Source: Streptomyces deccanensis
GTDB lineage: Bacteria > Actinomycetota > Actinomycetes > Streptomycetales > Streptomycetaceae
Assembly (NCBI RefSeq): GCF_022385335.1
Contig: NZ_CP092431.1
Coordinates: 9,486,001 to 9,550,000, forward strand
Direction: 5' to 3'
DNA length: 64,000 bases
The notes beneath the pieces are model-generated. The model did not search any database. It was not told the DNA's origin and saw only the letters and a program-made list of their open reading frames with translations. Position numbers and translations under genes: made by a program. Below are positions 1 through 64,000 of the stretch, one piece after another. Each line of letters begins with the position of its first letter. The stretch's first letter is position 1.

Positions 1-145
1 AGGTGCCCGGGGAGTCGGGGGAGGAGTTGTCGCGGCGGGCGAGCTGTGGCAGCGCGGGATCGCGGTGCGCCGTCTCGAACAACGGATCGGCCAGCCCTCC
101 GGTCATGACCGGGCCCGTCGACGGAGCGATGCCGAAGTTGCCCAT
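1..145 (-). CDS. N-terminal fragment of an unidentified protein (cut by window edge)
   Basis: An open minus-strand frame runs from an ATG at 145 off the left edge without a stop. It begins MGNFGIAPSTGPVMTGGLAD and continues with LFETAHRDPALPQLARRD. A GGAAGG lies about 13 bases before the ATG, so the start is plausible but the ribosome site is not ideal; a second in-frame ATG occurs at codon 14. The phrase 'DPLFETAHRDPALPQLARRD' resembles the first strand of AMP-dependent acyl-CoA synthetases, where it precedes the substrate-loading domain, but only 48 codons are visible. The family call is a guess; the existence of a gene is better supported than its function. Confidence 0.45.
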   Translation of the reverse strand, partial: MGNFGIAPSTGPVMTGGLADPLFETAHRDPALPQLARRDNSSPDSPGT

Positions 146-458
146 GCGACGCTCAGAACCTTCCCTGCACGCGACCTCGCCGACGGTGCGCCAACCGGCG
201 GTGATCGAACGTAGCGTACGGCGCCGGAACCCGCCCGGGGAATCGGCAAGTCGGCCGCCGCACATCCGTTCCGTGGACCGTGAACGTGATGTGCGGCACG
301 TGCCCGACCTCCTTCGTGGGACCCTCCCGGGAATCGTCGCTGCACACGGCTTGATCACCTCTGACCGGCGGTAATGCCCCGGACCCGGACGTCCGACGGG
401 TGTGGCACTGTGGTGCGCGCGACGCGGGAGGTGTCCCGCCGATGTGGAGAGGTGGACG
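146..458. other. Intergenic region, no gene seen
   Basis: This is the divergent gap between the fragment at the left edge and the hypothetical gene starting at 459. Open frames cross it on both strands, but they are high-GC shadows without ribosome sites or recognisable protein sequence. It presumably holds promoters for both genes; no strong -35/-10 pair or palindrome was identified. Confidence 0.4.
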
Positions 459-983
459 GTGCGCGAGCCCAACGTGATCGGGGACTGGCAGGAGTACGAG
501 GGCGACCTGGCCGGCCTGCGTGTGCGCGTCCACGGAGTGGAGTGCGCGGAACCCCCACGGGGACGCGACGACGCCGCCGAGGGCCTCACGTACTTCCGGT
601 TCCGGGTCACCGTCGAGAACCGGGGCGGCGACCACGTCGGCCTTCACCTGGAGGACGGCCAGCTCGACATCCGCACCGGCCCCGACGGCGAGAGCGCCTT
701 CCTCGACTGGCGCAACTCCAAGTTCATCGAGGGCTTCGACCTCTACCCGCTGCGCCGCGCCACCTCCGTCCTGTACGCGGCCGCCCCCGAGGCCCACCTC
801 ACCCAGTTCGACATCCAGGTCCAGCTGCGCGCCGACGAGGAGTGGACCGAGCGGTACCTGTGGTCCGGCGGCATCGGCGTCGACGAGGACCTCCTCGACC
901 CGACGGGCGGCCCGGGCCGCGCGGACATCGCGGGCCAGATCAGCGCCTTCCTGCACGAGGAGGCGGAGCGGGGCGCGAGCTGA
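459..983 (+). CDS. Hypothetical soluble protein
   Basis: This encodes a 174-residue protein of unknown function. The GTG start at 459 was chosen over an upstream ATG at 402 because GGAGAGG sits six bases before it. The protein is acidic, has no signal peptide or membrane segment, and alternates hydrophobic and polar residues in its middle (YFRFRVTVENRGGDHVGLHL), suggesting a beta-sandwich fold. It ends in an acidic helix (FLHEEAERGAS). It stands alone and converges with tctA, whose stop lies 16 bases beyond its own. I do not recognise a family. Confidence 0.7.
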   Translation: MREPNVIGDWQEYEGDLAGLRVRVHGVECAEPPRGRDDAAEGLTYFRFRVTVENRGGDHVGLHLEDGQLDIRTGPDGESAFLDWRNSKFIEGFDLYPLRRATSVLYAAAPEAHLTQFDIQVQLRADEEWTERYLWSGGIGVDEDLLDPTGGPGRADIAGQISAFLHEEAERGAS

Positions 984-998
984 GCGCACGGCAGCCGC

Positions 999-2498
999 TC
1001 ACCCCGCCTCGGCGCGGGGCCCGCGGGTGACGAGTCGCCTCAGCAGCGGCCACGCCAGCAGCACCGCGATGATCACGTACACCGTCACCGAGAACGGCGT
1101 GTTCACCAGGCCGGTGACGCTGCCGTCGCTGATCTGAAGGGCCCGGCGCAACTGCTGCTCGGCGTTCGGGCCGAGGATCACGCCGATGACGGCGGGGAGC
1201 ACCGGCAGGCCGTAGCGGCGCATGCCGAAGCCGATCAGGCCGATGACCAGCAGGATCACCAGGTCGATCACCTCGCCGCCGACCGCGTACGCGCCGACCG
1301 CCGCGAAGAACAGGATCCCCGCGTAGAGATACGGGCGCGGGATCCGCAGCAGCTTCGCCCACAGCGGGGCCAGCGGCAGGTTGAGGGCGAGCAGCAGCAC
1401 CATGCCGACGAAGAGCGAGGCGATCAGGCCCCACACGAGGTCCGGCTCGCGTTCGAAGAGCAGCGGGCCGGGCTGGATGCCGTACTGCTGGAACGCCGCC
1501 AGCATCACCGCCGCGACCGCCGTGGTCGGCAGGCCCAGGGTCAGCATGGAGACGAGCGTGCCCGCCGCCGAGGCCGACGCCGCCGACTCCGGGCCCGCGA
1601 CGCCCTCGATGGCGCCCTTGCCCCACTCGGCCTTGTGCTTCGACAGCCGCTTCTCGGTGACGTACGACAGGAACGTGGGGATCTCCGCGCCGCCCGCCGG
1701 GATCGCGCCGAACGGGAAGCCGATGAACGGGCCCCGCAGCCAGGACCTCCAGGTCCGCTTCACATCGGAGCGGCCGAGCCACGGCCGGCCCACCGGGATC
1801 GGTTCGGGCGGGCTGCGCCGCAGGTGGGCGGCGACCCACAGCGCCTCGCCGATGGCGAACAGACCCACCGCGACGATCACCACATCCACACCGTCGGCGA
1901 GTTGCAGGGAACCGAAGGTCAGCCGCTGCTGGCCGGTCATCTGATCCAGGCCCACCAGACCGATCGTCAGGCCGATGAGGAGGGACGCCAGGCCCCGGAT
2001 GCGCGAGGAGCCGAGAACCGACGTCACGGCGATGAACGCCAGCACCATGATCGCGAAGTAGTCCGGGGCGCCGATGTCCACGGCCAGCTCGGCGACCTTC
2101 GGCGCCAGTGCCACCAGCAGGATGGTGCCGACCATGCCGCCCGCGAAGTGCCCGATGGCGGCCGCCGCCAGCGCCTGCGCGCCCCGCCCGGACTTGGCCA
2201 TGGGGTTGCCCTCCATGGCCGCGACCACGGCCGCGCTCTCCCCGGGGGTGTTGAGGAGGATCGAGGTCGTCGAGCCGCCGAACATCGCCCCGTAGTAGAT
2301 GCCCGCGAACATGATGAACGCGCCGACCGGGTTCAGCCCGTACGTCACCGGCAGCAGCAGCGCCACCGCCATCGCGGGCCCGATCCCGGGCAGCACCCCG
2401 ATCGCCGTGCCCAGCAGGACACCGATCGCGGCCCACAGCAGGTTGATCGGCGTCAGCGCCGTACCGAAGCCGTCGAGGAGGGAGCTGAAGGCGTCCAT
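999..2498 (-). CDS. tctA: Tripartite tricarboxylate transporter, large membrane subunit TctA
   Basis: TctA is the large permease of tripartite tricarboxylate transporters, which import citrate or related di- and tricarboxylates together with a small membrane subunit and an extracytoplasmic binding protein. The product is 499 residues, the usual TctA length, and hydrophobic throughout with about 11-12 membrane segments. It carries the glycine-rich N-terminal block [25 protein letters not shown] (about residues 30-50) and the family block [13 protein letters not shown], with a related GLPTTAVA block in the second half. It is the last gene of a tctC-tctB-tctA operon; only one base separates its ATG from the tctB stop, so translation is probably coupled. 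Confidence 0.93.
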
Positions 2499-2499
2499 G

Positions 2500-3045
2500 T
2501 CAGAGCACTCCCATCAGCGGACCGCCGGGCAGCGGCACCCCGAGCAGGTTGTTGAACACCGCGTACGTGACCAGGGAGATGACGGCCGCGATCAGCGGGT
2601 CACGGTCCAGGTGCCGGCTGCCGAGGGCGTAGGCCGCGCCCCAGAACAGCAGGGCGCCGGATATGGGGAAGCCGAGCGGTTCGATCAGGACGGCCGCGCC
2701 GAGGAACACCCCGGCCAGCAGCAGGACCGTGCGCCAGTCGGCGGGCTCGGACAGGTCGATGTCCTCGCCGCCCTCCGCCTCGCCCCGGCCGCCGCGCAGC
2801 ACGTCCACCGCGAGCAGGGCGGCGATCAGCAGCAGACCGCCGCCGACCACGATCGGCACGGTCCTCGGGCCGACCGGACCGCGCTGCGCGATGTCGACGT
2901 CCATGGTGAGCGCGTCGGTCAGCACCAGGACGCCGAGCGCCAGCAGCAGGACGCAGACGCCGAGCTCGGAGTGGTCGCGCAGCCAGGAGCGGCGCTCCTC
3001 GGCGGGTGTAGGGGGAGTGCCGGTGGTGTCCGTCTCCGTCGTCAC
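2500..3045 (-). CDS. tctB: Tripartite tricarboxylate transporter, small membrane subunit TctB
   Basis: TctB is the small four-helix membrane subunit of the tricarboxylate transporter. The 181-residue product has four hydrophobic segments: [45 protein letters not shown], and a C-terminal pair ending in the small residues of [13 protein letters not shown]. The GTG start at 3045 overlaps the TGA of tctC (GTGA) and has AAGGAG eight bases upstream. A longer frame to 3165 exists but would lie inside tctC and is not needed. The N-terminus is a short Thr-rich cytoplasmic tail. Sequence conservation in TctB is low, so the call relies on topology and position between tctC and tctA. Confidence 0.9.
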
Positions 3046-4025
3046 AGTCCCAGCTCCTTCAGCACCGACACCACGCGCTTGTCCTGGGCGTCCAGAAATT
3101 CGCCGAACTTCTCGCCGGTGAGGAAGGCGTCGTCCCAGCCGTTCTGCTTCATCGACTGCCGCCACTCCGGAGAGTCGTGCAGTTCCTCGATCAGCCGGGT
3201 GAGCTTGTCGCGCTCGGCCTCGGTGAGGCCGGGCGGGGCGACGATGCCGCGCCAGTTGGTGAAGTTCACGTCGTAGCCGGCCTCCTGGAGGGTCGGCGCG
3301 TCCAGCCCGGCGACCCGCTTCGGGCCGGTCACCGCGAGCAGCCGCAGCTCGCCCGCCTTGATCTGGTCCAGGTACTCGCCGACCCCGGACACCCCGAAGG
3401 CGACCTTGTCGCCCAGGATCGACGCGAGCAGCTCACCGCCGCCGTCGAACGGGATGTAGTTGACGTCCTTCGGCGCGATCCCGGCGGCCTGCGCCATCAG
3501 CATCGGCGCCAGATGGTCGGGCCCGCCCGGCGCCGAACCCCCGCCCACCGGCAGCTTGCCCGGGTCCTCCTTCCAGGCCCCGACCAGCTCGTCGATCGTC
3601 TTGTACGGGGAGTCCTTGGCGACCACCACGACGTCCTGCTCCTCGGTGAGACGGGCGATCGGTGTGGTGTCGGCGAGTGTCTTCGGCGCGTCGTTGGAGC
3701 GGACGGCGCCGACGACACCGAGCCCCATCGACATCGCGAGCCTGCCGTTGCCGTGCTCGCTCACCAGCCGGCTCAGACCGACCGTGCCACCGGCACCGGG
3801 CAGGTTGAACACCTCGATGTTGTGGGTGAGCCCGGCGTCCTCGGCGTTCTTCGCGGCCGTCCGCGCGGTGATGTCGTAACCGCCGCCGGGTGTGTTCGGC
3901 ACCATGAAACGCAGGCCGGGGATCTGCGTGCCGCTCTCGGTGCCGCCGCCGGTGGACAGCAGGGGCGGTCCCACGAGCACGAGCACGGCCGCCCCGAGCA
4001 GGGCGAACGGGGTGCGCAGCTGCAC
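3042..4025 (-). CDS. tctC: Tripartite tricarboxylate transporter substrate-binding protein TctC
   Basis: TctC is the extracytoplasmic receptor of the transporter and delivers the carboxylate to TctAB. The product from the GTG at 4025 is 327 residues, matching the family; upstream in-frame codons back to 4274 look non-coding. GGTGG lies about eight bases before this GTG. Residues 1-25 form a signal peptide or N-terminal anchor (VQLRTPFALLGAAVLVLVG). The mature protein has the family hallmark MVPNTPGGGYDITART, a central PIARLTEEQDVVVVAKDSP strand and GGGSAPGGPDHL. There is no lipobox cysteine, unusual for a Gram-positive binding protein, so it may stay anchored by its uncleaved signal. It is the first gene of the operon. 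Confidence 0.92.
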   Translation of the reverse strand: MQLRTPFALLGAAVLVLVGPPLLSTGGGTESGTQIPGLRFMVPNTPGGGYDITARTAAKNAEDAGLTHNIEVFNLPGAGGTVGLSRLVSEHGNGRLAMSMGLGVVGAVRSNDAPKTLADTTPIARLTEEQDVVVVAKDSPYKTIDELVGAWKEDPGKLPVGGGSAPGGPDHLAPMLMAQAAGIAPKDVNYIPFDGGGELLASILGDKVAFGVSGVGEYLDQIKAGELRLLAVTGPKRVAGLDAPTLQEAGYDVNFTNWRGIVAPPGLTEAERDKLTRLIEELHDSPEWRQSMKQNGWDDAFLTGEKFGEFLDAQDKRVVSVLKELGL

Positions 4026-4213
4026 GAATGCCACCACCTGTCGGTCGGGTCGAGGGGGGAAGGGTGACCTGGGCCACATCGTGCCCGCGCGGGACGGTCC
4101 TGACGCCCTTGCGGAAGCAACGGAGGTTGTGGTCGTAGTGGTCACGGCCCCTGTCACCTTATGGGCACGTCCCCCACACCTCCCTTTCCCGGATCGCACG
4201 CGGGCGCCATGAT

Positions 4214-4231
4214 TGTGCGACCCACCGCACA
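4214..4231. promoter_or_regulatory. Inverted repeat between tctC and the CitA-like kinase, possible operator
   Basis: TGTGCG-ACCCAC-CGCACA has perfect six-base arms around a six-base spacer. It sits in the 332-base divergent gap (4026-4357) between the tctCBA operon and the two-component genes, about 190 bases before tctC and 130 before the kinase. By analogy with citAB/dcuSR systems this is a plausible binding site for the response regulator encoded at 6031, but that is inference. Nothing else in the gap looks like a gene. Confidence 0.35.
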
Positions 4232-4357
4232 GGGCGGCGCCCGAGCCGCGGACCGCCCGGCGTGGTGCCGGCACCGAGAAGTGGGACGCCCGACGCGGCG
4301 TCCGGTACAGACAGGAGCGGCGCCCGGGACGGCGTCGGCACGAGAGAAGAGTCCGTC

Positions 4358-6034
4358 GTGGTGTTCCGTCGCCATACCCTCGCAGGCGAGATGCTGGTCC
4401 TCCAGCTCGCCATCGTCGTGGTGGTGCTGCTGGCGGTCGCGGCGGTCTCGCTCACGCAGTCGGCGGCGACCTTCAACCGCGTCGAGGGCCGCCGGGTCAC
4501 CGCGCTCGCCGAGCAGCTCGCCGCCAACCCGCTGGTCCGGGACCGTCTCGCGCGGCCCGTCGCGCACGAGGCGCTGGCCCCCCTGGTGAACTCCACCCAG
4601 ACCCAGTCCGGGGTCACCTCGGTCACCGTCGCCGACGCCGACGGCCGGATCGTCAGCTCCACCGACCCCACGGCGATCGGCGACCCGATGCCGGTGGGCG
4701 AGGGCGCCGTCGCGGGCCGGGGCTGGTCCGGCTCACTGACCCTGGACGGCAGCCGCGAGCTCGTGGCCCAGGTCCCCGTGCTCGGCGCGACCACCAACGA
4801 CAACCTCGGCCTGCTGCTGGGCACGGTCATGATCGGCGAGGCCTCCCCGACCGTGTGGCAACGCCTCAGCGGCGCCTCCTCCTACCTCCTCGCCTACCTC
4901 GGCATCGCCAGCGGCCTCGGCCTCGTCGGCTCCTGGCTGCTCGCCCGCCGCGTCAAACGGCAGACCCTCGGCCTGGAGCCCCAGGAGATCGCCGGCCTCG
5001 CCGAACACCGCGAGGCCATGCTCTACGGCATCGCCGAGGGCGTGATCGCCCTCGACCCCCACCACCGGCTCACCCTCGTCAACGAGATGGGCCGGCGCCT
5101 GCTGGACCTGCCCGAGGACTGCGTCGGCAAGAGCCTCACCGACCTCGGCGTCGAGGGACGGCTGCGGGACGTCCTGGCCGGGGCCCAGGCGGAGACGCCC
5201 CACCAGCGCGACGAGGTCGTCATCCGCCGGGGCCGGGTCCTGGTGATGAACCGCATGACCGTCACCAAGGACGGCCGCCACCTCGGCTCCGTCACCACCC
5301 TCCGGGACCGCACCGAACTGGCCCGCCTCGAACGAGAGATCGGCTCCTTCCGCAGCTCCTCCGAGCTGCTGCGCGCCCAGGCCCACGAGTTCGCCAACCA
5401 GCTCCACACCATCTCCGGCCTCATCCAGATCGGCGAGCAGGACGAGGTCGTCCACTACATCCGGGCGCTGAGCCGCCACCGCCACTCCCTCGACGTCACC
5501 CTCAGCCGCCGCGTCCGCGACACCGCCGTCGCCGCCCTGCTCACGGCGAAGACCTCGCTGGCCGCCGAACGCCGGGTCACCCTGCGGATCTCCGACGCCA
5601 CCAACCTCGACCGGCTCGCCCCCGAGGACGCCGCCGACGTGGCGACCGTCGTCGGCAACCTCGTCGACAACGCCGTGGACGCGGCCGCCACCACGACCGC
5701 GCCCGAGGACCCCGACCGCTGGGCCGGCGCCGACGCCCGCGAGGCCTGGGTCGAGGTGGAACTGCGGCAGGACGCCTCCAGCGTGGAGATCGTCGTCCGC
5801 GACTCGGGCCCCGGTGTGGCCCCCGAACTCGCCCGTGAGGTCTTCTCCCACGGTTTCACCACCAAGGCCGCCCGGGAAGGCGAACGCGGCATCGGCCTGG
5901 CCCTCACCCGCCTGGTCTGCGAACGCCACGGCGGTGAGATCTCGGTGACCAACACCCCCGACGGGGCCATGTTCACCGCCCGCATGACCGTCAGCCACCT
6001 CGCCGACGCGGTGGCGGAAGGAGCGACACCATGA
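4358..6034 (+). CDS. CitA/DcuS-type sensor histidine kinase
   Basis: This membrane sensor kinase of the citrate/C4-dicarboxylate class probably senses the carboxylate taken up by the adjacent transporter. From the GTG at 4358 (GAGAAGAG a few bases before) it has 558 residues: a membrane helix at about 12-34, an extracytoplasmic sensor at 35-170 containing the VADADGRIVSSTDP and IGDPMP signatures of CitA sensors, a second helix at about 178-198, a cytoplasmic PAS domain (YGIAEGVIALDPHHRLTLVN), the phosphorylation box AHEFANQLHTISGLIQIG with His near residue 343, and an ATPase domain with NLVDNAVDAA, DSGPGV and GIGLAL. Its stop overlaps the next ATG (ATGA), so kinase and regulator are translationally coupled. 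Confidence 0.92.
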   Translation: MVFRRHTLAGEMLVLQLAIVVVVLLAVAAVSLTQSAATFNRVEGRRVTALAEQLAANPLVRDRLARPVAHEALAPLVNSTQTQSGVTSVTVADADGRIVSSTDPTAIGDPMPVGEGAVAGRGWSGSLTLDGSRELVAQVPVLGATTNDNLGLLLGTVMIGEASPTVWQRLSGASSYLLAYLGIASGLGLVGSWLLARRVKRQTLGLEPQEIAGLAEHREAMLYGIAEGVIALDPHHRLTLVNEMGRRLLDLPEDCVGKSLTDLGVEGRLRDVLAGAQAETPHQRDEVVIRRGRVLVMNRMTVTKDGRHLGSVTTLRDRTELARLEREIGSFRSSSELLRAQAHEFANQLHTISGLIQIGEQDEVVHYIRALSRHRHSLDVTLSRRVRDTAVAALLTAKTSLAAERRVTLRISDATNLDRLAPEDAADVATVVGNLVDNAVDAAATTTAPEDPDRWAGADAREAWVEVELRQDASSVEIVVRDSGPGVAPELAREVFSHGFTTKAAREGERGIGLALTRLVCERHGGEISVTNTPDGAMFTARMTVSHLADAVAEGATP

Positions 6035-6774
6035 CCGGCACGAGCAGCCCGCCCGGCACGAGCGGCGGGCCGTCCGCCCCGAGCAGCCCGCCCGGCACCA
6101 TCGACGTGCTCGTGGTCGACGACGACTTCATGGTGGCCCGGGTCCACCGCACCTTCGTCGAACGCGTCGAGCCGTTCCACGTGGTCGGCGTCGCCAGCAC
6201 CGGCGAGCAGGCCGTCGCCGCCGTCGACGAACTCCGTCCCGACCTCGTCCTCCTCGACCTCTACCTCCCCGACGGCTTCGGGCTCGACGTCATACCCCGG
6301 CTGCGCACCGCCGGACACGACTGCGACGTCATGGTCATCAGCGCCGCCCGGGAGGCCGACAGCGTGCGCGGCGCGGTCCGCCACGGCGTCGTCGACTACC
6401 TCCTCAAGCCCTTCGAGTTCGAGGAGCTGCGCTCCCGGCTCCAGCGGTACGCCGCCCAGCGCGGCCGACTGCTCACCACCGTCGTCCGCGGCCAGGCCGA
6501 CATCGACCGGGTGCTCGCCGGAGCCTCCGCCCCGGCGTCGACGGCCGGCGCCCTGCCCAAGGGCATGAGCGTGGAGACCGCCGAACTGATCGAGGCCACC
6601 CTGCGCGCCGCCGACGGCACCCTCTCCGCCACCGAGTGCGCCACCCTCACCGGCATCTCCCGGGTCTCCGCCCGCCGCTACCTGGAGTACTTCCACAGCT
6701 CCGGCAGCGCGGACGTCTCCCTGCGCTACGGCGTGGCCGGGCGCCCGGAGCGACGGTACAGCTGGCGGGTGTGA
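6031..6774 (+). CDS. CitB/DcuR-family response regulator
   Basis: This is the partner regulator of the kinase upstream, 247 residues. After a Gly/Ser/Pro-rich N-terminal tail of about 24 residues comes the receiver domain: VLVVDDDFMVARVHR carries the acidic pocket, DLVLLDLYLPDGFG the phospho-acceptor Asp near residue 76, and YLLKPFEFEELRSRLQ the conserved Lys. The C-terminal part (about 185-235) has the helix-turn-helix of the CitB class (LSATECATLTGISRVSARRYLEY). It starts inside the kinase stop codon. Known relatives activate dicarboxylate or citrate transport genes, so tctCBA, divergent 4 kb away, is the likely target. It converges with the thioesterase gene across a 50-base gap. Confidence 0.93.
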   Translation: MTGTSSPPGTSGGPSAPSSPPGTIDVLVVDDDFMVARVHRTFVERVEPFHVVGVASTGEQAVAAVDELRPDLVLLDLYLPDGFGLDVIPRLRTAGHDCDVMVISAAREADSVRGAVRHGVVDYLLKPFEFEELRSRLQRYAAQRGRLLTTVVRGQADIDRVLAGASAPASTAGALPKGMSVETAELIEATLRAADGTLSATECATLTGISRVSARRYLEYFHSSGSADVSLRYGVAGRPERRYSWRV

Positions 6775-6824
6775 GGCCCAGGTACCCAGAGTTCGGGGCC
6801 GCGCCTTCCGTCGGCCGTGCCCGG

Positions 6825-7577
6825 CTACAGCCCCAGGTGCCGGCGTACGACGTCGACGACCTCCTGCGGCCGGTCGTTGAGGTAGAAGTGGCCGCCGGGG
6901 AACACACACAGCTCGGTCGGTCCGTCGGTGTGGCCGCTCCAGGCCCGCGCCTCCGCCACCGGCGTCACGGGGTCGGCGTCGCCGGTGAGGACGGTGACCG
7001 GACAGGCCAGCCGGTCGTCGGGGCGCGGCTCGTACGTCTCCAGCGCCTTGTAGTCGCCGCGCAGCGCCGGCAGCACGAGCTGCACCAGCTCCTCGTCGTC
7101 GAAGACCCGCCCGTCGGTGCCGCCCAACCGGCGCACCGCCCGCAGCAGTTCGGCATCGCTGCCGAGGTGCAGCCGAGGGCCGGTCCGGGCCGTGGAGGGA
7201 GCGCGGCGCCCCGAGACGAACAGCCGCACCGGGGGCCGCCCGGCCGCCTCCAGTGCCAGCGCCGCCTCGTAGGCGACCAGTGCGCCCATGCTGTGCCCGA
7301 AGAGGGCGAGCGGCCGTTGGTCGTCGTCGCCGGTGACGGCCCCGACGATCCGCTCGGCCAGTTCCCGCACGCTCTCCGACGGCGGCTCGGCGAAACGGTC
7401 CTGGCGCCCCGGGTACTGCGCGGCCAGCACATCGGCCGCCGGGGCGAGCGCCAGCGCCATCGGGTGGTAGGCGCTCGCCGAACCACCCGCGTGCGGCAGA
7501 CACAGCAGCCGCACGGCAGCCTCCGGCGCGGGCCGGTAACGCCGTACCCACGGACCGCTGTTGACCGCTGAGGTCAT
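6825..7577 (-). CDS. Type II thioesterase (GrsT-like alpha/beta hydrolase)
   Basis: This 250-residue enzyme belongs to the type II thioesterases, which release stalled or wrong acyl groups from carrier proteins of peptide and polyketide synthases. The nucleophile motif GHSMG has Ser at residue 96, and the C-terminal PGGHFYL supplies the catalytic His at residue 230. The N-terminal LLCLPHAGGSASAYHP is typical of the family. Its ATG overlaps the stop of the STM4011-type gene (ATGA), so it is the last cistron of that operon. No synthetase or carrier protein is in the window, so its substrate is unknown and may be a product of the radical SAM system. Confidence 0.88.
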   Translation of the reverse strand: MTSAVNSGPWVRRYRPAPEAAVRLLCLPHAGGSASAYHPMALALAPAADVLAAQYPGRQDRFAEPPSESVRELAERIVGAVTGDDDQRPLALFGHSMGALVAYEAALALEAAGRPPVRLFVSGRRAPSTARTGPRLHLGSDAELLRAVRRLGGTDGRVFDDEELVQLVLPALRGDYKALETYEPRPDDRLACPVTVLTGDADPVTPVAEARAWSGHTDGPTELCVFPGGHFYLNDRPQEVVDVVRRHLGL

Positions 7578-8476
7578 GGACTCACTCGCCTTTCGGTTCC
7601 TCTTTCGGTTCCTCGACGCGCCGCCGGCGTCGGCACGCGTTCCAGGACGCCGCCCGCGAAGACGTCGTACAGGGGCAGCGTTTCGAGGTGAACGTAGCCG
7701 ATGTGGCAGTCGCAGACGGACAACGGGCAGGGGCGGGGGGCGAGCGCCGTGCGGAACGATCCGTCGTACAGGTTGCCCAGTTCCGTCTTGACGAAGTGGC
7801 AGCGCCGTACCGTGCCCTCCCCGTCCACGGACACGACCGTGGAGCCGGTACGGCAGGCACGGCCCGCCGAGCGGTGCGGGTGGCGACTGAAGGGGAAGAG
7901 GGGGTCCAACTCGGTCCAGAGCGCGGCCTCCTCGTCGGTGTAGGTGTGTCCCTCGGCGGCGTTCACCCAGAGGTACACCTGCTCCGGCAGCTCCCGGCGC
8001 AGTCGTCGGGCGTGCTCCAGATGCTCGGGCAGGCCGACGATCCCCACGCTGAAGCGGATCCCGTCCGCGGCGAGTCGGAGCGCCTTGCCGAGGAACCTCT
8101 CGTACGGCGTCTGCCCCGGGTGGTAGGTGCACCACAGGGCCACCGTGTCCGGGTCCGCCTCGGACAGCCACTCCGTGCGGCAGCTCAGGTTCGTCTGGAT
8201 CGCCACCCGGTCGATGTGCGGCTCGTGGGAGAGCTCGATCAGGGCCTTGCGGTACCAGGAGCGCACCAGCCCCTCGCCCCACGGCGTGAACAGCACCGAG
8301 AGCCGGTCGCCGGTCCGGTCCCGGGCCCAGGCGGTGAAACGGTCCAGGGCCGCGCGGTCGGCGCGTAGCTGTTCCGTGGAGTCGCGGCGCTTGGCGAACG
8401 GGCAGTAGGGGCAGTCGTAGTCGCAGGAGGCGAGCGGGCCCCGGTAGAGGATCGTCAGGTCCACGGGCGCCGTCAC
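7574..8476 (-). CDS. STM4011-family radical SAM protein
   Basis: This predicted radical S-adenosylmethionine enzyme has 300 residues. The cluster-binding motif CxxxCxxC is CDYDCPYC at residues 18-25, followed by PFAKRRDS. Later blocks such as TPWGEGLVRSWYRKAL, AIQTNLSC and LWCTYHPGQTP match the family named after Salmonella STM4011. A Cys-rich C-terminal region (RPCPLSVCDCHIGYVHLE) could bind a further cluster. The GTG start at 8476 overlaps the stop of the upstream radical SAM gene (GTGA), and its own stop overlaps the thioesterase start. The C-terminus ends in a short repeat (RGTERGTERR) from a duplicated TTTCGGTTCCT sequence. The substrate is unknown. Confidence 0.88.
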   Translation of the reverse strand: MTAPVDLTILYRGPLASCDYDCPYCPFAKRRDSTEQLRADRAALDRFTAWARDRTGDRLSVLFTPWGEGLVRSWYRKALIELSHEPHIDRVAIQTNLSCRTEWLSEADPDTVALWCTYHPGQTPYERFLGKALRLAADGIRFSVGIVGLPEHLEHARRLRRELPEQVYLWVNAAEGHTYTDEEAALWTELDPLFPFSRHPHRSAGRACRTGSTVVSVDGEGTVRRCHFVKTELGNLYDGSFRTALAPRPCPLSVCDCHIGYVHLETLPLYDVFAGGVLERVPTPAARRGTERGTERRVSP

Positions 8477-9813
8477 TTCAGCTCGTACGCGGCCATCGCC
8501 GCGCGGACGGCGGGGGAGAAGAACTCGGGGCCGATGGCGTCCGAGTGAGCCAGCCCCTCGGCGGACAGCTTCAGCAGGTCGGAACCCGTGTCCGCCAGCC
8601 AGCCGCGCGCGGCCAGCAGGTCCAGCTCCACGGGGAAGTCCGCGTACGGGTCCGATCCGAACCGCCGCCGGTAGTCCGCCACCGGCAGCCCCCGCGCCTG
8701 GAGCAGCGACTGCAGCAGATGGCGGCGGCGCGCCTCGTCCTCGTCGACCACCCGGCCGTGCACGGCCCGGGAGAAGTCCTCGGTGGTGGTGTAGTCGTCG
8801 ATGATCGTGCGGATCTGGCTCATGTTCACCGCGTAGTCGAAGGAGTAGTGCACCGTCGACGTGTACGAACGGGCGCCGCAACCCAGGCCGATCATGCCGT
8901 CTGTCTGGCAGGCGTGATCGTCCGGGCCCTGCGGCGGGGCGTCCGCGCGGCGGAACATCCGCATGGACACCTGCTCGTAGCCGTGCGCGAGGAGGTGGTC
9001 GCGGCCCTCCCGGTAGCGCCGCAGCCGGGCCTCGTCCCACTCGCGGTCCGCGAGCGCCGGGTCGGCGTTCCGGCCGAGGCCCGTGAGCGGCCGGACGTAC
9101 AGCGGATAGAGGTAGATCTCTTCCGGCCGCCAGGCGAGGGCCGCGTCCAGCGACACCCGCCAACTGGCCGCCGTCTGCCCGTCGATGCCGTAGATCAGGT
9201 CGATGTTCAGGACGGGCACGCCGGCGTCCCGGATCCGTGCCAGCGCCGCCTCCACGTCGGACCGCCGCTGCGGTCGTACGGCCGCACGCGCCTCCTCCGG
9301 CACGAAGCTCTGCACACCGAGGCTCAGCCGCGTGGCGCCCCGCTCGGCCAGCACGGACAGCCGGTCGGCGGTCGCCGTGGCCGGGGAGGCCTCGACCGAC
9401 AGCGGGATCGCCCGCAGGTCGGCCCCCATGTGCCGCTCGGCGATGTCGCACAGCCGCTCCAGCTCCGCGGCCTCCAGATAGGTCGGGGTGCCACCGCCGA
9501 ACGCGGCGTTCGCGAACCGCACCGGCTCCGCGTCCCCGAGCGCCTCCCGCACCGCGATCGCCTGCCGTTCGAGGGCGTCGAGATAGCGGCCGGTCAGCCC
9601 GTCGGGCGCGCCGATCCGCGTGAAGAGGTTGCAGAAGCCGCACCGCACCTCGCAGAACGGTATGTGCGCGTACAGCGACAGCGCCTGCCGTGACTCCCCG
9701 GCCCACAGCTCGGCCAGCGACGGGCCGCCGGGCAGCCTCCGGTACGCCGTCTTGTGCGGGTAGGCGTACACGTAGTGCTGGTAGGGGCGGACCAGCGGCG
9801 CGGTCACGGTCAT
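8473..9813 (-). CDS. STM4012-family radical SAM protein (HemN/HemW-like)
   Basis: This second radical SAM protein has 446 residues and resembles coproporphyrinogen oxidase/HemW enzymes. The motif AHIPFCEVRCGFCNLF places the iron-sulfur cysteines at residues 54, 58 and 61. GGGTPTYLE, SVEASPATAT and RLSLGVQSFVPEE follow in the order seen in HemN-like proteins, and a C-terminal HemN-type domain is present (GLGCGARSYTST). The ATG at 9813 lies within the stop of the preceding hydrolase gene (GCATGA). The HemN-like name does not imply heme synthesis: the gene always-together arrangement here points to the STM4011-4015 system. Its substrate is unknown. Confidence 0.9.
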   Translation of the reverse strand: MTVTAPLVRPYQHYVYAYPHKTAYRRLPGGPSLAELWAGESRQALSLYAHIPFCEVRCGFCNLFTRIGAPDGLTGRYLDALERQAIAVREALGDAEPVRFANAAFGGGTPTYLEAAELERLCDIAERHMGADLRAIPLSVEASPATATADRLSVLAERGATRLSLGVQSFVPEEARAAVRPQRRSDVEAALARIRDAGVPVLNIDLIYGIDGQTAASWRVSLDAALAWRPEEIYLYPLYVRPLTGLGRNADPALADREWDEARLRRYREGRDHLLAHGYEQVSMRMFRRADAPPQGPDDHACQTDGMIGLGCGARSYTSTVHYSFDYAVNMSQIRTIIDDYTTTEDFSRAVHGRVVDEDEARRRHLLQSLLQARGLPVADYRRRFGSDPYADFPVELDLLAARGWLADTGSDLLKLSAEGLAHSDAIGPEFFSPAVRAAMAAYELK

Positions 9814-10679
9814 GCGGACGGCTCCAGGAAGAAGTGGCTGTAGGGGACGGTCCACACGGCCTCGTGGCCGAGGCGGTGCCCGGTGTAACCGTCCTCGCCG
9901 TAGGTGGTCCCGTGGTCGGAGCAGACGACGGCGAAGCAGCGGCGGCGTGAACTCATCGCGGCGAAGAGCCGGCCGACGTGCCGGTCGACGTACTCCAGGG
10001 CCGCCGCGTGCGTGGCCAGGCTGTCGCCCGCCTCACGGGTGGCGCCCGGCAGGTGGAACCAGTTGGGCTGGTGCAGCGCCGAGACGTTGAGGAAGAGGAA
10101 CAGCCGCCGGTCGGCGGGCAGTTCGGCCACGACCTGCTCGGCGCGGGCCACCTGGGACTCGAACGACGTCGGTGACGCGACGGAGAACTCCGGCTCCCAG
10201 TGGCTCTCCTGGAACAGGCCCGGCAGGACACTGCCGAGCGCGCCCTGCTTGTTGAAGAAGCCGACACCGCCGACACAGACCGTGCGGTAGCCGTGCGCGG
10301 CGAGCGCCGAGACCAGGTCCGGGGTGTCGAAGACGAAGGTGCGGCCCTCGGTGGTCTCGCTGCCGGCGAACCGGCCCGCGAAGAGCCGGGGATGCGGTCC
10401 CGGCGCCGCCGGGGTGGGCAGGAACCCGGCGAACATCGCATGGTGCGACGCGTAGGTGAAACTGCCGGGCGCGTGCCGCTTCTCCCAGGTGCCGCCCGGC
10501 AGCCGGGCGGCCAGGTTCGGCAGCCGGCCCTCCCGCACGAGCCGCTCCGCCACGTCGTGGCGCAGGGTGTCGAGGGTGAGCAGCAGCAGGTCGTCGCGGC
10601 CCACCACCTCGTTCATGTCGGGCGGTGGGGCGGTCGGGGAGGGCCGCTGGGCCGTGCCGGCCCGGTCAGAAGCGTGCAT
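9810..10679 (-). CDS. STM4013/SEN3800-family hydrolase (alkaline phosphatase/sulfatase fold)
   Basis: This 289-residue metal-dependent hydrolase is a member of the sulfatase/phosphoethanolamine-transferase fold. The metal ligands are expected in LLLLTLDTLRHDVAERL near the start and in VVCSDHGTTYGEDGYTGHR near the end; HAPGSFTYASHHAMFAGFLP lies in the usual place of the nucleophile loop. It has no signal peptide or membrane helix, so it acts in the cytoplasm, unlike most relatives. The ATG at 10679 has AAGGAA about six bases before it and overlaps the end of the ATP-grasp-like gene by 14 bases. A later ATG (MNEVVG, codon 22) is possible but lacks a clear ribosome site. Confidence 0.85.
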   Translation of the reverse strand: MHASDRAGTAQRPSPTAPPPDMNEVVGRDDLLLLTLDTLRHDVAERLVREGRLPNLAARLPGGTWEKRHAPGSFTYASHHAMFAGFLPTPAAPGPHPRLFAGRFAGSETTEGRTFVFDTPDLVSALAAHGYRTVCVGGVGFFNKQGALGSVLPGLFQESHWEPEFSVASPTSFESQVARAEQVVAELPADRRLFLFLNVSALHQPNWFHLPGATREAGDSLATHAAALEYVDRHVGRLFAAMSSRRRCFAVVCSDHGTTYGEDGYTGHRLGHEAVWTVPYSHFFLEPSA

Positions 10680-11841
10680 GGTCGTTCCTTGCCTGGGGGT
10701 GGTGCGTGGGCGTCGGGAGCATCGCGCGCCGTACCGCCGCGAGTTGTGCCGCGTAGGTGTCGAGGCCTTCCGCCGGGCCGCCCGGCAGGCCGGTCAGCCG
10801 GGGCAGCAGATCGCCGAACGCGTTGACCTCGCCCACCGTGAACCGGCGCCAGCCGATCGCCGGGAGCAGGTCCACCCCGACGGACAGCGTGTCCGGGAAG
10901 CAGGCGGCGGCCCGCTCGCAGATGTCCAGCGCCTGCCGCCAGCGGTCGCCCGCCGCGTCCACGACGGAGGTCAGATCGCCCCGTGCCCCGCCGAGATGGA
11001 GGTTGGTCATCGGGAAGCGGCTGGTGCGGACGACGGCGTGCGTGGCCCGCCCCGCCACGACCAGGACCCGTAGATCGGCGGACCGGCCCTGCGCGGACGC
11101 CTTCGGCAGCCAGCGCTCGATGTGCAGTCCGTCGGCCGCGAGGGCGTCGACGATGCCGGCGATCTGCCGCTCGTCCGAGTAGCGCCGCACCCGCAGCGAG
11201 TTGTGCAGCCGGGGCGGGGTGTACGGACCGCCGTCGGCGGCCACCTCCACCGAGGTGGTGGCCCGGAGCCGTCCGCTCGCCGACGACTCGACGGCCAGCA
11301 CACCGGACGCGGAGGAGCCGTGGGCCGGTTTCACGAAGACCCGCGGCATGCCGTGGTCCCGCATCACCGCCCGTACGTCGTCCCAGCCGCGCACCGCGAG
11401 TGTGTCGCCCGAGGTGGGCGACGGCGGCACCGGGACCCCGGCCGCGTCGAGCCGGGCGTGGCACAGTCGCTTGTCGAACAGCACCGCCAGGTCCGCGGGA
11501 CCGTCCAGCCGCACCCCGCCCCGCAGGGAGCCCACGGCGGCCAGGAAGCGGTCGTACCAGGTGGCCGAGCCCTCCACCCGCGTCGGGTCGTCGACGCCTC
11601 GCAGCAGCCGGTCCACCTCGGCGTTCTCACCCGGCGAGTCCAGCCGGACGATCTCGTCGTCGGCGAACTCGTGGCCGCCGTCGCGCAGCACGTCCCGCCA
11701 CTCGACGATCCGTGGCGTCCCGACACCGGCCGCCTCGGCCGCCGCGACGAACAACCCGACGCGACGGTTCTCCCCGTTCCCGACGACCACCCACCTGTAC
11801 GGGCCCGGCCCCGCGCCCGTCGCACCGGTCCAACCGGCCAC
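10666..11841 (-). CDS. STM4014-family protein, ATP-grasp-like
   Basis: This 391-residue protein resembles ATP-grasp ligases. The N-terminus has a nucleotide-fold start (YRWVVVGNGENRRVGLFVAAAE). The middle contains LFDKRLCHARLDAAGVPVPPS and MPRVFVKPAHGSSASGVLAV, the lysine and glycine-rich loop pattern of ATP-grasp enzymes. The C-terminus has SVGVDLLPAIGWRRFTVGEVNAFGDLLP, matching the metal-binding E..N end of that fold. The start is a GTG with AAGGGGGG just upstream. Forty-one bases separate it from the upstream LRR gene, the only real gap in the operon. In RiPP-like pathways such enzymes join or modify peptide carboxylates; whether this one does is inference. Confidence 0.83.
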   Translation of the reverse strand: MAGWTGATGAGPGPYRWVVVGNGENRRVGLFVAAAEAAGVGTPRIVEWRDVLRDGGHEFADDEIVRLDSPGENAEVDRLLRGVDDPTRVEGSATWYDRFLAAVGSLRGGVRLDGPADLAVLFDKRLCHARLDAAGVPVPPSPTSGDTLAVRGWDDVRAVMRDHGMPRVFVKPAHGSSASGVLAVESSASGRLRATTSVEVAADGGPYTPPRLHNSLRVRRYSDERQIAGIVDALAADGLHIERWLPKASAQGRSADLRVLVVAGRATHAVVRTSRFPMTNLHLGGARGDLTSVVDAAGDRWRQALDICERAAACFPDTLSVGVDLLPAIGWRRFTVGEVNAFGDLLPRLTGLPGGPAEGLDTYAAQLAAVRRAMLPTPTHHPQARNDHARF

Positions 11842-11882
11842 ACCGCCCCCCTTCGTCCAAGAACCCCCGCACTCCTACGTGT

Positions 11883-12851
11883 TCACTCGCCCACCGCGAC
11901 GAACCGCCACACCGTGCCGTCCTCCTCCTCGTCCGACTCGGCGTCGTCGGGGTCGACGTCGACCTGGACGCCCTCGGCCTCCAGGGAGTCGCGCAGGCGG
12001 TCGCGTACGGCCGCGCTCAGGTAGTTGTGGTGCAGGTCCAGGGTCTTGAGGTGGGTGAGCGGCTGACCGGTGAGGAGGGCGGTCGCGCCGTCGTCGGTGA
12101 GGACGCCCATCGACACGTCCAGCACGTCGAGGCGGGCCACCACCGGGGCGGCGGCCAGGGCCGCGCAGATGTCGTCCTGCATCTCGCTGTTGCGCAGCGC
12201 CAGATGCTTGAGGGCCGGGAGCCGGGTGCCCGCGAGGATCGGCGCCAGGTCGGCCACCTCGCTGTCGCCGCCGTACTCGGAGGTGCCCAGCCACAGGTCC
12301 AGCTCGACGAGGGCCGGCAGATCGCTGCCCGCGACACCCCGGACCGCCTCCACCGGCATGCCGCCTGTCTCCACCGTCAGCGACCGCAGCCGTTCGTGCC
12401 GCAGCGCCGGGAAGACGAGCCCCTGGCCGCCGCGCACCCCGAACTCCTCCAGCTCCGGGAAGGCGTTCAGCAGCGGGCCCACATCCCCCTGGTTGATCCA
12501 GGAGATCTCGCACTCCTCCATCACGATGTCGCCGAGGAACAGCGCGCGCAGCGACGGCAGCCGGTCCTTCGCCGCGACCAGGGCCTCGATGATCTCCTCG
12601 GGCCCGTTGTCGTAGGCGTCGCTCCAGGCGCCCACCACCAGCGCCCGCACCTTCTCGGTGTCCACCGACGCCAGGAAGCGGGCGAACGCCTCCTCCCAGG
12701 CCTCCTCGCTGTCGTACGAGCCCACGCTGATGCTCCAGGCCACCGACTCGGGCGCGGGCAGGTGGGCGGCGCCCCGCGGGTCCTTCACCGACGTGGGGAA
12801 GCGGTGGACCGGCAGGTCGTGGAACTCCTCCAGATGGCTCCCGATGGTCAT
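11883..12851 (-). CDS. STM4015-family leucine-rich-repeat protein
   Basis: This first gene of the operon encodes 322 residues from the ATG at 12851 (GAAGGGG nine bases before). Much of it consists of irregular leucine-rich repeats: LPSLRALFLGD, FPELEEFGVRG, LPALVELDLWLG, LPALKHLALRNS, VARLDVLDVSMG and LTHLKTLDLHHN. The N-terminal part has a conserved WSISVGSYDSEEAWEEAFARF block. The extreme C-terminus is very acidic (DVDPDDAESDEEEDGTV) followed by WRFVAVGE. No catalytic motif is visible; LRR proteins bind other proteins or peptides, so it may present a substrate or scaffold the enzymes. A longer frame to 12974 lacks ribosome-site support. Confidence 0.86.
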   Translation of the reverse strand: MTIGSHLEEFHDLPVHRFPTSVKDPRGAAHLPAPESVAWSISVGSYDSEEAWEEAFARFLASVDTEKVRALVVGAWSDAYDNGPEEIIEALVAAKDRLPSLRALFLGDIVMEECEISWINQGDVGPLLNAFPELEEFGVRGGQGLVFPALRHERLRSLTVETGGMPVEAVRGVAGSDLPALVELDLWLGTSEYGGDSEVADLAPILAGTRLPALKHLALRNSEMQDDICAALAAAPVVARLDVLDVSMGVLTDDGATALLTGQPLTHLKTLDLHHNYLSAAVRDRLRDSLEAEGVQVDVDPDDAESDEEEDGTVWRFVAVGE

Positions 12852-13108
12852 GCGCGCCCGCCCCTTCGCTCCAAGTCCATGGACGGATGCCGGGTCCCTG
12901 CCCGGTCCGCCCGCTGCGCACCCGGAGCACACAGCGGCGCCGGGTAGGGGAGTTCTACCAAGCCGCACTGACACCGTGTGCGGCGGACCCCTGTCCTGTG
13001 GACGAACACCCGCGCTCGCCCCGGCGAACGGCCGTGCGGGACCGATTGTCAGTGGCTGCCCCTACGGTCGTCTCGTGGCACCAGGAGTGCCCGACGGGAG
13101 GGAGACCC

Positions 13109-13435
13109 ATGTACCGGCAAGGAGACGTCCTCATCGCGCCGTTGGCGGAGAGCGCCGTGCCCCGGGGCGCGCTCGACGCCGCGTCGGAGCCGCGCGACGG
13201 GCGTGGCCGGCTCGTCCTCGCCCTCGGCGAGGTCACCGGTCACGCGCACGCCGTGGTCGGCCCCGGCCGCCTGATCCGCGAGGCGAGCGTGTTCGGTCCG
13301 ATGCTGCTGCACGTGCCGGAGGGCGCCCGCGTCGTCCACGAGGAGCACGCCGCGATCAGCCTCCCCAAGGGCTGGTACCGCGTCATACGCCAGCGCGAGT
13401 ACGTGCCGGGTTCGGTGCGGATCGTCGCCGACTGA
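13109..13435 (+). CDS. Small conserved hypothetical protein
   Basis: This encodes 108 residues beginning MYRQGDVLIAPLAES, with GGGAGGGAG four bases before the ATG. It is soluble and beta-rich, with a central GEVTGHAHAVVGPG segment and a C-terminal LPKGWYRVIRQREYVPGSVRIVAD. The His-containing GHAHAV motif could bind a metal, but no enzyme family is recognised. It is divergent from the STM4015 gene across 257 bases and probably co-transcribed with the gene at 13548, 112 bases downstream. Proteins beginning MYRQGDVL are, as far as I recall, found as small accessory proteins next to DUF6745 genes, consistent with its neighbour. Confidence 0.78.
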   Translation: MYRQGDVLIAPLAESAVPRGALDAASEPRDGRGRLVLALGEVTGHAHAVVGPGRLIREASVFGPMLLHVPEGARVVHEEHAAISLPKGWYRVIRQREYVPGSVRIVAD

Positions 13436-13547
13436 CCCGTGGGGGCGCGGGGGCAGGGCGGCCGGACGTGTGGCGGCCGCAGGGGCGGGGCGGCCGTGAC
13501 GGACGGCGGCCGCTGGGACAGGGATCAGGATCTTCAGGAGGAACGGC

Positions 13548-14573
13548 GTGACGGAACAGGCGAGTTGGCGGGCGGTGGCGGCGGCCACCGGGGCGGGCGA
13601 CCGGGCGCGGACCGAGGCGGGCGTGCGGCTCGCGTACCGGCGGGCGGGGCTGGCGGAGCCCGAGCGGATCGTGTGGGCCCGCTCGCCCCTGGCGGCGGTC
13701 CGACTGCTCTCGGGAGCGGCCCCGGAGGACGGCGAGGCGCTTCCCCCGACCGGCGCGAGCGTGCGTGACGCCGTCCGCAACAGACCGGTCGCCTCCGCGC
13801 GCGCCGCGCTGCACACCCGACTGGGCCCCACCGGCTGGGGCGACCACTGGCGGGCGACCGGCGCCGACCTCTGGGAGACCACCCGGCCTCTCGTCGACCG
13901 CGTCCGCACCGGCATCGTCGAGACGATGGCCCCCACCGGCCGCAAGGAGGAGACCGGCATCCGGCTGCTCCTCCTGGACGCGGTCCTCGGCCAGAACGAC
14001 GCGGCCTGGCTCGCCGCCCTCGACGCGGCCCCCGAGCTGGACGGTCTGGCGGAGGTGGCGCGCACGGCCGGCTGGTGGTGGCCGTACGAGCATGTCGCGA
14101 TCGTCGCCGAACGGCCGGTGGAACTGCACCGCGATGAGGCGGGCCGGCTGGACCGCGGCGACGGACCCGCGCTCGCCTTCTCCGACGGCTTCGCCCTGCA
14201 CGCCTGGCGCGGGCTGCCCGTCCCCGGTGAGTTCCTCGATCGGCTGGGCACCCTGACCCCGCAGCTGATCAGGGCCGAGGAGAACGCGGAACTGCGCCGC
14301 GTGATGCTCGAGTTCTACGGCTACGACCGCTACCTGGAGGAGTCCGGCGCACAGCCGGTGCACCGCGACGAGACGGGCGTGCTGTGGCGCATAGCCCTGC
14401 CCGGCGACGAGGACGTGGTGATGGTGGAGGTCGTCAACTCCACACCGGAGCCGGACGGCACGAGCCGCACCTACTGGCTGCGGGTGCCGCCCACCACGAC
14501 CACGGCCCGGGAGGGAGTGGCCTGGACGTTCGGCCTGAGCGCCGAGGCGTACGAGCCGCTGCGACAGACCTGA
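13548..14573 (+). CDS. DUF6745-like protein
   Basis: This 341-residue soluble protein has no known function. The GTG start has AGGAGG six bases before it. Recognisable blocks are DAAPELDGLAEVARTAGWWWPYEHVAIVAERP in the middle and MLEFYGYDRYLEESGAQ followed by RDETGVLWRI and VVMVEVVNSTPEPDG, the pattern of proteins annotated DUF6745. The last third ends in a basic-aromatic TYWLRVPPTTTTAREGVAWTFG segment. No membrane segment or signal peptide is present. Together with the small gene upstream it forms a two-gene unit facing away from the STM4011-4015 operon, which suggests a shared theme, but no functional link can be read from sequence. Confidence 0.75.
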   Translation: MTEQASWRAVAAATGAGDRARTEAGVRLAYRRAGLAEPERIVWARSPLAAVRLLSGAAPEDGEALPPTGASVRDAVRNRPVASARAALHTRLGPTGWGDHWRATGADLWETTRPLVDRVRTGIVETMAPTGRKEETGIRLLLLDAVLGQNDAAWLAALDAAPELDGLAEVARTAGWWWPYEHVAIVAERPVELHRDEAGRLDRGDGPALAFSDGFALHAWRGLPVPGEFLDRLGTLTPQLIRAEENAELRRVMLEFYGYDRYLEESGAQPVHRDETGVLWRIALPGDEDVVMVEVVNSTPEPDGTSRTYWLRVPPTTTTAREGVAWTFGLSAEAYEPLRQT

Positions 14574-14591
14574 GGCCCGTCGCCCCGGCGG

Positions 14592-15212
14592 TCACTCGAA
14601 CCGTGCGGTGTCGCCCGCGCCCTTGCGGATGATCTCGGCCTCGCCGCTGGAGAAGTCGATGACGGTCGTCGGTTCCGTGCCGCAGTCGCCGGAGTCCACC
14701 ACCGCGTCGACGAGGTAGTCGAGGCGCTCCTTGATCTCCCAGCCCTGCGTCAGCGGCTCCTCCTCGTCGGGCAGCAGCAGCGTGCTGGAGACGAGCGGTT
14801 CACCCAGCTCCGCGAGGAGCGCCTGGGCCACCCGGTGGTCGGGGATGCGCACACCGACGGTCTTCTTCTTGGGGTGCAGCAGCTTGCGGGGCACCTCCCT
14901 CGTCGCGGGGAGGATGAAGGTGTAACTGCCCGGTGTCGACGCCTTCACGGCACGGAACACGTCGTTGTCGACGTGCACGAACTGGCCCAGCTGCGCGAAG
15001 TTCTCGCACACCAGGGTGAAGTGGTGACGGTCGTCGAGCTGCCGGATCGTACGGATCCGCTCGATGCCGTCACGACTGCCCAGCTGGCACCCGAGCGCGA
15101 AGCAGGAGTCCGTCGGATACGCGATGAGCCCACCCTGACGAATACTGTCGGCCACCTGCCCGATGGCACGCGGCTGAGGATTGTCGGGGTGCACGTCGTA
15201 GTACTTGGCCAT
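14592..15212 (-). CDS. yciO: YciO/TsaC/Sua5-family protein
   Basis: This 206-residue protein belongs to the TsaC/Sua5/YrdC superfamily and closely follows E. coli YciO in sequence order: KYYDVHPDNPQPRAIGQ, GGLIAYPTDSCFALGC, RIRTIRQLDDRHHFTLVC, TPGSYTFILPATREVPRKLL, KKKTVGVRIPDH and PTTVIDFSSGEAEIIRKGAGD. TsaC makes threonylcarbamoyl-AMP for the t6A tRNA modification; the KRxxxK-type motif of true TsaC is replaced here by RQLDDRHHF as in YciO, so it may be a paralogue with a different role. It is monocistronic and convergent with the DUF6745 gene, with only 18 bases between stops. Confidence 0.88.
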   Translation of the reverse strand: MAKYYDVHPDNPQPRAIGQVADSIRQGGLIAYPTDSCFALGCQLGSRDGIERIRTIRQLDDRHHFTLVCENFAQLGQFVHVDNDVFRAVKASTPGSYTFILPATREVPRKLLHPKKKTVGVRIPDHRVAQALLAELGEPLVSSTLLLPDEEEPLTQGWEIKERLDYLVDAVVDSGDCGTEPTTVIDFSSGEAEIIRKGAGDTARFE

Positions 15213-15252
15213 TGACCGAGCTTATGCCCACGAGCGGCGCACGGCCGTCGAT

Positions 15253-15339
15253 GGGGCCGCAGGCCCCTGTCGAGGGGCGCGGGGAACTGCGCGACCAGCC
15301 ACGGACGAGCCGCAGCTCGACCACGGTCCGCAGTTCCCC
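15253..15339. repeat. Intergenic hairpin repeat of a type dispersed in Streptomyces
   Basis: The gap between yciO and fprA contains two nested dyads. GGGGCC-GCA-GGCCCC spans 15253-15267, and GGGGAACTGCG at 15281-15291 pairs perfectly with CGCAGTTCCCC at 15329-15339 across a 37-base loop. I recall near-identical 'GGGGCGCGGGGAACTGCGCGA' segments scattered between genes in many Streptomyces genomes. It may act as a terminator downstream of fprA or be a mobile repeat. Only this one copy is seen in the window. Confidence 0.6.
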
Positions 15340-15357
15340 CCGCCCGTCAGCGGAGCG

Positions 15358-16722
15358 CTACGCGCCACTCGCGCGCAGCATGTCCTCACGCTCGACGATC
15401 TTCACGCGCTCACGGCCCTGCGGCTCACCCAGCGCCTTCTCGGCGGCGTCGAGCTTGTACCAGCCCTCCCACGTGGTGAAGCGCACGTTCCGCTCCGCCA
15501 GGAACGCGTCGACGGCCTCAGGGGCGGGCGCGGACGGCTCGTGCAGCCGCCCGTTCGCGAAGTCGTCCAGGAGGTTGGAGACGGTCTCGTTGGCGTCGCC
15601 CTTGGTGTGCCCGATGAGGCCCACCGGACCGCGCCGGATCCAGCCGGTGACGTACGTCGACTGCAGGTGCGCGCCGGTCTCCTCGATGACCCGGCCGCCC
15701 TCGTCGGGGACGGTGCCCGAGTCGACGTCCCAGGGCAGCTTGGGCAGCTTGTCCGAGAGGTAGCCGACCGCGCGGTAGACGCCGGTGACGTCCCAGTCCT
15801 TGAACTCGCCGGTGCCCTTGACGTTGCCGGTGCCGTCGAGGGCGGTGCGCTCGGTGCGCAGGCCGACGACCTTGCCGTCCTCGCCGAGGATCTCGGTGGG
15901 CGACTCGAAGAAGTGCAGGAACAGCTTGTGCGGGCGGTCGCCGATGTCGCGGATCGCCCAGTTCTCCAGGGTCTTGGCGACCATGTCGGCCTGCTTGTTG
16001 CCGCGCCGGGTCGCGATGGAGCCCTCGTCGTAGTCGATGTCCTCGGGGTCGACGATGACCTCGATGTTGGGGGAGTGGTCCAGCTCCCGCAGCTCCATCG
16101 GGGAGAACTTCGCCTGCGCGGGGCCGCGGCGGCCGAAGACGTGGATCTCCAGCGCCTTGTTGGCCTTCAGGCCCTCGTAGACGTTGGCCGGGATCTCGGT
16201 GGGCAGCAGCTCGTCGGCGGTCTTGGCGAGGATCCGGGCGACGTCGAGCGCCACGTTGCCGACACCGAGGACGGCGACCTTCTCGGCCTCCAGGGGCCAG
16301 GTGCGCGGGACGTCCGGGTGGCCGTCGTACCAGGAGACGAAGTCGGCCGCGCCGTAGGAGCCGTCGAGGTCGATGCCGGGGATGTCGAGCGCGCGGTCGG
16401 CCGTCGCGCCCGTGGAGAAGATCACGGCGTCGTAGAACGCGCGCAGATCGTCCAGGTTGATGTCCGTCGGGTAGTCGACGTTGCCGAAGAGGCGGATCTG
16501 CGGCTTGTCGAGCACCTGGTGCAGGGCGGTGATGATGCCCTTGATGCGGGGGTGGTCGGGGGCCACGCCGTAACGGATCAGTCCGAACGGGGCGGGCATC
16601 CGCTCGTAGAGGTCGATGGACACACCGGGCTCGGTGGCGACGTCGGACTTCAGCAGCGCGTCGGCGGCGTAGATCCCGGCGGGTCCGGCTCCGACAATGG
16701 CTACCCGCAGAGGGCGGGGCAT
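15358..16722 (-). CDS. fprA: NADPH-ferredoxin reductase FprA
   Basis: FprA is an adrenodoxin-reductase-type flavoenzyme that passes electrons from NADPH to ferredoxins, for instance for cytochromes P450. The product is 454 residues, the usual length. The N-terminal FAD fold is RVAIVGAGPAGIYAADALL, followed by YERMPAPFGLIRYGVAPDHP, a family signature; the NADP site is VAVLGVGNVALDVARILAK and HVFGRRGPAQAKFS; the C-terminal flavin contacts lie in YVTGWIRRGPVGLIGHTKGDA. AGGGAACC lies just before the ATG. A candidate iron box 52 bases upstream (16774) suggests DmdR/DtxR-type control. Confidence 0.94.
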   Translation of the reverse strand: MPRPLRVAIVGAGPAGIYAADALLKSDVATEPGVSIDLYERMPAPFGLIRYGVAPDHPRIKGIITALHQVLDKPQIRLFGNVDYPTDINLDDLRAFYDAVIFSTGATADRALDIPGIDLDGSYGAADFVSWYDGHPDVPRTWPLEAEKVAVLGVGNVALDVARILAKTADELLPTEIPANVYEGLKANKALEIHVFGRRGPAQAKFSPMELRELDHSPNIEVIVDPEDIDYDEGSIATRRGNKQADMVAKTLENWAIRDIGDRPHKLFLHFFESPTEILGEDGKVVGLRTERTALDGTGNVKGTGEFKDWDVTGVYRAVGYLSDKLPKLPWDVDSGTVPDEGGRVIEETGAHLQSTYVTGWIRRGPVGLIGHTKGDANETVSNLLDDFANGRLHEPSAPAPEAVDAFLAERNVRFTTWEGWYKLDAAEKALGEPQGRERVKIVEREDMLRASGA

Positions 16723-16773
16723 GTTCAGGTTCCCTTCGAGCGGAAGAAAAGCTTCTCGCCGGCAACCCTAAAC

Positions 16774-16792
16774 TAAGGTAACCCTTACCAGG
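16774..16792. promoter_or_regulatory. Iron-box-like site upstream of fprA (possible DmdR/DtxR operator)
   Basis: The sequence TAAGGTAACCCTTACCAGG matches about 11 of 19 positions of the DtxR/IdeR consensus, including the AGGT..A..CT.ACC core, and is an imperfect palindrome (CTAAGG/CCTTAC). It lies 52 bases before the fprA start in otherwise AT-poor DNA. The match is partial, so the assignment is tentative. Confidence 0.4.
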
Positions 16793-16915
16793 TACGCGGG
16801 TCGGGTCTATGACCTCATAAAGCGATCTTATGCCATGCGGGGGAATGGCCGACGGCCGGGGATCCCTCCCTCACGTGATGTGTTTGCCTCGGCGGTGAAC
16901 GGCAACGCGGTTTCC

Positions 16916-17365
16916 ATGACTCAGCCGAACAAGGACCCGAACCAGAACTCCGCGTCCGCCGAGACGACCGCTGCCAAGGCCCGTCGGACCGCCGGCAAGG
17001 CGACGGCACCGGCCACCGCGTCCGCGAAGACGGCCGCGGTCAAGATGGACGGCGCGACGTCGTCCGCCAAGGCCGGGGCCGGACACGCGGCCGACGCGGC
17101 CAAGCGCGCCGCCGACAGCACCAACAGTGCCGTGCACAGCGCCGTGAAGGGTGTCGAGGCGGGCCGCCAGGCGGTGGTGCAGGCCTCCGGCCAGGTGGCC
17201 GCCACCGCGAAGACCGCGATGACCGTGATCGCCCACCGCAAGCTCGTCGCCGCCGGTGTGGGCGCGGGCCTGACCGCCCTGACGGCGGCCTCCTACGCGG
17301 TCGGCCGCCGCTCCGGCCGCCAGGTCCAGGGCCCGATCACCCGGCTCACCGGCGGTCGTATCTGA
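16916..17365 (+). CDS. Ala/Lys-rich hypothetical protein with C-terminal membrane segment
   Basis: From the ATG at 16916 the product has 149 residues; a frame-open ATG at 16835 exists but neither has a convincing ribosome site, so the start is uncertain. The first 100 residues are low-complexity Ala/Lys/Thr/Ser helices (TTAAKARRTAGKATAPATAS) of the histone H1 or LEA type. A hydrophobic stretch LVAAGVGAGLTALTAASYAVG near residues 115-135 could be a membrane anchor, followed by a basic tail (RRSGRQVQGPITRLTGGRI). It is divergent from fprA. No family or activity can be assigned; DNA binding or stress protection are only possibilities. Confidence 0.6.
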   Translation: MTQPNKDPNQNSASAETTAAKARRTAGKATAPATASAKTAAVKMDGATSSAKAGAGHAADAAKRAADSTNSAVHSAVKGVEAGRQAVVQASGQVAATAKTAMTVIAHRKLVAAGVGAGLTALTAASYAVGRRSGRQVQGPITRLTGGRI

Positions 17366-17379
17366 CCTGCCTCGACCTG

Positions 17380-17424
17380 CCTGCGGGGGTCGTCCGGCGC
17401 GCGGCGCCCGACGACCCCCGCAGG
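17380..17424. terminator. Bidirectional hairpin terminator
   Basis: CCTGCGGGGGTCGTC at 17380-17394 and GACGACCCCCGCAGG at 17410-17424 are perfect 15-base inverted repeats around a 15-base loop. The hairpin lies between the convergent Ala/Lys-rich gene and the aldo/keto reductase gene, five bases beyond the latter's stop. No T-run follows, as is usual in Streptomyces. Confidence 0.8.
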
Positions 17425-17429
17425 CTGTC

Positions 17430-18413
17430 CTACCAGCGGCTTTCCACCTGCTCCTTGATCCGGCGGTCGTACAGCTCCCGGATCGCGGTGAGCGTCTCGC
17501 CGGACAGCTCCGGCAGCGCGGCGGCCGACGCGTTGGCGCGCGCCTGCTCGGGCGTGCGGGCCCCCGGGATGACCGTCGTGACGCCCGGCAGCTGGATGAT
17601 CCAGCGCAGCGCCAGCTGGGCCGGGGAGAACCCCTCGGGGGCGAGCGCGGCGAACTCGACGGCCGCCTCCACGCCCGTGCCGTAGTCGACACCGGAGAAG
17701 GTCTCGCCCTGGTCGAAGGACTCGCCGTGCCGGTTGTAGGTGCGGTGGTCGTTCTCCGGGAAGACCGTGTCCTTGGTGTACTTGCCGGACAGCAGTCCCG
17801 AGGCCAGCGGGACGCGCGCGATGATCCCGACCCCCGCCTCCGCGGCCGCCGGGAGGACCTCCAGGAGCGGCTTCATCCGGAACGGGTTGAGGATGATCTG
17901 CACGCTCGCCACGTTCGGCCGGGCGATCGCCGTCAACGCCTCGGCGCAGGTCTCCACGCTGACGCCGTACGCGGCGACGCGCTCCTCCTCGACCAGGGTG
18001 TCGAGCGCGTCGAACACCTCGTCGGAGGAGTAGACCGGCGTGGGCGGGCAGTGGAGCTGGACCAGGTCGAGGCGGTCCACGCCGAGATTGCGGCGGGAGC
18101 GGTCGTTCCAGGCCCGGAAGTTGTCGAGGACGTAGTTCTCGGGGATCTGCTCCACACGACGGCCCATCTTCGTCGCGACGAGGACATGCAGATCGGGCCT
18201 GCTCCGCAGGAACGTGGCGATGGTCTGCTCGCTGCGCCCGTCGCCGTAGACGTCGGCCGTGTCGAAGAAGGTCACCCCCGACTCGGCCGCGGTCTCCAGC
18301 ACCGCGAGGGCTTCCTTGTCGTCGACGTCTCCCCAGTCGGCGCCCAGCTGCCATGTGCCGAGACCGACCACGGACGCGTGCTGACCCGACCTACCGAATG
18401 CGCGTTCTTCCAT
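17430..18413 (-). CDS. Aldo/keto reductase
   Basis: This 327-residue NADPH-dependent oxidoreductase reduces carbonyl compounds. The TIM-barrel catalytic tetrad is visible: Asp and Tyr in FFDTADVYGDGRSEQ, Lys in VLVATKMGRRV and His in LDLVQLHCPP. The C-terminal NADP contacts are in GVTTVIPGARTPEQARAN. It begins MEERAFGRSGQHASVVGLGTW, typical of the family. The substrate cannot be told from sequence. It appears to be a single-gene unit, convergent with the gene to its left and 29 bases from the DUF1152 gene stop on its right; the ribosome site is weak. Confidence 0.92.
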   Translation of the reverse strand: MEERAFGRSGQHASVVGLGTWQLGADWGDVDDKEALAVLETAAESGVTFFDTADVYGDGRSEQTIATFLRSRPDLHVLVATKMGRRVEQIPENYVLDNFRAWNDRSRRNLGVDRLDLVQLHCPPTPVYSSDEVFDALDTLVEEERVAAYGVSVETCAEALTAIARPNVASVQIILNPFRMKPLLEVLPAAAEAGVGIIARVPLASGLLSGKYTKDTVFPENDHRTYNRHGESFDQGETFSGVDYGTGVEAAVEFAALAPEGFSPAQLALRWIIQLPGVTTVIPGARTPEQARANASAAALPELSGETLTAIRELYDRRIKEQVESRW

Positions 18414-18442
18414 GGCGGCAGTCTGTCACCTGTTCCCGGTGG

Positions 18443-19408
18443 TCAGTGCGGGAAGGCGCGCGGCTGGCGCTGCCGGGGCAGTTCGTCGCGGAACTCGGCG
18501 ACGACCGAGCTGATCTGCCGGGTGAGTTCGGTCTTCTCCAGCCGGTCGAGGTACAGGTTGCGGCGGGCCAGGCCGACCGCGTCCACGCAGAAGTACAGCG
18601 CCATCAGCGGGTTCACGAACAGTTCGCTGTTCCGGGTCCGCTCGGTGAACCGGACGTCGCCGAACTCGCCCCGCACGGCCGCCGCGACCGAGCCGTTGAC
18701 GATGCTCGGATGGGTCGGCGTGGCCCGCTGGGCGTGCGCCACCGCGTCCAGGTAGAGGGTGCCCTCGCGGCTGTCGCGGGGCAGCGAGAACGCCCCCAGA
18801 TAGGCGCCGTCGCGGTCGAGCGCGGCCAGGTTCTCCAGGACCAGCGCGTGATTGACCCCGTGATAGGCGTCCACGCCGAAGCCCAGGCAGGCCACCAGCC
18901 GCTCCGGCACCTCGTCGAGACCGGCGACGGCACCCAGGCTCGCCATGTCCTCCTCCGGCGTCCCGAGCCCGTGTTCGTCGCCGCGCATGAGGATGTCGGT
19001 GCCGCCGTCGACCAGGACGAGGGCGTCCACCCCGCCCAGATGTTCGAGGAGCGCGCGATAGGCCGCCCGCAGGGGCGCCACACCCGTACGTGACAACGCG
19101 TACACGGTGCTCGCCATCCCGTGCAGGTCGAGCCATTCCGCGAGGGTGCGCTCGGGGAAGTAGTCGCCCCGGAAGGCGGTGTCGGGGCCCACCGCCGCGA
19201 CGTCCTGCTCCAGCCACACGTCGAGGCTCAGACCGTACAGATCGGCGAAGGAGAGATTGGCGAGATGGACCTCCTTGCCCGCCGACCGCAGAGCGAGGGC
19301 CAGCGGCAGCCCGGCGTAGACGTCGAAGCCGCCACCGGCGCCGGCTATGAGCACACGCCGCGCGTCGCGCAGCCGTGTGAAGAACGGGGGTTGCTGGAGG
19401 GAGAACAC
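18443..19408 (-). CDS. DUF1152-family protein
   Basis: The product has 321 residues from a GTG at 19408 (no clear ribosome site; the purine-poor upstream region may indicate a leaderless or later start). It opens with FFTRLRDARRVLIAGAGGGFDVYAGLPLALALRSAG, a Rossmann-like glycine motif typical of DUF1152 proteins, and contains ALVLVDGGTDILMRGDEHGLGTPEEDMASL, whose Asp-rich loop is the most conserved part of the family. The C-terminus includes FVNPLMALYFCVDAVGLARRNLYLD. It is cytoplasmic with no membrane segments. The biochemical function of the family is not known to me. Confidence 0.8.
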   Translation of the reverse strand: MFSLQQPPFFTRLRDARRVLIAGAGGGFDVYAGLPLALALRSAGKEVHLANLSFADLYGLSLDVWLEQDVAAVGPDTAFRGDYFPERTLAEWLDLHGMASTVYALSRTGVAPLRAAYRALLEHLGGVDALVLVDGGTDILMRGDEHGLGTPEEDMASLGAVAGLDEVPERLVACLGFGVDAYHGVNHALVLENLAALDRDGAYLGAFSLPRDSREGTLYLDAVAHAQRATPTHPSIVNGSVAAAVRGEFGDVRFTERTRNSELFVNPLMALYFCVDAVGLARRNLYLDRLEKTELTRQISSVVAEFRDELPRQRQPRAFPH

Positions 19409-19475
19409 CGGGGGAAGTTAGCAGGGTGGAGCAGGGGGCGCGCACGATTTACGCGGGCCGGGCCACCGGCTACCG

Positions 19476-19488
19476 TACCGGTCAGTAA
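19476..19488. promoter_or_regulatory. Imperfect palindrome, possible TetR-type operator
   Basis: TACCGGTCAGTAA in the 120-base divergent gap between the DUF1152 gene and the alpha/beta hydrolase resembles the TACYGACCGGTA motif that I recall upstream of acyl-CoA genes controlled by TetR-family regulators. It lies 41 bases before the hydrolase ATG. No regulator gene is adjacent, so this is only suggestive. Confidence 0.28.
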
Positions 19489-19528
19489 CCGGACCGCACC
19501 GGGCCGGACCGGACCGCAGGAGGCCCCC

Positions 19529-20311
19529 ATGCCGCAGCTCGAAGTCGACGGCGCCGCGCTGACGTACGACGACGAGGGCCCCCGCGAGGGCGACGGGGTG
19601 CCCCTGGTGTTCGTCCACGGCTGGACCGCCAACCGCCACCGCTGGGACCACCAGGTCGCGCACTTCGCCCAGAAGCGGCGCGTGATCCGGCTCGACCTGC
19701 GCGGGCACGGCGAGAGCGGCGGCGCCGGGGTGCGCACGATCGAGGAGCTGGCGTCGGACGTGCTCGCCCTCCTCGATCATCTGGAGATCGAGCGGTTCGT
19801 CCTGGTCGGCCACTCCATGGGCGGCATGATCTCCCAGACCATCACCCTCGCCCACCCCGAGCGGGTGGAACGACTGGTGCTGGTCAACTCCATCGGACGC
19901 ATGGCCTACAGCCGGGGCCGCGGCCTGCTGATGGCGGCCTCCACCCGCGTCCCGTTCAAGCTGTTCGTCGCCGCCAACATCCAGCGCGCCTTCGCGCCCG
20001 GCTACCCCCGCGAGGAGATCCGGGAGTACATTCGCGCCTCCGCCGCCACCCCGCGCGAGGTCGTGATGACCCTGTACGGCGCCATGCGCGCCTTCGACGT
20101 CCTCGACCGCCTCGGCGAGGTCAGCACCCCCACCCTCCTCGTCCACGGCTACCACGACATCCAACTGCCCGTCGCCCAGATGCTCCGCATGGCCAAGGCC
20201 TACCAGGACGCCGAGGTGCGGATCCTGGACGCGGGCCACGAACTCCCCGTGGAGAAGCCGGCGGAGCTGACCGCCACCCTGGACCGCTTCCTCACCGGCT
20301 CCCGGGTCTGA
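19529..20311 (+). CDS. Alpha/beta-fold hydrolase
   Basis: This 260-residue hydrolase starts at an ATG preceded by a perfect AGGAGG. It has the oxyanion block LVFVHGWTANRHRWDHQV, the nucleophile elbow VGHSMGGMIS, an Asp in VSTPTLLVHGYHDIQLPV and the catalytic His in ILDAGHELPVEKPAE. A cap region with RGRGLLMAASTRVPFKLFVAANIQRAF follows the nucleophile. It lacks a signal peptide and therefore acts in the cytoplasm. Family members include esterases, haloperoxidase-like and epoxide hydrolases; the substrate is not predictable. It is convergent with the Gfo/Idh/MocA gene. Confidence 0.9.
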   Translation: MPQLEVDGAALTYDDEGPREGDGVPLVFVHGWTANRHRWDHQVAHFAQKRRVIRLDLRGHGESGGAGVRTIEELASDVLALLDHLEIERFVLVGHSMGGMISQTITLAHPERVERLVLVNSIGRMAYSRGRGLLMAASTRVPFKLFVAANIQRAFAPGYPREEIREYIRASAATPREVVMTLYGAMRAFDVLDRLGEVSTPTLLVHGYHDIQLPVAQMLRMAKAYQDAEVRILDAGHELPVEKPAELTATLDRFLTGSRV

Positions 20312-20320
20312 GCCCGCCGC

Positions 20321-20358
20321 CGACGAGCGCCCCGCCCCCGCGGGGGCTCGGTGGCGGC
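20321..20358. terminator. GC-rich hairpin between convergent genes
   Basis: The 51-base gap after the alpha/beta hydrolase holds a dyad whose core CCCCCGCGGGGG (20335-20346) is perfect, flanked by GAGC/GCTC and CCGCC/GGCGG elements. It probably terminates transcription from both sides. Confidence 0.55.
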
Positions 20359-20362
20359 CGCG

Positions 20363-21250
20363 TCAGCCGGTCAACTGTCCTTCGGCGGAGGCCAACAGCT
20401 CCGTCACGCGCAGTGCGAACGCGGCGTCGCACGGATGCGGACGACCACCGCGGGCTGCTGCCAGCAGTGCGTCCCCCGCCCGCACGAGAGCCGGTACGGC
20501 CCCCTCGTCGGTCGTGGGCAGCACGGTCGTCCCGGTCCGGCCCCGCAGCTCGACCGTCGCGCCGGACGCCGCGGGCGGGGCGGTGAGGCTGAGGGTGAGG
20601 GTGCTGGACGCCCCGCCGGTGTGCAGCAGCACCAGATGGACCGTGTCCTTGGGCCCGCGCACGGCGGCGGCCACCTTCTCCACGTCCCCGAGGACCGGCA
20701 GCAGCACGGACAGGGCGTGCGGGCCCACGTCCCACAGGCCGCCCTTCTCCCTCCGCCACGGCGAGTCCGCGAAGGGGCTGTCGCTCTCGCCGTCGAACAG
20801 CGACCCGAACCACTCCGCCCGCCCCGTGAACCAGCCCTCACGGGCGGCCTGTTCGGTGATCCACGCGTCGATCGCCGTCTGGAACCGGGCGGTGAAGAAC
20901 ACGACCGAGGCGACCCCGGCCTCCTCGACCGCCCGGACGACGGCCCGCCCCTCCTCGACGTCCGTCGACAGCGGCTTGTCGAGCAGCAGATGACAGCCCG
21001 CCCGGGCCGCGCGCACCGCGAGCGGCGCCTGGACGGAGGGCGGCAGGGCCACGGCGACCGCGTCCACGTCCGCGAACAGGGCGTCGACGTCCTCGTACAC
21101 GGCCACGCCGCCGTGCCGGTCGGCCAGTTCCTTGGCTGCCTCCGGGCGCCTGCCCCACACCCCCGCGAACTCCAGCTCCTGGTGCGCGCTCAGCGCGGGG
21201 GCGTAGGCCATCTCGGCCCACGGTCCGGTTCCGAGCAGTCCTGTACGCAT
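20363..21250 (-). CDS. Gfo/Idh/MocA-family oxidoreductase
   Basis: This 295-residue NAD(P)-dependent dehydrogenase resembles inositol and glucose-fructose oxidoreductases. The start is taken as the ATG at 21250, because GAGGAG lies 11 bases before it while the alternative GTG at 21262 touches that site. The Rossmann motif is MRTGLLGTGPWAEMAYAPAL. The conserved EKP lysine motif appears as HLLLDKPLSTDVEEG, with Asp replacing Glu. The C-terminal beta-sheet domain includes GGLWDVGPHALSVLLPVLG, carrying the conserved His. It is a single gene; the substrate, probably a sugar or polyol, is unknown. Confidence 0.9.
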   Translation of the reverse strand: MRTGLLGTGPWAEMAYAPALSAHQELEFAGVWGRRPEAAKELADRHGGVAVYEDVDALFADVDAVAVALPPSVQAPLAVRAARAGCHLLLDKPLSTDVEEGRAVVRAVEEAGVASVVFFTARFQTAIDAWITEQAAREGWFTGRAEWFGSLFDGESDSPFADSPWRREKGGLWDVGPHALSVLLPVLGDVEKVAAAVRGPKDTVHLVLLHTGGASSTLTLSLTAPPAASGATVELRGRTGTTVLPTTDEGAVPALVRAGDALLAAARGGRPHPCDAAFALRVTELLASAEGQLTG

Positions 21251-21332
21251 GCTCCGGTTCACTCCTCGTGCGTTGGGTGGGATGTCCTTCGAAGCCCCTC
21301 GGGGTCTCCGGGGAGCGTCGGTCCGACGGCCG

Positions 21333-24110
21333 TCAGGGCAGCGCCTGTTCGGTCCAGATCGTCTTGCCCGTGGGGGAGTAGCGGGTGCCCCACCGCTGGG
21401 TGAGCTGGGCGATCAGATACAGGCCCCGGCCGCCCTCGTCGGTCGTGGCGGCGTACCGCAGATGGGGCGAGGTGTGACTGCTGTCGGTGACCTCGCAGAT
21501 CAACTGCCGGTCGTGGATGAGGCGGACCCGGATGGGGCCGCCGCCGTACCGGATGGCGTTGGTGACCAGCTCGCTGAGGATCAGCTCGGTGGTGAACTCC
21601 AGCTCCTCAAGGCCCCACTCGGCCAGCTGCCGGGTGGCCTCGGAGCGCGCCCGGCGCACCGCGGCCGGGTCGCCGGGCACCTCCCACTCGACGACACGGC
21701 CCGTGTCCAGCGCCTGGGTGCGGGCGACGATCAGGGCGATGTCGTCGCTCGCCCGGCTCGGCGGCAGTGCGTCGAGCACGGCCTCGCAGGTCCCCTGCGG
21801 CGAGGTGTCGGCCCCCGCCAGCGCGGCGCGCAGCAGTTCGAGGCCGTCGTCGATGTCCCGCTCCCGGTCCTCCACGAGACCGTCGGTGTAGAGCACCATG
21901 CGGCTGCCCTCGGTGAGGTCCAGCTCGGCCGTCTCGAAGGGCAGCCCGCCGAGACCGAGCGGCGGACCGGCCGGCACCTCGGGGAAGTCGACCGTGCCGT
22001 CGGGCCGGGCCACCGCCAGCGGCGGATGCCCGGCGCGGGCGACGGTGCAGCGCCGCGACACCGGGTCGTAGATCGCGTACAGGCACGTCGCCCCGGTGAT
22101 CGGGGCGTTGCCGTCGAGGACCGCCTCGTCCTGGTCGATCCTGCTGACCATCTCGTCCAGCAGCCCCAGGATCTCGTCCGGCGGCAGGTCCAGCGCGGTG
22201 AAGTTGTGCACCGCCGTGCGCAGCCGCCCCATCGTGGCCGCCGCGTGCAGACCGTGACCGACGACGTCGCCCACGACGACGGCGACCCGGGTGCCGGACA
22301 GCGGCAGGACGTCGAACCAGTCGCCGCCCACCCCGGCCTGCGCGGGCAGGTAGCGGTAGGCGACGTCCAGGGCGCTCTGCTCGGGCAGGTGGCGCGGCAG
22401 CAGACTGCGCTGCAGGGTCTCGGCCATCGTGTGCTCGCGGGTGTAGCGGCGCGCGTTGTCGATGGAGACCGCCGCGCGGGCCACCAGCTCCTCGGCGAGC
22501 GCCACTTCCTCCTGGTCGAACGGCTCGGGCTTCTCCGAGCGCCAGAAGTTGGCGACCCCCAGCACCAGCTGGCCCACCCGCAACGGCACGGTGATCAGCG
22601 AGTGGATGCCGTACTCGACGACCTGCGCGGACCGTTCGAGGTCCTGGGCCCGCCAGCCGGGCGCCCGGCTGAGGTCGGCCACCAGGGTCGAGCTGCCGCT
22701 GTCGATGCTGCGGGCCTGGGGCGAGGAGGGGACCAGGTCGATCCGCTCGCCCACCTTGTACAGCGGCGCGTCCTCGCGGATCCCGCTGCTCGCCGTACGG
22801 CGCAGTGTGGTGGCCGTCGCGGGCTCGTCGCCGCTGAGCGCCGCCGGGGCCAGGTCCACGGTGACGAAGTCCGCGAACCGGGGGACCGCCACCTCCGCCA
22901 GCTCCTCGGCGGTGCGCGTCACGTCCAGGCCGGTGCCGACGCCCACCCCGGCGTCGTAGAGCAGCCTCAGCCGCTCCCGGGCGGCCTCCGCGCGGCCCGA
23001 GAGGGCGCGCAGCTCGGTGGAGTCGCGGAGCGTGGCGACGCTGCCGGAGGGCTCGCCCTGCAGATCGGTGGGCCGCTGGTTCACCGCCAGCAGCCGGTCG
23101 CCCACCAGGTGCACCTCGTCGTTGGCGACCCGGCCCGAGGCCAGCAGCTCCGCCATGGGTGCTTCGAGACCCAGGGCGTGGACGTCCTGCCCCTCCGCGT
23201 CCGCGGGCAGGTCCAGCAGGCGGTGCGCCTCGTCGTTGGCGAGCAGGAGCCGGCCCCCGCCGCCGACGATGATCACGCCCTCCCGCACGGCGTGCAGCAC
23301 CGCGTCGTGGTGCTCGTACATCCTGGTCATCTCCGACGGGCCGAGCCCGTGGGTCTGCCGCAGCAGCCGTTTGCTGACGAGCGCCGTGCCCGCCGTGGCC
23401 AGGGCGAGGGCCGCCGCGGCGGCGGCCAGCACGAGGGGCAGCTGCTGCTCGGCCACCCCGCCCACGTTCTCGGTGGTGATCCCGGCCGAGACCAGGCCCA
23501 CCACCTTGCCGTCGGGGTCCTTGATCGGCACCACGGCCTGGACCAGCGGACCGAGGGTGCCGGTCACCTCCTCGGTGAACGACTCGCCCTTCAGCGCGGG
23601 CTCGATGGTGCCGACGAACTGCTTGCCGATGCGGTCCGGCTTCGGATGGGTGTAGCGGATCCCGTCGGTGTTCATCACGACGATGAAGTCCACCCCGGAC
23701 TGGACCCGGGCGGCCTCGGCCCTCGGCTGGAGCACCGCCGTGGGATCGGGGGAGCTCAGCGCCTCCCGGGTGCCCGGCGCGTTGGCGAACGTCTCCGCCA
23801 CGGCCAGCGAACGGTTGTGCGCCTCCTTGGAGCTGTCGTGCCGTACCTGCAGGACCAGCGCCACCACGGCCGACACGACCAGGACCAGCACGATCACGAC
23901 CTGCAGCAGGAACACCTGTCCGGCGACACTGCGCCCGCTCAGCGCCGAGCGCAGTCCCGAGAGCGGGCCCCAGCCGTGTCCCGACTCCCCGGTCGCGCCG
24001 CCGTCCGATCCGTGCGGTACCCGCCGGGCACGGTGGTCCCGGCCCTGCGCAGGCCGACCCTGGGGACGGCGGGTCGACTGAGAGCGAGATCGACCCAGGA
24101 GACGGACCAT
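21333..24110 (-). CDS. Sensor-SpoIIE phosphatase-anti-sigma ATPase fusion protein
   Basis: This large membrane receptor has 925 residues from the ATG at 24110 (start uncertain, no strong ribosome site; the frame is open to 24314). In order it has a membrane helix near 65-90, an extracytoplasmic CitA-like sensor (FIVVMNTDGIRYTHPKPDRIG), a second helix near 215-240, a PAS domain (AVREGVIIVGGGGRLLLAN), a GAF domain (SLITVPLRVGQLVLGVANF), a SpoIIE phosphatase with the acidic metal ligands in GGDWFDVLPL, GDVVGHGL and ASDDIALIV, and a C-terminal histidine-kinase-type ATPase (ELVTNAIRYGG, DEGGRGLYLI). Such proteins tune sigma-factor/anti-sigma pathways by dephosphorylation. Confidence 0.9.
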   Translation of the reverse strand: MVRLLGRSRSQSTRRPQGRPAQGRDHRARRVPHGSDGGATGESGHGWGPLSGLRSALSGRSVAGQVFLLQVVIVLVLVVSAVVALVLQVRHDSSKEAHNRSLAVAETFANAPGTREALSSPDPTAVLQPRAEAARVQSGVDFIVVMNTDGIRYTHPKPDRIGKQFVGTIEPALKGESFTEEVTGTLGPLVQAVVPIKDPDGKVVGLVSAGITTENVGGVAEQQLPLVLAAAAAALALATAGTALVSKRLLRQTHGLGPSEMTRMYEHHDAVLHAVREGVIIVGGGGRLLLANDEAHRLLDLPADAEGQDVHALGLEAPMAELLASGRVANDEVHLVGDRLLAVNQRPTDLQGEPSGSVATLRDSTELRALSGRAEAARERLRLLYDAGVGVGTGLDVTRTAEELAEVAVPRFADFVTVDLAPAALSGDEPATATTLRRTASSGIREDAPLYKVGERIDLVPSSPQARSIDSGSSTLVADLSRAPGWRAQDLERSAQVVEYGIHSLITVPLRVGQLVLGVANFWRSEKPEPFDQEEVALAEELVARAAVSIDNARRYTREHTMAETLQRSLLPRHLPEQSALDVAYRYLPAQAGVGGDWFDVLPLSGTRVAVVVGDVVGHGLHAAATMGRLRTAVHNFTALDLPPDEILGLLDEMVSRIDQDEAVLDGNAPITGATCLYAIYDPVSRRCTVARAGHPPLAVARPDGTVDFPEVPAGPPLGLGGLPFETAELDLTEGSRMVLYTDGLVEDRERDIDDGLELLRAALAGADTSPQGTCEAVLDALPPSRASDDIALIVARTQALDTGRVVEWEVPGDPAAVRRARSEATRQLAEWGLEELEFTTELILSELVTNAIRYGGGPIRVRLIHDRQLICEVTDSSHTSPHLRYAATTDEGGRGLYLIAQLTQRWGTRYSPTGKTIWTEQALP

Positions 24111-24268
24111 GTGCCCATGTCTACACTGCCCCGCGCCCCGAGGCGAGAGGGGGTGGCGCCCTGCCCGGACCGGCGCCCTCGACCGCTCGGCGGGGAGAGC
24201 GCTTGCTACCCCTTTGACCATATGTGATGCCCTGCTACCTGTCGGATTCCTGTGAATCTGCGAGGCGC

Positions 24269-24299
24269 TTGAACACATCGCGGTCCGGCTCCGTATAAG
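24269..24299 (+). promoter_or_regulatory. Candidate sigma-70-type promoter for the DUF1996 gene
   Basis: TTGAAC at 24269-24274 and TATAAG at 24294-24299 are separated by 19 bases (18 if GTATAA is used). They lie about 50 bases before the GTG start at 24350 in a notably AT-richer stretch than the surroundings. The spacing is slightly long, so this is a candidate only. Confidence 0.4.
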
Positions 24300-24349
24300 G
24301 CTGGGGTTTTTCATGCCCGGACCCGACGACGACGTTGTAGGAGCTATCC

Positions 24350-26494
24350 GTGGGACGCACCACCAGGCGCAGACGCCCGTCCGGAGCGCGGCGCGCGACC
24401 TCTGCCGCGATCGCGCTGATCCTGGGCGGAGGCGGTCTCGTGGCCGTCAATGTCTACGCGTCGGCCACCGAGGACGGTTCGCCCGACGACGTGGTCGAGC
24501 GGGTCGGCTCCGCCGCCGGCACCATCGACTGCCCGGACGTCGGCAGCGAGCTGACGGAGGTGCCCGAGGGGGCACGGGAAGGCGTCGACCAGGAACTCGC
24601 GGCCCTGGACCAGCAGATAGCCGAGGCCTACCAGCGGCTGCAGAACTCCGTCCAGGCCCAGCAGCAGGACAGCGGGTTCGCCGACAACGCGATCATGAAC
24701 CCGTTGAAGGAGAAGCGGGCGGCGACGATCGAGCGGATCGCGATCGCCATCGACCGCGTCGGGGACCGCCCCGAAGGGCTCGACGCCCTCGCCGCCTGCG
24801 AGCTGCGCCCCGCCGAGGAGCAGAACACCGGCCAGGACGGCGGTCAGAACGGCGGAGAGCAGGACGGCGGGGAACAGGACGGCGCCGGCCAGGACGACGG
24901 CGGTGACCAGGACCAGGGCGGTCAGGGTGACCAGCAGGGCGGGCAGGGGCAGCAGGGCAACGGCGGTCAGGCCGGCAACGGGCCCGTGGCCGCGGACTAC
25001 GCCGACATCAGGTCCGTCCAGCCGAACGCCGGGAACGGTGGCGGGCAGAACGGCTCCACCGGCACCTTCAGCACCGACTGCGGGGTGAACGCGGGCGGCT
25101 TGTTCAACTCGGACAACGTCATCGTCGCCCCCGGCGTCTCCAACGGCGCGCACCACTTCCACGACTACGTCGGCAACCAGGGCAACAACGCGTTCGCCAG
25201 TGACGAGGACCTCGCCGCCGCCGACACCAGCTGTGAGAACCCGGGCGACCGGTCGTCGTACTTCTGGCCCGTGATCCGTCTGCAGAACGGCACCGCCGAG
25301 CAGGACGCCAACGCGCCCGGCGGCGGCATCGAGGGCAACGCCGGTGAGATCGTGACGCCCAAGGAGGTCACGATGACCTTCGTCGGCAGCCCGCGGGGCG
25401 ACGTCGTGGAGATGCCGCGTCTGCTGCGCATCATCACCGGCGACGCCAAGGCCTTCATCAACGGCCCGGCCAACGCCAACGCGTCCTGGAGCTGCACCGG
25501 CTTCGAGGACCGGCAGCTGAAGGACAAGTACCCGCTCTGCCCCTCCGGCAGCGACGTCGTACGCACCTTCAAGTTCCAGAGCTGCTGGGACGGCCGCAAC
25601 ATCGACAGCGCCAACCACCGCACCCATGTGGCCTTCGCCGCCGCGGACGGCAGTTGCGCGGCCGGGTTCAAGGCCATCCCGCAGCTGGTCCAGCGCATCG
25701 TCTACGACGTCGACGCCCCGAGCCTCCAGGACGGCGGCCGTACGACTCCGCTGTTCGCCGTGGACTCCTTCCCCGAGCAGCTCCACAAGGCCGTCACCGA
25801 TCACGGCGACTTCATCAACGTCTTCGACGAGGACCTGATGCGGGCGATGGTGGACTGCATCAACGACGGCCGCGAGTGCGACGCGGCCGACCTCGGCGGC
25901 GACCAGGGTGACGGCGGGGACCAGGGGAATGGCGGCGACGAAGGGAACGGCGGCAACCAAGGGGACGGCGGCGACGAAGGGAACGGCGGCGACCAGGGGC
26001 AGGAACCCGGCCAGGGCCAGGACGACGGCCAGGACCAGGACCAGGACCAGGGTCAGGGTCAGGACCAGTCGGGCAACGGTCAGGGCGACGGCGGTGACCA
26101 GGGGCAGGACCAGGACGAGAACACGGCCGAGCCCAGCGAGACCGCTCAGGCACCCGGTGGCGCGGACGACCAGGCGAACCAGGGCGGCGACAAGGAGCCC
26201 CAGGTCCTCAGCTCGGTGAAGGCGACCCAGCGCGGCAACACCGGCGCCGACGCCGACGCCGGCGACGAGGGCGCGGACGACGCCGGGGACGTCGGCGACG
26301 CGGCCGCGACCCCCGAGCAGACGCCCGCGGCGAACGTGCCGTCGGCCGCCGGGCAGCCCGGCGCACAGGGGTCCGGGTCGGCGACGGGCAGCCTCGCCGA
26401 GACCGGTTCGCAGCTGTGGCCCGCGATGATCGGCGGCGTGGCCGTGCTCGCGGGTGTCGTACTGCTGCGCAGGGTGCGGCGCGGGAACTACTGA
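24350..26494 (+). CDS. Sortase-anchored surface protein with DUF1996 domain
   Basis: The 714-residue product is exported and probably linked to the cell wall. It has a basic N-terminus and signal peptide (about residues 18-40), a Gln/Gly/Asp-rich linker (about 160-210), a DUF1996 domain (about 220-510) with [33 protein letters not shown] and [23 protein letters not shown] blocks and conserved His and Cys residues, a second long linker of [17 protein letters not shown] repeats (about 515-590), then LAETG at about 681-685, a hydrophobic helix and [13 protein letters not shown] fits the class E sortase motif of Streptomyces. The GTG start has TAGGAG six bases upstream. The function of DUF1996 is unknown; fungal and actinobacterial members are secreted. 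Confidence 0.9.
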
Positions 26495-26846
26495 TCCGTA
26501 CCGCCGACGGATGCGGTTGCCGCCGGGCGACGTCGCGGCGGCCGCCGTGGTCCTCGCCCAGGCGGCCCCCGCTCGCCGCGCCCCCGATTCCGCCCCGGCG
26601 ACGGGGAACACCTCGCCCGCCGGGCGAACCGGAAGGTGACCCCGGTGCGTCAACCAGCTGTGGGGCCGGTAGTTTTCACGCACCCACCGACGGTGCGACC
26701 GATGCTTTCGCGCCAGCTCCAGGGCGGTGGTCACGAAGTGAAATCGATCTCTGCCTGCGCCCGAGAATCACCTGTCGCGGCATCGAGATTCGGCCGTACA
26801 CTGACAATTCGTAAGCATGCGGGTGGAGTTGACGGGGGGATCCGAG
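26495..26846 (+). other. Intergenic region, no gene seen
   Basis: This 352-base stretch follows the DUF1996 gene. The first half is GC-rich with several short dyads (for example GCCGCCGGGCG/CGCCCGCCGGGCG) that may end transcription. The second half is AT-richer (from about 26660) and likely carries the promoter of the membrane protein gene at 26847; TACACT near 26797 could be a -10 element. No convincing reading frame or RNA gene was found. Confidence 0.4.
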
Positions 26847-28427
26847 ATGTCCGGGGATCAGTACGGTGTAAGAGACCAGGACGGGTGGAGTCACAGCTTC
26901 GTCGTGCCGCCGATGCCGTCGGCGCCGCCCCCCGGCCCCGCGGACGGCTGGCGGGCCGTCGGGGTGGGCCTGCTGAACCTCAGCGGTCTGGGGCTCGGCT
27001 ACGCGCTGATGCGCCGCCCGCTGCTCACCCTGCTCTGCTGGGCGGCCACCGGGCTGCTGCTCTTCTCGGTCCTGCCGGCCGACCCTGACGGCGTCTCGGG
27101 CACCACCCTGACCGTCTACGGCCTCTTCCTCCTCCTCGCGGCCGCCCACGGCGCCTTCCTGGGCCTGCGCAACCGCCTGGTGTGGCCCGCGAAGTCCCCG
27201 CTGGCCATCGTGCTCGGCGTCCTCCTCCTCGGCGTACCCGTCGCGAGCGGTCTGCTGTACGAGACCGCGCGGAAGGAAGCCGTCGAGGAGATGCTCCTGG
27301 ACCGGCTGGCGAAGGCCGACGAACTCGTGGACAAGGCCTCCGGCGAGTCCTTCTCGACGACCCAGTCCGAGTACCGCAGGGCGCTCTCCGCCTACGACGA
27401 CCTCAGCACCGACCACCCCGACTCCCGGGCCGCGGAGAAGGTGCCGGACCGGCTGAAGACCTTCTACACGGCGGTCGGCGCCCCGTACGAGAAGCAGCAG
27501 TACTGCGAGGCGGTCGCTCCCCTCGAATACCTGCGGACGGTCCCACAGACCGTGAGCAAGCAGGATCTCGGCTCGCTGGCCGGCTGGCCCGACGACCGGC
27601 TCGCCACCTCGCTGTACGAGTGCGCCTCGGAAAGCCTGGAGGGCGACACCGAGGGCTGGCAGGACCAGTTCAGCGACCTCCTCACCACGTTCCCCGACTC
27701 CGATCAGGCGGCGAAGGTCGGACCCGACGTCGAGGCGGCCGTCGACAAGGCGGTCAAGGCCGTCGGCGGGGACGACCCGTGCACCGCCGTGGACCAGCTG
27801 GAGACGCTCGGCTCCCAGGTCAAGGCGCTGCCGGGGGAGAAGGCCGGAGTGGCCGACGCCCTCACCGCCGCCTCGGGGAAGGCCGAGAACGCCGCCTCCG
27901 CGGGTGTCTACACCTGCGGTGTCGACCAGTACAAGGACGGTGAGTTCGCCGAGGCGGTGACGTCGATGAACGACTTCGTCGACGCCAACAAGAACCACAA
28001 GAACGCGCCGCGCGCCAAGAAGATAGCGATCGCCGCCGAGATCGCGCAGGAGGTCCCGGAGGCGGGCAAGAAGCTGCCCACCACCCGGACCGGCGGCAGC
28101 ATCTCCGTCACGGTCAAGAACGACAGCCCCGACGAGATCCAGGTCATGTACACCGGCCCGGTGACCGGCACCTTCACCCTGAAGGGCTGCTCCACCTGCA
28201 CCAGCTACGACTGGAGCAGCACCCTGGTCTCCAGCTTCAAGCCGTGCAGCGGCAACGACAAGTATCCGCAGCGCACGATCAGCCTGCCGGTCGGCACCAC
28301 GTACTTCCTGCACAAGCCGAAGGGCGACAACGCCTCCAGCGCCGCCTCCGACACGGCCAAGCTGGAGTCCGGCTACATCTACACAGAGTGCGCCTACGTG
28401 ACCTCGGGCTACGGGCTGAACTCCTGA
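26847..28427 (+). CDS. Hypothetical membrane protein with N-terminal helices and large soluble tail
   Basis: The product has 526 residues from the ATG at 26847 (GGGGGG seven bases upstream). An N-terminal section of about 140 residues holds four hydrophobic segments (VGLLNLSGLGLGYALM, LLTLLCWAATGLLLFSVLP, LTVYGLFLLLAAAHGAFLGL, LAIVLGVLLLGVPVASGLLY). The remaining part is helical with TPR-like spacing (YRRALSAYDDLSTDHPDSRAAEKVPD, FSDLLTTFPDSDQAAK, AEAVTSMNDFVDANKNHKNAPRAKK) and Cys residues. A C-terminal beta domain (SVTVKNDSPDEIQVMYTGPV) includes CSTCTSYDWSS. I do not recognise a named family. The tail likely lies outside the cell, where the Cys could form disulfides. Confidence 0.75.
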   Translation: MSGDQYGVRDQDGWSHSFVVPPMPSAPPPGPADGWRAVGVGLLNLSGLGLGYALMRRPLLTLLCWAATGLLLFSVLPADPDGVSGTTLTVYGLFLLLAAAHGAFLGLRNRLVWPAKSPLAIVLGVLLLGVPVASGLLYETARKEAVEEMLLDRLAKADELVDKASGESFSTTQSEYRRALSAYDDLSTDHPDSRAAEKVPDRLKTFYTAVGAPYEKQQYCEAVAPLEYLRTVPQTVSKQDLGSLAGWPDDRLATSLYECASESLEGDTEGWQDQFSDLLTTFPDSDQAAKVGPDVEAAVDKAVKAVGGDDPCTAVDQLETLGSQVKALPGEKAGVADALTAASGKAENAASAGVYTCGVDQYKDGEFAEAVTSMNDFVDANKNHKNAPRAKKIAIAAEIAQEVPEAGKKLPTTRTGGSISVTVKNDSPDEIQVMYTGPVTGTFTLKGCSTCTSYDWSSTLVSSFKPCSGNDKYPQRTISLPVGTTYFLHKPKGDNASSAASDTAKLESGYIYTECAYVTSGYGLNS

Positions 28428-28449
28428 CACGCACCCGGGCACGGTGACC

Positions 28450-28482
28450 GAGGGCCGCGGCGGCTCAGCCCCTGCGGCCCTC
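28450..28482. terminator. Hairpin between convergent genes
   Basis: GAGGGCCGC at 28450-28458 pairs with GCGGCCCTC at 28474-28482 across a 15-base loop. It lies between the membrane protein gene and the end of the SRPBCC gene, overlapping the last codons of the latter. Confidence 0.5.
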
Positions 28483-28929
28483 CACCCACCCGGCGACCTC
28501 GTCCAGGTCCTTCGCGATGGCCCTGCGTACGGCGCGGGCGCCGATGGGGCCCATGACCCTCGCGAGCAGACCCGCCACGGAGCCGGTCGGCCGGGCGGAG
28601 AACGTCATCAGGACCGTCGTCGACTCCGGCCCGTCGGCCCGCAGCACCCACTCCGAGACATAGCGGGAGCCGTGCGACTCGGCCTCCACCACATAGCGCT
28701 CGGGCGGCTCGCTGACGGTCACCCACATCTCCTCGGTGGCGTCCTTGCCGAACATACGACGGGTCTCCCGCCACCGGGTGCCCACCCCGAAGCCCCCGTC
28801 CGTGAGGACCTCGACCCTCGTGACACCGCTGAGCATCCGTTCCATACCGCCGAGGTCCGTCAGGGCCTCCCACACCCGGCCCTGGGAAGCGGCCACCCGG
28901 CGCTCGACGACGACACTTCTGCTGGTCAT
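28465..28929 (-). CDS. SRPBCC/polyketide-cyclase-like protein
   Basis: The 154-residue product starts MTSRSVVVERRVAASQGRVWEALTDLGGMERML, the typical opening of START-like SRPBCC proteins, which hold a hydrophobic ligand in a helix-grip pocket. Further family features are the strands FGVGTRWRETRRMFG, EEMWVTVSEPPERYVVEAES and TTVLMTFSARPTG, and the long C-terminal helix AVRRAIAKDLDEVAGWVEG. GGGAGG lies very close to this ATG; an ATG three codons upstream (28938) would make MGGMTSR and cannot be excluded. It is a single gene and its ligand is unknown. Confidence 0.85.
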   Translation of the reverse strand: MTSRSVVVERRVAASQGRVWEALTDLGGMERMLSGVTRVEVLTDGGFGVGTRWRETRRMFGKDATEEMWVTVSEPPERYVVEAESHGSRYVSEWVLRADGPESTTVLMTFSARPTGSVAGLLARVMGPIGARAVRRAIAKDLDEVAGWVEGRRG

Positions 28930-29238
28930 GCCTCCCATGAAAGCACCGGGCACCGGCGTCCGCCCCAGGACGGCCACCGGGCCGGCGCCCGCCCCGGCCC
29001 GCGCGCCAGGTTCCGTAACCAGGGTGCGTAGTTCTACGGACGACCGGGCGGGAGGGGTTCTGCGAGGGTTGGATCTTCAGGTGCGGCCGGGTTCCGTGCG
29101 GCCGCATGGAAGGGATCCGGCCGTGGGTATCCCTCCTCCACGCGTTCGACCACGACATCCCTCCGCCCCGCCCCGCGGCCCCGTGGGGCGACCCGGCTCC
29201 GCCGCCGCACCCCGTCCACCACGACCGAGGAGAACCCG

Positions 29239-30255
29239 ATGACCGAACGCCCCGAGGGTGCGCCGCCACAGCCACAGCCGCAGGACCAGCCGTCCGCGTC
29301 CCCGCCCGGGCAGGCCCCGCCGCAGACACCCACCCAGGCCGAGATACCCGCCCAGCCGGCACCGGCCCCGGCCCAGAACCCGGCTCCGGCTCCGGCGCAG
29401 GCCCAGGCACCTACGCAGGCGGCAGTCCCGAGCGCCTACCCCTACCCGAACCCGCAGTCCCCGGCGCCGCACCCCCAGCCCCCGGCCGGCTACGGCCCTC
29501 CGGTCGCCGCCACGACCGCCCAGGCCAACCCGTACGGCCAGCCGCCGGGTGGCTACCCGTCCGGTGGCTACCCGCCGGGCGGCTACCCGCCCCTCGGGGC
29601 ACCGCCCGCCACCGGTGCCGGGGGGCGTGCCGTGCTGTGGGCACTGGTCGGCGCGGCGGTGGCCTCGGCCGCCTGGGCCGGCGGGGTCTTCCTGCTCGGC
29701 AAGGACGACACCGAGGCGGACCTGCGCGGCTACCGGGCCAAGTCGGACATCTGCCCGTCGGTGGACTACTCGTCGTTCAAGAACGAGTACCCGGAGGAGG
29801 ACGACGCCCCGGTCAACAACTCCCTGAAGCACGCGGCCATCGACCAGAGCTACTGCAGCATCTCCCTCAAGGAGTCCTCATCCTCCACCATCTCCGACGC
29901 GTACTTCTCGGTCCAGATGGACCTGCACAAGAAGACCGACCCGGGCCCCGAGTTCACCGCCCTGTGGTCCGAGTACGACCAGCGCTACGACGACTACGAG
30001 GTCGAGAAGGTCGACGGCTTCGGCGACGAGGCGTACCTCATCACCGAGGACACCACCTCGGGCGACGACACCAGCGGCAGCCGGTCGGCCACCCTCGCGG
30101 TGCGCGACGGCTGGATGACGTACGAGATGCGGTGGAGCGCCTACGGCTCCAGCTACGACAACGTGAGCATGCCGGACGTCGACGAGGTCGTGGAGTGGCT
30201 CAAGAACGACACGAACGCGACCTTGGACAACCTGCGGGAGTCCGACGGGATCTGA
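29239..30255 (+). CDS. Pro/Gln-rich single-pass membrane protein
   Basis: This 338-residue protein of unknown function has a ribosome site GAGGAG five bases before the ATG. The first 130 residues are a cytoplasmic Pro/Gln/Ala-rich tail, ending in YGQPPGGYPSGGYPPGGYPP-type repeats. A single membrane helix (AVLWALVGAAVASAAWAGGVFLLG, about 133-156) follows, then a soluble domain outside the cell with two Cys (SDICPSVDYSSF, QSYCSISLKESSS) and a beta-rich fold. The layout resembles Streptomyces membrane proteins whose Pro-rich tail interacts with cytoplasmic partners. No enzymatic motif is visible. Confidence 0.78.
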   Translation: MTERPEGAPPQPQPQDQPSASPPGQAPPQTPTQAEIPAQPAPAPAQNPAPAPAQAQAPTQAAVPSAYPYPNPQSPAPHPQPPAGYGPPVAATTAQANPYGQPPGGYPSGGYPPGGYPPLGAPPATGAGGRAVLWALVGAAVASAAWAGGVFLLGKDDTEADLRGYRAKSDICPSVDYSSFKNEYPEEDDAPVNNSLKHAAIDQSYCSISLKESSSSTISDAYFSVQMDLHKKTDPGPEFTALWSEYDQRYDDYEVEKVDGFGDEAYLITEDTTSGDDTSGSRSATLAVRDGWMTYEMRWSAYGSSYDNVSMPDVDEVVEWLKNDTNATLDNLRESDGI

Positions 30256-30261
30256 CGCGGA

Positions 30262-30293
30262 CGGAGGCGGGGCGTGTCGCGCCACCGCCTCCG
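30262..30293. terminator. Hairpin between convergent genes
   Basis: CGGAGGCGG at 30262-30270 pairs with CCGCCTCCG at 30285-30293 across a 14-base loop, between the Pro-rich membrane protein gene and the cupin gene. It is a likely bidirectional terminator. Confidence 0.6.
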
Positions 30294-30316
30294 CTCCCTC
30301 GCGCACCCGGACCGGC

Positions 30317-30682
30317 TCAGTCCCCCTTCGCCTTCGCGTAGTCCTGGGCCATCTGGCCGGCGAAGTCGTACAGCAGGCACTGCTCGTCGCCCACGACCCA
30401 CGCGTCGTGTCCCGGCGGACACACGAAGGTGTCGCCCGGTCCGACCTCGCCCTCGCCGCCGTCGTCCATACGGATGTGCATGCGTCCCTGGACCACGTAG
30501 CCGTTGTGGTGGACCTGGCAGCTCTCCGTGCCCGCGATGGGGGCGACGGACTCCGACCAGCGCCAGCCCGGCTCGAACGTGGCCACGGCGAAGTCGAGCC
30601 CGGTGAGGTGCACGGCCTCCAGGTGACCCCGGGGGAAGTCGCGCCGCTCGTCCGGCTTCTCGACCGACTTGATCTCCAGCAT
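30317..30682 (-). CDS. Cupin-domain protein
   Basis: This 121-residue single-domain cupin begins MLEIKSVEKPDERRDFPRGH with GGAGCC just before the ATG. The conserved cupin strands are visible: ATFEPGWRWSESVAPIAGTESCQVHHNGYVVQGRMHIRMDDG forms the first motif with His residues, and GPGDTFVCPPGHDAWVVGD the second. Such small cupins bind a metal or a small ligand; the pattern HHNGYVVQG is common in stand-alone actinobacterial cupins of unknown role. It is cytoplasmic and apparently single-gene, divergent from the MMPL transporter. Confidence 0.9.
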   Translation of the reverse strand: MLEIKSVEKPDERRDFPRGHLEAVHLTGLDFAVATFEPGWRWSESVAPIAGTESCQVHHNGYVVQGRMHIRMDDGGEGEVGPGDTFVCPPGHDAWVVGDEQCLLYDFAGQMAQDYAKAKGD

Positions 30683-30831
30683 GACGGCTCCTTCCGTTCC
30701 GTCCCACCCCCCTCATCGTCCGCCTGTCAAGCCGGGGCCGCCAACCGGGGGACCGGCTCCCTCCTGAGGTGCCGGGCCACCGGCGCCGTCGTGTAATGAG
30801 GGCCGGAGATCGCTTCCGCGTGGGAGAGACG

Positions 30832-33126
30832 ATGCGCTCAGGTCGTACCGCTGGGAAGGGCGAGGCCGAGGCCGCCGGGGGCGTGCTGCGGCGGCTCGGC
30901 GAGTGGTGCGCCCGGCACTTCGTGATCGTCGTCGTCGCCTGGCTGGTCGCCCTCGCGGCGGTGCAGGTGCTGAACCGGTCCTACGGCGGCGACTACTCGG
31001 ACAACTTCTCCCTGCCGGGCGTGCAGTCCCAGAAGGGCCTGGACGTGCTCAAGGAGCACGATCCGGCCGCCGGCGGCTACGGCAGCCAGATCGTCCTGCA
31101 CGACGAGGACAAGGCGCTGACCTCGCTCGGCTCCCAGATGTCCGAGACGGTCGACGACCTGCAGAAACTGCCGCACGTGCTGTCCGTCCAGAACCCGCTG
31201 GACGCGTCCTCCGGCCAGTCGTCGCAGTCGTCGGGCCAGTCGCAGCAGCCGAACGTCGGCCCCCTGTCCTCCGACCAGAAGACGGCGTACATCACGATCC
31301 GCTTCGACGTGCAGCCCTCCACCCTCGGGGACGGCTATCTCGACGGCGTGGACGACTCGGTCCAGCCGCTGCGGTCGGCGGGCGCCGAGGTCGAGTACGG
31401 CGGACCGCTCGGCGAGCTGGCCCGTCCCGCCGCCGACGACCGGGTGAGCGAGCTGATCGGCTTCGCGGTCGCGATCGTCGTCCTGCTGGTCGGCTTCGGC
31501 AGCGTCATCGCCGCCGGACTTCCCCTGGTGACCGCGTTGCTGAGCGTCATCGGCGGCCTCGCCTGTCTCGGTCTCCTGGCCGCCGCGTTCACGTTCGCGA
31601 CCGTCTCGCCGACCCTGGCGACGATGATCGGAATCGGTGTCGGCATCGACTACGCGCTGTTCCTGAGCACCCGTCACCGGCAGAACCTCATGGACGGCGA
31701 CGACCCGGTACGGGCGGCCGGCCGCGCCGCCTCGACCAGCGGTCACGCCGTCCTCGTCTCCGGGTGCACGGTGATCGTCGCGCTCGCCGGGCTGTACGCG
31801 TCCGGGGTGAGCTTCATCGGCAAACTCGGGCTCGCCGCCGCCGTCACCGTCGTCTCCGCGATCATCGGCGCGCTCACGCTGGTCCCGGCCCTGCTCGGTC
31901 TCATCGGCAGACGCATCGACCGCTACCACGTGCGCAAGCCCGTCGCCGAGACCGGCGCCGACACCGGGGAGGAGATCACCGGCACCTGGCACCGCTACGC
32001 CCAGCGCGTCGAGCACCACCCGTGGCGGTTCCTGTCGGCCGGTGTCCTGGCCGTCGCGATCCTCGCGATCCCCACCTTCTCCATGCAGCTCGGCCATATC
32101 GGCGACGGCGCCGACCCCACCTCGTTCACCGACCGCCGCGCCTACGACCTGATGACGGACGCCTTCGGCCCGGGCTCCAACGGTCCGCTCACCGTCGTCA
32201 TCGACCAGAGCTCGGTCCCCTCCTCGGACCGGCAGAGTCTGCAGAGCACCGCGCAGAAGAACCTCGACGCGGTCGACGGAGCGTACGCGGTCACCCCGCT
32301 CACCCCCACCCAGGACGGGGACGTCCTCGTCGGCACGGTCTACTCCGAAAAGTCACCGCAGAACGCCGACACCACCGACCTGACGAACCGCCTCGTCGAC
32401 GACACCCTCCCCGCCTCGGTCTCCGGCACAGGGGCGAAGGGCTACGTCACCGGGACCACGGCCTCCCAGGTCGACTTCCGGGACATCGTGGCGAGCCGGC
32501 TGCCCATCATCATCGCCGTGGTCGTCGGCCTCGCCTTCCTGATCATCCTGGCCGTCTTCCGCGGCCTTCTGGTCGCGGTGAAGGCGGCGGTGCTCAACGT
32601 GCTGTCCATCGCGGCCTCGTACGGCGTCGTCGTCGCCGTCTTCCAGTGGGGCTGGGGCGGGCCCGCCCTGGGCGTCAACGGCAAGGTGCCCATCGAGAGC
32701 TATGTCCCGATGATGATGTTCGCCATCATCTTCGGACTCAGCATGGACTACGAGATCTTCCTGCTCTCCCGCGTCCACGAGGCCTGGGCGCGCACCGGCG
32801 ACGCCCGTGCCTCCGTGGCCCACGCGCTGGAGATCACGGCCCGGGTCATCACCTGCGCGGCCCTGATCATGGTCAGTGTCTTCGCCGCGTTCATCGTCAG
32901 CGACAACATCGTGGTCAAGATGCTGGGGCTGGGGCTCGCCGTCAGCGTCCTCATCGACGCCACGGTCGTCCGCCTGCTCATGGTGCCCGCGGTGATGACC
33001 CTCCTGGGCCGCCACGCCTGGTGGACCCCGCACTGGCTGGACCGGATCATGCCGCACATCGACGCGGAGGGGACCACGGCGAAGCGGTCGGTCCCGACGG
33101 GGCGGGACCGACCGCTCGACAGCTGA
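30832..33126 (+). CDS. MMPL-family transporter
   Basis: This 764-residue RND-type membrane transporter belongs to the MMPL family, which exports lipids and hydrophobic compounds. The ATG at 30832 was chosen for its GGGAGAG three bases before; a frame-open ATG at 30769 has no such site. The architecture is two halves, each with one helix ([33 protein letters not shown]), a large extracellular loop and five more helices. The proton-relay segment in each half is visible as [17 protein letters not shown] and [18 protein letters not shown]. The first loop has a Ser/Gln-rich insertion ([14 protein letters not shown]). No regulator is adjacent; substrate unknown. Confidence 0.93.
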
Positions 33127-33158
33127 CCGACCTCAGCCACAAGGGCTTCGACGGTGCG

Positions 33159-35438
33159 TCAGAACGTCAGCTTCCAGCTGTTGATGTAACCGGTGTCGAG
33201 GCTGGCCACGTCCTGCACCCGCAGCTTCCAGGTGCCGGCGGCCGTCTCCGAGGAGGCGTCCACCGTGTACGTGGCGACCACGTCGTCCGCCGAGTCGGAC
33301 GACGAGGAGTTCTTCAGCCGGTACGCGGTGCCGTCCGGGGCCACGAGGTCGACGACCAGGTCACCGCGCCAGGTGTGGACGATGTTCACGTCCACGCTGA
33401 GCGTGCTGGGTGCCGCTCCGGCCCGGTTGACGTTGATCGGCGACTCCACGGTGGAGTTGTCGGGGATCTGGTAGTCGGCGGTGTTCTCGAACACCGACTG
33501 GTTCCCCTCCTCGTCCACGCGCCAGGCGAAGCTCGCCGTGCCGGTCTCGTCGGCCGCGTCCGTCACGGTGACCGTCACCGTCGAGTTGCCGGCCGTGGTC
33601 GGGGCGCCGGAGATCCGGCCCGTGGCGGCGTCGATCGACAGCCCGTCCGGCAGTCCGGTGGCCGCGTACGACAGGGCGCCGGCGTTGGTGGAGGACGCCT
33701 GGACGTCCAGCGTGACGGACTGGCCGACCAGGGAGTACTGGGCGGCCGGCGGGACGACCGTCACACCGTCGAGGATCCGCGAACCGACGTTGATCGCGGC
33801 CCAGGCGTTGGCGGTGTTGTTGTAGGTCACCGAGCCGAGCCCGTACAGGTCGGCGGCGGCCTGCAGCGTGGCGGTGCGGGCGCCCGCGTAGTTGGTCGTG
33901 GACGTCATGTACGTGGTCAGCGCCCGGAACCAGATCTTCTCGGCCGCGTCCCGGCCTATCGGGGTCACCGGCAGCCCGTCGAAGGTCGGCGAGTCGTAGG
34001 AGACACCGTTGACGACCTTGGCGCCGCTGCCCTCGGAGGCCAGGTAGTACCAGTGGTTGGCCGGGCCCGAGGAGTAGTGGACGTCGACGTTGCCGAGCGT
34101 GGAGGACCAGTAGTCGCGCGAGGAGCCGTCCTTGCTGGGCTTGTCCATGTAACGCAGCGGCGTGCCGTCGCCGTTGATGTCGATCTTCTCGCCGACCAGG
34201 TAGTCCCCGACGTCTTCGGGGTTGCCCGCGGCGAACTCGACGGCGGCGGCGAAGATGTCGGAGGTCGCCTCGTTCAACCCACCGGACTCACCGCTGTAGT
34301 TGAGGCCCGCGGTGACCGAGGTCAGACCGTGCGTCATCTCGTGCGCGGCAACGTCGATCGAGGTGAGCGGGTTGGCGTTGCCCGAGCCGTCGCCGTACGT
34401 CATGCAGAAGCAGGAGTCCTGCCAGAACGCGTTGACGTAGTTGTTGCCGTAGTGCACCCGGCTGTACGGCGCGACGCCGTCGTTGCGCAGGCCGTTGCGG
34501 CCGTGCACGTTCTTGTAGTAGTCCCAGGTCAGCGCGGCGCCGTAGTGGGCGTCCGCGCCCGCCGTCTCCAGGTTGGCGGTGGTCCCGTCGCCCCAGACGT
34601 CGTCGGAGCCGCTGAAGAGCGTGCCGGTGCCGGAGGAGCCTCGGTTCAGGTTGTACGTGCGGTGGTTGCCCCGGTCCGCGTCGGTCAGCGTGTACGACGA
34701 GCCCGACTGGCTGGTGCCGAGGGTGACCGTGCCGCTGTAGCGGGTGTTGCCCGTGCCGGTGTGCACGGCCTCGTACTCGTACAGCTTCTTCCCGGTCTGC
34801 GCGTCGGTGATGACGTGCAGCTCACTGGGCGTGTCGTCGTGCTGGAAGCCGCTGACGACGGTCTCGTAGGCGAGGGTCGGCGTGCCCTTCGCGGCCCAGA
34901 CGACCTTGCGGATGCTGTCCGGAGCGGTCTTGGTGGACCCCTCCTCCTTCGCCGCCTTGAGCGCCTGCTTCTCGGCGGTGGCCCTGCTGACCTCGGCGCT
35001 GAGGTCCGACACCTTCAACTCGGGCTTGTAGGCCCGGGTGACGCTCTCGACCGCGCCGGACTTGGCGGCGTGCACGACCAGGTCGCCGCCGAGTACGGGC
35101 AGACCGGCGTAGGTGCGCTCGTAGCGGGTGTGCGTGGTGCCGTCGGCGTCCTTGACGACGTCGCGGACCCGCAACTCCTCCTGGCTGCCGAGGTCCAGGC
35201 GGTCGGCGGTCGTGTCCGTGGCCTTCTCGGCCTGCCGGACGAGGGTCGCCCGCTGGGCGGGGGTGAGCTGTGCGGGCAGTGACCCGCGGTCCGCCTTGGC
35301 CGCCGTGGGACGGGCGGTGCCTTCGCCGCCGTCGCCACGTGCGATCGCGGGGGCGCCCGGGACGGCGACGGCGAGTACCGCCGCCGCGACGACGAGGGCG
35401 GCCGTGGCCGTGGTGCGTCTGTGGGGGGTGGATCTCAC
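33159..35438 (-). CDS. Secreted M4 (thermolysin-family) metalloprotease with Ig-like and P domains
   Basis: This zinc endopeptidase of 759 residues is exported. The GTG at 35438 has AAAGGAG five bases upstream and is followed by a signal peptide (TTATAALVVAAAVLAVAVPGAPA). After it come the FTP/PepSY propeptide (ELRVRDVVKDADGTTHTRYER, YEYEAVHTG) and the peptidase domain with the zinc site AAHEMTHGLTS near residue 363 and the third ligand in SGGLNEATSDIFA; the C-terminal half carries the catalytic His region. Then follow a putative-Ig domain (YAATGLPDGLSIDAATGRISG) and a proprotein-convertase P domain (VNIVHTWRGDLVVDLVAPDGTAY). The last two domains are accessory. It converges with the MMPL gene. 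Confidence 0.94.
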   Translation of the reverse strand: MRSTPHRRTTATAALVVAAAVLAVAVPGAPAIARGDGGEGTARPTAAKADRGSLPAQLTPAQRATLVRQAEKATDTTADRLDLGSQEELRVRDVVKDADGTTHTRYERTYAGLPVLGGDLVVHAAKSGAVESVTRAYKPELKVSDLSAEVSRATAEKQALKAAKEEGSTKTAPDSIRKVVWAAKGTPTLAYETVVSGFQHDDTPSELHVITDAQTGKKLYEYEAVHTGTGNTRYSGTVTLGTSQSGSSYTLTDADRGNHRTYNLNRGSSGTGTLFSGSDDVWGDGTTANLETAGADAHYGAALTWDYYKNVHGRNGLRNDGVAPYSRVHYGNNYVNAFWQDSCFCMTYGDGSGNANPLTSIDVAAHEMTHGLTSVTAGLNYSGESGGLNEATSDIFAAAVEFAAGNPEDVGDYLVGEKIDINGDGTPLRYMDKPSKDGSSRDYWSSTLGNVDVHYSSGPANHWYYLASEGSGAKVVNGVSYDSPTFDGLPVTPIGRDAAEKIWFRALTTYMTSTTNYAGARTATLQAAADLYGLGSVTYNNTANAWAAINVGSRILDGVTVVPPAAQYSLVGQSVTLDVQASSTNAGALSYAATGLPDGLSIDAATGRISGAPTTAGNSTVTVTVTDAADETGTASFAWRVDEEGNQSVFENTADYQIPDNSTVESPINVNRAGAAPSTLSVDVNIVHTWRGDLVVDLVAPDGTAYRLKNSSSSDSADDVVATYTVDASSETAAGTWKLRVQDVASLDTGYINSWKLTF

Positions 35439-35587
35439 GCGAACTCCTTTGCTGCGGCCGGTCGGACGAGCGGCCGTACGAAGGCCCCGGTGCACGGGTC
35501 GAGGCACCGGGTGGTGCAGGGAGTGCTGCGATGCGGGTGCGCGTGCGCCGTCGTGAGACGGAGTGTGCACAGAGTGACAGATGTGGA

Positions 35588-35604
35588 GCTCCTGTGTCAG
35601 GAGC
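35588..35604. promoter_or_regulatory. Short palindrome upstream of the protease gene
   Basis: GCTCCTG-TGT-CAGGAGC is a perfect 7-3-7 inverted repeat in the 195-base gap upstream of the M4 protease gene, about 150 bases before its start. The surrounding DNA is AT-richer than average. It could be an operator or the end of the neighbouring gene's transcript. Confidence 0.25.
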
Positions 35605-35633
35605 ACAACAAGTGTTTGGCCGGAACCGAACGA

Positions 35634-36866
35634 TCACCGAACGCCGGTGACCAGCCGCTTCCCGGCGGCGGCCCGCACCTCGATCTCCTCCATGGGATCG
35701 TCCCGCAACTCCACCAGCCGCTCGGCGACGTGCGGCAGATCGGGCGCGTGGGCGATCCCCAGCAGACGGGCGCCGGATTCGCAGTCCCACAGCGACTCGG
35801 TGTGCACGAAGTCGAGTCCGGCCGGCGCGACGGCCGCCAACGCCTTGACCAGGGCGGGCCGTTCGTAGGAGTGCGGGGTGCGCAGCCACAGGCGACGCAG
35901 CACCGGCGCCGCCTCGGCGCCCGCCGCGCCGAACCGGGCGATCCCGGCGGCCGGGACGGCGGGGCCGCACCACTGGCGTGCCGCTTCGTGCGCCACGAGT
36001 TCCGCGAGGAGTACCGGCAGGTCCCGGAGCGCGCCGTGCTCCGCCAGCACCTGGACGCCGATCCACGACAACCACGGCCGTCCGTCCGCCGCCCAGGCCC
36101 GTGCCTCGGGGACGGCGAGCGGGCCGAGCCGCAGGACCGCCGACGTGAGCCCCGGCAGGGGGAGTTCGCCGTTCACCTCCGCAAGGCCCGGCACCAGCGG
36201 GAGGAGCCCCGGCTCCGGTGGACGCCCGGCCAGGGAGCGCAGCGCCTCGATCCTGGTGTGACGGGCCGATCCGCCGTCGGCGAGGATCTCCAGCAGTCGG
36301 GTACCGCTCGGACCCACGTCGAGCGGGTGCGGCCGTCGCGGGCGGACGGGGGGATGTGTTTCGGCCCCCACGCGCCAGCGCGTCCAGGGCGCGGAGCGCC
36401 ACAACCGGGGCCGCTCCCCGCCCAGTCGGGCCCGTGCCACGCCCGACAGGTCGTCCCACCACTCGACCGGCCAGGCGTCCGCCACCGACTCCAGCACATC
36501 GGTCCAGTGCTCGCCCTCACGGACGTACGCCCGCAACGCCTCGCGCGCCTCGGCCGATCCCGAGAGCGCGAGGAGTTCCAGCATCCTGGTGGCCCGCTCG
36601 CAGTCGTCCTCGTCGCCCGCGAGGAGGGCGAGCACGGGGTCCGCGGCGAGCCCCGACTCCCGTATGAGGCGCGCCAGATAGAGAGCGCGGTCGTCGACCA
36701 CGGTGTCCCACCGCCAGTCCCGCCGCACGACCTCGACGACCGCCGCGGCGGCCTCCTCCGGTGCGTCGAGCGCCCGCAACGCGCCCAGTCCGCGCCCGCG
36801 TTGCAGCAACCCCTCCAGCGTGTCCGGAGGGGCGTACACCTGGCCGCCCGCGGCGTCGTCGCTCAT
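35634..36866 (-). CDS. Hypothetical helical-repeat protein
   Basis: The product has 410 residues and looks like an irregular HEAT-type helical repeat protein: ALYLARLIRESGLAADPVLALLAGDEDD, RATRMLELLALSGSAEAREALRAYV, GTRLLEILADGGSARHTRIEALRSLAG and VLAEHGALRDLPVLLAELVAHEAAR are consistent with paired helices of 30-40 residues. There is no signal peptide or membrane segment, and no catalytic motif. The ATG at 36866 has no evident ribosome site. It lies between the protease gene and a methyltransferase, both on the same strand, without signs of an operon. I cannot name a family. Confidence 0.7.
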   Translation of the reverse strand: MSDDAAGGQVYAPPDTLEGLLQRGRGLGALRALDAPEEAAAAVVEVVRRDWRWDTVVDDRALYLARLIRESGLAADPVLALLAGDEDDCERATRMLELLALSGSAEAREALRAYVREGEHWTDVLESVADAWPVEWWDDLSGVARARLGGERPRLWRSAPWTRWRVGAETHPPVRPRRPHPLDVGPSGTRLLEILADGGSARHTRIEALRSLAGRPPEPGLLPLVPGLAEVNGELPLPGLTSAVLRLGPLAVPEARAWAADGRPWLSWIGVQVLAEHGALRDLPVLLAELVAHEAARQWCGPAVPAAGIARFGAAGAEAAPVLRRLWLRTPHSYERPALVKALAAVAPAGLDFVHTESLWDCESGARLLGIAHAPDLPHVAERLVELRDDPMEEIEVRAAAGKRLVTGVR

Positions 36867-36942
36867 CGCCGCGCAGCCTGCCGGAGACGCCCGACCGGCA
36901 CCACTGGTTTTTCAGCGGCCCCTCACGGCCTGTGGGGGCTCG

Positions 36943-37758
36943 TCACGGCTTGCGGGCGAGGCCGCCGTGTTCGGCGATGACCTCCGGGGCGGGGTCGGTG
37001 ACGTCCGGACGCCAGAGCGGGACCGAGACCACGCCGGGGTCGAGGAGTTCCAGGCCGTCGAAGAAGGAGGTGATCTCGTCGACGGTGCGCAGGTTGTACG
37101 GAACGGCGCCGCTCTCGTTGTAGCCGTCCTGGGCCTGCTCGAAGACCGGGTCGATGCCCCGCGAACCGTCGTTGATGGAGAGGTAACTCCCGGCCGGCAG
37201 CGCCCCCATCAGACGGTCCACGATGGAACGCGCCTGGTCGTGGTCGGCGACGTGGCCCAGGATGTTGCTGAGGATCAGCGCGGTGGGCCGGGTGAGGTCC
37301 AGGGTGTCGGCGGCCGCCGCGAGGATGCGGTCGGGGTCGAGCACGTCGGCGTCCACGTAGGCGGTCGCCCCCTCCGGCGTGGAGTAGAGCAGGGCGCGGG
37401 CGTGGGCCAGGACCAGGGGGTCGTTGTCGACGTAGACGATCCGGGACTCGGGGGCGATCCGCTGGGCCACCTCGTGGGTGTTCTCGGCGGTCGGCAGACC
37501 CGTACCGACGTCCAGGAACTGCCGTATGCCCGCTTCGGCCACGAGGTGGGTGATGTTGCGCCGCAGGAACGCGCGGCTGCTGCGGGCGATGGTCACGATG
37601 CCGGGGAACACGGCGGTGTAGGCGTCACCGGCCTGCTCGTCGACGGGGTAGTTGTCCTTCCCGCCCAGCCAGTAGTTCCAGATACGGGCCGAGTGCGGCA
37701 CCGAGGTGTCGATCTTCTGATGCGCAGCCGGACCCGGCGTGGTCGCGTGGTCGGTCAT
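36943..37758 (-). CDS. DUF574-family SAM-dependent methyltransferase
   Basis: This 271-residue protein belongs to the DUF574/Methyltransf_19 group, expanded in Streptomyces. The start MTDHATTPGPAAHQKIDTSVPHSARIWNYWLGGKDNYPVD is characteristic, as is FLDVGTGLPTAENTHEVAQ (SAM-binding motif I) and IVYVDNDPLVLAHARALL (motif II). ALILSNILGHVAD is the third motif and PAGSYLSINDGSRG the fourth. Members often sit beside small DUF397/XRE genes, none of which are here. The substrate is unknown. The frame is open to 37890 but upstream codons do not match the family start. Confidence 0.9.
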   Translation of the reverse strand: MTDHATTPGPAAHQKIDTSVPHSARIWNYWLGGKDNYPVDEQAGDAYTAVFPGIVTIARSSRAFLRRNITHLVAEAGIRQFLDVGTGLPTAENTHEVAQRIAPESRIVYVDNDPLVLAHARALLYSTPEGATAYVDADVLDPDRILAAAADTLDLTRPTALILSNILGHVADHDQARSIVDRLMGALPAGSYLSINDGSRGIDPVFEQAQDGYNESGAVPYNLRTVDEITSFFDGLELLDPGVVSVPLWRPDVTDPAPEVIAEHGGLARKP

Positions 37759-37916
37759 GTCTACCGTCCGTCTTTCAGCCGAAGCGAGGAGTTCCGGACA
37801 CAACTTACGTCCCGACACCCCATTTCCGTACGCCAGTTCACCTTTTCCGGAACTTCCGGGCCGGGTTCGCGCGTCCATCGAGTGACGCATCCGGTGCGCG
37901 ACGGAGGTGGGTTGCC

Positions 37917-38135
37917 ATGACGACGAACGACCCGGGCACGATCGAGACCACGCTGGCCGACGGCAGGCGCATGACCCTGTCGCTGCCTCCGACGGACGCG
38001 GGATGGGCCGCCGACGGGATCAAGGCACTGCGCCCCGTTCCGCCCACCCACACCGGCCGAGGAGAGAATCCCCCCGCCCTCCCCGAACGCCCCGCCCTCC
38101 CGCTGGAGGTGGCGCTGCTCGGCTTCGGCGCCTGA
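37917..38135 (+). CDS. Small hypothetical protein
   Basis: This 72-residue reading frame begins MTTNDPGTIETTLADGRRMT with GGAGG nine bases before the ATG. It is divergent from the DUF574 methyltransferase across 158 bases. Its composition is Pro/Leu-rich at the end (PALPERPALPLEVALLGFGA), with no membrane segment or known motif. The ribosome site and isolated position support a real gene, but small size and high GC make it uncertain. Confidence 0.5.
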   Translation: MTTNDPGTIETTLADGRRMTLSLPPTDAGWAADGIKALRPVPPTHTGRGENPPALPERPALPLEVALLGFGA

Positions 38136-38277
38136 CACCGCACCGGACGACGCCCGCCCCAGCCTTTCCGACACCGGCCGGAGCCGTCGGGGGAGTACGT
38201 TGAGGACTTCGACGAGACCCGATGGCTGCGGCCCGCTCCGACACACGGGGCGGCGAGCGGTGGGCAGGGGAGGCGGC

Positions 38278-39111
38278 GTGCCGGACGCATGGCGGTGGGA
38301 CCCCACGCTCTTCCGGGGCAGCGCGGCGTACTACGAGCGGGGCCGGCTCCCGTACGCCACCGGATTCGCCGAAGCCCTCGCCGGGGCCCTCGGGCTGGAC
38401 GGCCGCGGCCGGCTCCTCGACGTCGGCTGCGGACCCGGGATCGTGGTGCTGCCGATGGCGCGGTACGTCGCGGAGGCCGTCGGCGTCGACCCGGACGAGG
38501 ACATGCTGGCCGAGGCCGAACGCCGGGCCGGACGCCTGGGGGTCACCAACGCGCGCTGGGTGGCCGCCCGCGCCGAGGACCTGCCGGCGGGGTTGGGGAC
38601 CTTCCGGACCGTCGTGTTCGCACAGTCCTTCCACTGGACGGACCGGGACCAGGTCGCCGCCACCGTGCTGCGGATGCTGGAGCCAGGGGGCGCGTTCGTC
38701 CACGTGAGCGACCTGAAGGAGCCGGCTCCCGAGCCGGCGCCGTCGCCCGGCCCGCCGTACGACCGGATCCAGGACCTGGTACGCCGCTATCTGGGACCGG
38801 TGCGTCGCGCGGGGCAGGGCGTACTGGTCGACGGCACGCCGGGAGGCGAGGCGGCGATCATCGAGCGCGCCGGGTTCGCCGGTCCCGAGCGACTGGTGGT
38901 GCCGGCCGGGGAGGTCGTCACCCGCACCTCGGACGACATCGTGGCGTGGGTGTTCTCCCGCTCCGATTCCGCGCCCCACCTCTTCGGCGACAAGCTCCCG
39001 GAGTTCGAACGGGACCTGCGCACGCTACTGACGACGACGGCCCCCGACGGCGGCTTCGCGGAACGCCTCCCGGCGACCGAGATCAGGATCTGGCGGAAGC
39101 CCGCGGGGTGA
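38278..39111 (+). CDS. Class I SAM-dependent methyltransferase
   Basis: The GTG at 38278 has GGGGAGG four bases upstream and gives a 277-residue protein starting VPDAWRWDPTLFRGSAAYYERGRLPY. The SAM fold is clear: GRLLDVGCGPGIVVLPMARYV (motif I), AVGVDPDEDMLAEAERRA (acidic loop), WVAARAEDLPAGLG, TVVFAQSFHWTD and MLEPGGAFVHVSD. The C-terminal part carries substrate-binding helices with WRKPAG at the end. Methyltransf_11 relatives act on small molecules in many pathways. It is a single gene with no biosynthetic neighbours that reveal its substrate. Confidence 0.9.
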   Translation: MPDAWRWDPTLFRGSAAYYERGRLPYATGFAEALAGALGLDGRGRLLDVGCGPGIVVLPMARYVAEAVGVDPDEDMLAEAERRAGRLGVTNARWVAARAEDLPAGLGTFRTVVFAQSFHWTDRDQVAATVLRMLEPGGAFVHVSDLKEPAPEPAPSPGPPYDRIQDLVRRYLGPVRRAGQGVLVDGTPGGEAAIIERAGFAGPERLVVPAGEVVTRTSDDIVAWVFSRSDSAPHLFGDKLPEFERDLRTLLTTTAPDGGFAERLPATEIRIWRKPAG

Positions 39112-39372
39112 ACGGCGCCGCCTTCGACGGCGGCTGTCCGTCGGCGGTCGGCGGCCGGGGATCTCGCTGTCGTAAGGCGAGTACGTGCAGGTAGGCTCGA
39201 TGGGCCCGGGGTGCCGGCAAGCTCAGGGCGTTGGCGGCGACCGCGCCCGCCTGGCTCCGGCTGGGAGCGGGGTCCGTCTCATGGCGGGCGGTCGCCGGTC
39301 CGGAGTCGGAAGGAACCACCAGAGCATGCGTGTCCACGCGAACGTGAACCGACGTCCTACGGGGGCGGACAG

Positions 39373-40446
39373 GTGAGCGGCGGCGAAGAGCCCGTCCTCC
39401 TGCACACCACCGGTCGGGTCGGCCACATCGTCCTCAACCGGCCGAGGGCGCTCAACGCCCTGGACCACACCATGGTGCGGCGCGTCGACGAGGCGCTCAC
39501 CGCCTGGGAACACGACCCGGCCGTGGAGACCGTCGTCGTCACCGGCGCCGGGGAGCGCGGACTGTGCGCGGGCGGCGACATCCGGGTCGTCCACGACGAC
39601 GCCCGCGACGGTGACGGCACCGCCTCGGCCGCGTTCTGGCGCGACGAGTACCACCTCAACGCCCGTATCTCCCACTACGCCAAGCCCTACGTCGCCGTCA
39701 TGGACGGCATCGTGATGGGCGGCGGCGTCGGGATCTCCGCGCACGGCAGCGTCCGGATCGTCACCGAACGGTCGCGGATAGCCATGCCCGAGACCGGCAT
39801 CGGCTTCGTCCCGGACGTCGGCGGCACCCGTCTGCTGGCCCTCGCGCCGGGCGAACTCGGCACCCTCCTCGCCCTCACCGGCGCGGAGATCGGCGCCGGT
39901 GACGCCCTGCTGTGCGGACTCGCCGATCACTACGTGCCGTCCGCGTCGCTCGGCGCGCTCCTCGACGACCTCGCCGAACTGCCTGCCCGGGAGGCCGTGG
40001 CACGGCACGTACGGCAGCCGCCCCCCGGTGACCTGGCGGAACGACGGGAATGGATCGACGCCTGCTTCGCCGCCGACACGGCCGAGGAGATCGTCCGACG
40101 TCTGCTCGCGCACGGCGACCCGGCGGCGAAGGAGACCGCCGAGACCCTGCTGGCCAAGTCCCCCACCGCCGTCAAGGTCACCCTCACCGCCGTGCGGCGG
40201 GCCAGGACCCTCGGCTCCCTGGAAGAGGCGCTGAACCAGGAGTACCGAGTCTCCTGCGCCGCCCTCACCACCCCCGACCTCGTCGAGGGCATCCGGGCCC
40301 AGGTCGTCGACAAGGACCGCCGCCCCCGTTGGACCCCGGCCACGCTCGCCGACGTCACCGACGCCGACGTGCACCGCTTCTTCGCCCCGCTGGGCGACCG
40401 CGAACTGGGCCTCGCCCCCGGCCGCACCGCACACGACAACACCTAG
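39373..40446 (+). CDS. Enoyl-CoA hydratase/3-hydroxyisobutyryl-CoA hydrolase-family protein
   Basis: This crotonase-superfamily protein of 357 residues has the oxyanion-hole segments VVVTGAGERGLCAGGDIRVVHDD and VAVMDGIVMGGGVGISAHGS and the catalytic region MPETGIGFVPDVGGTRLLAL. Length and the C-terminal extension (TPATLADVTDADVHRFFAPLG) match 3-hydroxyisobutyryl-CoA hydrolases of valine breakdown rather than ordinary enoyl-CoA hydratases. The GTG at 39373 follows GGGGGCGGACAG; longer frames back to 39211 look non-coding. The acetyltransferase gene starts nine bases after its stop, so the two are likely cotranscribed. The precise acyl-CoA substrate is inferred. Confidence 0.85.
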   Translation: MSGGEEPVLLHTTGRVGHIVLNRPRALNALDHTMVRRVDEALTAWEHDPAVETVVVTGAGERGLCAGGDIRVVHDDARDGDGTASAAFWRDEYHLNARISHYAKPYVAVMDGIVMGGGVGISAHGSVRIVTERSRIAMPETGIGFVPDVGGTRLLALAPGELGTLLALTGAEIGAGDALLCGLADHYVPSASLGALLDDLAELPAREAVARHVRQPPPGDLAERREWIDACFAADTAEEIVRRLLAHGDPAAKETAETLLAKSPTAVKVTLTAVRRARTLGSLEEALNQEYRVSCAALTTPDLVEGIRAQVVDKDRRPRWTPATLADVTDADVHRFFAPLGDRELGLAPGRTAHDNT

Positions 40447-40455
40447 GCTGCCGAC

Positions 40456-41004
40456 GTGACCCACACCCCCCACAGCCCCGAAGCCCCCGAAGCCCTCCGG
40501 ATCAGGCCCGGCGGCCCGGGCGACGCACCGGCCATCCTCCGTATGCTCGACTCGGCCGTCGCCTGGATGAACGCGCGCGGCAACACCGAACAGTGGGGCA
40601 CGATCCCGTACTCGGCGCGCCCCGACGGACCGTCGAGGATCGACCGCTACACGACCGAGAACACCCCGTACATCGCGGAGTGGGACGGCACACCCGTCGG
40701 AGCCCTCGTCCTGGACACCGGCCCCAGCCCGCAGATGCCGATCCCGCCGGCCGACGAACCCGAGCGCTACGTCCGCCTCCTCGTCACCGACCGGCGGCAC
40801 GCCGGTCGCGGCATCGGCGCGGCCCTGCTCTCCCAAGCCGTCGACGAAACCCGCCGGGCGGGCGTGGACCTCCTCCGCGTCGACTGCTGGGCGGGCGAGG
40901 GCGGTCGTCTCGTCGCGTTCTACGAACGCAACGGCTTCACCCGGACCACGCCCTTCCGCTCCGGCGCCTGGCCGGGCCAGGTGCTGGCCCGCAGACTCGG
41001 CTGA
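40456..41004 (+). CDS. GNAT-family N-acetyltransferase
   Basis: This 182-residue acetyltransferase starts at a GTG nine bases after the crotonase gene. The N-terminal ALRIRPGGPGDAPAILRMLDSAVAWMNARG is typical, and the acetyl-CoA-binding loop is RLLVTDRRHAGRGIGAALLSQAV (R/Q-x-x-G-x-G/A is RHAGRGIG). The C-terminus has VDLLRVDCWAGEGGRLVAFYERNGFTRT, the conserved last strand and helix. The acceptor is unknown. Its end is followed by a small hairpin and convergent hemC. Confidence 0.9.
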   Translation: MTHTPHSPEAPEALRIRPGGPGDAPAILRMLDSAVAWMNARGNTEQWGTIPYSARPDGPSRIDRYTTENTPYIAEWDGTPVGALVLDTGPSPQMPIPPADEPERYVRLLVTDRRHAGRGIGAALLSQAVDETRRAGVDLLRVDCWAGEGGRLVAFYERNGFTRTTPFRSGAWPGQVLARRLG

Positions 41005-41019
41005 CCGGCCGGGCCGGTC
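41003..41019. terminator. Small hairpin after the acetyltransferase gene
   Basis: GACCGGC at 41003-41009 and GCCGGTC at 41013-41019 form a 7-3-7 inverted repeat that begins at the stop codon of the acetyltransferase. It may terminate transcription toward convergent hemC. Confidence 0.4.
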
Positions 41020-41041
41020 GCCGCAGAGGAGCCGGCGCGGA

Positions 41042-41974
41042 TCAGTGCGCGATGCCGTCGATGAGGTCGCGGGCGCCCTGGCGGAGGAGAGCCACCGCTA
41101 CGGAGGTGCCCAAGGTCGCGGGGTCCAGGCGCCCCGCCCACTCGTGCGCGTTGAGGACCGTCTTGCCGTCGGGGGTGAACACCGAGGCCCGCAGGGAGAG
41201 TTCACCGCCGCGGTCCGTGCGGGCGAAGCCGGCGATGGGGCTGTTGCAGTGGCCCTGCAGCACGTGCAGGAACATCCGCTCGGCGAGAGTCTCGCGATGG
41301 GTGTCCGGATCGCCGAGCCCACTGACCGTGTCGATGGTGTCGGTGTCGTCCTCCCGGCACTGGAGCGCCAGCACGCCCGCGCCGATGGGCGGCATCATCG
41401 TGTCCACGGACAGGATCTCGCTGATCACGTCGGCACGGCCGATCCGCTCCAGCCCGGAGACGGCCAGCAGCAGCGCGTCCGCCTCGCCCGCGGCCAGCTT
41501 CTCCAGCCGGCGGTTGGCGTTGCCGCGGAACGGCACACAGTCCAAGTGCGGGTGGGAGGCGGCGAGTTGCGCGGTGCGCCGCACGGAGGAGGTGCCGATA
41601 CGGGTTCCGGCCGGCAGTTCGTCCAGGGTGCGTCCGGCGGGGTCCACGAGCGCGTCCCGGATGTCGTCCCGCTTCAGGAACGCCGCGAACATCGTGCCCG
41701 CCGGGAGGGGCCGGTCGGCGGGGATGTCCTTCACGCAGTGCACGGCGAGATCGGCCTCGCCCGCGACCAGCGCGGCGTCGACCTCCTTGGTGAACGCCCC
41801 CTTGCCCTCGACCTGGGAGAGATCGCCCATCCACTTGTCCCCGGTCGTCTTCACGGGGACCACCTCGGTGCGCAACGCCGGGTGGAGCACGGCGAGTTCG
41901 GCGCGCACGCGCTCCACCTGCGCCAGAGCCATGGGTGAGTCTCGGGAGACGATACGAATCAGGTCCTGCGACAT
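41042..41974 (-). CDS. hemC: Hydroxymethylbilane synthase (stand-alone HemC homologue)
   Basis: HemC (porphobilinogen deaminase) joins four porphobilinogens to hydroxymethylbilane. The product is 310 residues. The cofactor-carrying cysteine is kept in [14 protein letters not shown]; the catalytic Asp lies in [14 protein letters not shown] (the usual Ser before Lys-Asp is Cys); substrate-binding arginines are in [22 protein letters not shown] and [12 protein letters not shown]. Sequence deviates from the canonical Streptomyces form (for example VHSLKD and RGNVxTRL), and no other heme genes are nearby, so it is probably a paralogue outside the main hemACD cluster. The key residues look intact. 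Confidence 0.87.
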
Positions 41975-42047
41975 GAAGGCACGATAGCCCCTCGGGATGG
42001 GCCCCGATGACCACTCCGGGCCCCGGTGCCGGGCCAGACCGCCGCCC

Positions 42048-44326
42048 TCATACGTCCGCCCGCTGGTACTGCCCCAGGAAGTCGAACTCCCCTTCGGCTA
42101 CGCGGTACAGGAACAACGCGTCGTGGTTGTATCCGCTGTCCGGGGTGTACGCGACGGTCCGGCTGACGCCGGTGTAGGAGACCTCCCGCATCCGGCGCAC
42201 GATCGCGCCGCGCTCCCGCAGGGCCGCATCCCCGTTCGCGCACGCCTCGGCGAGGAACAGCACCGCGTCGTACGCCTCCGCCGCATACCGGCCCGGCCGC
42301 TCCCCGTACCGGGCCTCGTACTTCTCGGTGAACGAGCGCGCCGCCGGGGTCGCCGTCGGATCGATGAAGGTGGTGGCGAGGACCCAGCCGTCGGCCGCTC
42401 GGCCCGCGCGCTCCAAGAACCGTGCACCGAAGGCCCGTTGGGTGGCGACCCGGGCTCCCGCGAACCCCGCTTCGCGCAGCGCCGCGGCGAAGGCGCCCGC
42501 CCGTTCCTGCCCTCCGCTGAACACGACCGCGTCCGACCCGGACGCGACGACCCGCTCGGCGAGCGCGGTGTGGTCGAACCTCCCGGCAGGGACGCTCGTG
42601 AGGCTCATGCCCCTGCCGTCGCGGCCGAGCGCCCGCTGGATGTAGGTGCAGAGCGTCCAGGCGAAGTCGCCCTCGGCCCGGTCCTCGACCAGGAACACCT
42701 TGCGGGCGTCGGTCCCGCCCCTGAGATACGCGTTGCACGGCGCGGCGAGCAACTCCTCCTCCGGCGAGAGCTGTGCGTGCGAACGAAGCGTCAACGCCCC
42801 GGCGTTCCTGACCTGGGACGACACGCCCACCGACACGGAGACGACGGGCAGGACGGCCTTCGTGTACGTGGTCTCGGCGGCGAGGAAACAGGCGTCCGTG
42901 GTCGGTCCCAGCACCGCGAGGACCTGATCGTCCTTCACCAGCCGCTTCGCCCTGTCCAGCGTCCGGTCGGGCTCGCCCCCGTCGTCGTACGCGCGCAGCG
43001 TCAGCCGCAGGGGTCGGTCGTCGTCGGCGTTCACCTGCGCCACGGCCAGCCGGGCGCCGTCGAGTTGGGCCCGACCGATCTCGCCGGTCGCGCCGGAGAG
43101 GTCGCCCTGGAAGGCCACGACGAGGTCGGCGCGCGGTCCGGACGAGGGCGAGCCTCCCGCGGCGGGCTTCCGTTCGCCCCGGTTGCGCCACCACCACGCG
43201 CCGCCGCCGACCGCCAGCAGTCCGGCCGCAGCGCCCGTGGAGCCGAGGGCCAGGAAACCGCGTCGACTCGTGGCCGGGGAGTGCGCCCGCTCCTGAGACG
43301 GGGCCGCTGCTGCCGCGTCCCCCAGCGACGTCACCGTCGCCACACCCGGGTCCGCCGCCGACGGTACCGATGCCGATGCCGATGCCGATGCCGATGCCGC
43401 CGATGCCGGTGCGGTCACCCGGGTCGGCTCGATCGCCCCCATCGCGAGCACCGCCGCCGACCGCTGTGCGATCAGCCGGGTGACCGGCTCCGGCAGCCAC
43501 CGCTCCCGAACGGCCAGGGGTACATCAGCCTCCAGCGCCGTACCCACCTCGACGGCGGTCGGCCGGCGTGCCGGATCCTTGTCCAGACACGCCCGTACGA
43601 CCGGCTCCAGCGCCTCCGGGATCCCGGGCAGCTCCGGCTCGTCGTAGACCGTGCGCAGCAGCACTCCGGCGGCCGCGCCGGCGCCGAACGGCCGTACGCC
43701 GGTCGCGGCGAAGGCGAGGACGCAGCCCAGCGAGAAGACATCGCTGGGCGGGCCGATCCCGGACCCGCGCGCCCGCGCCTGTTCGGGCGAGAGGAAGCCC
43801 GGCGAGCCCACGATGACGCCGGTGGACGTGAGCGCCGTACCCTCCGGCGTGCGCGCGATACCGAAGTCGATCAGGCGCGGACCGTCCGGGGCCAGCAGCA
43901 CGTTGCCCGGTTTCACGTCGCGGTGCACCAGTCCCGCGCGGTGGACCGCGTCGAGCGCCTCGGCGAGCCGCAGCCCCAGCACGCACACGGACGCGGGGGA
44001 CCACGACCCGTGTTCCTCCAGCGCCTCCGAGAGCGAGGGGCCCGGTACGAACGGCGTCGCCAGCCATGGATCCGCCGCGTCGGCGTCCGCGTCCAGCAGG
44101 GGGACCACCCAGGGGCTGTCCACCTGCCGGGCCACCTCGATCTCCCGGCGGAACCGCGCCCGGAACCCCGCGTCGTCGGCGTGGGAGGCCCGCACGACCT
44201 TGACCGCGGCGAACGCCCCGCCGGGCGCGCGGGCCAGGAAGACGACGCCCATGCCGCCGGCACCGAGCCGCCGCAGCAGACGGTAGTCGCCCAGCCGCGA
44301 CGGATCGGCGGTGCGCAGCGGCTCCA

Positions 44327-44327
<1 letters not shown>
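42048..44327 (-). CDS. Receptor-like Ser/Thr kinase with C-terminal substrate-binding domain
   Basis: This 759-residue transmembrane protein kinase joins two domains. The cytoplasmic kinase (about 15-275) has the glycine loop [12 protein letters not shown], the ATP lysine in FAAVKVV, the catalytic loop [16 protein letters not shown] and [17 protein letters not shown] Ser/Ala-rich linker leads to a single membrane segment near 355-380, preceded by [10 protein letters not shown], which resembles a twin-arginine export signal. The outer part (about 400-755) resembles periplasmic amino-acid-binding proteins: [47 protein letters not shown] and [17 protein letters not shown]. Its ATG overlaps the stop of the upstream kinase gene (TGATG). 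It likely couples ligand sensing to phosphorylation. Confidence 0.9.
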
Positions 44328-46719
<2,392 letters not shown>

Positions 46720-46720
<1 letters not shown>

Positions 46721-47595
46721 CAGCCCTCGCCTCCGCCCAGCTCGTGTTCCACCCGGTCGAGCATGGTGGTGGTCCCCCGCGTCATGAACTGCTCCAGTTC
46801 GTCGACGGTGTAGCCCTCGGCGCCCTTGATCGACACCGTCATGGTGACCGTGCCGAGCCGGAGGATCATCCAGCGGTAGTCCGCCTTGCCGGTGCCGGTG
46901 CCGGTGCTGGTGCCGGTTCCGGTTCCGGTTCCGGTTCCGGTGAGATAGACGCCCGTCTCCAGGACCGAGTCGTCGGCGTAGTTGTTGCCGCGCGTACCGC
47001 GCGGGGTGCCCACGGACATCAACTGGGCGATCCGCTCGTCGGCGCGGACCTGCTGCTCGGGGCAGCGCAGCGCCTCCTCCAAGGTCGCGGACACATGGTC
47101 GTCGGCGTCGAGCACCGCCGTGTGCACCGTCACCGTCGCGGTCACCTTGACCGTGCCGCGCTTTCCGGTGCCGGGCAGTTGGCTGTACAGGGAGAGGGAG
47201 GCCAGTACGTCGTCGGGGAGCGCCCGGCGCTGCCACCGGCACTGGTCGTCGAGCACGGCGATGGTTCCCTCGGCACTGCGGGCGAGCGGCTGGGCCTCGA
47301 AGCCCGCGCCCCAGTCCCGCGGCCGCATCGCGACGGCCTCCGCCAGCGCGGCGCCGTCCTTCCTCGCACGCGGCACGCGATCCGGGTCCGCCGCGAACGG
47401 TGTGGCGGACGGTGTCGCCGTCGGCGACGCGGAAGCGGAGGGCGTCGACGACCCGGAGGCCCTGGGTTCGGACTTGCCCGCGTGCTCCGCGGCCCCCGCG
47501 CTGCAACCGCCCAGGAACACCGCCGCCGCGGCCCCCGACGCGGCGGCCCTCAGCCGCCAACCACTGCTTCGTCCAGCTGTTTTGTCGTCCAACAC
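46720..47595 (-). CDS. Lipoprotein, first gene of the receptor-kinase operon
   Basis: The GTG at 47595 has GGAGG six bases upstream and gives 291 residues. The signal peptide ends in the lipobox FLGGC with Cys at residue 31, so the mature protein is a surface lipoprotein. A Ser/Ala/Thr-rich tether follows (SSTPSASASPTATPSATPF), then a soluble domain with one pair of Cys (DDQCRWQRR, ALRCPEQQ), a Thr-Gly repeat (TGTGTGTGTSTGTGTG), and a final alpha/beta segment with a conserved-looking FMTRGTTTMLDRVEHELGG. Its stop overlaps the kinase start (TGATG), so it is cotranslated with two membrane kinases. It may supply the ligand or modulate their outer domains. Confidence 0.85.
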
Positions 47596-47700
47596 CCGCC
47601 CCCTCCACCGCGGTACCCCGTGTGTGACCGGTGATCGTACAGAGGTACGCAATCCAGGCGGGAGCGGTTCCCGCGAGTCTCTTCGCACACGCCCGACCCA

Positions 47701-47761
47701 TTGACGCGGAGCATGAACTGCCGCACTCTGAACGAATGTTCAGAACGAACGTTCAGAACGA
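47701..47761 (+). promoter_or_regulatory. Promoter and TetR-type operator before the CrtI-like gene
   Basis: TTGACG at 47701-47706 looks like a -35 element. Downstream lie CTGAAC-GAAT-GTTCAG (47728-47743, perfect six-base arms), GAACGTTC (47747-47754, perfect palindrome) and a 12-base direct repeat GTTCAGAACGA at 47739 and 47751. These fit a TetR-family operator, presumably for the regulator at 50139. The first palindrome overlaps the proposed ATG at 47736, and no clear -10 is present. Confidence 0.55.
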
Positions 47762-49316
47762 CGGTTGGACGGCGGCCAGTTGCGGTGACGGGCACGCGGT
47801 CGACCGTGCACACGGTCGTTGCGGTGGCCGCGCCGAGGTGGTGGTGATCGGCGGCGGGATGGCGGGCATGGCCACGGCGCTGCGGCTGCAGCGGGCGGGG
47901 CTGTCCACGATCGTGCTGGAGGCGCACGGACACGCGGGCGGCTGCGCCGGCTACTACCGCAAGCGCGGCTTCTCCTTCGACGTGGGCGCGACGACGCTCG
48001 TCGACTTCGGCCCCCGAGGCGTCGGCGGCGAACTCCTCGCCACCGTCGCGATTCCACCCCTGGACGCCGAGGAACTCCCGGGCTATCGCGCTTATCTGCC
48101 GGACCGTCAGGTAGTGCTCCACCGCGACCGGGCCGCCTGGCACGCCGAACGGCTGCGCGTCCTCGGCGACAGCGAACGGCACCGCGCGTTCTGGGACCTG
48201 CTCGACCGGCTCGCCGACACCTTCTGGCGGGCCAGCCGGGCGGGCGTACGGCTGCCGATCCGCGGTCCCGCCGGTGCCCTGCACGACCTACGGGCGGTGG
48301 GTTGGACGGGGCTCCCGTACGCCCGCCATCTGAACCGGACCCTGGGTGACGCGCTGCGCGACCACGGTCTGCGCACGGACGCCGCGCTGGTCGGACTGCT
48401 CGCCATGCTGGTCGAGGACACCGTCCACACAGGGGTCGACGACGCGCCCCTCATCAACGCGGCGCTCGGGGTGACCATCCGGGGCGCCGGCCTCAGCAGA
48501 CACCACGGCGGTATGCACGGCTTCTGGCGTGTGCTGGTCGCCCACTACCGCGCGCTGGGCGGCACACTCCGGACCGCCTGCCGGGTCTCCCGGGTCCAAG
48601 GCTCGCCCGGCGCCTACGAGGTGACGACACGTCAAGGCACCTTCCAAGCGGGGCGGATCGTGTGCGCGGTCCCGGTGGCCGCCACCGCGACGATCTGCGC
48701 CGGGCTGCCGGTGGCCCGCAGGCTGCGCCCCTACCTGGAACGCGACGCGGACGCCCTCGGCGGCGCGGTCGTCACGTTCCTCGGCGTGCCCGAATCCGAA
48801 GTCGCCGACCCGGAAATGACGCATCATCAGCTACTGCACTCCTACGACCGACCCCTGGGCGACGGCAACAACATGTTCGTCTCCGTCTCGGCGCCCGGCG
48901 ACACCCTCAGCGCACCGCCCGGCCATCGGGCCGTGATGCTCTCGACCCACACCGACCTCGCCGACTGGCGCGACCTCGACCTGGCGGAGTACGGGCAACG
49001 CAAGAAGGAGGCCGGCGAGCGACTCGTCGCCCTCGCGCGGCGCGCGTACCCACGGCTCGGGGAGCGGGCCGTGTTCACCGAGACGGGCACGCCCCGCAGC
49101 TACGCACGGTTCGCCTGCCGCCCGGAGGGCGCGGTCGGCGGCGTACGCCAGCGCCTGGCCAACACCAACCAGCGCGCCGTACCGCACGATCTCGGTGGGC
49201 CCGGCCTGTGGCTGGTCGGCGACACCACCTGGCCCGGCCTCGGCACGGTCGCCTGCGTGCTGGGCAGCCGCATCGTCGCCGAGGGACTGCTGAAGGAGAG
49301 GAGACGCGCGCGATGA
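47736..49316 (+). CDS. CrtI-like FAD-dependent oxidoreductase
   Basis: This 526-residue flavoenzyme resembles phytoene desaturases and related carotenoid or amino oxidases. The dinucleotide fold is EVVVIGGGMAGMATALRLQRAGLSTIVLEAHGHAGGCAGYYRKRGFSFDVGATTL, which matches CrtI in order (only short parts quoted are diagnostic: GGGMAGMATAL and GCAGYYRKRGFSFDVGA). The C-terminal LWLVGDTTWPGLGTVACVLGSR is the second FAD contact. The ATG at 47736 has no ribosome site and lies in the operator; a GTG cluster near 47838 is an alternative start. The stop overlaps the desaturase ATG. Substrate unknown; no phytoene synthase is nearby. Confidence 0.82.
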   Translation: MFRTNVQNDGWTAASCGDGHAVDRAHGRCGGRAEVVVIGGGMAGMATALRLQRAGLSTIVLEAHGHAGGCAGYYRKRGFSFDVGATTLVDFGPRGVGGELLATVAIPPLDAEELPGYRAYLPDRQVVLHRDRAAWHAERLRVLGDSERHRAFWDLLDRLADTFWRASRAGVRLPIRGPAGALHDLRAVGWTGLPYARHLNRTLGDALRDHGLRTDAALVGLLAMLVEDTVHTGVDDAPLINAALGVTIRGAGLSRHHGGMHGFWRVLVAHYRALGGTLRTACRVSRVQGSPGAYEVTTRQGTFQAGRIVCAVPVAATATICAGLPVARRLRPYLERDADALGGAVVTFLGVPESEVADPEMTHHQLLHSYDRPLGDGNNMFVSVSAPGDTLSAPPGHRAVMLSTHTDLADWRDLDLAEYGQRKKEAGERLVALARRAYPRLGERAVFTETGTPRSYARFACRPEGAVGGVRQRLANTNQRAVPHDLGGPGLWLVGDTTWPGLGTVACVLGSRIVAEGLLKERRRAR

Positions 49317-50146
49317 CCGCGTCCGACGACCCCGGCCCGACCGGTTCGAACGGCCCGGCCCCGGGCCTGCCCACCCTCGCCGAACTCGGCGACGACCTGC
49401 TCGTCACCACGCGCCGGCAGCGGATCGTCGCGCTGGCCCGCCCGGGCGCCGGAGTTCTGCTGTTCACGGGTGCGGTGTGGCTCGGCTGGTGGTGGCTGAC
49501 GCCCCTGATCGTGTTCGGGATCTTCGTCGCGGTCGTGACCGTCACCCATGACGTGGTGCACCGCACGATCGGCCTGTCCCCGCGGGCCACCGACTGGGCG
49601 CTGTTCGCGATGGGGCTGGCCCTGCTGGAGAGCGGGCACGCCTACCGGGCCACGCACACCCAGCACCACCGCCTCTTCCCGCACCCCGACGACCCGGAGG
49701 GCTACCCCGCCGAACTGTCCCTCCTGGGCGCGGTCTGCTACGGCCCCGTCTTCCTCGTACGCCTCTGGCTCTGGTCCTACCGGCGGGGCCGCGACCGCCG
49801 CTGGCTGCTGGCGGAGGCGGCGGCCCCGTTCGCCGCGCTCACCGGGGGAGTGCTGCTCCTGCCGTACACGCCGGGACCGCTGCTCTATACGGTGATGGCG
49901 ATCGTCGGCAGCTGGGTGTACCCGCTGCTGACGGTGTATCTGCCGCACCACGACTACGGAGACACCCCGTTGACGCAGACCCGCACCCTGCGCGGGAGGA
50001 TCATCCCCGCCGTCTTCCTGGAACTCACGTACCACCTGGAACACCACCTGTACCCGAGGGTGCCCAGTCACCACCTGCCGGAGCTGGCCCGCAGACTCGA
50101 AGGCCACTTCGCCGCGCGCGGGGTACGGCCGGTGCGCGTTGTCTGA
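49313..50146 (+). CDS. Membrane fatty-acid desaturase/carotenoid ketolase-like protein
   Basis: This 277-residue membrane di-iron enzyme has the three histidine boxes HDVVH (about 79-83), HTQHH (about 115-119) and HLEHH (about 241-245), as in CrtW ketolases, CrtR hydroxylases and fatty-acid desaturases. Hydrophobic segments such as GAGVLLFTGAVWLGWWWLTPLIVFGIF and the pairs between boxes form four or more membrane helices. The ATG overlaps the CrtI-like gene stop (ATGA), implying a joint pathway, perhaps oxidation of an isoprenoid or lipid. It is the middle gene of the TetR-controlled set. Confidence 0.88.
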   Translation: MTASDDPGPTGSNGPAPGLPTLAELGDDLLVTTRRQRIVALARPGAGVLLFTGAVWLGWWWLTPLIVFGIFVAVVTVTHDVVHRTIGLSPRATDWALFAMGLALLESGHAYRATHTQHHRLFPHPDDPEGYPAELSLLGAVCYGPVFLVRLWLWSYRRGRDRRWLLAEAAAPFAALTGGVLLLPYTPGPLLYTVMAIVGSWVYPLLTVYLPHHDYGDTPLTQTRTLRGRIIPAVFLELTYHLEHHLYPRVPSHHLPELARRLEGHFAARGVRPVRVV

Positions 50147-50762
50147 GCACCGAGGCCCCCGGGGCACCCGTGACCGGGTGCTGGAAGCCGCTCTCGCGTG
50201 TCTGGTCCGCCACGGCTACGGCGGGACCACCGCGCGGGCGATAGCCCAGGTCGGCGGCTTCGCGCCCGGGGTGATCTACTACCACTTCGCGGATCTGGAC
50301 GACCTGTTGGTGGCCGCGCTGGAACGGACCAGCGGGGCCCGCGTCGACCGCTACCGTGCCGAACTGGCCGGCCTCGACCGCGCCGTGCCCGTGGTCGCAC
50401 GGCTGCGCGAGCTGTACGACGAGGACAGTGAGACCGGGCACATCGCCGCCGTGCAGGAGCTGTACGCCGGGGCGCGGCCCGGAACACGGCTGGCCGCCCA
50501 ACTGGCCCTGGAGACAAGGAAATGGGAGGACCTGGCCGAGGAACGGCTCACGGTCCTCCTGCGCGGCAAACCCCTCGGGTCCGTGGTCCGGGTGCGGGTC
50601 CTGGCCGGTGCGGCCGTGGCCTTCTACCTCGGCATGGAGACCCTCACCCATCTCGACGGCGACCGCTCCCGTCCGGAGACCCTGTTCGCCCAGGGGGCCC
50701 GCCTCGCCGCGATCTTCGACCGTGTGCCCCGTATGAGACGACGCGCACGCGGGGTGAGATGA
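50139..50762 (+). CDS. TetR/AcrR-family regulator
   Basis: This 207-residue regulator begins at a TTG that overlaps the end of the desaturase gene by eight bases. The N-terminal helix-turn-helix is RDRVLEAALACLVRHGYGGTTARAIAQVGGFAPGVIYYHFADLDDLLVAALERT, with the family's YYHF and K/DDL signature. The rest is the helical ligand-binding domain with a dimer interface. It probably represses the operon through the palindromes at 47728-47761. The ligand is unknown. Confidence 0.92.
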   Translation: MSEHRGPRGTRDRVLEAALACLVRHGYGGTTARAIAQVGGFAPGVIYYHFADLDDLLVAALERTSGARVDRYRAELAGLDRAVPVVARLRELYDEDSETGHIAAVQELYAGARPGTRLAAQLALETRKWEDLAEERLTVLLRGKPLGSVVRVRVLAGAAVAFYLGMETLTHLDGDRSRPETLFAQGARLAAIFDRVPRMRRRARGVR

Positions 50763-50847
50763 GCAAGGGGGCCCTGAGTCGCCGGCCTGGTTGTCTACGG
50801 GTGCTGGGCTTCGGGTGCGGTGAGGTGGGCTGCGGTGTCCGGGGTCC

Positions 50848-52218
50848 CTACCGGGTCTCGCCGGTCGCCAACCGCCCCTTCGCGAGGGCGGATTCACCGG
50901 AGTCCGAGCCGGAGTCTGCATCGGACTCCGAGTCAGCGCCTCCGCCGTTCCTGCGGATCAGCGCCACCCCCAGCACCGCGAGGAGCGAGGCCGCCGACAG
51001 TGTGTACAGGCCCCCGTTCGTCGTGCCGGTGCTGTCCTTGAGGTAGCCGAAGAGCGTGGGGGAGACGAAACCGCCGAGGTTTCCGATGGAGTTGACGACC
51101 GCGAGCCCCGGCGCCGCGATCCTCAGGTCGAGTCCCGACTGCGCCATCGGCCAGAACAGGGTGGCCGCGCACTTGCCGCCCACCGCGGCGAGCGTGATGG
51201 CCGCCAGCCCGAACCAGGGGGAGCCCAGCGTCGCCAGGAAGGTGCCCGTGGCCGACAGGGTCAGCGCGACCGCGAGATAGGGGCGACGGTCGGGGGCCCG
51301 GTCGGTGAACCGGCTCATCGAGTACATGGCGATCACCGCGCAGATCCAGGGGATCGCCGACAGCAGACCGATCTGGAACGGCGACAGCCCGCCGATCTCC
51401 TCGACCAGACTCGGCAGCCAGAAGGTGATCGCGTACCCGGTGAGGGCCATCGCGAAGAACACCGAGGTCAGCAGCGCGACCTGAGGGTGGATCAGCAGCT
51501 TGATCCGCGACACCCTCGGGGCCCGGCTGCGCGCCTCCTCGTCCCGGGCTACCGCCGCGCTCAGCGCGTCCTTCTCCTCCGCCGTGAGCCACGGGGCGTC
51601 CTGGATGCGGGAGATCAGGAAGAAACCGGCGACGAAGCCGACGACGATCGACAGCAGCCCTTCGAGTGCGAACATCCAGCGCCACCCGGCGAACCCGCCC
51701 ACCCCGTGCAGTTCCAGCAGCGCGCCCGTGATCGGCCCGGTCACGATGTACGCGGTGGCGGAGCCGCCCAGGAAGATCGCGCTCGCCCGGCCCCGGCTGG
51801 AGTCCGGCAGCCACTGCGTGAAGTAGAGCAGGACGCCGGGGAAGAAGCCGGCCTCCGCGACACCGAGCAGGAAGCGCAGCCCGTAGAACATCCATACGTT
51901 GTGGATGAAGCACATCGCCACGATCACCAGACCCCAGGTGATCATGATGCGGGTCAGCCAGACCCGGGCGCCGAACCGCTCCAGGAGCATGTTGCTCGGC
52001 ACCTCGAAGAGGGCGTACCCGATGAAGAACAGGCCCGCCCCGAGCCCGTACGCGGTGGCGCTCACCCCGACGTCGGCCCGCAACTCGTCCTGGACGAAAC
52101 CGACGTTGGTCCGGTCCATCTGGTTGATGAGCAGCATCAGGACGAGGATCGGCAGCATGCGGCGCAGGAACTTGCTGACCGCACGCCGCTCGGCATCGGG
52201 TATGAGGACTTCTGACAT
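50848..52218 (-). CDS. MFS transporter, anion:cation symporter type
   Basis: The ATG at 52218 has GGAGGGAG six bases before it and gives 456 residues with 12 membrane helices. The loop between helices 2 and 3 is FEVPSNMLLERFGARVWLTRIMI, and MLLINQMDRTNVGFVQDELRADVG marks the first helix, both matching the ACS family (phthalate, tartrate, 4-hydroxyphenylacetate or hexuronate importers). The C-terminus is unusually Asp/Ser-rich (GADSESDADSGSDSGESALAKG). It is convergent with the TetR gene and has several palindromes upstream (52238-52337). Substrate unknown. Confidence 0.9.
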   Translation of the reverse strand: MSEVLIPDAERRAVSKFLRRMLPILVLMLLINQMDRTNVGFVQDELRADVGVSATAYGLGAGLFFIGYALFEVPSNMLLERFGARVWLTRIMITWGLVIVAMCFIHNVWMFYGLRFLLGVAEAGFFPGVLLYFTQWLPDSSRGRASAIFLGGSATAYIVTGPITGALLELHGVGGFAGWRWMFALEGLLSIVVGFVAGFFLISRIQDAPWLTAEEKDALSAAVARDEEARSRAPRVSRIKLLIHPQVALLTSVFFAMALTGYAITFWLPSLVEEIGGLSPFQIGLLSAIPWICAVIAMYSMSRFTDRAPDRRPYLAVALTLSATGTFLATLGSPWFGLAAITLAAVGGKCAATLFWPMAQSGLDLRIAAPGLAVVNSIGNLGGFVSPTLFGYLKDSTGTTNGGLYTLSAASLLAVLGVALIRRNGGGADSESDADSGSDSGESALAKGRLATGETR

Positions 52219-52237
52219 CGTTGTCTCCCTCCGGCAG

Positions 52238-52337
52238 TTCATGTATCTGAACAGCCGTCACGTACGTAGGAATGGCGGGAACCTTACGGAGGGCTCGCTT
52301 CCGGGTCAATGGGTTGATCCGGCAATCACGTATGTGA
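52238..52337. promoter_or_regulatory. Cluster of small palindromes before the MFS gene
   Basis: TTCATGTATCTGAA (52238-52251), TCACGTACGT (52258-52267, with a perfect ACGTACGT core) and TCACGTATGTGA (52326-52337, overlapping the phosphatase stop) share a TCA/TGA half-site pattern. They lie upstream of the MFS gene at 52218 and could be binding sites for a regulator not encoded here. Confidence 0.35.
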
Positions 52338-54551
52338 ACTGGGGTGGAGAAGGAGCAGCGCGATGTCGTCGCTGCGCGGCGCGGAGCGACGGGCGTGCTG
52401 GACGAGGGAGTCGGCGACGGCGTCCATGGCGTGCGGGCCGGAGGGATCCGAGCGCGCGAGGGCCCCGGCCAGGTCGTCCACCGCGTCCTCGATGTCGGTG
52501 CCGGGGGCCTCGACGAGCCCGTCCGTGTAGAGGGCCAGCACGGAGCCGGACGGCAGCGGGATCTCGGTGGACGCGTAGTCGGCGTCGGCGTCGATGCCGA
52601 GGAGGAGCCCCGGGGGCAGGCGGAGGGGTTCGGTGCGGCCGTCGGGGTGCCGCAGCAGCGGGGGCGGATGCCCGGCACCGGCGACGCAGGCGGTGTGCGC
52701 GGCAAGGTCGAGGTGGACGTAGAGGCAACTGGTGAACAGGTCGGGGTCGAGGTCGGTCAGGAGCCGGTTGGTCCGGGTGAGCACCTCGTCGGGGGCCGCG
52801 CCGGCGGTCGCGTGGACGGCGGTGCGGACCTGCCCCATCAGCGCCGCGGCGTTGACGTTGTGCCCCTGCACGTCCCCGATGGCGGCGGCGGCCGTGGTGG
52901 GGCCGAGCCGGATGAGGTCGTAGAAGTCGCCGCCGACGTCCATGCCACGGGTGGCCGGGAGGTAGCGCGCGGCCACGTCCAGCCCGGCGACCCGGGGGAG
53001 GGTGTGCGGCAACAGCCCGGCCTGGAGGTCGTGGGCGATCCGGTGCTTGGTGTCGTACAGCCGGGCCCGGTCCAGGGCCTGGGCGATCAGCCCTGCGGTG
53101 GAGGTGAGGACGGCGCGCTCCTCCGGCGGGAAGGGGTGGGGCTGTGCGTAGGCCAGGACGAGGGAGCCGACCGGACGCCCCGAGGTGATCAGCGGCAGGA
53201 AGGCCCAGGCGCCCATCCCGTCCTGGAGGACGGCCGGCGGATAGGCCCGCTGCAACTCGGCGAACGTGGCGAAGAAGGCGGGCACGCCCGTGGTGAGCGT
53301 GTGCACGGCGGGGGTGTCCGAGGTGAGCGAGGCGGCGTCGAAGCGTTCCATCAACTCGGCGGTGTAGCCGCGGTAGCCGATGATCCGCAGCCGGCCGTCC
53401 TCCGCCGTCATCAGGGCCAGCGCGGCCGCGCCGAACGCCGGCAGGAGCTGGTCGGCGGCCTGGTCGACCACGTCACGCACACCGACCGCCTCGGTGAGCG
53501 TCGCCGCCAGGTGCATCAGGTGGTACAGGTTCGTGGCCCGCCCCGTCGCCGGAGGGTCGGGCGGAGGTGACCCGGCGGGCGACACCGGCGCGTGGGCGTG
53601 CGCCGAGTGGGTGGGCGCGATCCGCACGCTGATGCCGGAGGCGTCCGGCATGAGGCGGAAGGACAGCCACCGGTCGGGCGGGCGCAGGGCGATGAACGAC
53701 ACCGTCTCGCGGCTGAGCATGGCGGCGCGGTAGCTGTCCTCGGCGATCGGGTCGGCCAGCCAGCGCAGCGCCTCCCACGGCTTGGCGCCGAGCAGCTCGG
53801 GGATGTCGGCGCCGAGCAGCTCCGCGGCCTCGGTGTTGAGGAAGGTGATCCGCCCGTCCACGTCCAGCGAGCAGGAGCCGCCGGGGAGGCGCTCGGCGAA
53901 GTCGACCGCGGCCTGCGCCTCGGCCGGACCCGCGAGCCTGCGCCGCAGCGGGGGCAGCATCACCGGCTCGGCGGCGGGCCGTACCCGGTGACCGCTGTCC
54001 GCCGCCTTCCGCAGGAGCAGGCCCAGCCGGTGACAGGCGCCGGCGATTGCCTCCCGCTCCCGGGGGCTCGGCCGCGACGGGTGGGAGGCCGGCCACTGCA
54101 GCACCAGACCGCCCCAGACGTCCGGGCCCGTGGTGATGGGGGCGGCGGCGAGCGTGAAGCGGTACGGCACGACCAGCGCCATCCGTGGATAGTGACGCGC
54201 CAGCTCCTCCTGGCCGCTCATCCACACCAGCCGCCGCTCCCGCACGGCGTCGGAGACCGGGGAGGGCGTCTTCAACGCCACCCGCGCCCAGGGCATGGAG
54301 ATCTCCCAGGGGACCCCGCCCAGCACCGCCAACTGCAGCAGCGGCTCGTCCGGCAACAGCAGATACACCGCCGCCACCGAGGTGCCGCTCTCCCGGGCGA
54401 CCTCGATCAGGGCGGTCTCCAGCAGCTCCGGACCGACGGCACCGCTACCAGGCACGTCCTCACCCGCCCCGGACCGGTCCGGAGGAGCGAGCGGGCACCC
54501 GCCGATCGTCACCCATATGCGGACCATACGCCCACGACGGGACGGCAGCAT
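52326..54551 (-). CDS. SpoIIE-type protein phosphatase with GAF and PAS domains
   Basis: This cytoplasmic phosphatase has 741 residues if translation starts at the first ATG (54551); an ATG at 54527 is equally possible since neither has a strong ribosome site. The order is an N-terminal GAF-like segment (about 40-180; SVAAVYLLLPDEPLLQLAVLG), a PAS domain (about 225-330; LDVDGRITFLNTEAAELLG), a GAF domain (about 340-500; TNLYHLMHLAATLTEAVGV) and the SpoIIE phosphatase with metal sites in MDVGGDFYDLI, GDVQGHNVNAA and RSDDIALLL. It lacks the anti-sigma ATPase of the paralogue at 21333. It likely acts on an anti-anti-sigma factor. Confidence 0.9.
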   Translation of the reverse strand: MLPSRRGRMVRIWVTIGGCPLAPPDRSGAGEDVPGSGAVGPELLETALIEVARESGTSVAAVYLLLPDEPLLQLAVLGGVPWEISMPWARVALKTPSPVSDAVRERRLVWMSGQEELARHYPRMALVVPYRFTLAAAPITTGPDVWGGLVLQWPASHPSRPSPREREAIAGACHRLGLLLRKAADSGHRVRPAAEPVMLPPLRRRLAGPAEAQAAVDFAERLPGGSCSLDVDGRITFLNTEAAELLGADIPELLGAKPWEALRWLADPIAEDSYRAAMLSRETVSFIALRPPDRWLSFRLMPDASGISVRIAPTHSAHAHAPVSPAGSPPPDPPATGRATNLYHLMHLAATLTEAVGVRDVVDQAADQLLPAFGAAALALMTAEDGRLRIIGYRGYTAELMERFDAASLTSDTPAVHTLTTGVPAFFATFAELQRAYPPAVLQDGMGAWAFLPLITSGRPVGSLVLAYAQPHPFPPEERAVLTSTAGLIAQALDRARLYDTKHRIAHDLQAGLLPHTLPRVAGLDVAARYLPATRGMDVGGDFYDLIRLGPTTAAAAIGDVQGHNVNAAALMGQVRTAVHATAGAAPDEVLTRTNRLLTDLDPDLFTSCLYVHLDLAAHTACVAGAGHPPPLLRHPDGRTEPLRLPPGLLLGIDADADYASTEIPLPSGSVLALYTDGLVEAPGTDIEDAVDDLAGALARSDPSGPHAMDAVADSLVQHARRSAPRSDDIALLLLHPSSHT

Positions 54552-54570
54552 GCGGGTGGGACGCGTCGCC

Positions 54571-54595
54571 GGGGCGGGGCGGGGCGGGGCGGGGC
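54571..54595. repeat. (GGGGC)x5 pentamer repeat
   Basis: Five exact GGGGC copies lie in the 116-base gap between the phosphatase gene and the PucR gene, both on the minus strand. The four-guanine runs could form a G-quadruplex. A GTCA repeat (TCAGTCAGTCAGCC) follows at about 54627. Confidence 0.7.
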
Positions 54596-54667
54596 GATGG
54601 GTTCGGTGGGGAGCGCTGCGGGGGCGTCAGTCAGTCAGCCAGCCCGCCCGTCAGCCCGCCCGTCCGC

Positions 54668-55888
54668 TCAGCTCGGCTCGGTGCGTGGCTGTTCCCCGGT
54701 GCCGGTGCCGGAGGCGGTGCCCGTGGCCGGGGTGCGGATGGCCAGGAGGGCTGTGGCGATGTGGGCCACGGCTTGTGGGTCGGAGAGGGAGCGGGCCGTC
54801 AGTTCCTCGACGCGGCGCAGGCGGTAACGGACGGTGTTGGGGTGGACGAACAGGCTGCGGGCCGCGGCGGTGGCGGAACCCGCGGCGGCGAACCAGTGCT
54901 CCAGGGTCCTCAGCAGCCGCGCACGCTCCACGACCGGGAGGTCGACCACGGGCCGGAGGACCACGTCCACCAGGTGCGCCGCCTCGGCCGGTGCGGCGGC
55001 GACCACCATGGCCAGCGGATCGTCGTCGAACCGGGCCACGCCGGGACCGTCGCCCCGCAGTCCGGCCAGCGCCAGCCGGGCGAACCGCAGCGCCTGCGGC
55101 GTGTCGCGCAGGGAGTCGAAGCTCGGACTGACCCCCACCCGGGCACGGGTCCGGCGCAGCACACCCAGGCAGGTGTCTTCCGCCGCCGCCGTCGGCAGGG
55201 CGATCAGACCGATCTGCTGGTCGGGCAACAAACGCCAGGCGGAGGGGAGTTGCGCCTGACGCAGCCCCGACTCGACCCCCGCCAGCGGCTCCTCGCCGGG
55301 CGCGCCGGCCGCCGCCGCGACGACCGCGTAGGGCCCGCGCTCGGGCAGGCCGAGCTCCCGGGCGGCCTCCCACAGCGTCGTCCGGTCGGCGATCACACCC
55401 GTGAACAGCGCCTCCACCAGAGCCGACCGCCGGGCCTGCCCCCGCGCGGTCAACTCGGCCGCCGTCTCCCGGTAGGCCGCCGCGACGGCCTCCGCGTACA
55501 GGCCGAACAGCGCCCAGATCTCCGCGGACTTCGCCACCAACTGGTCGGCGGAGACCTCCGGATGGGTGCGCGACTCCGCCACGATCTCCGTCCACAGCAG
55601 TTCGAAGCCGACCCGGTACGCGTGCAGGGTGTCCGCCAGCGGCACGCCCTGCTCGGCACGGACGCGCCCCGTCTCCCGGGCCGGGCTGGGGTCCGCGGTG
55701 GCACCCGCGCGGAGGTGGTTGAGGATCAGGTCCGCGTTGGCCGTGCACGAGCGGCGCAGCGAGTCGAAGGGGATCAGCGACTCGTCGGCGTAGGCGTCGA
55801 CGTCCGACCGGATGCGCCCCGCGATCCGCTCGCCCAGTTCCGGCAGCCTGGAATGCAGTGCCGCGGCCACGCCCGAGATGTCCATCAT
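54668..55888 (-). CDS. PucR/CdaR-family transcriptional regulator
   Basis: This 406-residue regulator has an N-terminal RsbR-type domain (about 1-150), a central GGDEF-like PucR region (about 170-290) and a C-terminal PucR helix-turn-helix, LLRTLEHWFAAAGSATAAARSLFVHPNTVRYRLRRVEELTARSL, at about 325-370. The pattern HPNTVRYRL is diagnostic. The C-terminus is a Thr/Gly-rich tail. It is divergent from the acyl-CoA ligase gene across 148 bases, so it probably controls that gene; the gap carries TGTTCAC and GTGAACA half-sites at 55910 and 55994. Confidence 0.9.
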   Translation of the reverse strand: MMDISGVAAALHSRLPELGERIAGRIRSDVDAYADESLIPFDSLRRSCTANADLILNHLRAGATADPSPARETGRVRAEQGVPLADTLHAYRVGFELLWTEIVAESRTHPEVSADQLVAKSAEIWALFGLYAEAVAAAYRETAAELTARGQARRSALVEALFTGVIADRTTLWEAARELGLPERGPYAVVAAAAGAPGEEPLAGVESGLRQAQLPSAWRLLPDQQIGLIALPTAAAEDTCLGVLRRTRARVGVSPSFDSLRDTPQALRFARLALAGLRGDGPGVARFDDDPLAMVVAAAPAEAAHLVDVVLRPVVDLPVVERARLLRTLEHWFAAAGSATAAARSLFVHPNTVRYRLRRVEELTARSLSDPQAVAHIATALLAIRTPATGTASGTGTGEQPRTEPS

Positions 55889-56036
55889 CGCAGCTTAACG
55901 CCCCTGTTTTGTTCACCGGGACAACCCTGGGCGGCGGGCACTGTCGTACGGCCCATAGGCCGCCGACGTGGGCGGCAGCACGATGTCGTGCACGTGAACA
56001 GCGGATTTCGACGGCGACTTTCGTGGAGGACGGGCC

Positions 56037-57524
56037 ATGGCCAATCTGGCGGAGTACCTGGTGGAGACGGCACAGCGGCAGCCGGGGCGTCCCGCGCTGC
56101 GCCTGGGGGACCAGGTGACCGCGTACGCGGAACTTGACGAGCGCAGTGCCCGAGCCGCCGCGCTGCTGAGAGCCGAGGGCGTACGGCCGGGGGACCGGGT
56201 CGCCCTGATGCTGCCGAACGTGCCCGAGTTCGTCGTCCTGTACTACGGCGTGCTGCGCGCCGGAGGCGTCGTCGTCCCCATGAACCCGCTGCTGAAGACG
56301 CGGGAGACCGAGTACCACCTGACCGATTCCGGGGCGGTGCGGCTGTTCGAATGGCACCAGGCGCCCGGTGAGGGCGCCCAGGGCGCGGCCGCCGCAGGCG
56401 TGCGGCACACGGCCGTCGAGCCCGCCGCCTTCGCCCAGGCGCTGGCCGGACACGAGCCGCTGCCCGGCGTGGCGCGGACGGCGGACGACGATGTCGCCGT
56501 GCTGCTCTACACCTCCGGCACCACCGGCCGCCCCAAGGGCGCCACGCTCACCCACGGCGGACTGCGGCACAACACCGAGGTCAACACGGTCCACGTCCAG
56601 CGGATGACACCCGAGGACGTGGTGGTCGGCTGTCTGCCGCTGTTCCACATCTTCGGCCAGATCTGCACCATGAGCGTGGCCGTGCGCGCCGGTGCCTCGC
56701 TCACCCTGATCCCCCGCTTCGAGCCGCAGGCCGTGCTGGACGCCATCGCCCGCGACGGGGCCACGGTCTTCGAGGGTGTACCGACGATGTACGCGGCGCT
56801 GCTCCAGCATCCGGCTGGGGCGGACGTGTCGACGCTGCGGATGTGCGTCTCCGGCGGGGCCTCGCTGCCGGTGGAGATCCTGCACGGCTTCGAACGACGG
56901 TTCGGCTGCGCGGTGCTGGAGGGCTTCGGCATGTCCGAGACCAGCCCGGTGGTCACGTTCAACCACCCGGACCGCCCCCGCAAGGCCGGCTCCATCGGCA
57001 CCCCGATCCAGGACGTGGAGGTGCGGCTGCTCGACGACAAGGGCCAGGACGTCACGCCCGGCGAGGTCGGCGAGCTCGCCGTACGGGGGCCGAACGTGAT
57101 GAAGGGGTACTGGAACCGGCCCGAGGAGACGGCCGCCGCGATCCCGGACGGCTGGCTGCGCAGCGGCGACCTCGCCCGCCAGGACGAGGACGGCTACCTC
57201 TACATCGTCGACCGCAAGAAGGACATGATCATCCGCGGCGGCTACAACGTCTACCCGCGCGAGATCGAGGAGGCCCTGCACGAGCACCCCGCCGTCGCTC
57301 TGGCCGCGGTGGTGGGGGTCCCGCACGCCCACCTGGGCGAGGAGATCGCGGCGGCGGTCGTCCTGCGCCCCGGCGCCCACGCCACCCCCGACGAGCTGAG
57401 GGAGTTCGTCAAGGACCGGGTCGCCGCGTACAAGTACCCGCGCGAGGTCTGGCTCATGGACAGCCTGCCGACCGGCCCCAGCGGAAAGATCCTCAAGCGG
57501 GAGATCACCGCACCGACGGGATGA
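56037..57524 (+). CDS. Acyl-CoA ligase (AMP-dependent synthetase)
   Basis: This 495-residue ligase activates a carboxylic acid to acyl-AMP and then acyl-CoA. The AMP-binding motif LLYTSGTTGRPKGATLTHGG is near residues 156-175; GFGMSETSP, the SGDLARQDEDGYLYIVDRKKDMIIRGG hinge and the final GKILKREI with the catalytic Lys complete the set. The ATG has GGAGG about eight bases upstream. A long-chain fatty acid or aromatic acid substrate is likely from the family. It is probably regulated by the divergent PucR protein and ends ten bases before the convergent VOC gene. Confidence 0.93.
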   Translation: MANLAEYLVETAQRQPGRPALRLGDQVTAYAELDERSARAAALLRAEGVRPGDRVALMLPNVPEFVVLYYGVLRAGGVVVPMNPLLKTRETEYHLTDSGAVRLFEWHQAPGEGAQGAAAAGVRHTAVEPAAFAQALAGHEPLPGVARTADDDVAVLLYTSGTTGRPKGATLTHGGLRHNTEVNTVHVQRMTPEDVVVGCLPLFHIFGQICTMSVAVRAGASLTLIPRFEPQAVLDAIARDGATVFEGVPTMYAALLQHPAGADVSTLRMCVSGGASLPVEILHGFERRFGCAVLEGFGMSETSPVVTFNHPDRPRKAGSIGTPIQDVEVRLLDDKGQDVTPGEVGELAVRGPNVMKGYWNRPEETAAAIPDGWLRSGDLARQDEDGYLYIVDRKKDMIIRGGYNVYPREIEEALHEHPAVALAAVVGVPHAHLGEEIAAAVVLRPGAHATPDELREFVKDRVAAYKYPREVWLMDSLPTGPSGKILKREITAPTG

Positions 57525-57533
57525 ACCGACCCC

Positions 57534-57884
57534 TCACCCCTGTGGGGCCGGACCGCCGCCGAGACCGATCTCGTTCCCGTCCGGGTCGTGGTACGTGACC
57601 TTGCGTACGCCGTTCGCGTAGGTCTCGCGGCTGCTGGGCTCCAGACCCCGGCCGGTGATCCCGGCGATCCGGGCGTCGAGATCGTCGACGAAGACGGTGT
57701 GCAGCGCGTGGCCGGCCCGTCCGGGGCGGAGCTCGATATAGAGATAGCGGTGCTCCGCCAGCTCCCACACGGCCTCCGTGTCGTTCGGGAAGAACGTCGG
57801 CGGGGAGCCCAGCAGGCGCTCGTACCAGGAGAGCGCCGCTGTGTAGTCGTTCACCGGGATACCTGCGAAGAGGACGACGGCCAT
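57534..57884 (-). CDS. VOC-family (glyoxalase-like) protein
   Basis: The 116-residue protein starts MAVVLFAGIPVNDYTAALSWYERLLGSPPTFFPND, the typical first strand and helix of glyoxalase/bleomycin-resistance fold proteins. The C-terminal half has VRKVTYHDPDGNEIGLG, with the metal-ligand Glu in the DPDGN-E motif. Such proteins form metal-dependent dimers used for isomerisation, ring cleavage or drug sequestration; the specific role is unclear. The frame is open to 58352 but the upstream codons are non-coding shadow of the esterase gene. The ribosome site is weak. Confidence 0.88.
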   Translation of the reverse strand: MAVVLFAGIPVNDYTAALSWYERLLGSPPTFFPNDTEAVWELAEHRYLYIELRPGRAGHALHTVFVDDLDARIAGITGRGLEPSSRETYANGVRKVTYHDPDGNEIGLGGGPAPQG

Positions 57885-57931
57885 GCCGCCATCGTAGGGG
57901 CGGCATGGCCCATGCCGTCGCACGGCGGCTG

Positions 57932-59965
57932 TCAGCCGCCGATCCGCGCGGCGATGATCGGGGCGAGGCGATCGGCGACGGCCCGGTGTCCCCGGTCGTT
58001 GGGGTGGACGGAGTCGGCGAGGTCGCCGGCGCCCAGCCAGCCCGTGGTGTCGACGAAGGACACCCGGGAGTCCCCGCCCGCGATCGCCTCCCGCACGGCG
58101 GCCTCGGTCTGCGGCACGAACCGTCCCCGGAAGGTCTCCAACGCGAAGATCCAGGCGCCGGGGTGCGCCGCGCGGACCTTGCGCAGCAGACTGGTGTAGG
58201 CGGCCTGGAACTGCGCCGAACTCACCCCGTGGCCCACGTCGTTGGTGCCGAGGTTGATGACGACGGCGTCCGCCCGGTAGCGGGAGAAGTCCCAGTCCGG
58301 CGTCGCCGCGTTGGGGTTGAGTTTGCCGTACTGCCGCTCCAGCCCCACACACCCGTCCGCCGCGGCCACCAGGCAGGCGCCGCCCTGGGCGATCCGGGTG
58401 TGCTCGGTGCCGAGCCGTTCCCCGATCAGCCAGCCGTACGCGGTACGGGCGTTCTGTGACGTCGTGGTGCCCACGGTGATCGAGTCGCCGACGAACTCGA
58501 CCGTCCTGTTCGGCGCCGGCGGGGCGAAGGTCGTGGCGCCGCTGTCCAGGACGAGCCCCTGGAACACGGCGTCACCGCGGTAGGAGCCCGCCACCACCTG
58601 GTAGTTGACCTGAAGGGTGTGGCGGCCGGCCGACAGCGCGGCCGGTGTCAGGTTCACCGTCCCCTTCACGTCGTCGAAGAACCTCACGGGCCCGTCGTCG
58701 ATCCGCGCCCAGAAGTCGATCGTGCCCCGCTGCTTCAGCTGCACGGTCCGCCCGGTGAAGCCGACGCGGTAGTAGGCACCCGCCCAGTAGGGGGTGTACG
58801 CGGTGGCGGAACCGGTGGTGTCCCAGCGTCCGACGAACTTGATGTTCGGGTCGCCGGGCTGGCCGGGCGCGGCGGCCTTCGCGGTGGCGGACGTGACGGC
58901 CCGGGTGGTGGCGGACGTGGCGGACGCGAGCGCCGTGCCGTTCAGCGCGCCGCTGACGACGGGCGCCAGCCGGTTCGCGAACTTGGTGTGTCCCGCCTCG
59001 TTGGGGTGCCCGTTTCCGTCCTCGTAGTCGGTGCCGTCGGTGAGCCAGCCCGTCGTGTCGACGTACCGCACCCTGCCGTCCCCGGCGCCGTTGCGCGCGG
59101 CGACCGCGGCCCTGGTCTCGGTGACGTACCGCTTCTTCAGGGTCTGCACCGCGAAGAGCACCGCGTCCGGATACCTGACCCGGACGTCCCGCAGGAAGGA
59201 GGTGTACGCCGCCTGGAACTCGGCACCGGTCACCCCGTGCCCGATGTCGTTGGTGCCGAGGTTGATGACGACCGCGGTCGCCCGGTACCGGGAGAAGTCC
59301 CAGTCCGTGCCACCCGTACTGCCGACCTTGAAGAACTGTCCGCTCAGCCCCGTGCACCCGGACCGTGCGACGAGGCAGTACCCGGCGCGCGCGATCCGCG
59401 TGTGCCGCATGCCGAGCCGCTCGCCCGTCTTCCACGCGTACGAGTCGAGCGCCAGCCGGTCGGTGAGGGCCCCGGCGGTGATGGAGTCCCCGACGAACTC
59501 GACCAGCCCCGGTGACGCGCCCGGCGCGACCGTACGAGCCCCGGAGTCCAGGACCAGGCCCTGGAACACCGTGTCGCCGGACCGGTAGGTGATCCGCAGG
59601 GAGTGCGTGCCGGGCGCCAGGGGGCGCGGAGTGAGGTTCACCGTGCCGCGCACGCCGGCGTGGAAGACGTCCGGGCCGCCGTCGACACTGACGTAGAAGT
59701 TGACCGCGTCCCTGGCGCGCACCTGCACCGTGGTGCCGGTGAAGGACGTCTGCACGTACGCACCGGTCCAGTGCGCGACGGCCGTCGTGCCGGAACTCGT
59801 GTCCCAGCGGCCGACGTAGACGATGTTCGGGTCGGAGACCGAGCCGTCGCCCGGCGCGGCCTGCGCCCGGGTGGCGCCGGCCAGCGACAGCAGACAGGCG
59901 AGGAGCACCGCTGTGAGGACGGCGGCCAGGCCGCCTCTGCCGGACCTGTGGGGGAAGGTCAGCAT
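57932..59965 (-). CDS. Secreted tandem SGNH hydrolase (CE2-like double esterase)
   Basis: This 677-residue exported enzyme contains two copies of one module. After a signal peptide (LAAVLTAVLLACLLSLAGATRAQA) each copy has a beta-sandwich lectin-like part (PNIVYVGRWDT; PNIKFVGRWDT) and an SGNH esterase with GDSITAG/GDSITVG (Ser near 158 and 492), NLGTNDIGHG/NLGTNDVGHG and HPNEAGH/HPNDRGH. Both catalytic sets are intact. The arrangement resembles acetyl esterases of carbohydrate-esterase family 2. AAGGATCCCC precedes the ATG. A CebR-type site occurs 1.5 kb upstream beyond an IS element (61472), hinting at cellulose- or cello-oligosaccharide-linked control in the past. Confidence 0.9.
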   Translation of the reverse strand: MLTFPHRSGRGGLAAVLTAVLLACLLSLAGATRAQAAPGDGSVSDPNIVYVGRWDTSSGTTAVAHWTGAYVQTSFTGTTVQVRARDAVNFYVSVDGGPDVFHAGVRGTVNLTPRPLAPGTHSLRITYRSGDTVFQGLVLDSGARTVAPGASPGLVEFVGDSITAGALTDRLALDSYAWKTGERLGMRHTRIARAGYCLVARSGCTGLSGQFFKVGSTGGTDWDFSRYRATAVVINLGTNDIGHGVTGAEFQAAYTSFLRDVRVRYPDAVLFAVQTLKKRYVTETRAAVAARNGAGDGRVRYVDTTGWLTDGTDYEDGNGHPNEAGHTKFANRLAPVVSGALNGTALASATSATTRAVTSATAKAAAPGQPGDPNIKFVGRWDTTGSATAYTPYWAGAYYRVGFTGRTVQLKQRGTIDFWARIDDGPVRFFDDVKGTVNLTPAALSAGRHTLQVNYQVVAGSYRGDAVFQGLVLDSGATTFAPPAPNRTVEFVGDSITVGTTTSQNARTAYGWLIGERLGTEHTRIAQGGACLVAAADGCVGLERQYGKLNPNAATPDWDFSRYRADAVVINLGTNDVGHGVSSAQFQAAYTSLLRKVRAAHPGAWIFALETFRGRFVPQTEAAVREAIAGGDSRVSFVDTTGWLGAGDLADSVHPNDRGHRAVADRLAPIIAARIGG

Positions 59966-60109
59966 GGGGATCCTTACGTTGTAGGTGGGTTGGTTTCGGT
60001 CACTCGTAGGATCGAAAGACCCGGGGATGCTGGGTGTGGCTCATGGGTTTCCGCCCACTGGTGGCTTGAAAGGATTGGCCGCTCGGCATCCCGCGACGAC
60101 TCGACCACT

Positions 60110-61455
60110 CATTGGGATGCGCGGCACAAGATCGCTTGGTAAGGACACGCTGGCGAGGTCGTCTGCTGGGCTGTGAACGGATACGACTTCGGAGGTGGCC
60201 GTGCCCGAGCTGTGGGCCGGTACGGATGCGGGCAAGGCCGCGCATCACTGCGTGGTGCTCGACGCGGACGGCAAGCGCCGGCTGTCGCGGCGGGTGGACA
60301 ACGACGAGACCGCGCTGCTGAAGCTGATCGCCGATGTGCTGGAGCTGAGCGACGGCGCCCCGGTGACCTGGGCGATCGACCTCAACAGCCGGCGGGGCCG
60401 CGCTGATGATCGCGCTGCTGACCGACAACGGCCAGCAGGTCCTCTACATCCCCGGCCGCACCGTCCATCACGCCTCCGGCTCCTACCGGGGCGACGGCAA
60501 GAGCGACGCCAAGGACGCCTTCGTCATCGCCGACCAGGCCCGCATGCGCCGCGACCTGGAACCTGTGCACCGAGGCGACGACATCGCCGTGGACCTGCGC
60601 ATCCTCACCTCGCGCCGCCTGGACCTGGCCGCCGACCGCACCAGGACCATCAACCGGCTGCGAGCCCAGATGCTGGAGTACTTCCCCGCCCTGGAACGCG
60701 CCTTCGACTACAAGACGTCCAAGGCGGCCCTGGTGCTGCTGACGCAGTACCAGACCCCGGCCGCCCTCCGGCGCGTCGGCAGGACCCGGCTCGCGACCTG
60801 GCTGAAGAACCGCAAGGTCCGCAACTATCAGCTCGTTGCGGCCACCGCGGTGGAGGCCGCCGAGGCCCAGCACACCGCCGTCGCCGGGGAGAAGCTGGCC
60901 GCCGCCATGGTGGCCAGGCTCGCGAGGGAGGTGATGGCCCTCGACGAGGAGATCGCCGAGACCGACGCCCTGATCGAGGGCCGGTTTCGCGACCACCCGC
61001 ACGCCGAGGTCATCCTGAGCATGCCCGGCCTCGGCCCCGTCCTGGGCGCCGAGTTCATCGCTCACACCGGCGGAGACCTGAGCGTCTTCGCCAGCGCTGA
61101 CCGCCTCGCCGGCTGTCGCCTAGCCTGGCCCCGGTCCCCAAGGACTCCGGACGCATCAGCGGCAACATGCGCCGCCCACGCCGCTACTGCCGACGCCTGC
61201 TGCGGGTCTTCTACATGTCCGCCATGGTCGCCGCCCGCTCCTGCCCCGTCTCCAAAGCCTTCTACGAGCGCAAACGAGCCGAGGGCAAGGGCCACAAGCA
61301 GGCAATCATCGCCCTCGCACGACGCCGCCTGAACGTCCTGTGGGCACTCATACGCGACGGCCGCGCCTTCGAACTCACGGCACCGCAGACCCCCGTCATG
61401 CTGGGCTGACACGCTCACAGCGAGTCACCAACGCGGGTTGACAACTCCATTGGGA
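60110..61455 (+). mobile_element. Degraded IS110-family insertion sequence
   Basis: A broken IS110-type transposase gene is framed by the direct repeat CATTGGGA at 60110-60117 and 61448-61455, giving a 1346-base unit of the size usual for IS110 elements. The exact ends are inferred from these repeats only. About 77 bases precede and 38 follow the coding remnant within the repeats, less than the long non-coding end that carries the bridge RNA in well-studied IS110 elements; the true left end may therefore be further left, within 59966-60110. Confidence 0.7.
60195..61409 (+). pseudogene. IS110-family transposase, frameshifted
   Basis: The transposase is split over three frames. The first part (from 60195) has MAVPELWAGTDAGKAAHHCV, with the first catalytic Asp, and reads to WAIDLNS. 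An extra C near 60388 shifts the frame. The second part continues MIALLTDNGQQVLYIPGRTVHHASGSYRGDGKSDAKDAFV, carrying the later DEDD residues, to FASADRLAG. Two further single-base insertions near 61115-61130, with an in-frame TAG in the intended reading, move to the third frame GNMRRPRRYCRRLLRVFYMSAMVAARSCP to the stop at 61409. Reversing these changes restores a normal IS110 protein of about 400 residues, so the copy is inactive. Confidence 0.88.
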
Positions 61456-61471
61456 ATCCTTTCTCACCGGT

Positions 61472-61485
61472 TGGGAGCGCTCCCA
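61472..61485. promoter_or_regulatory. CebR-type operator, perfect 14-base palindrome
   Basis: TGGGAGCGCTCCCA is identical to the consensus I recall for CebR, the LacI-type repressor of cello-oligosaccharide genes in Streptomyces. No gene starts just downstream on the plus strand. On the minus strand it is followed by AAAGGATTCCCAATG and then the IS110 remnant, with the SGNH esterase gene beyond. It probably belonged to the esterase promoter before the insertion. Confidence 0.6.
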
Positions 61486-61628
61486 TGTGTGGCCTCCCCA
61501 CGGAACCAGTGCGCCGGATCGGGGTCAAGGTGCCTTGCTGTGAAGGAAGTTGGCCTCTTTGTGTGGGGAAGCCCGTCACCTCTCAGCCGCAGCCGACTCA
61601 GCCGCCGCCCTCTCGGCCCGCTGCCCTC

Positions 61629-62105
61629 TCAGCCCGCCGCCCTCCGGACGAGTTCGCCGATCCGTGCCTCCGTCTCGGCCGTCAGCTCCGTCAGGGCGTA
61701 CGTGGTCGGCCACAGGGCACCTTCGTCGAGGTGCGCCTGGTCGCTGAAGCCGAGGGTGGCGTACCGGGTCCGGAACTTCCGCGCACTCTGGAAGAAGCAG
61801 ACGACCTTGCCGTTCCTGGCGTACGCGGGCATGCCGTACCAGAGCTTGGGCGAGAGGTCGGGTGCGGCGGTGGCGACGATCTGGTGCACCCGCTCGGCGA
61901 GAACGCGGTCCGCGTCCTCCATCTCGGCGATCTTCGCGAGCACATCGCTCTCCAAGTCCGCCTTGGAGGCTCGCGATCCGCGGCGGGCGGACGTCTTCAG
62001 GTCCCGCGCGTGCTCCCGCATCGCCTCGCGCTCCTCGGCCGAGAACCCGTCGAACTTCTTCTCCGCCGTAGCGGCGCTCCGGGGGGTCTTCCGTGTGTTC
62101 GTCAT
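61629..62105 (-). CDS. DUF1801-family (iron-chaperone-like) protein
   Basis: The 158-residue product starts MTNTRKTPRSAATAEKKFDG with AAGGAAAA seven bases before the ATG (62105); a longer frame to 62126 adds only seven residues. The N-terminal half is charged and helical with DLKTSARRGSRASKADLESDVLAKI. The C-terminal half is the DUF1801 domain: PDLSPKLWYGMPAYARNGKVVCFFQSARKFRTRYATLGFSDQAHLDEG, whose YGMPAY.R and F core are diagnostic. Relatives include the frataxin-like Fra and YdhG proteins. Its role is uncertain. The neighbouring oxidase gene lies 40 bases upstream on the same strand. Confidence 0.88.
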   Translation of the reverse strand: MTNTRKTPRSAATAEKKFDGFSAEEREAMREHARDLKTSARRGSRASKADLESDVLAKIAEMEDADRVLAERVHQIVATAAPDLSPKLWYGMPAYARNGKVVCFFQSARKFRTRYATLGFSDQAHLDEGALWPTTYALTELTAETEARIGELVRRAAG

Positions 62106-62145
62106 GGCAGTTTTCCTTCCTCGCACAGCACAGTGATGATGTCCG

Positions 62146-62679
62146 TCAGTAGAGCCAGCGGCCCTCGCGCATCAGTTGACGCCCCGTCAACTCGTTCGCC
62201 TCGCGCCAGGCCTGCACCCGGGTCGGGGTGACGCGGAACCAGCGGTACGAGACGGTCGAGACCCGGGGATCGAAACCGGTGCGCGCGGCGAACCGGTCCC
62301 CCCGCTCCGCCGACAACGCGTCGATCGGGAGCACCTCCACCTCGCCCTCGATCATGGTCACGTCCCGGGTGGGGCCCAGCCCGAGCCGAGCGGTGCCGGT
62401 CGCGGCCAGGTTCCTGCCCGTCGGACTGTCGCCCGGCGTCGCCAGCAGCAACGTCTCGCCGTCCCAGTCGAACGACAGCGGTACCAGGTACGGCACACCG
62501 TCCGCCGAGGCGCTGGCCACCCAGACATCGGCGTCGTGGGTGAGCCGGTGCTCCGTGTCGCGGCGCCGCACCGCGCGAGGGCGGGGGCCGGCGGGCGGGG
62601 CGGCGAACTGGTCGGCCGAGTGGTCGGTCGGCTGGTCGGCAGGCCCGTTGGCCGGCTGGGTGGCGGACGAACCGGGCAT
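62146..62679 (-). CDS. Pyridoxamine-phosphate-oxidase-like flavin/F420 protein
   Basis: The ATG at 62679 has AGGAG five bases upstream and gives 177 residues. A low-complexity N-terminus (PANGPADQPTDHSADQFAAPP) precedes the split-barrel domain: RRDTEHRLTHDADVWVASASADGVPYLVPLSFDWDGETLLLATPGDSPTGRNLAATGTARLGLGPTRDVTMIEGEVEVL matches class I F420/PPOX proteins in order (short motifs GVPYLVPLSFDWDGE and TARLGLGPTRDV are the clearest). The C-terminus has WFRVTPTRVQAWREANELTGR. Members reduce or oxidise small molecules with FMN or F420. It lies in the same orientation as the DUF1801 gene. Confidence 0.87.
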   Translation of the reverse strand: MPGSSATQPANGPADQPTDHSADQFAAPPAGPRPRAVRRRDTEHRLTHDADVWVASASADGVPYLVPLSFDWDGETLLLATPGDSPTGRNLAATGTARLGLGPTRDVTMIEGEVEVLPIDALSAERGDRFAARTGFDPRVSTVSYRWFRVTPTRVQAWREANELTGRQLMREGRWLY

Positions 62680-62862
62680 GGTCACTCCTGAATCGCTCGG
62701 GCTCACGGGAGGGCGGGGCCGCGTCCCGTCCGGTGTGGCCGCCGGGTGCGTTCGCCGTGGTCACAGCCTCCCCCGGCGGGGCCACGGCCCGCCTCCGTGG
62801 TGAGCACGGATTCCACCACTGAGCGGCCACCGAGAGGCCACGGAGCGGCGGATAATGACCCG

Positions 62863-64000
62863 GTGTCCAGTCCAGTGATCTCGGCTCGGGAAGCCGACGT
62901 GCTCGCGCTGCTCGGGGAGCACCTCAGCAACGCGGAGATCTCCGCCCGCCTGTTCATCTCCGTACGCACGGTCGAGTCCCATGTCTCCGCCCTGCTGCGC
63001 AAGCTCGACGAACCGGACCGGCGGGCGCTCTCCCGGCACGCGGCCGACCTCGCTCGTGCCGACCGGCGTCGCCCGGCACCGGCCCTTCCCGCACCGCTGA
63101 CCGCGTTCGTCGGCCGGGTGCGCGAACGCGCCGAACTGGCCGAGGCGGTGAAGACGCGTCGGCAGGTCACGGCCGTCGGTCCGGGCGGGGTGGGCAAGAC
63201 CCGGCTCGCGCTGGCGGTGGCGGCGGACGCGGCCGGCGAGTTCGCCGACGGGGTGTGGTTCGTCGACCTGGCACCGGTCACCGACCCGGCGCGGGTCGGC
63301 GCGGCGGTCGCGGCGGCCGTCGGTGTGGGCGAACAACCCGGGCGGGGCGTCGAGGAATCGGTGTCGGCGGCCCTGGCGGACCGTGAGACGCTGCTCGTCC
63401 TGGACAACTGCGAGCAGATACGCGAGGGGGTCGCGCCCTTCCTGGAACGGCTGCTGGTCGCCTGCCCGAGGGTCCGGGTGCTCGCGACGAGCCGCGCCCG
63501 GATGATGGTGCCGTTCGAATGGGTGTTCCCGGTGCCGCCGCTGTCCTCGGACGGCGGCGCCGACTCGGAGGCTGTGACCCTCTTCCTGGAACGGGCGGCG
63601 GCGGTCGGCCGGCCACCGGAACCGGCCCTGCGCGACCGGATCGCGGACATCTGCGAACGCCTCGACGGCATGGCCCTCGCGATCGAACTGGCGGCGGCAC
63701 GCTGGCCCACCCTCGGACTGGACGGCCTCACCGCCGGGCTCTCCGACCAGCTGCGCATCCTCGCGGGCGGCCCCCGTGCGGACGACCGGCACCGGTCGGT
63801 GCGGGCCGCGCTCGACTGGAGCCATGATCTGCTGGAGCCGCCGGACCGGGCGCTGCTGCGGCGGATCTCGGTGTTCGTCATGCCGTTCACCGCCGAGGCG
63901 GCCGGTGTCGTCGCCGGGTTCGCGCCGCTGGACCCGGTGGGGGTCGCCGACGGGCTCGGCCGGCTCGCCGAACAGAGCCTGCTCACCGCGACGCCGACCG
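62863..64000 (+). CDS. LuxR-HTH/ATPase regulator, N-terminal part (cut by window edge)
   Basis: The visible 379 codons begin at a GTG at 62863 (weak ribosome site GGAGCGGCGGA) and continue past the edge. A LuxR-type helix-turn-helix sits at the very N-terminus: LALLGEHLSNAEISARLFISVRTVESHVSALLRKL (residues about 14-48). An NB-ARC-like ATPase follows: TAVGPGGVGKTRLALAVAADA (P-loop), ETLLVLDNCEQ (Walker B), then VRVLATSRARM and LDGMALAIELAAAR. This order, HTH first, is opposite to classical LAL regulators. It is divergent from the oxidase gene. The rest, perhaps tetratricopeptide repeats, is outside the window. Confidence 0.87.
   Translation, partial: MSSPVISAREADVLALLGEHLSNAEISARLFISVRTVESHVSALLRKLDEPDRRALSRHAADLARADRRRPAPALPAPLTAFVGRVRERAELAEAVKTRRQVTAVGPGGVGKTRLALAVAADAAGEFADGVWFVDLAPVTDPARVGAAVAAAVGVGEQPGRGVEESVSAALADRETLLVLDNCEQIREGVAPFLERLLVACPRVRVLATSRARMMVPFEWVFPVPPLSSDGGADSEAVTLFLERAAAVGRPPEPALRDRIADICERLDGMALAIELAAARWPTLGLDGLTAGLSDQLRILAGGPRADDRHRSVRAALDWSHDLLEPPDRALLRRISVFVMPFTAEAAGVVAGFAPLDPVGVADGLGRLAEQSLLTATPT

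Follow-up and report, generated by a model that had tools for sequence, protein, structure and literature searches.

The window analysed here, a 64,000-nucleotide stretch of the Streptomyces deccanensis genome, harbors six minus-strand genes at positions 6825-12851, where their presence is confirmed (Table 1). Five of them encode proteins of the STM4011 to STM4015 families in the usual order, and all five score above the curated cut-offs of their NCBIfam models: STM4015 at 402 bits (cut-off 275), STM4014 at 444 bits (175), STM4013 at 424 bits (250), STM4012 at 641 bits (380) and STM4011 at 418 bits (200). The sixth encodes a type II thioesterase (Pfam Thioesterase PF00975, 1.4e-52). A gap of 41 bases separates STM4015 from STM4014, STM4014 and STM4013 overlap by 14 bases, and the three remaining junctions read ATGA inside GCATGA (STM4013/STM4012), GTGA (STM4012/STM4011) and ATGA (STM4011/thioesterase). 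On re-reading these five junctions and scoring the models, we agree with the first-pass annotation of this DNA on both the gene families, which lie well above cut-off, and the tight operon with its overlaps and single gap. That annotation overlooked a divergent pair on the plus strand, encoding a 108-aa protein and a DUF6745 protein (386 bits against PF20530).

Table 1. Features of the STM4011-STM4015 locus, in window coordinates
Feature	Position	Strand	Basis
STM4015-family LRR protein, 322 aa, proposed carrier/substrate	11883..12851	-	NCBIfam NF038076
STM4014 ATP-grasp, proposed ligase for terminal Glu of STM4015	10666..11841	-	NF038074; model
STM4013 alkaline-phosphatase/sulfatase-superfamily hydrolase	9810..10679	-	NF038075; PF00884 + PF01663; alignment n=25
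STM4012 HemN-like radical SAM enzyme	8473..9813	-	NF006067; invariant Cys
STM4011 radical SAM, C-terminal SPASM/twitch-like Cys set	7574..8476	-	NF038073; SkfB match
Type II thioesterase, neighbour outside the conserved system	6825..7577	-	PF00975
Codons for C-terminal tail RFVAVGE + stop (STM4015)	11883..11906	-	tail pattern
108-aa protein, divergent, core neighbour	13109..13435	+	117/161 loci; alignment
DUF6745 protein, divergent, core neighbour; start codon provisional	13548..14573	+	PF20530
RecA-NDp-type promoter, TTGTCAGTGGC-N6-TACGGT, towards 108-aa/DUF6745 genes	13046..13068 (genome 9499046-9499068)	+	consensus match
Promoter-like element TGTCAGTGCGGCTTGGTAGAACT, towards STM4015-4011 operon	12951..12973	-	conserved across loci

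STM4011 is present in 190 of the 392 sampled Streptomyces species, about half, and the cassette is also found across many other phyla; its STM4013-4011 part is matched in 154 of 5426 complete E. coli genomes. The STM4011-4015 order is the same in named records of Methylobacterium, Deinococcus, Paenibacillus, Salmonella and E. coli. Some genomes carry several STM4015 copies for one enzyme set, a separate Cof-type HAD gene adjoins STM4011 in Salmonella and E. coli, and a HAD-like domain, recognised by eye, follows STM4011 in Bacteroides. Of the 166 Streptomyces genomes with a strong DUF6745 match, 165 also have STM4011, and because of this co-occurrence we count both divergent genes as members of the system; Fisher values for it take no account of relatedness and are not read as probabilities. 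The 108-aa protein carries a conserved pattern in alignment (GHxH...HxEH...REYxP...D), matches no family in Pfam or NCBIfam, and gave no match in a fold search with its predicted structure (pLDDT 87.5). The conserved neighbours include no release peptidase and, among the ORFs of at least 90 aa compared, no separate precursor-peptide gene. PADLOC gave no strong match to a known anti-phage system among 10 proteins, with just two weak partial matches (best 27 bits).

These counts come from partly overlapping samples: the sets of 156, 161 and 103 loci hold 153, 157 and 100 distinct by exact sequence, close relatives remain, and some genomes were entered twice, in the genome set and as named contigs. 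The named-genome set comprises the best 80 matches, the Streptomyces locus set comprises 80 of the listed matches, taken by score, and counts of 225, 162 and 85 are those after identical or similar sequences were dropped.

The thioesterase is distributed differently. Searched for with a one-sequence profile at 1e-5, it lies downstream at 6 of the 156 loci whose downstream sequence extends for 3 kb or more (153 distinct by STM4011 sequence), all six being close relatives whose STM4011 is 87-100% identical to that of the window. In one of these (G248) the copy is short and contains an in-frame TGA, in another (L101) it lies 1.7 kb away, and in an equally close relative (L102/G296) that keeps the five genes no orthologue was found. 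With six loci in all, each from a close relative, and with one copy decayed and another displaced, the thioesterase is a lineage-specific neighbour and not a member of the system. The first-pass annotation had it release the acyl group of a product of the system, which would be favored by its translational coupling in the window and by the 83-85% identical orthologues that four close relatives carry beside STM4011 or not far from it; given that the gene was not found at 150 of the 156 loci, is decayed in one relative and missing from another, and has no polyketide or peptide synthetase domain among the ten neighbouring window proteins scanned, we regard this reading as highly improbable. That annotation had itself named absence from nearly all other copies of the cluster as grounds for giving the idea up, and such is the distribution found; of its interpretation as a whole, the families, the operon and the guess of a modification stand while the role of the thioesterase falls.

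The modification guess, that radical SAM and ATP-grasp enzymes together point to a peptide-like substrate, is probably right. STM4015, which had been listed as an ordinary gene, probably provides the substrate in the form of its C-terminal tail. STM4015 proteins end in R-[YF]-x-x-V-x-Glu-COOH, preceded by a variable acidic linker; the 322-aa leucine-rich repeat (LRR) protein of the window ends in RFVAVGE. In a set of distinct proteins that spans many phyla, 223 of 225 terminate in Glu, the Tyr/Phe and Arg are well conserved, and the residues before the terminal Glu differ between phyla whereas the Glu itself is constant. Searched with a degenerate form of the tail pattern, the 10.1-Mb genome gave STM4015 as its sole match, and the reversed control gave 0. 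The tail lacks the conserved Ser/Thr/Lys core acceptors of PsnB-type graspetides, Ser/Thr being present in 63 of 162 STM4015 representatives at tail position -2 and in 36 of 162 at position -5. Five distinct STM4015 matches below 150 bits were excluded from the count of 225: three end in Glu (two at L134, one at L135), and the two without a final Glu (L140, L202) are fragment-like.

STM4014 is the probable partner of this tail. Its predicted structure (pLDDT 91.4) belongs to the LysX/ArgX/RimK fold, the best PDB matches being ArgX-LysW and LysX, then RimK (including the complex 5zk6), with other ATP-grasps close behind and PsnB fourth in Foldseek; there is also a partial PDB profile match (5e-5). 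By sequence profile STM4014 falls below the cut-offs of the rimK_fam model (21.3 vs 143.4 bits) and of the LysX model (18.3 vs 275.6 bits), and the Salmonella STM4014 has a weak tubulin-tyrosine-ligase match (E 0.014). LysX/ArgX and RimK ligases act on proteins by loading their C-terminal Glu. The known ATP-grasps of the LysX/ArgX fold join an amino group to the C-terminal Glu of their carrier, whose tail is recognised by a GSWGR motif in LysX/ArgX (PMC10433800).

The remaining enzymes are two radical SAM proteins and a hydrolase. The SPASM/twitch signature consists of CX3CX2C followed by a C-terminal CX(9-15)GX4C and further Cys, and STM4011 conforms to it, with eight Cys invariant in 10 of 10 aligned sequences (C16/C20/C23, C209-X12-G222-X4-C227, C251, C256 and C258 in Methylobacterium numbering). 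Its best PDB relative is SkfB, matched over the C-terminal part; its annotation reads peptide maturation radical SAM protein. STM4012 has its CX3CX2C at residues 54-61, with Cys invariant in 26 sequences. In STM4013, Thr75, which we take to occupy the nucleophile position of the active site, is invariant in 25 of 25 aligned sequences within T-[YFW]-[AP]-[AS]-H. Formylglycine sulfatases carry Cys or Ser there, in C/S-x-P-x-R; a formylglycine sulfatase was thus rejected for STM4013, which has Thr and no Arg at this site in all 25.

The promoter towards the 108-aa gene agrees at 16 of 17 positions with the published UV-inducible Streptomyces recA promoter. The published consensus of these RecA-NDp promoters, LexA-independent DNA-damage promoters of Actinobacteria, is TTGTCAGTGGC-N6-TAGggT (PMC2375139). 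Nine of the 28 other such sites in the same genome precede DNA-processing genes, including recA and uvrB. The STM4015-side element is a variant, conserved in other loci, that in the window matches 11 of 17 consensus positions, a value that shuffles also reach, and scores 11.3 against a threshold of 12 with a position weight matrix built from 27 of 29 sites (the window site and one identical chromosome-end copy omitted). The 108-aa, DUF6745 and STM genes differ from the RecA-NDp class in having no known repair function, and the promoter link is found in Streptomyces and close kin only. Since RecA-NDp-type promoters precede the divergent genes, the Streptomyces pathway is predicted to be induced by DNA damage.

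From the established gene set, tail, fold match and promoter match we infer both the reactions and the induction of a seven-gene system (the 108-aa protein, DUF6745 protein, STM4015, STM4014, STM4013, STM4012 and STM4011), a proposal to which we give about even chances. STM4015 would be an LRR scaffold whose acidic linker presents the fixed tail ending in Glu; STM4014 would activate a carboxylate of this Glu and attach an amino compound; SPASM-type STM4011 and HemN-like STM4012 would then alter the loaded group or the tail; and STM4013, with a Thr in the nucleophile position, may remove or transfer a phosphoryl-type group or free the product, the weakest step. DNA damage, acting through the promoters of the divergent genes, would turn the pathway on.

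The same tail could instead receive a permanent mark, with STM4014 adding residues in the manner of RimK or tubulin-tyrosine ligase, the radical SAM enzymes maturing STM4015 and nothing being released. RimK among the top structural matches, the weak tubulin-tyrosine-ligase match in Salmonella, the lack of a release peptidase among the conserved neighbours and the genomes in which one enzyme set faces several copies of STM4015 all fit such a mark, which nevertheless leaves the phosphatase-type STM4013, the Bacteroides HAD-like domain and the enterobacterial Cof-type HAD gene unexplained; we consider it rather unlikely. A RiPP-like route, in which STM4014 makes an ester or amide within the tail as PsnB does and the radical SAM enzymes form crosslinks such as Arg-Tyr, would draw on the PsnB and SkfB matches and on the conserved Tyr/Phe and Arg, but the tail offers it no fixed acceptor (only 106 of 162 representatives have a Ser/Thr anywhere in the last seven residues) and it is the pre-Glu residues, not the Glu, that vary between phyla, making this route clearly unlikely. 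Short fixed C-terminal motifs behind flexible linkers are common binding tags and LRR domains bind proteins, so the tail might serve as a binding or degradation tag for the enzymes or a protease, with the real substrate elsewhere; as adjacent positions drift around a free terminal Glu that hardly ever changes, and the partner ligase is of a type that acts on a terminal Glu, we find this clearly unlikely as well.

Loading of the STM4015 tail would have a close parallel in LysW with LysX/ArgX. RimK, which acts on the C-terminal Glu of ribosomal protein S6, shares the ATP-grasp fold of STM4014, whereas here the partner is a dedicated LRR protein encoded in the same operon and radical SAM enzymes take part. 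LysW likewise presents, in acidic surroundings, a functional Glu at its C-terminus (PMC10433800), and the free C-terminal Glu of such a carrier recurs in the 223 of 225 STM4015 proteins, next to an ATP-grasp of the same predicted fold. LysW is, however, a small zinc-binding Cys protein ending in EDWGE, whereas STM4015 is an LRR protein of about 300 residues ending in R-[YF]-x-x-V-x-E; STM4015 as a small zinc LysW with EDWGE was accordingly rejected for the window protein. The later enzymes of the lysine and arginine routes are replaced here by two radical SAM proteins and an alkaline-phosphatase-superfamily enzyme. Pearlins are small molecules built on a carrier C-terminus by a PEARL ligase and tailored by radical SAM enzymes (PMC9303977); the proposed chemistry is similar, but the carrier would be a folded repeat protein and the ligase an ATP-grasp, and NCBIfam and Pfam profile matches revealed no PEARL family member among the system proteins. 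Relative to the NCBIfam STM4011-STM4015 families, which share the five members and order and carry no assigned function, the system as defined here gains two genes along with a promoter class and excludes the thioesterase.

Overall, a widespread, unstudied gene set looks like machinery that loads and alters the fixed tail of an LRR protein. It is possible, if doubtful, that it defines a new class of carrier pathway, with a reusable LRR scaffold, LysX-like loading and two radical SAM enzymes yielding a damage-induced compound, for which the DUF6745 and 108-aa proteins would be user, sensor or releasing parts. With the substrate end, the likely ligase and the likely Streptomyces inducer named, an anonymous cassette becomes testable; if the proposal is true, a repeat protein would join the few covalent carrier proteins known, and the actinobacterial DNA-damage response would gain a radical SAM pathway.

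The six minus-strand genes that the first-pass annotation had read from sequence alone as one operon lie at the positions it gave, and its description of their junctions agrees with our re-reading of the sequence; five match the STM4011 to STM4015 models far above the cut-offs and the sixth encodes a type II thioesterase. That annotation left unconnected two divergent genes, encoding a 108-aa protein and a DUF6745 protein (table below). Genes for a tripartite tricarboxylate transporter (TctA/TctC), a sensor kinase and a response regulator adjoin the thioesterase gene.

Positions of features in the window and in other fetched loci
Feature	Locus	Position	Strand	Remark
108-aa gene	window	13109-13435	+	divergent from operon; without Pfam or NCBIfam match
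DUF6745 gene	window	13548-14573	+	divergent from operon; 386 bits
TctA/TctC, sensor kinase and response regulator genes	window	999-6774
STM4011 frame	L116 (Bacteroides finegoldii)	7965-9530
STM4015-type LRR protein	L116	5513-6586		N-terminal WGR domain
STM4015-type LRR protein	L135 (Gemmata)	8854-10302		N-terminal WGR domain
STM4015 without terminal Glu	L138 (Herpetosiphon)	765-1691		first of four tandem copies
STM4015 without terminal Glu	L145 (Herpetosiphon)	797-1690		first of four tandem copies
Five tandem STM4015 copies	L170 (Actinomadura rifamycini)	52-4744
Four tandem STM4015 copies	L220 (genome G156)	3028-7197
RecA-NDp-type sites before pPIWI_RE-associated REase gene	L232, L260 (both chromosome ends)	genome 3198, genome 10098281

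Among 161 loci (157 distinct) that reach 7 kb or more upstream, STM4012 is present in 160, STM4013 in 159, STM4014 in 157 and STM4015 in 156, and the DUF6745 gene in 118, the 108-aa gene in 117 and both together in 117. The latter pair lies upstream on the same strand in Methylobacterium and behind STM4011 on the other strand in three Deinococcus, and is also present in loci of Chloroflexota, Phycisphaeraceae and Anaerolineae; the loci fetched from Salmonella, Bacteroides and Paenibacillus did not show it. Strong matches (E < 1e-90) across 392 Streptomyces genomes number 190 for STM4011 and 166 for DUF6745, with 165 genomes having both; the single remaining genome with strong DUF6745 has a weaker STM4011 match. 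The seven-gene system is conserved. A Cof-type HAD hydrolase gene follows STM4011 in Salmonella and E. coli, and the STM4011 frame of Bacteroides finegoldii, where STM4013 and STM4012 are matched by fragments only, runs on into a stretch in which a HAD-like motif was recognised by eye. The Gemmata cluster is rearranged, with a WGR-LRR gene (tail ...FLMQGDYE) and STM4014 downstream of STM4011. The chromosomal STM4013-4011 part is matched in 154 of 5426 complete E. coli genomes, and the one E. coli locus read (L262) holds the full cassette between ompL and typA.

The thioesterase, which the first-pass annotation had counted as a novel part of the system, is absent or elsewhere in nearly all copies examined, the outcome that the annotation had itself named as a refutation, and the novelty claimed for it falls. 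A match (at 1e-5) lies downstream of STM4011 in only 6 of the 156 STM4011 loci (153 distinct) whose downstream DNA spans 3 kb or more: the window, L032, L078, L092, L101 and L106, the last five being close relatives with STM4011 87-95% identical to the window's. The copy in L032 (genome G248) is matched over 105 of 250 residues and contains an in-frame TGA; that in L101 lies at a distance of 1.7 kb; and G296 (L102; STM4011 90% identical) has no thioesterase orthologue, with only homologues of at most 54% elsewhere. All 13 genomes searched with the thioesterase hold further homologues outside the cluster (26-56% identity). Because it is restricted to a few close relatives, is decayed, displaced or missing in single ones of them, and has homologues away from the cluster, the thioesterase is a lineage-specific neighbour.

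The C-terminal end of STM4015 reads DGTVWRFVAVGE. Among 225 distinct relatives (at least 150 bits), the terminal Glu is kept in 223, with Arg at -7 in 210, Tyr/Phe at -6 in 214 and Val at -3 in 202; the two exceptions each head a tandem array of four copies, in two Herpetosiphon. Tails in other phyla read, for example, WRYVALGE in Deinococcus, YRSIAVSE in Methylobacterium, WRYPSLTE in Paenibacillus, WYYPMITE in Bacteroides, YMNAMYTE in Salmonella and YMNPMFTE in E. coli. In an alignment of 162 representatives, 160 of which have Glu as raw last residue, the terminal-Glu column (0.05 bit of entropy) is among the protein's most conserved, and the linker before the tail (columns 300-315) shows 1.7-3.3 bits plus gaps; Asp and Glu make up 40% of positions -25 to -9 versus 17% of the whole protein. 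The C-termini of STM4014, STM4013 and STM4011 vary (2.8-3.8 bits per residue); those of STM4012, DUF6745 and the 108-aa protein are also partly or well conserved, and therefore a conserved end is by itself no proof. A 24-base tail pattern has a single match in the window's genome and occurs in 178 of 190 STM4011-positive versus 9 of 202 STM4011-negative genomes (reversed pattern: 15 of 392). Four of these nine were inspected: G338 carries STM4015 to STM4012 at the very end of a contig, and the stretches from G039, G161 and G240 gave no STM4015 match.

A single STM4015 copy is present in 96 of the 161 loci, two copies in 56 and three to five in 4; in Streptomyces the second copy lies between the first and STM4014 and has the same tail. 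Another 20 stretches were taken from around tail matches that were remote or unexplained; apart from an odd, truncated-looking frame in L212, their ORFs that end in the tail match the STM4015 profile. A remote copy in G087 ends in RYVAAGE, which keeps the Glu but falls outside the search pattern. Full-tail homologues also occur away from STM4011, either on a different contig or at a distance of 25 kb or more (L213-L219, L221 and L226, from G334, G301, G356, G131, G364, G360, G053, G245 and G130). The tandem copies in Actinomadura rifamycini and G156 suggest that a single enzyme set may serve several STM4015 scaffolds.

STM4011 is predicted to be a SPASM/twitch-type enzyme, a class with many peptide modifiers, because its Cys set (CX3CX2C plus C-terminal C209-X12-G-X4-C227, C251, C256 and C258, Methylobacterium numbering) is invariant in 10 of 10 sequences and the best PDB profile match over the C-terminal Cys part is SkfB (2e-4). 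STM4012 is HemN-like. STM4013 matches sulfatases and nucleotide pyrophosphatase/phosphodiesterases; since the latter are among its matches and an invariant Thr occupies what we take to be the site of the formylglycine precursor in sulfatases, phosphate chemistry appears likelier than sulfate.

The divergent region suggests possible regulation by DNA damage in Streptomyces. Across 85 distinct divergent intergenic regions the 8-mers CACTGACA and TGGTAGAA occur in 66 and 45, respectively (commonest 8-mer in one shuffle: 15 regions). The window's site towards the 108-aa gene, TTGTCAGTGGC-TGCCCC-TACGGT, 40 bases 5' of the start codon, agrees at 16 of 17 positions with the UV-inducible recA promoter of Streptomyces rimosus, TTGTCAGTGGC-N6-TAGggT (PMC2375139). 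A PWM built from 27 sites, the window's own excluded, matches towards the 108-aa gene in 84 of 103 loci (100 regions distinct), towards STM4015 in 65 and both ways in 55, with 0.2 matches per 103 in shuffles and 0 in 1840 other strand-segments. The window's STM4015-side element scores 11.3 against a threshold of 12 and has 11 of 17 positions of the published consensus, a level that shuffles also reach; support for this putative element comes from its conservation across loci. Against the promoter reading, 19 loci outside Streptomyces and close kin showed no such site before STM4015 (L170 with incomplete upstream DNA; operons starting with the 108-aa gene searched before STM4015 only), and no strict LexA box in 18 loci.

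The pattern TTGTCAGTG-N8-TAnnnT has 29 matches in the window's genome and none when reversed. For each site one coding-like ORF starting at most 300 bases downstream was taken. At 9 of the 28 sites other than the window's own, its product has a domain for DNA processing (RecA, UvrB, uracil-DNA glycosylase, methylguanine methyltransferase, DnaX, two DEAD helicases, HHH_RecD2 and Mrr), and at 19 it has no clear one; genes behind further sites include ribosomal S6 and a WGR protein (L235). These 28 sites (L232-L258, L260) suggest a putative DNA-damage regulon in this Streptomyces that includes known repair genes and the little-characterised DUF4132, DUF7691, SUKH-4 and DUF2797 proteins; two of them (L232, L260), one at each end of the chromosome, precede a gene for a pPIWI_RE-associated REase. 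Many Actinomycetales DNA-damage genes are preceded by RecA-NDp promoters, and UV induces an S. coelicolor gene behind one (PMC5087735, PMC9411070); in mycobacteria their activator is PafBC (PMC8223512, PMC6789036; see also PMC8151990, PMC2897130). Against this, an initial search is reported to have shown no conservation of the M. smegmatis PafBC motif in S. venezuelae (PMC9380542).

In open-licence PMC papers STM4011 to STM4015 are present as table entries, in 2 papers; that literature gave no mention of DUF6745 or of the five SEN/STY names, no paper joining leucine-rich repeat, radical SAM, ATP-grasp and operon, and none that brings radical SAM and ATP-grasp together with a carrier protein and a C-terminal glutamate, absences that are not proof. 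The seven-gene system has a predicted, named substrate end and a predicted type of ligase; its promoter in Streptomyces is predicted to be of the DNA-damage type. What is new would be a putative variant among protein-C-terminus carrier or modification systems.
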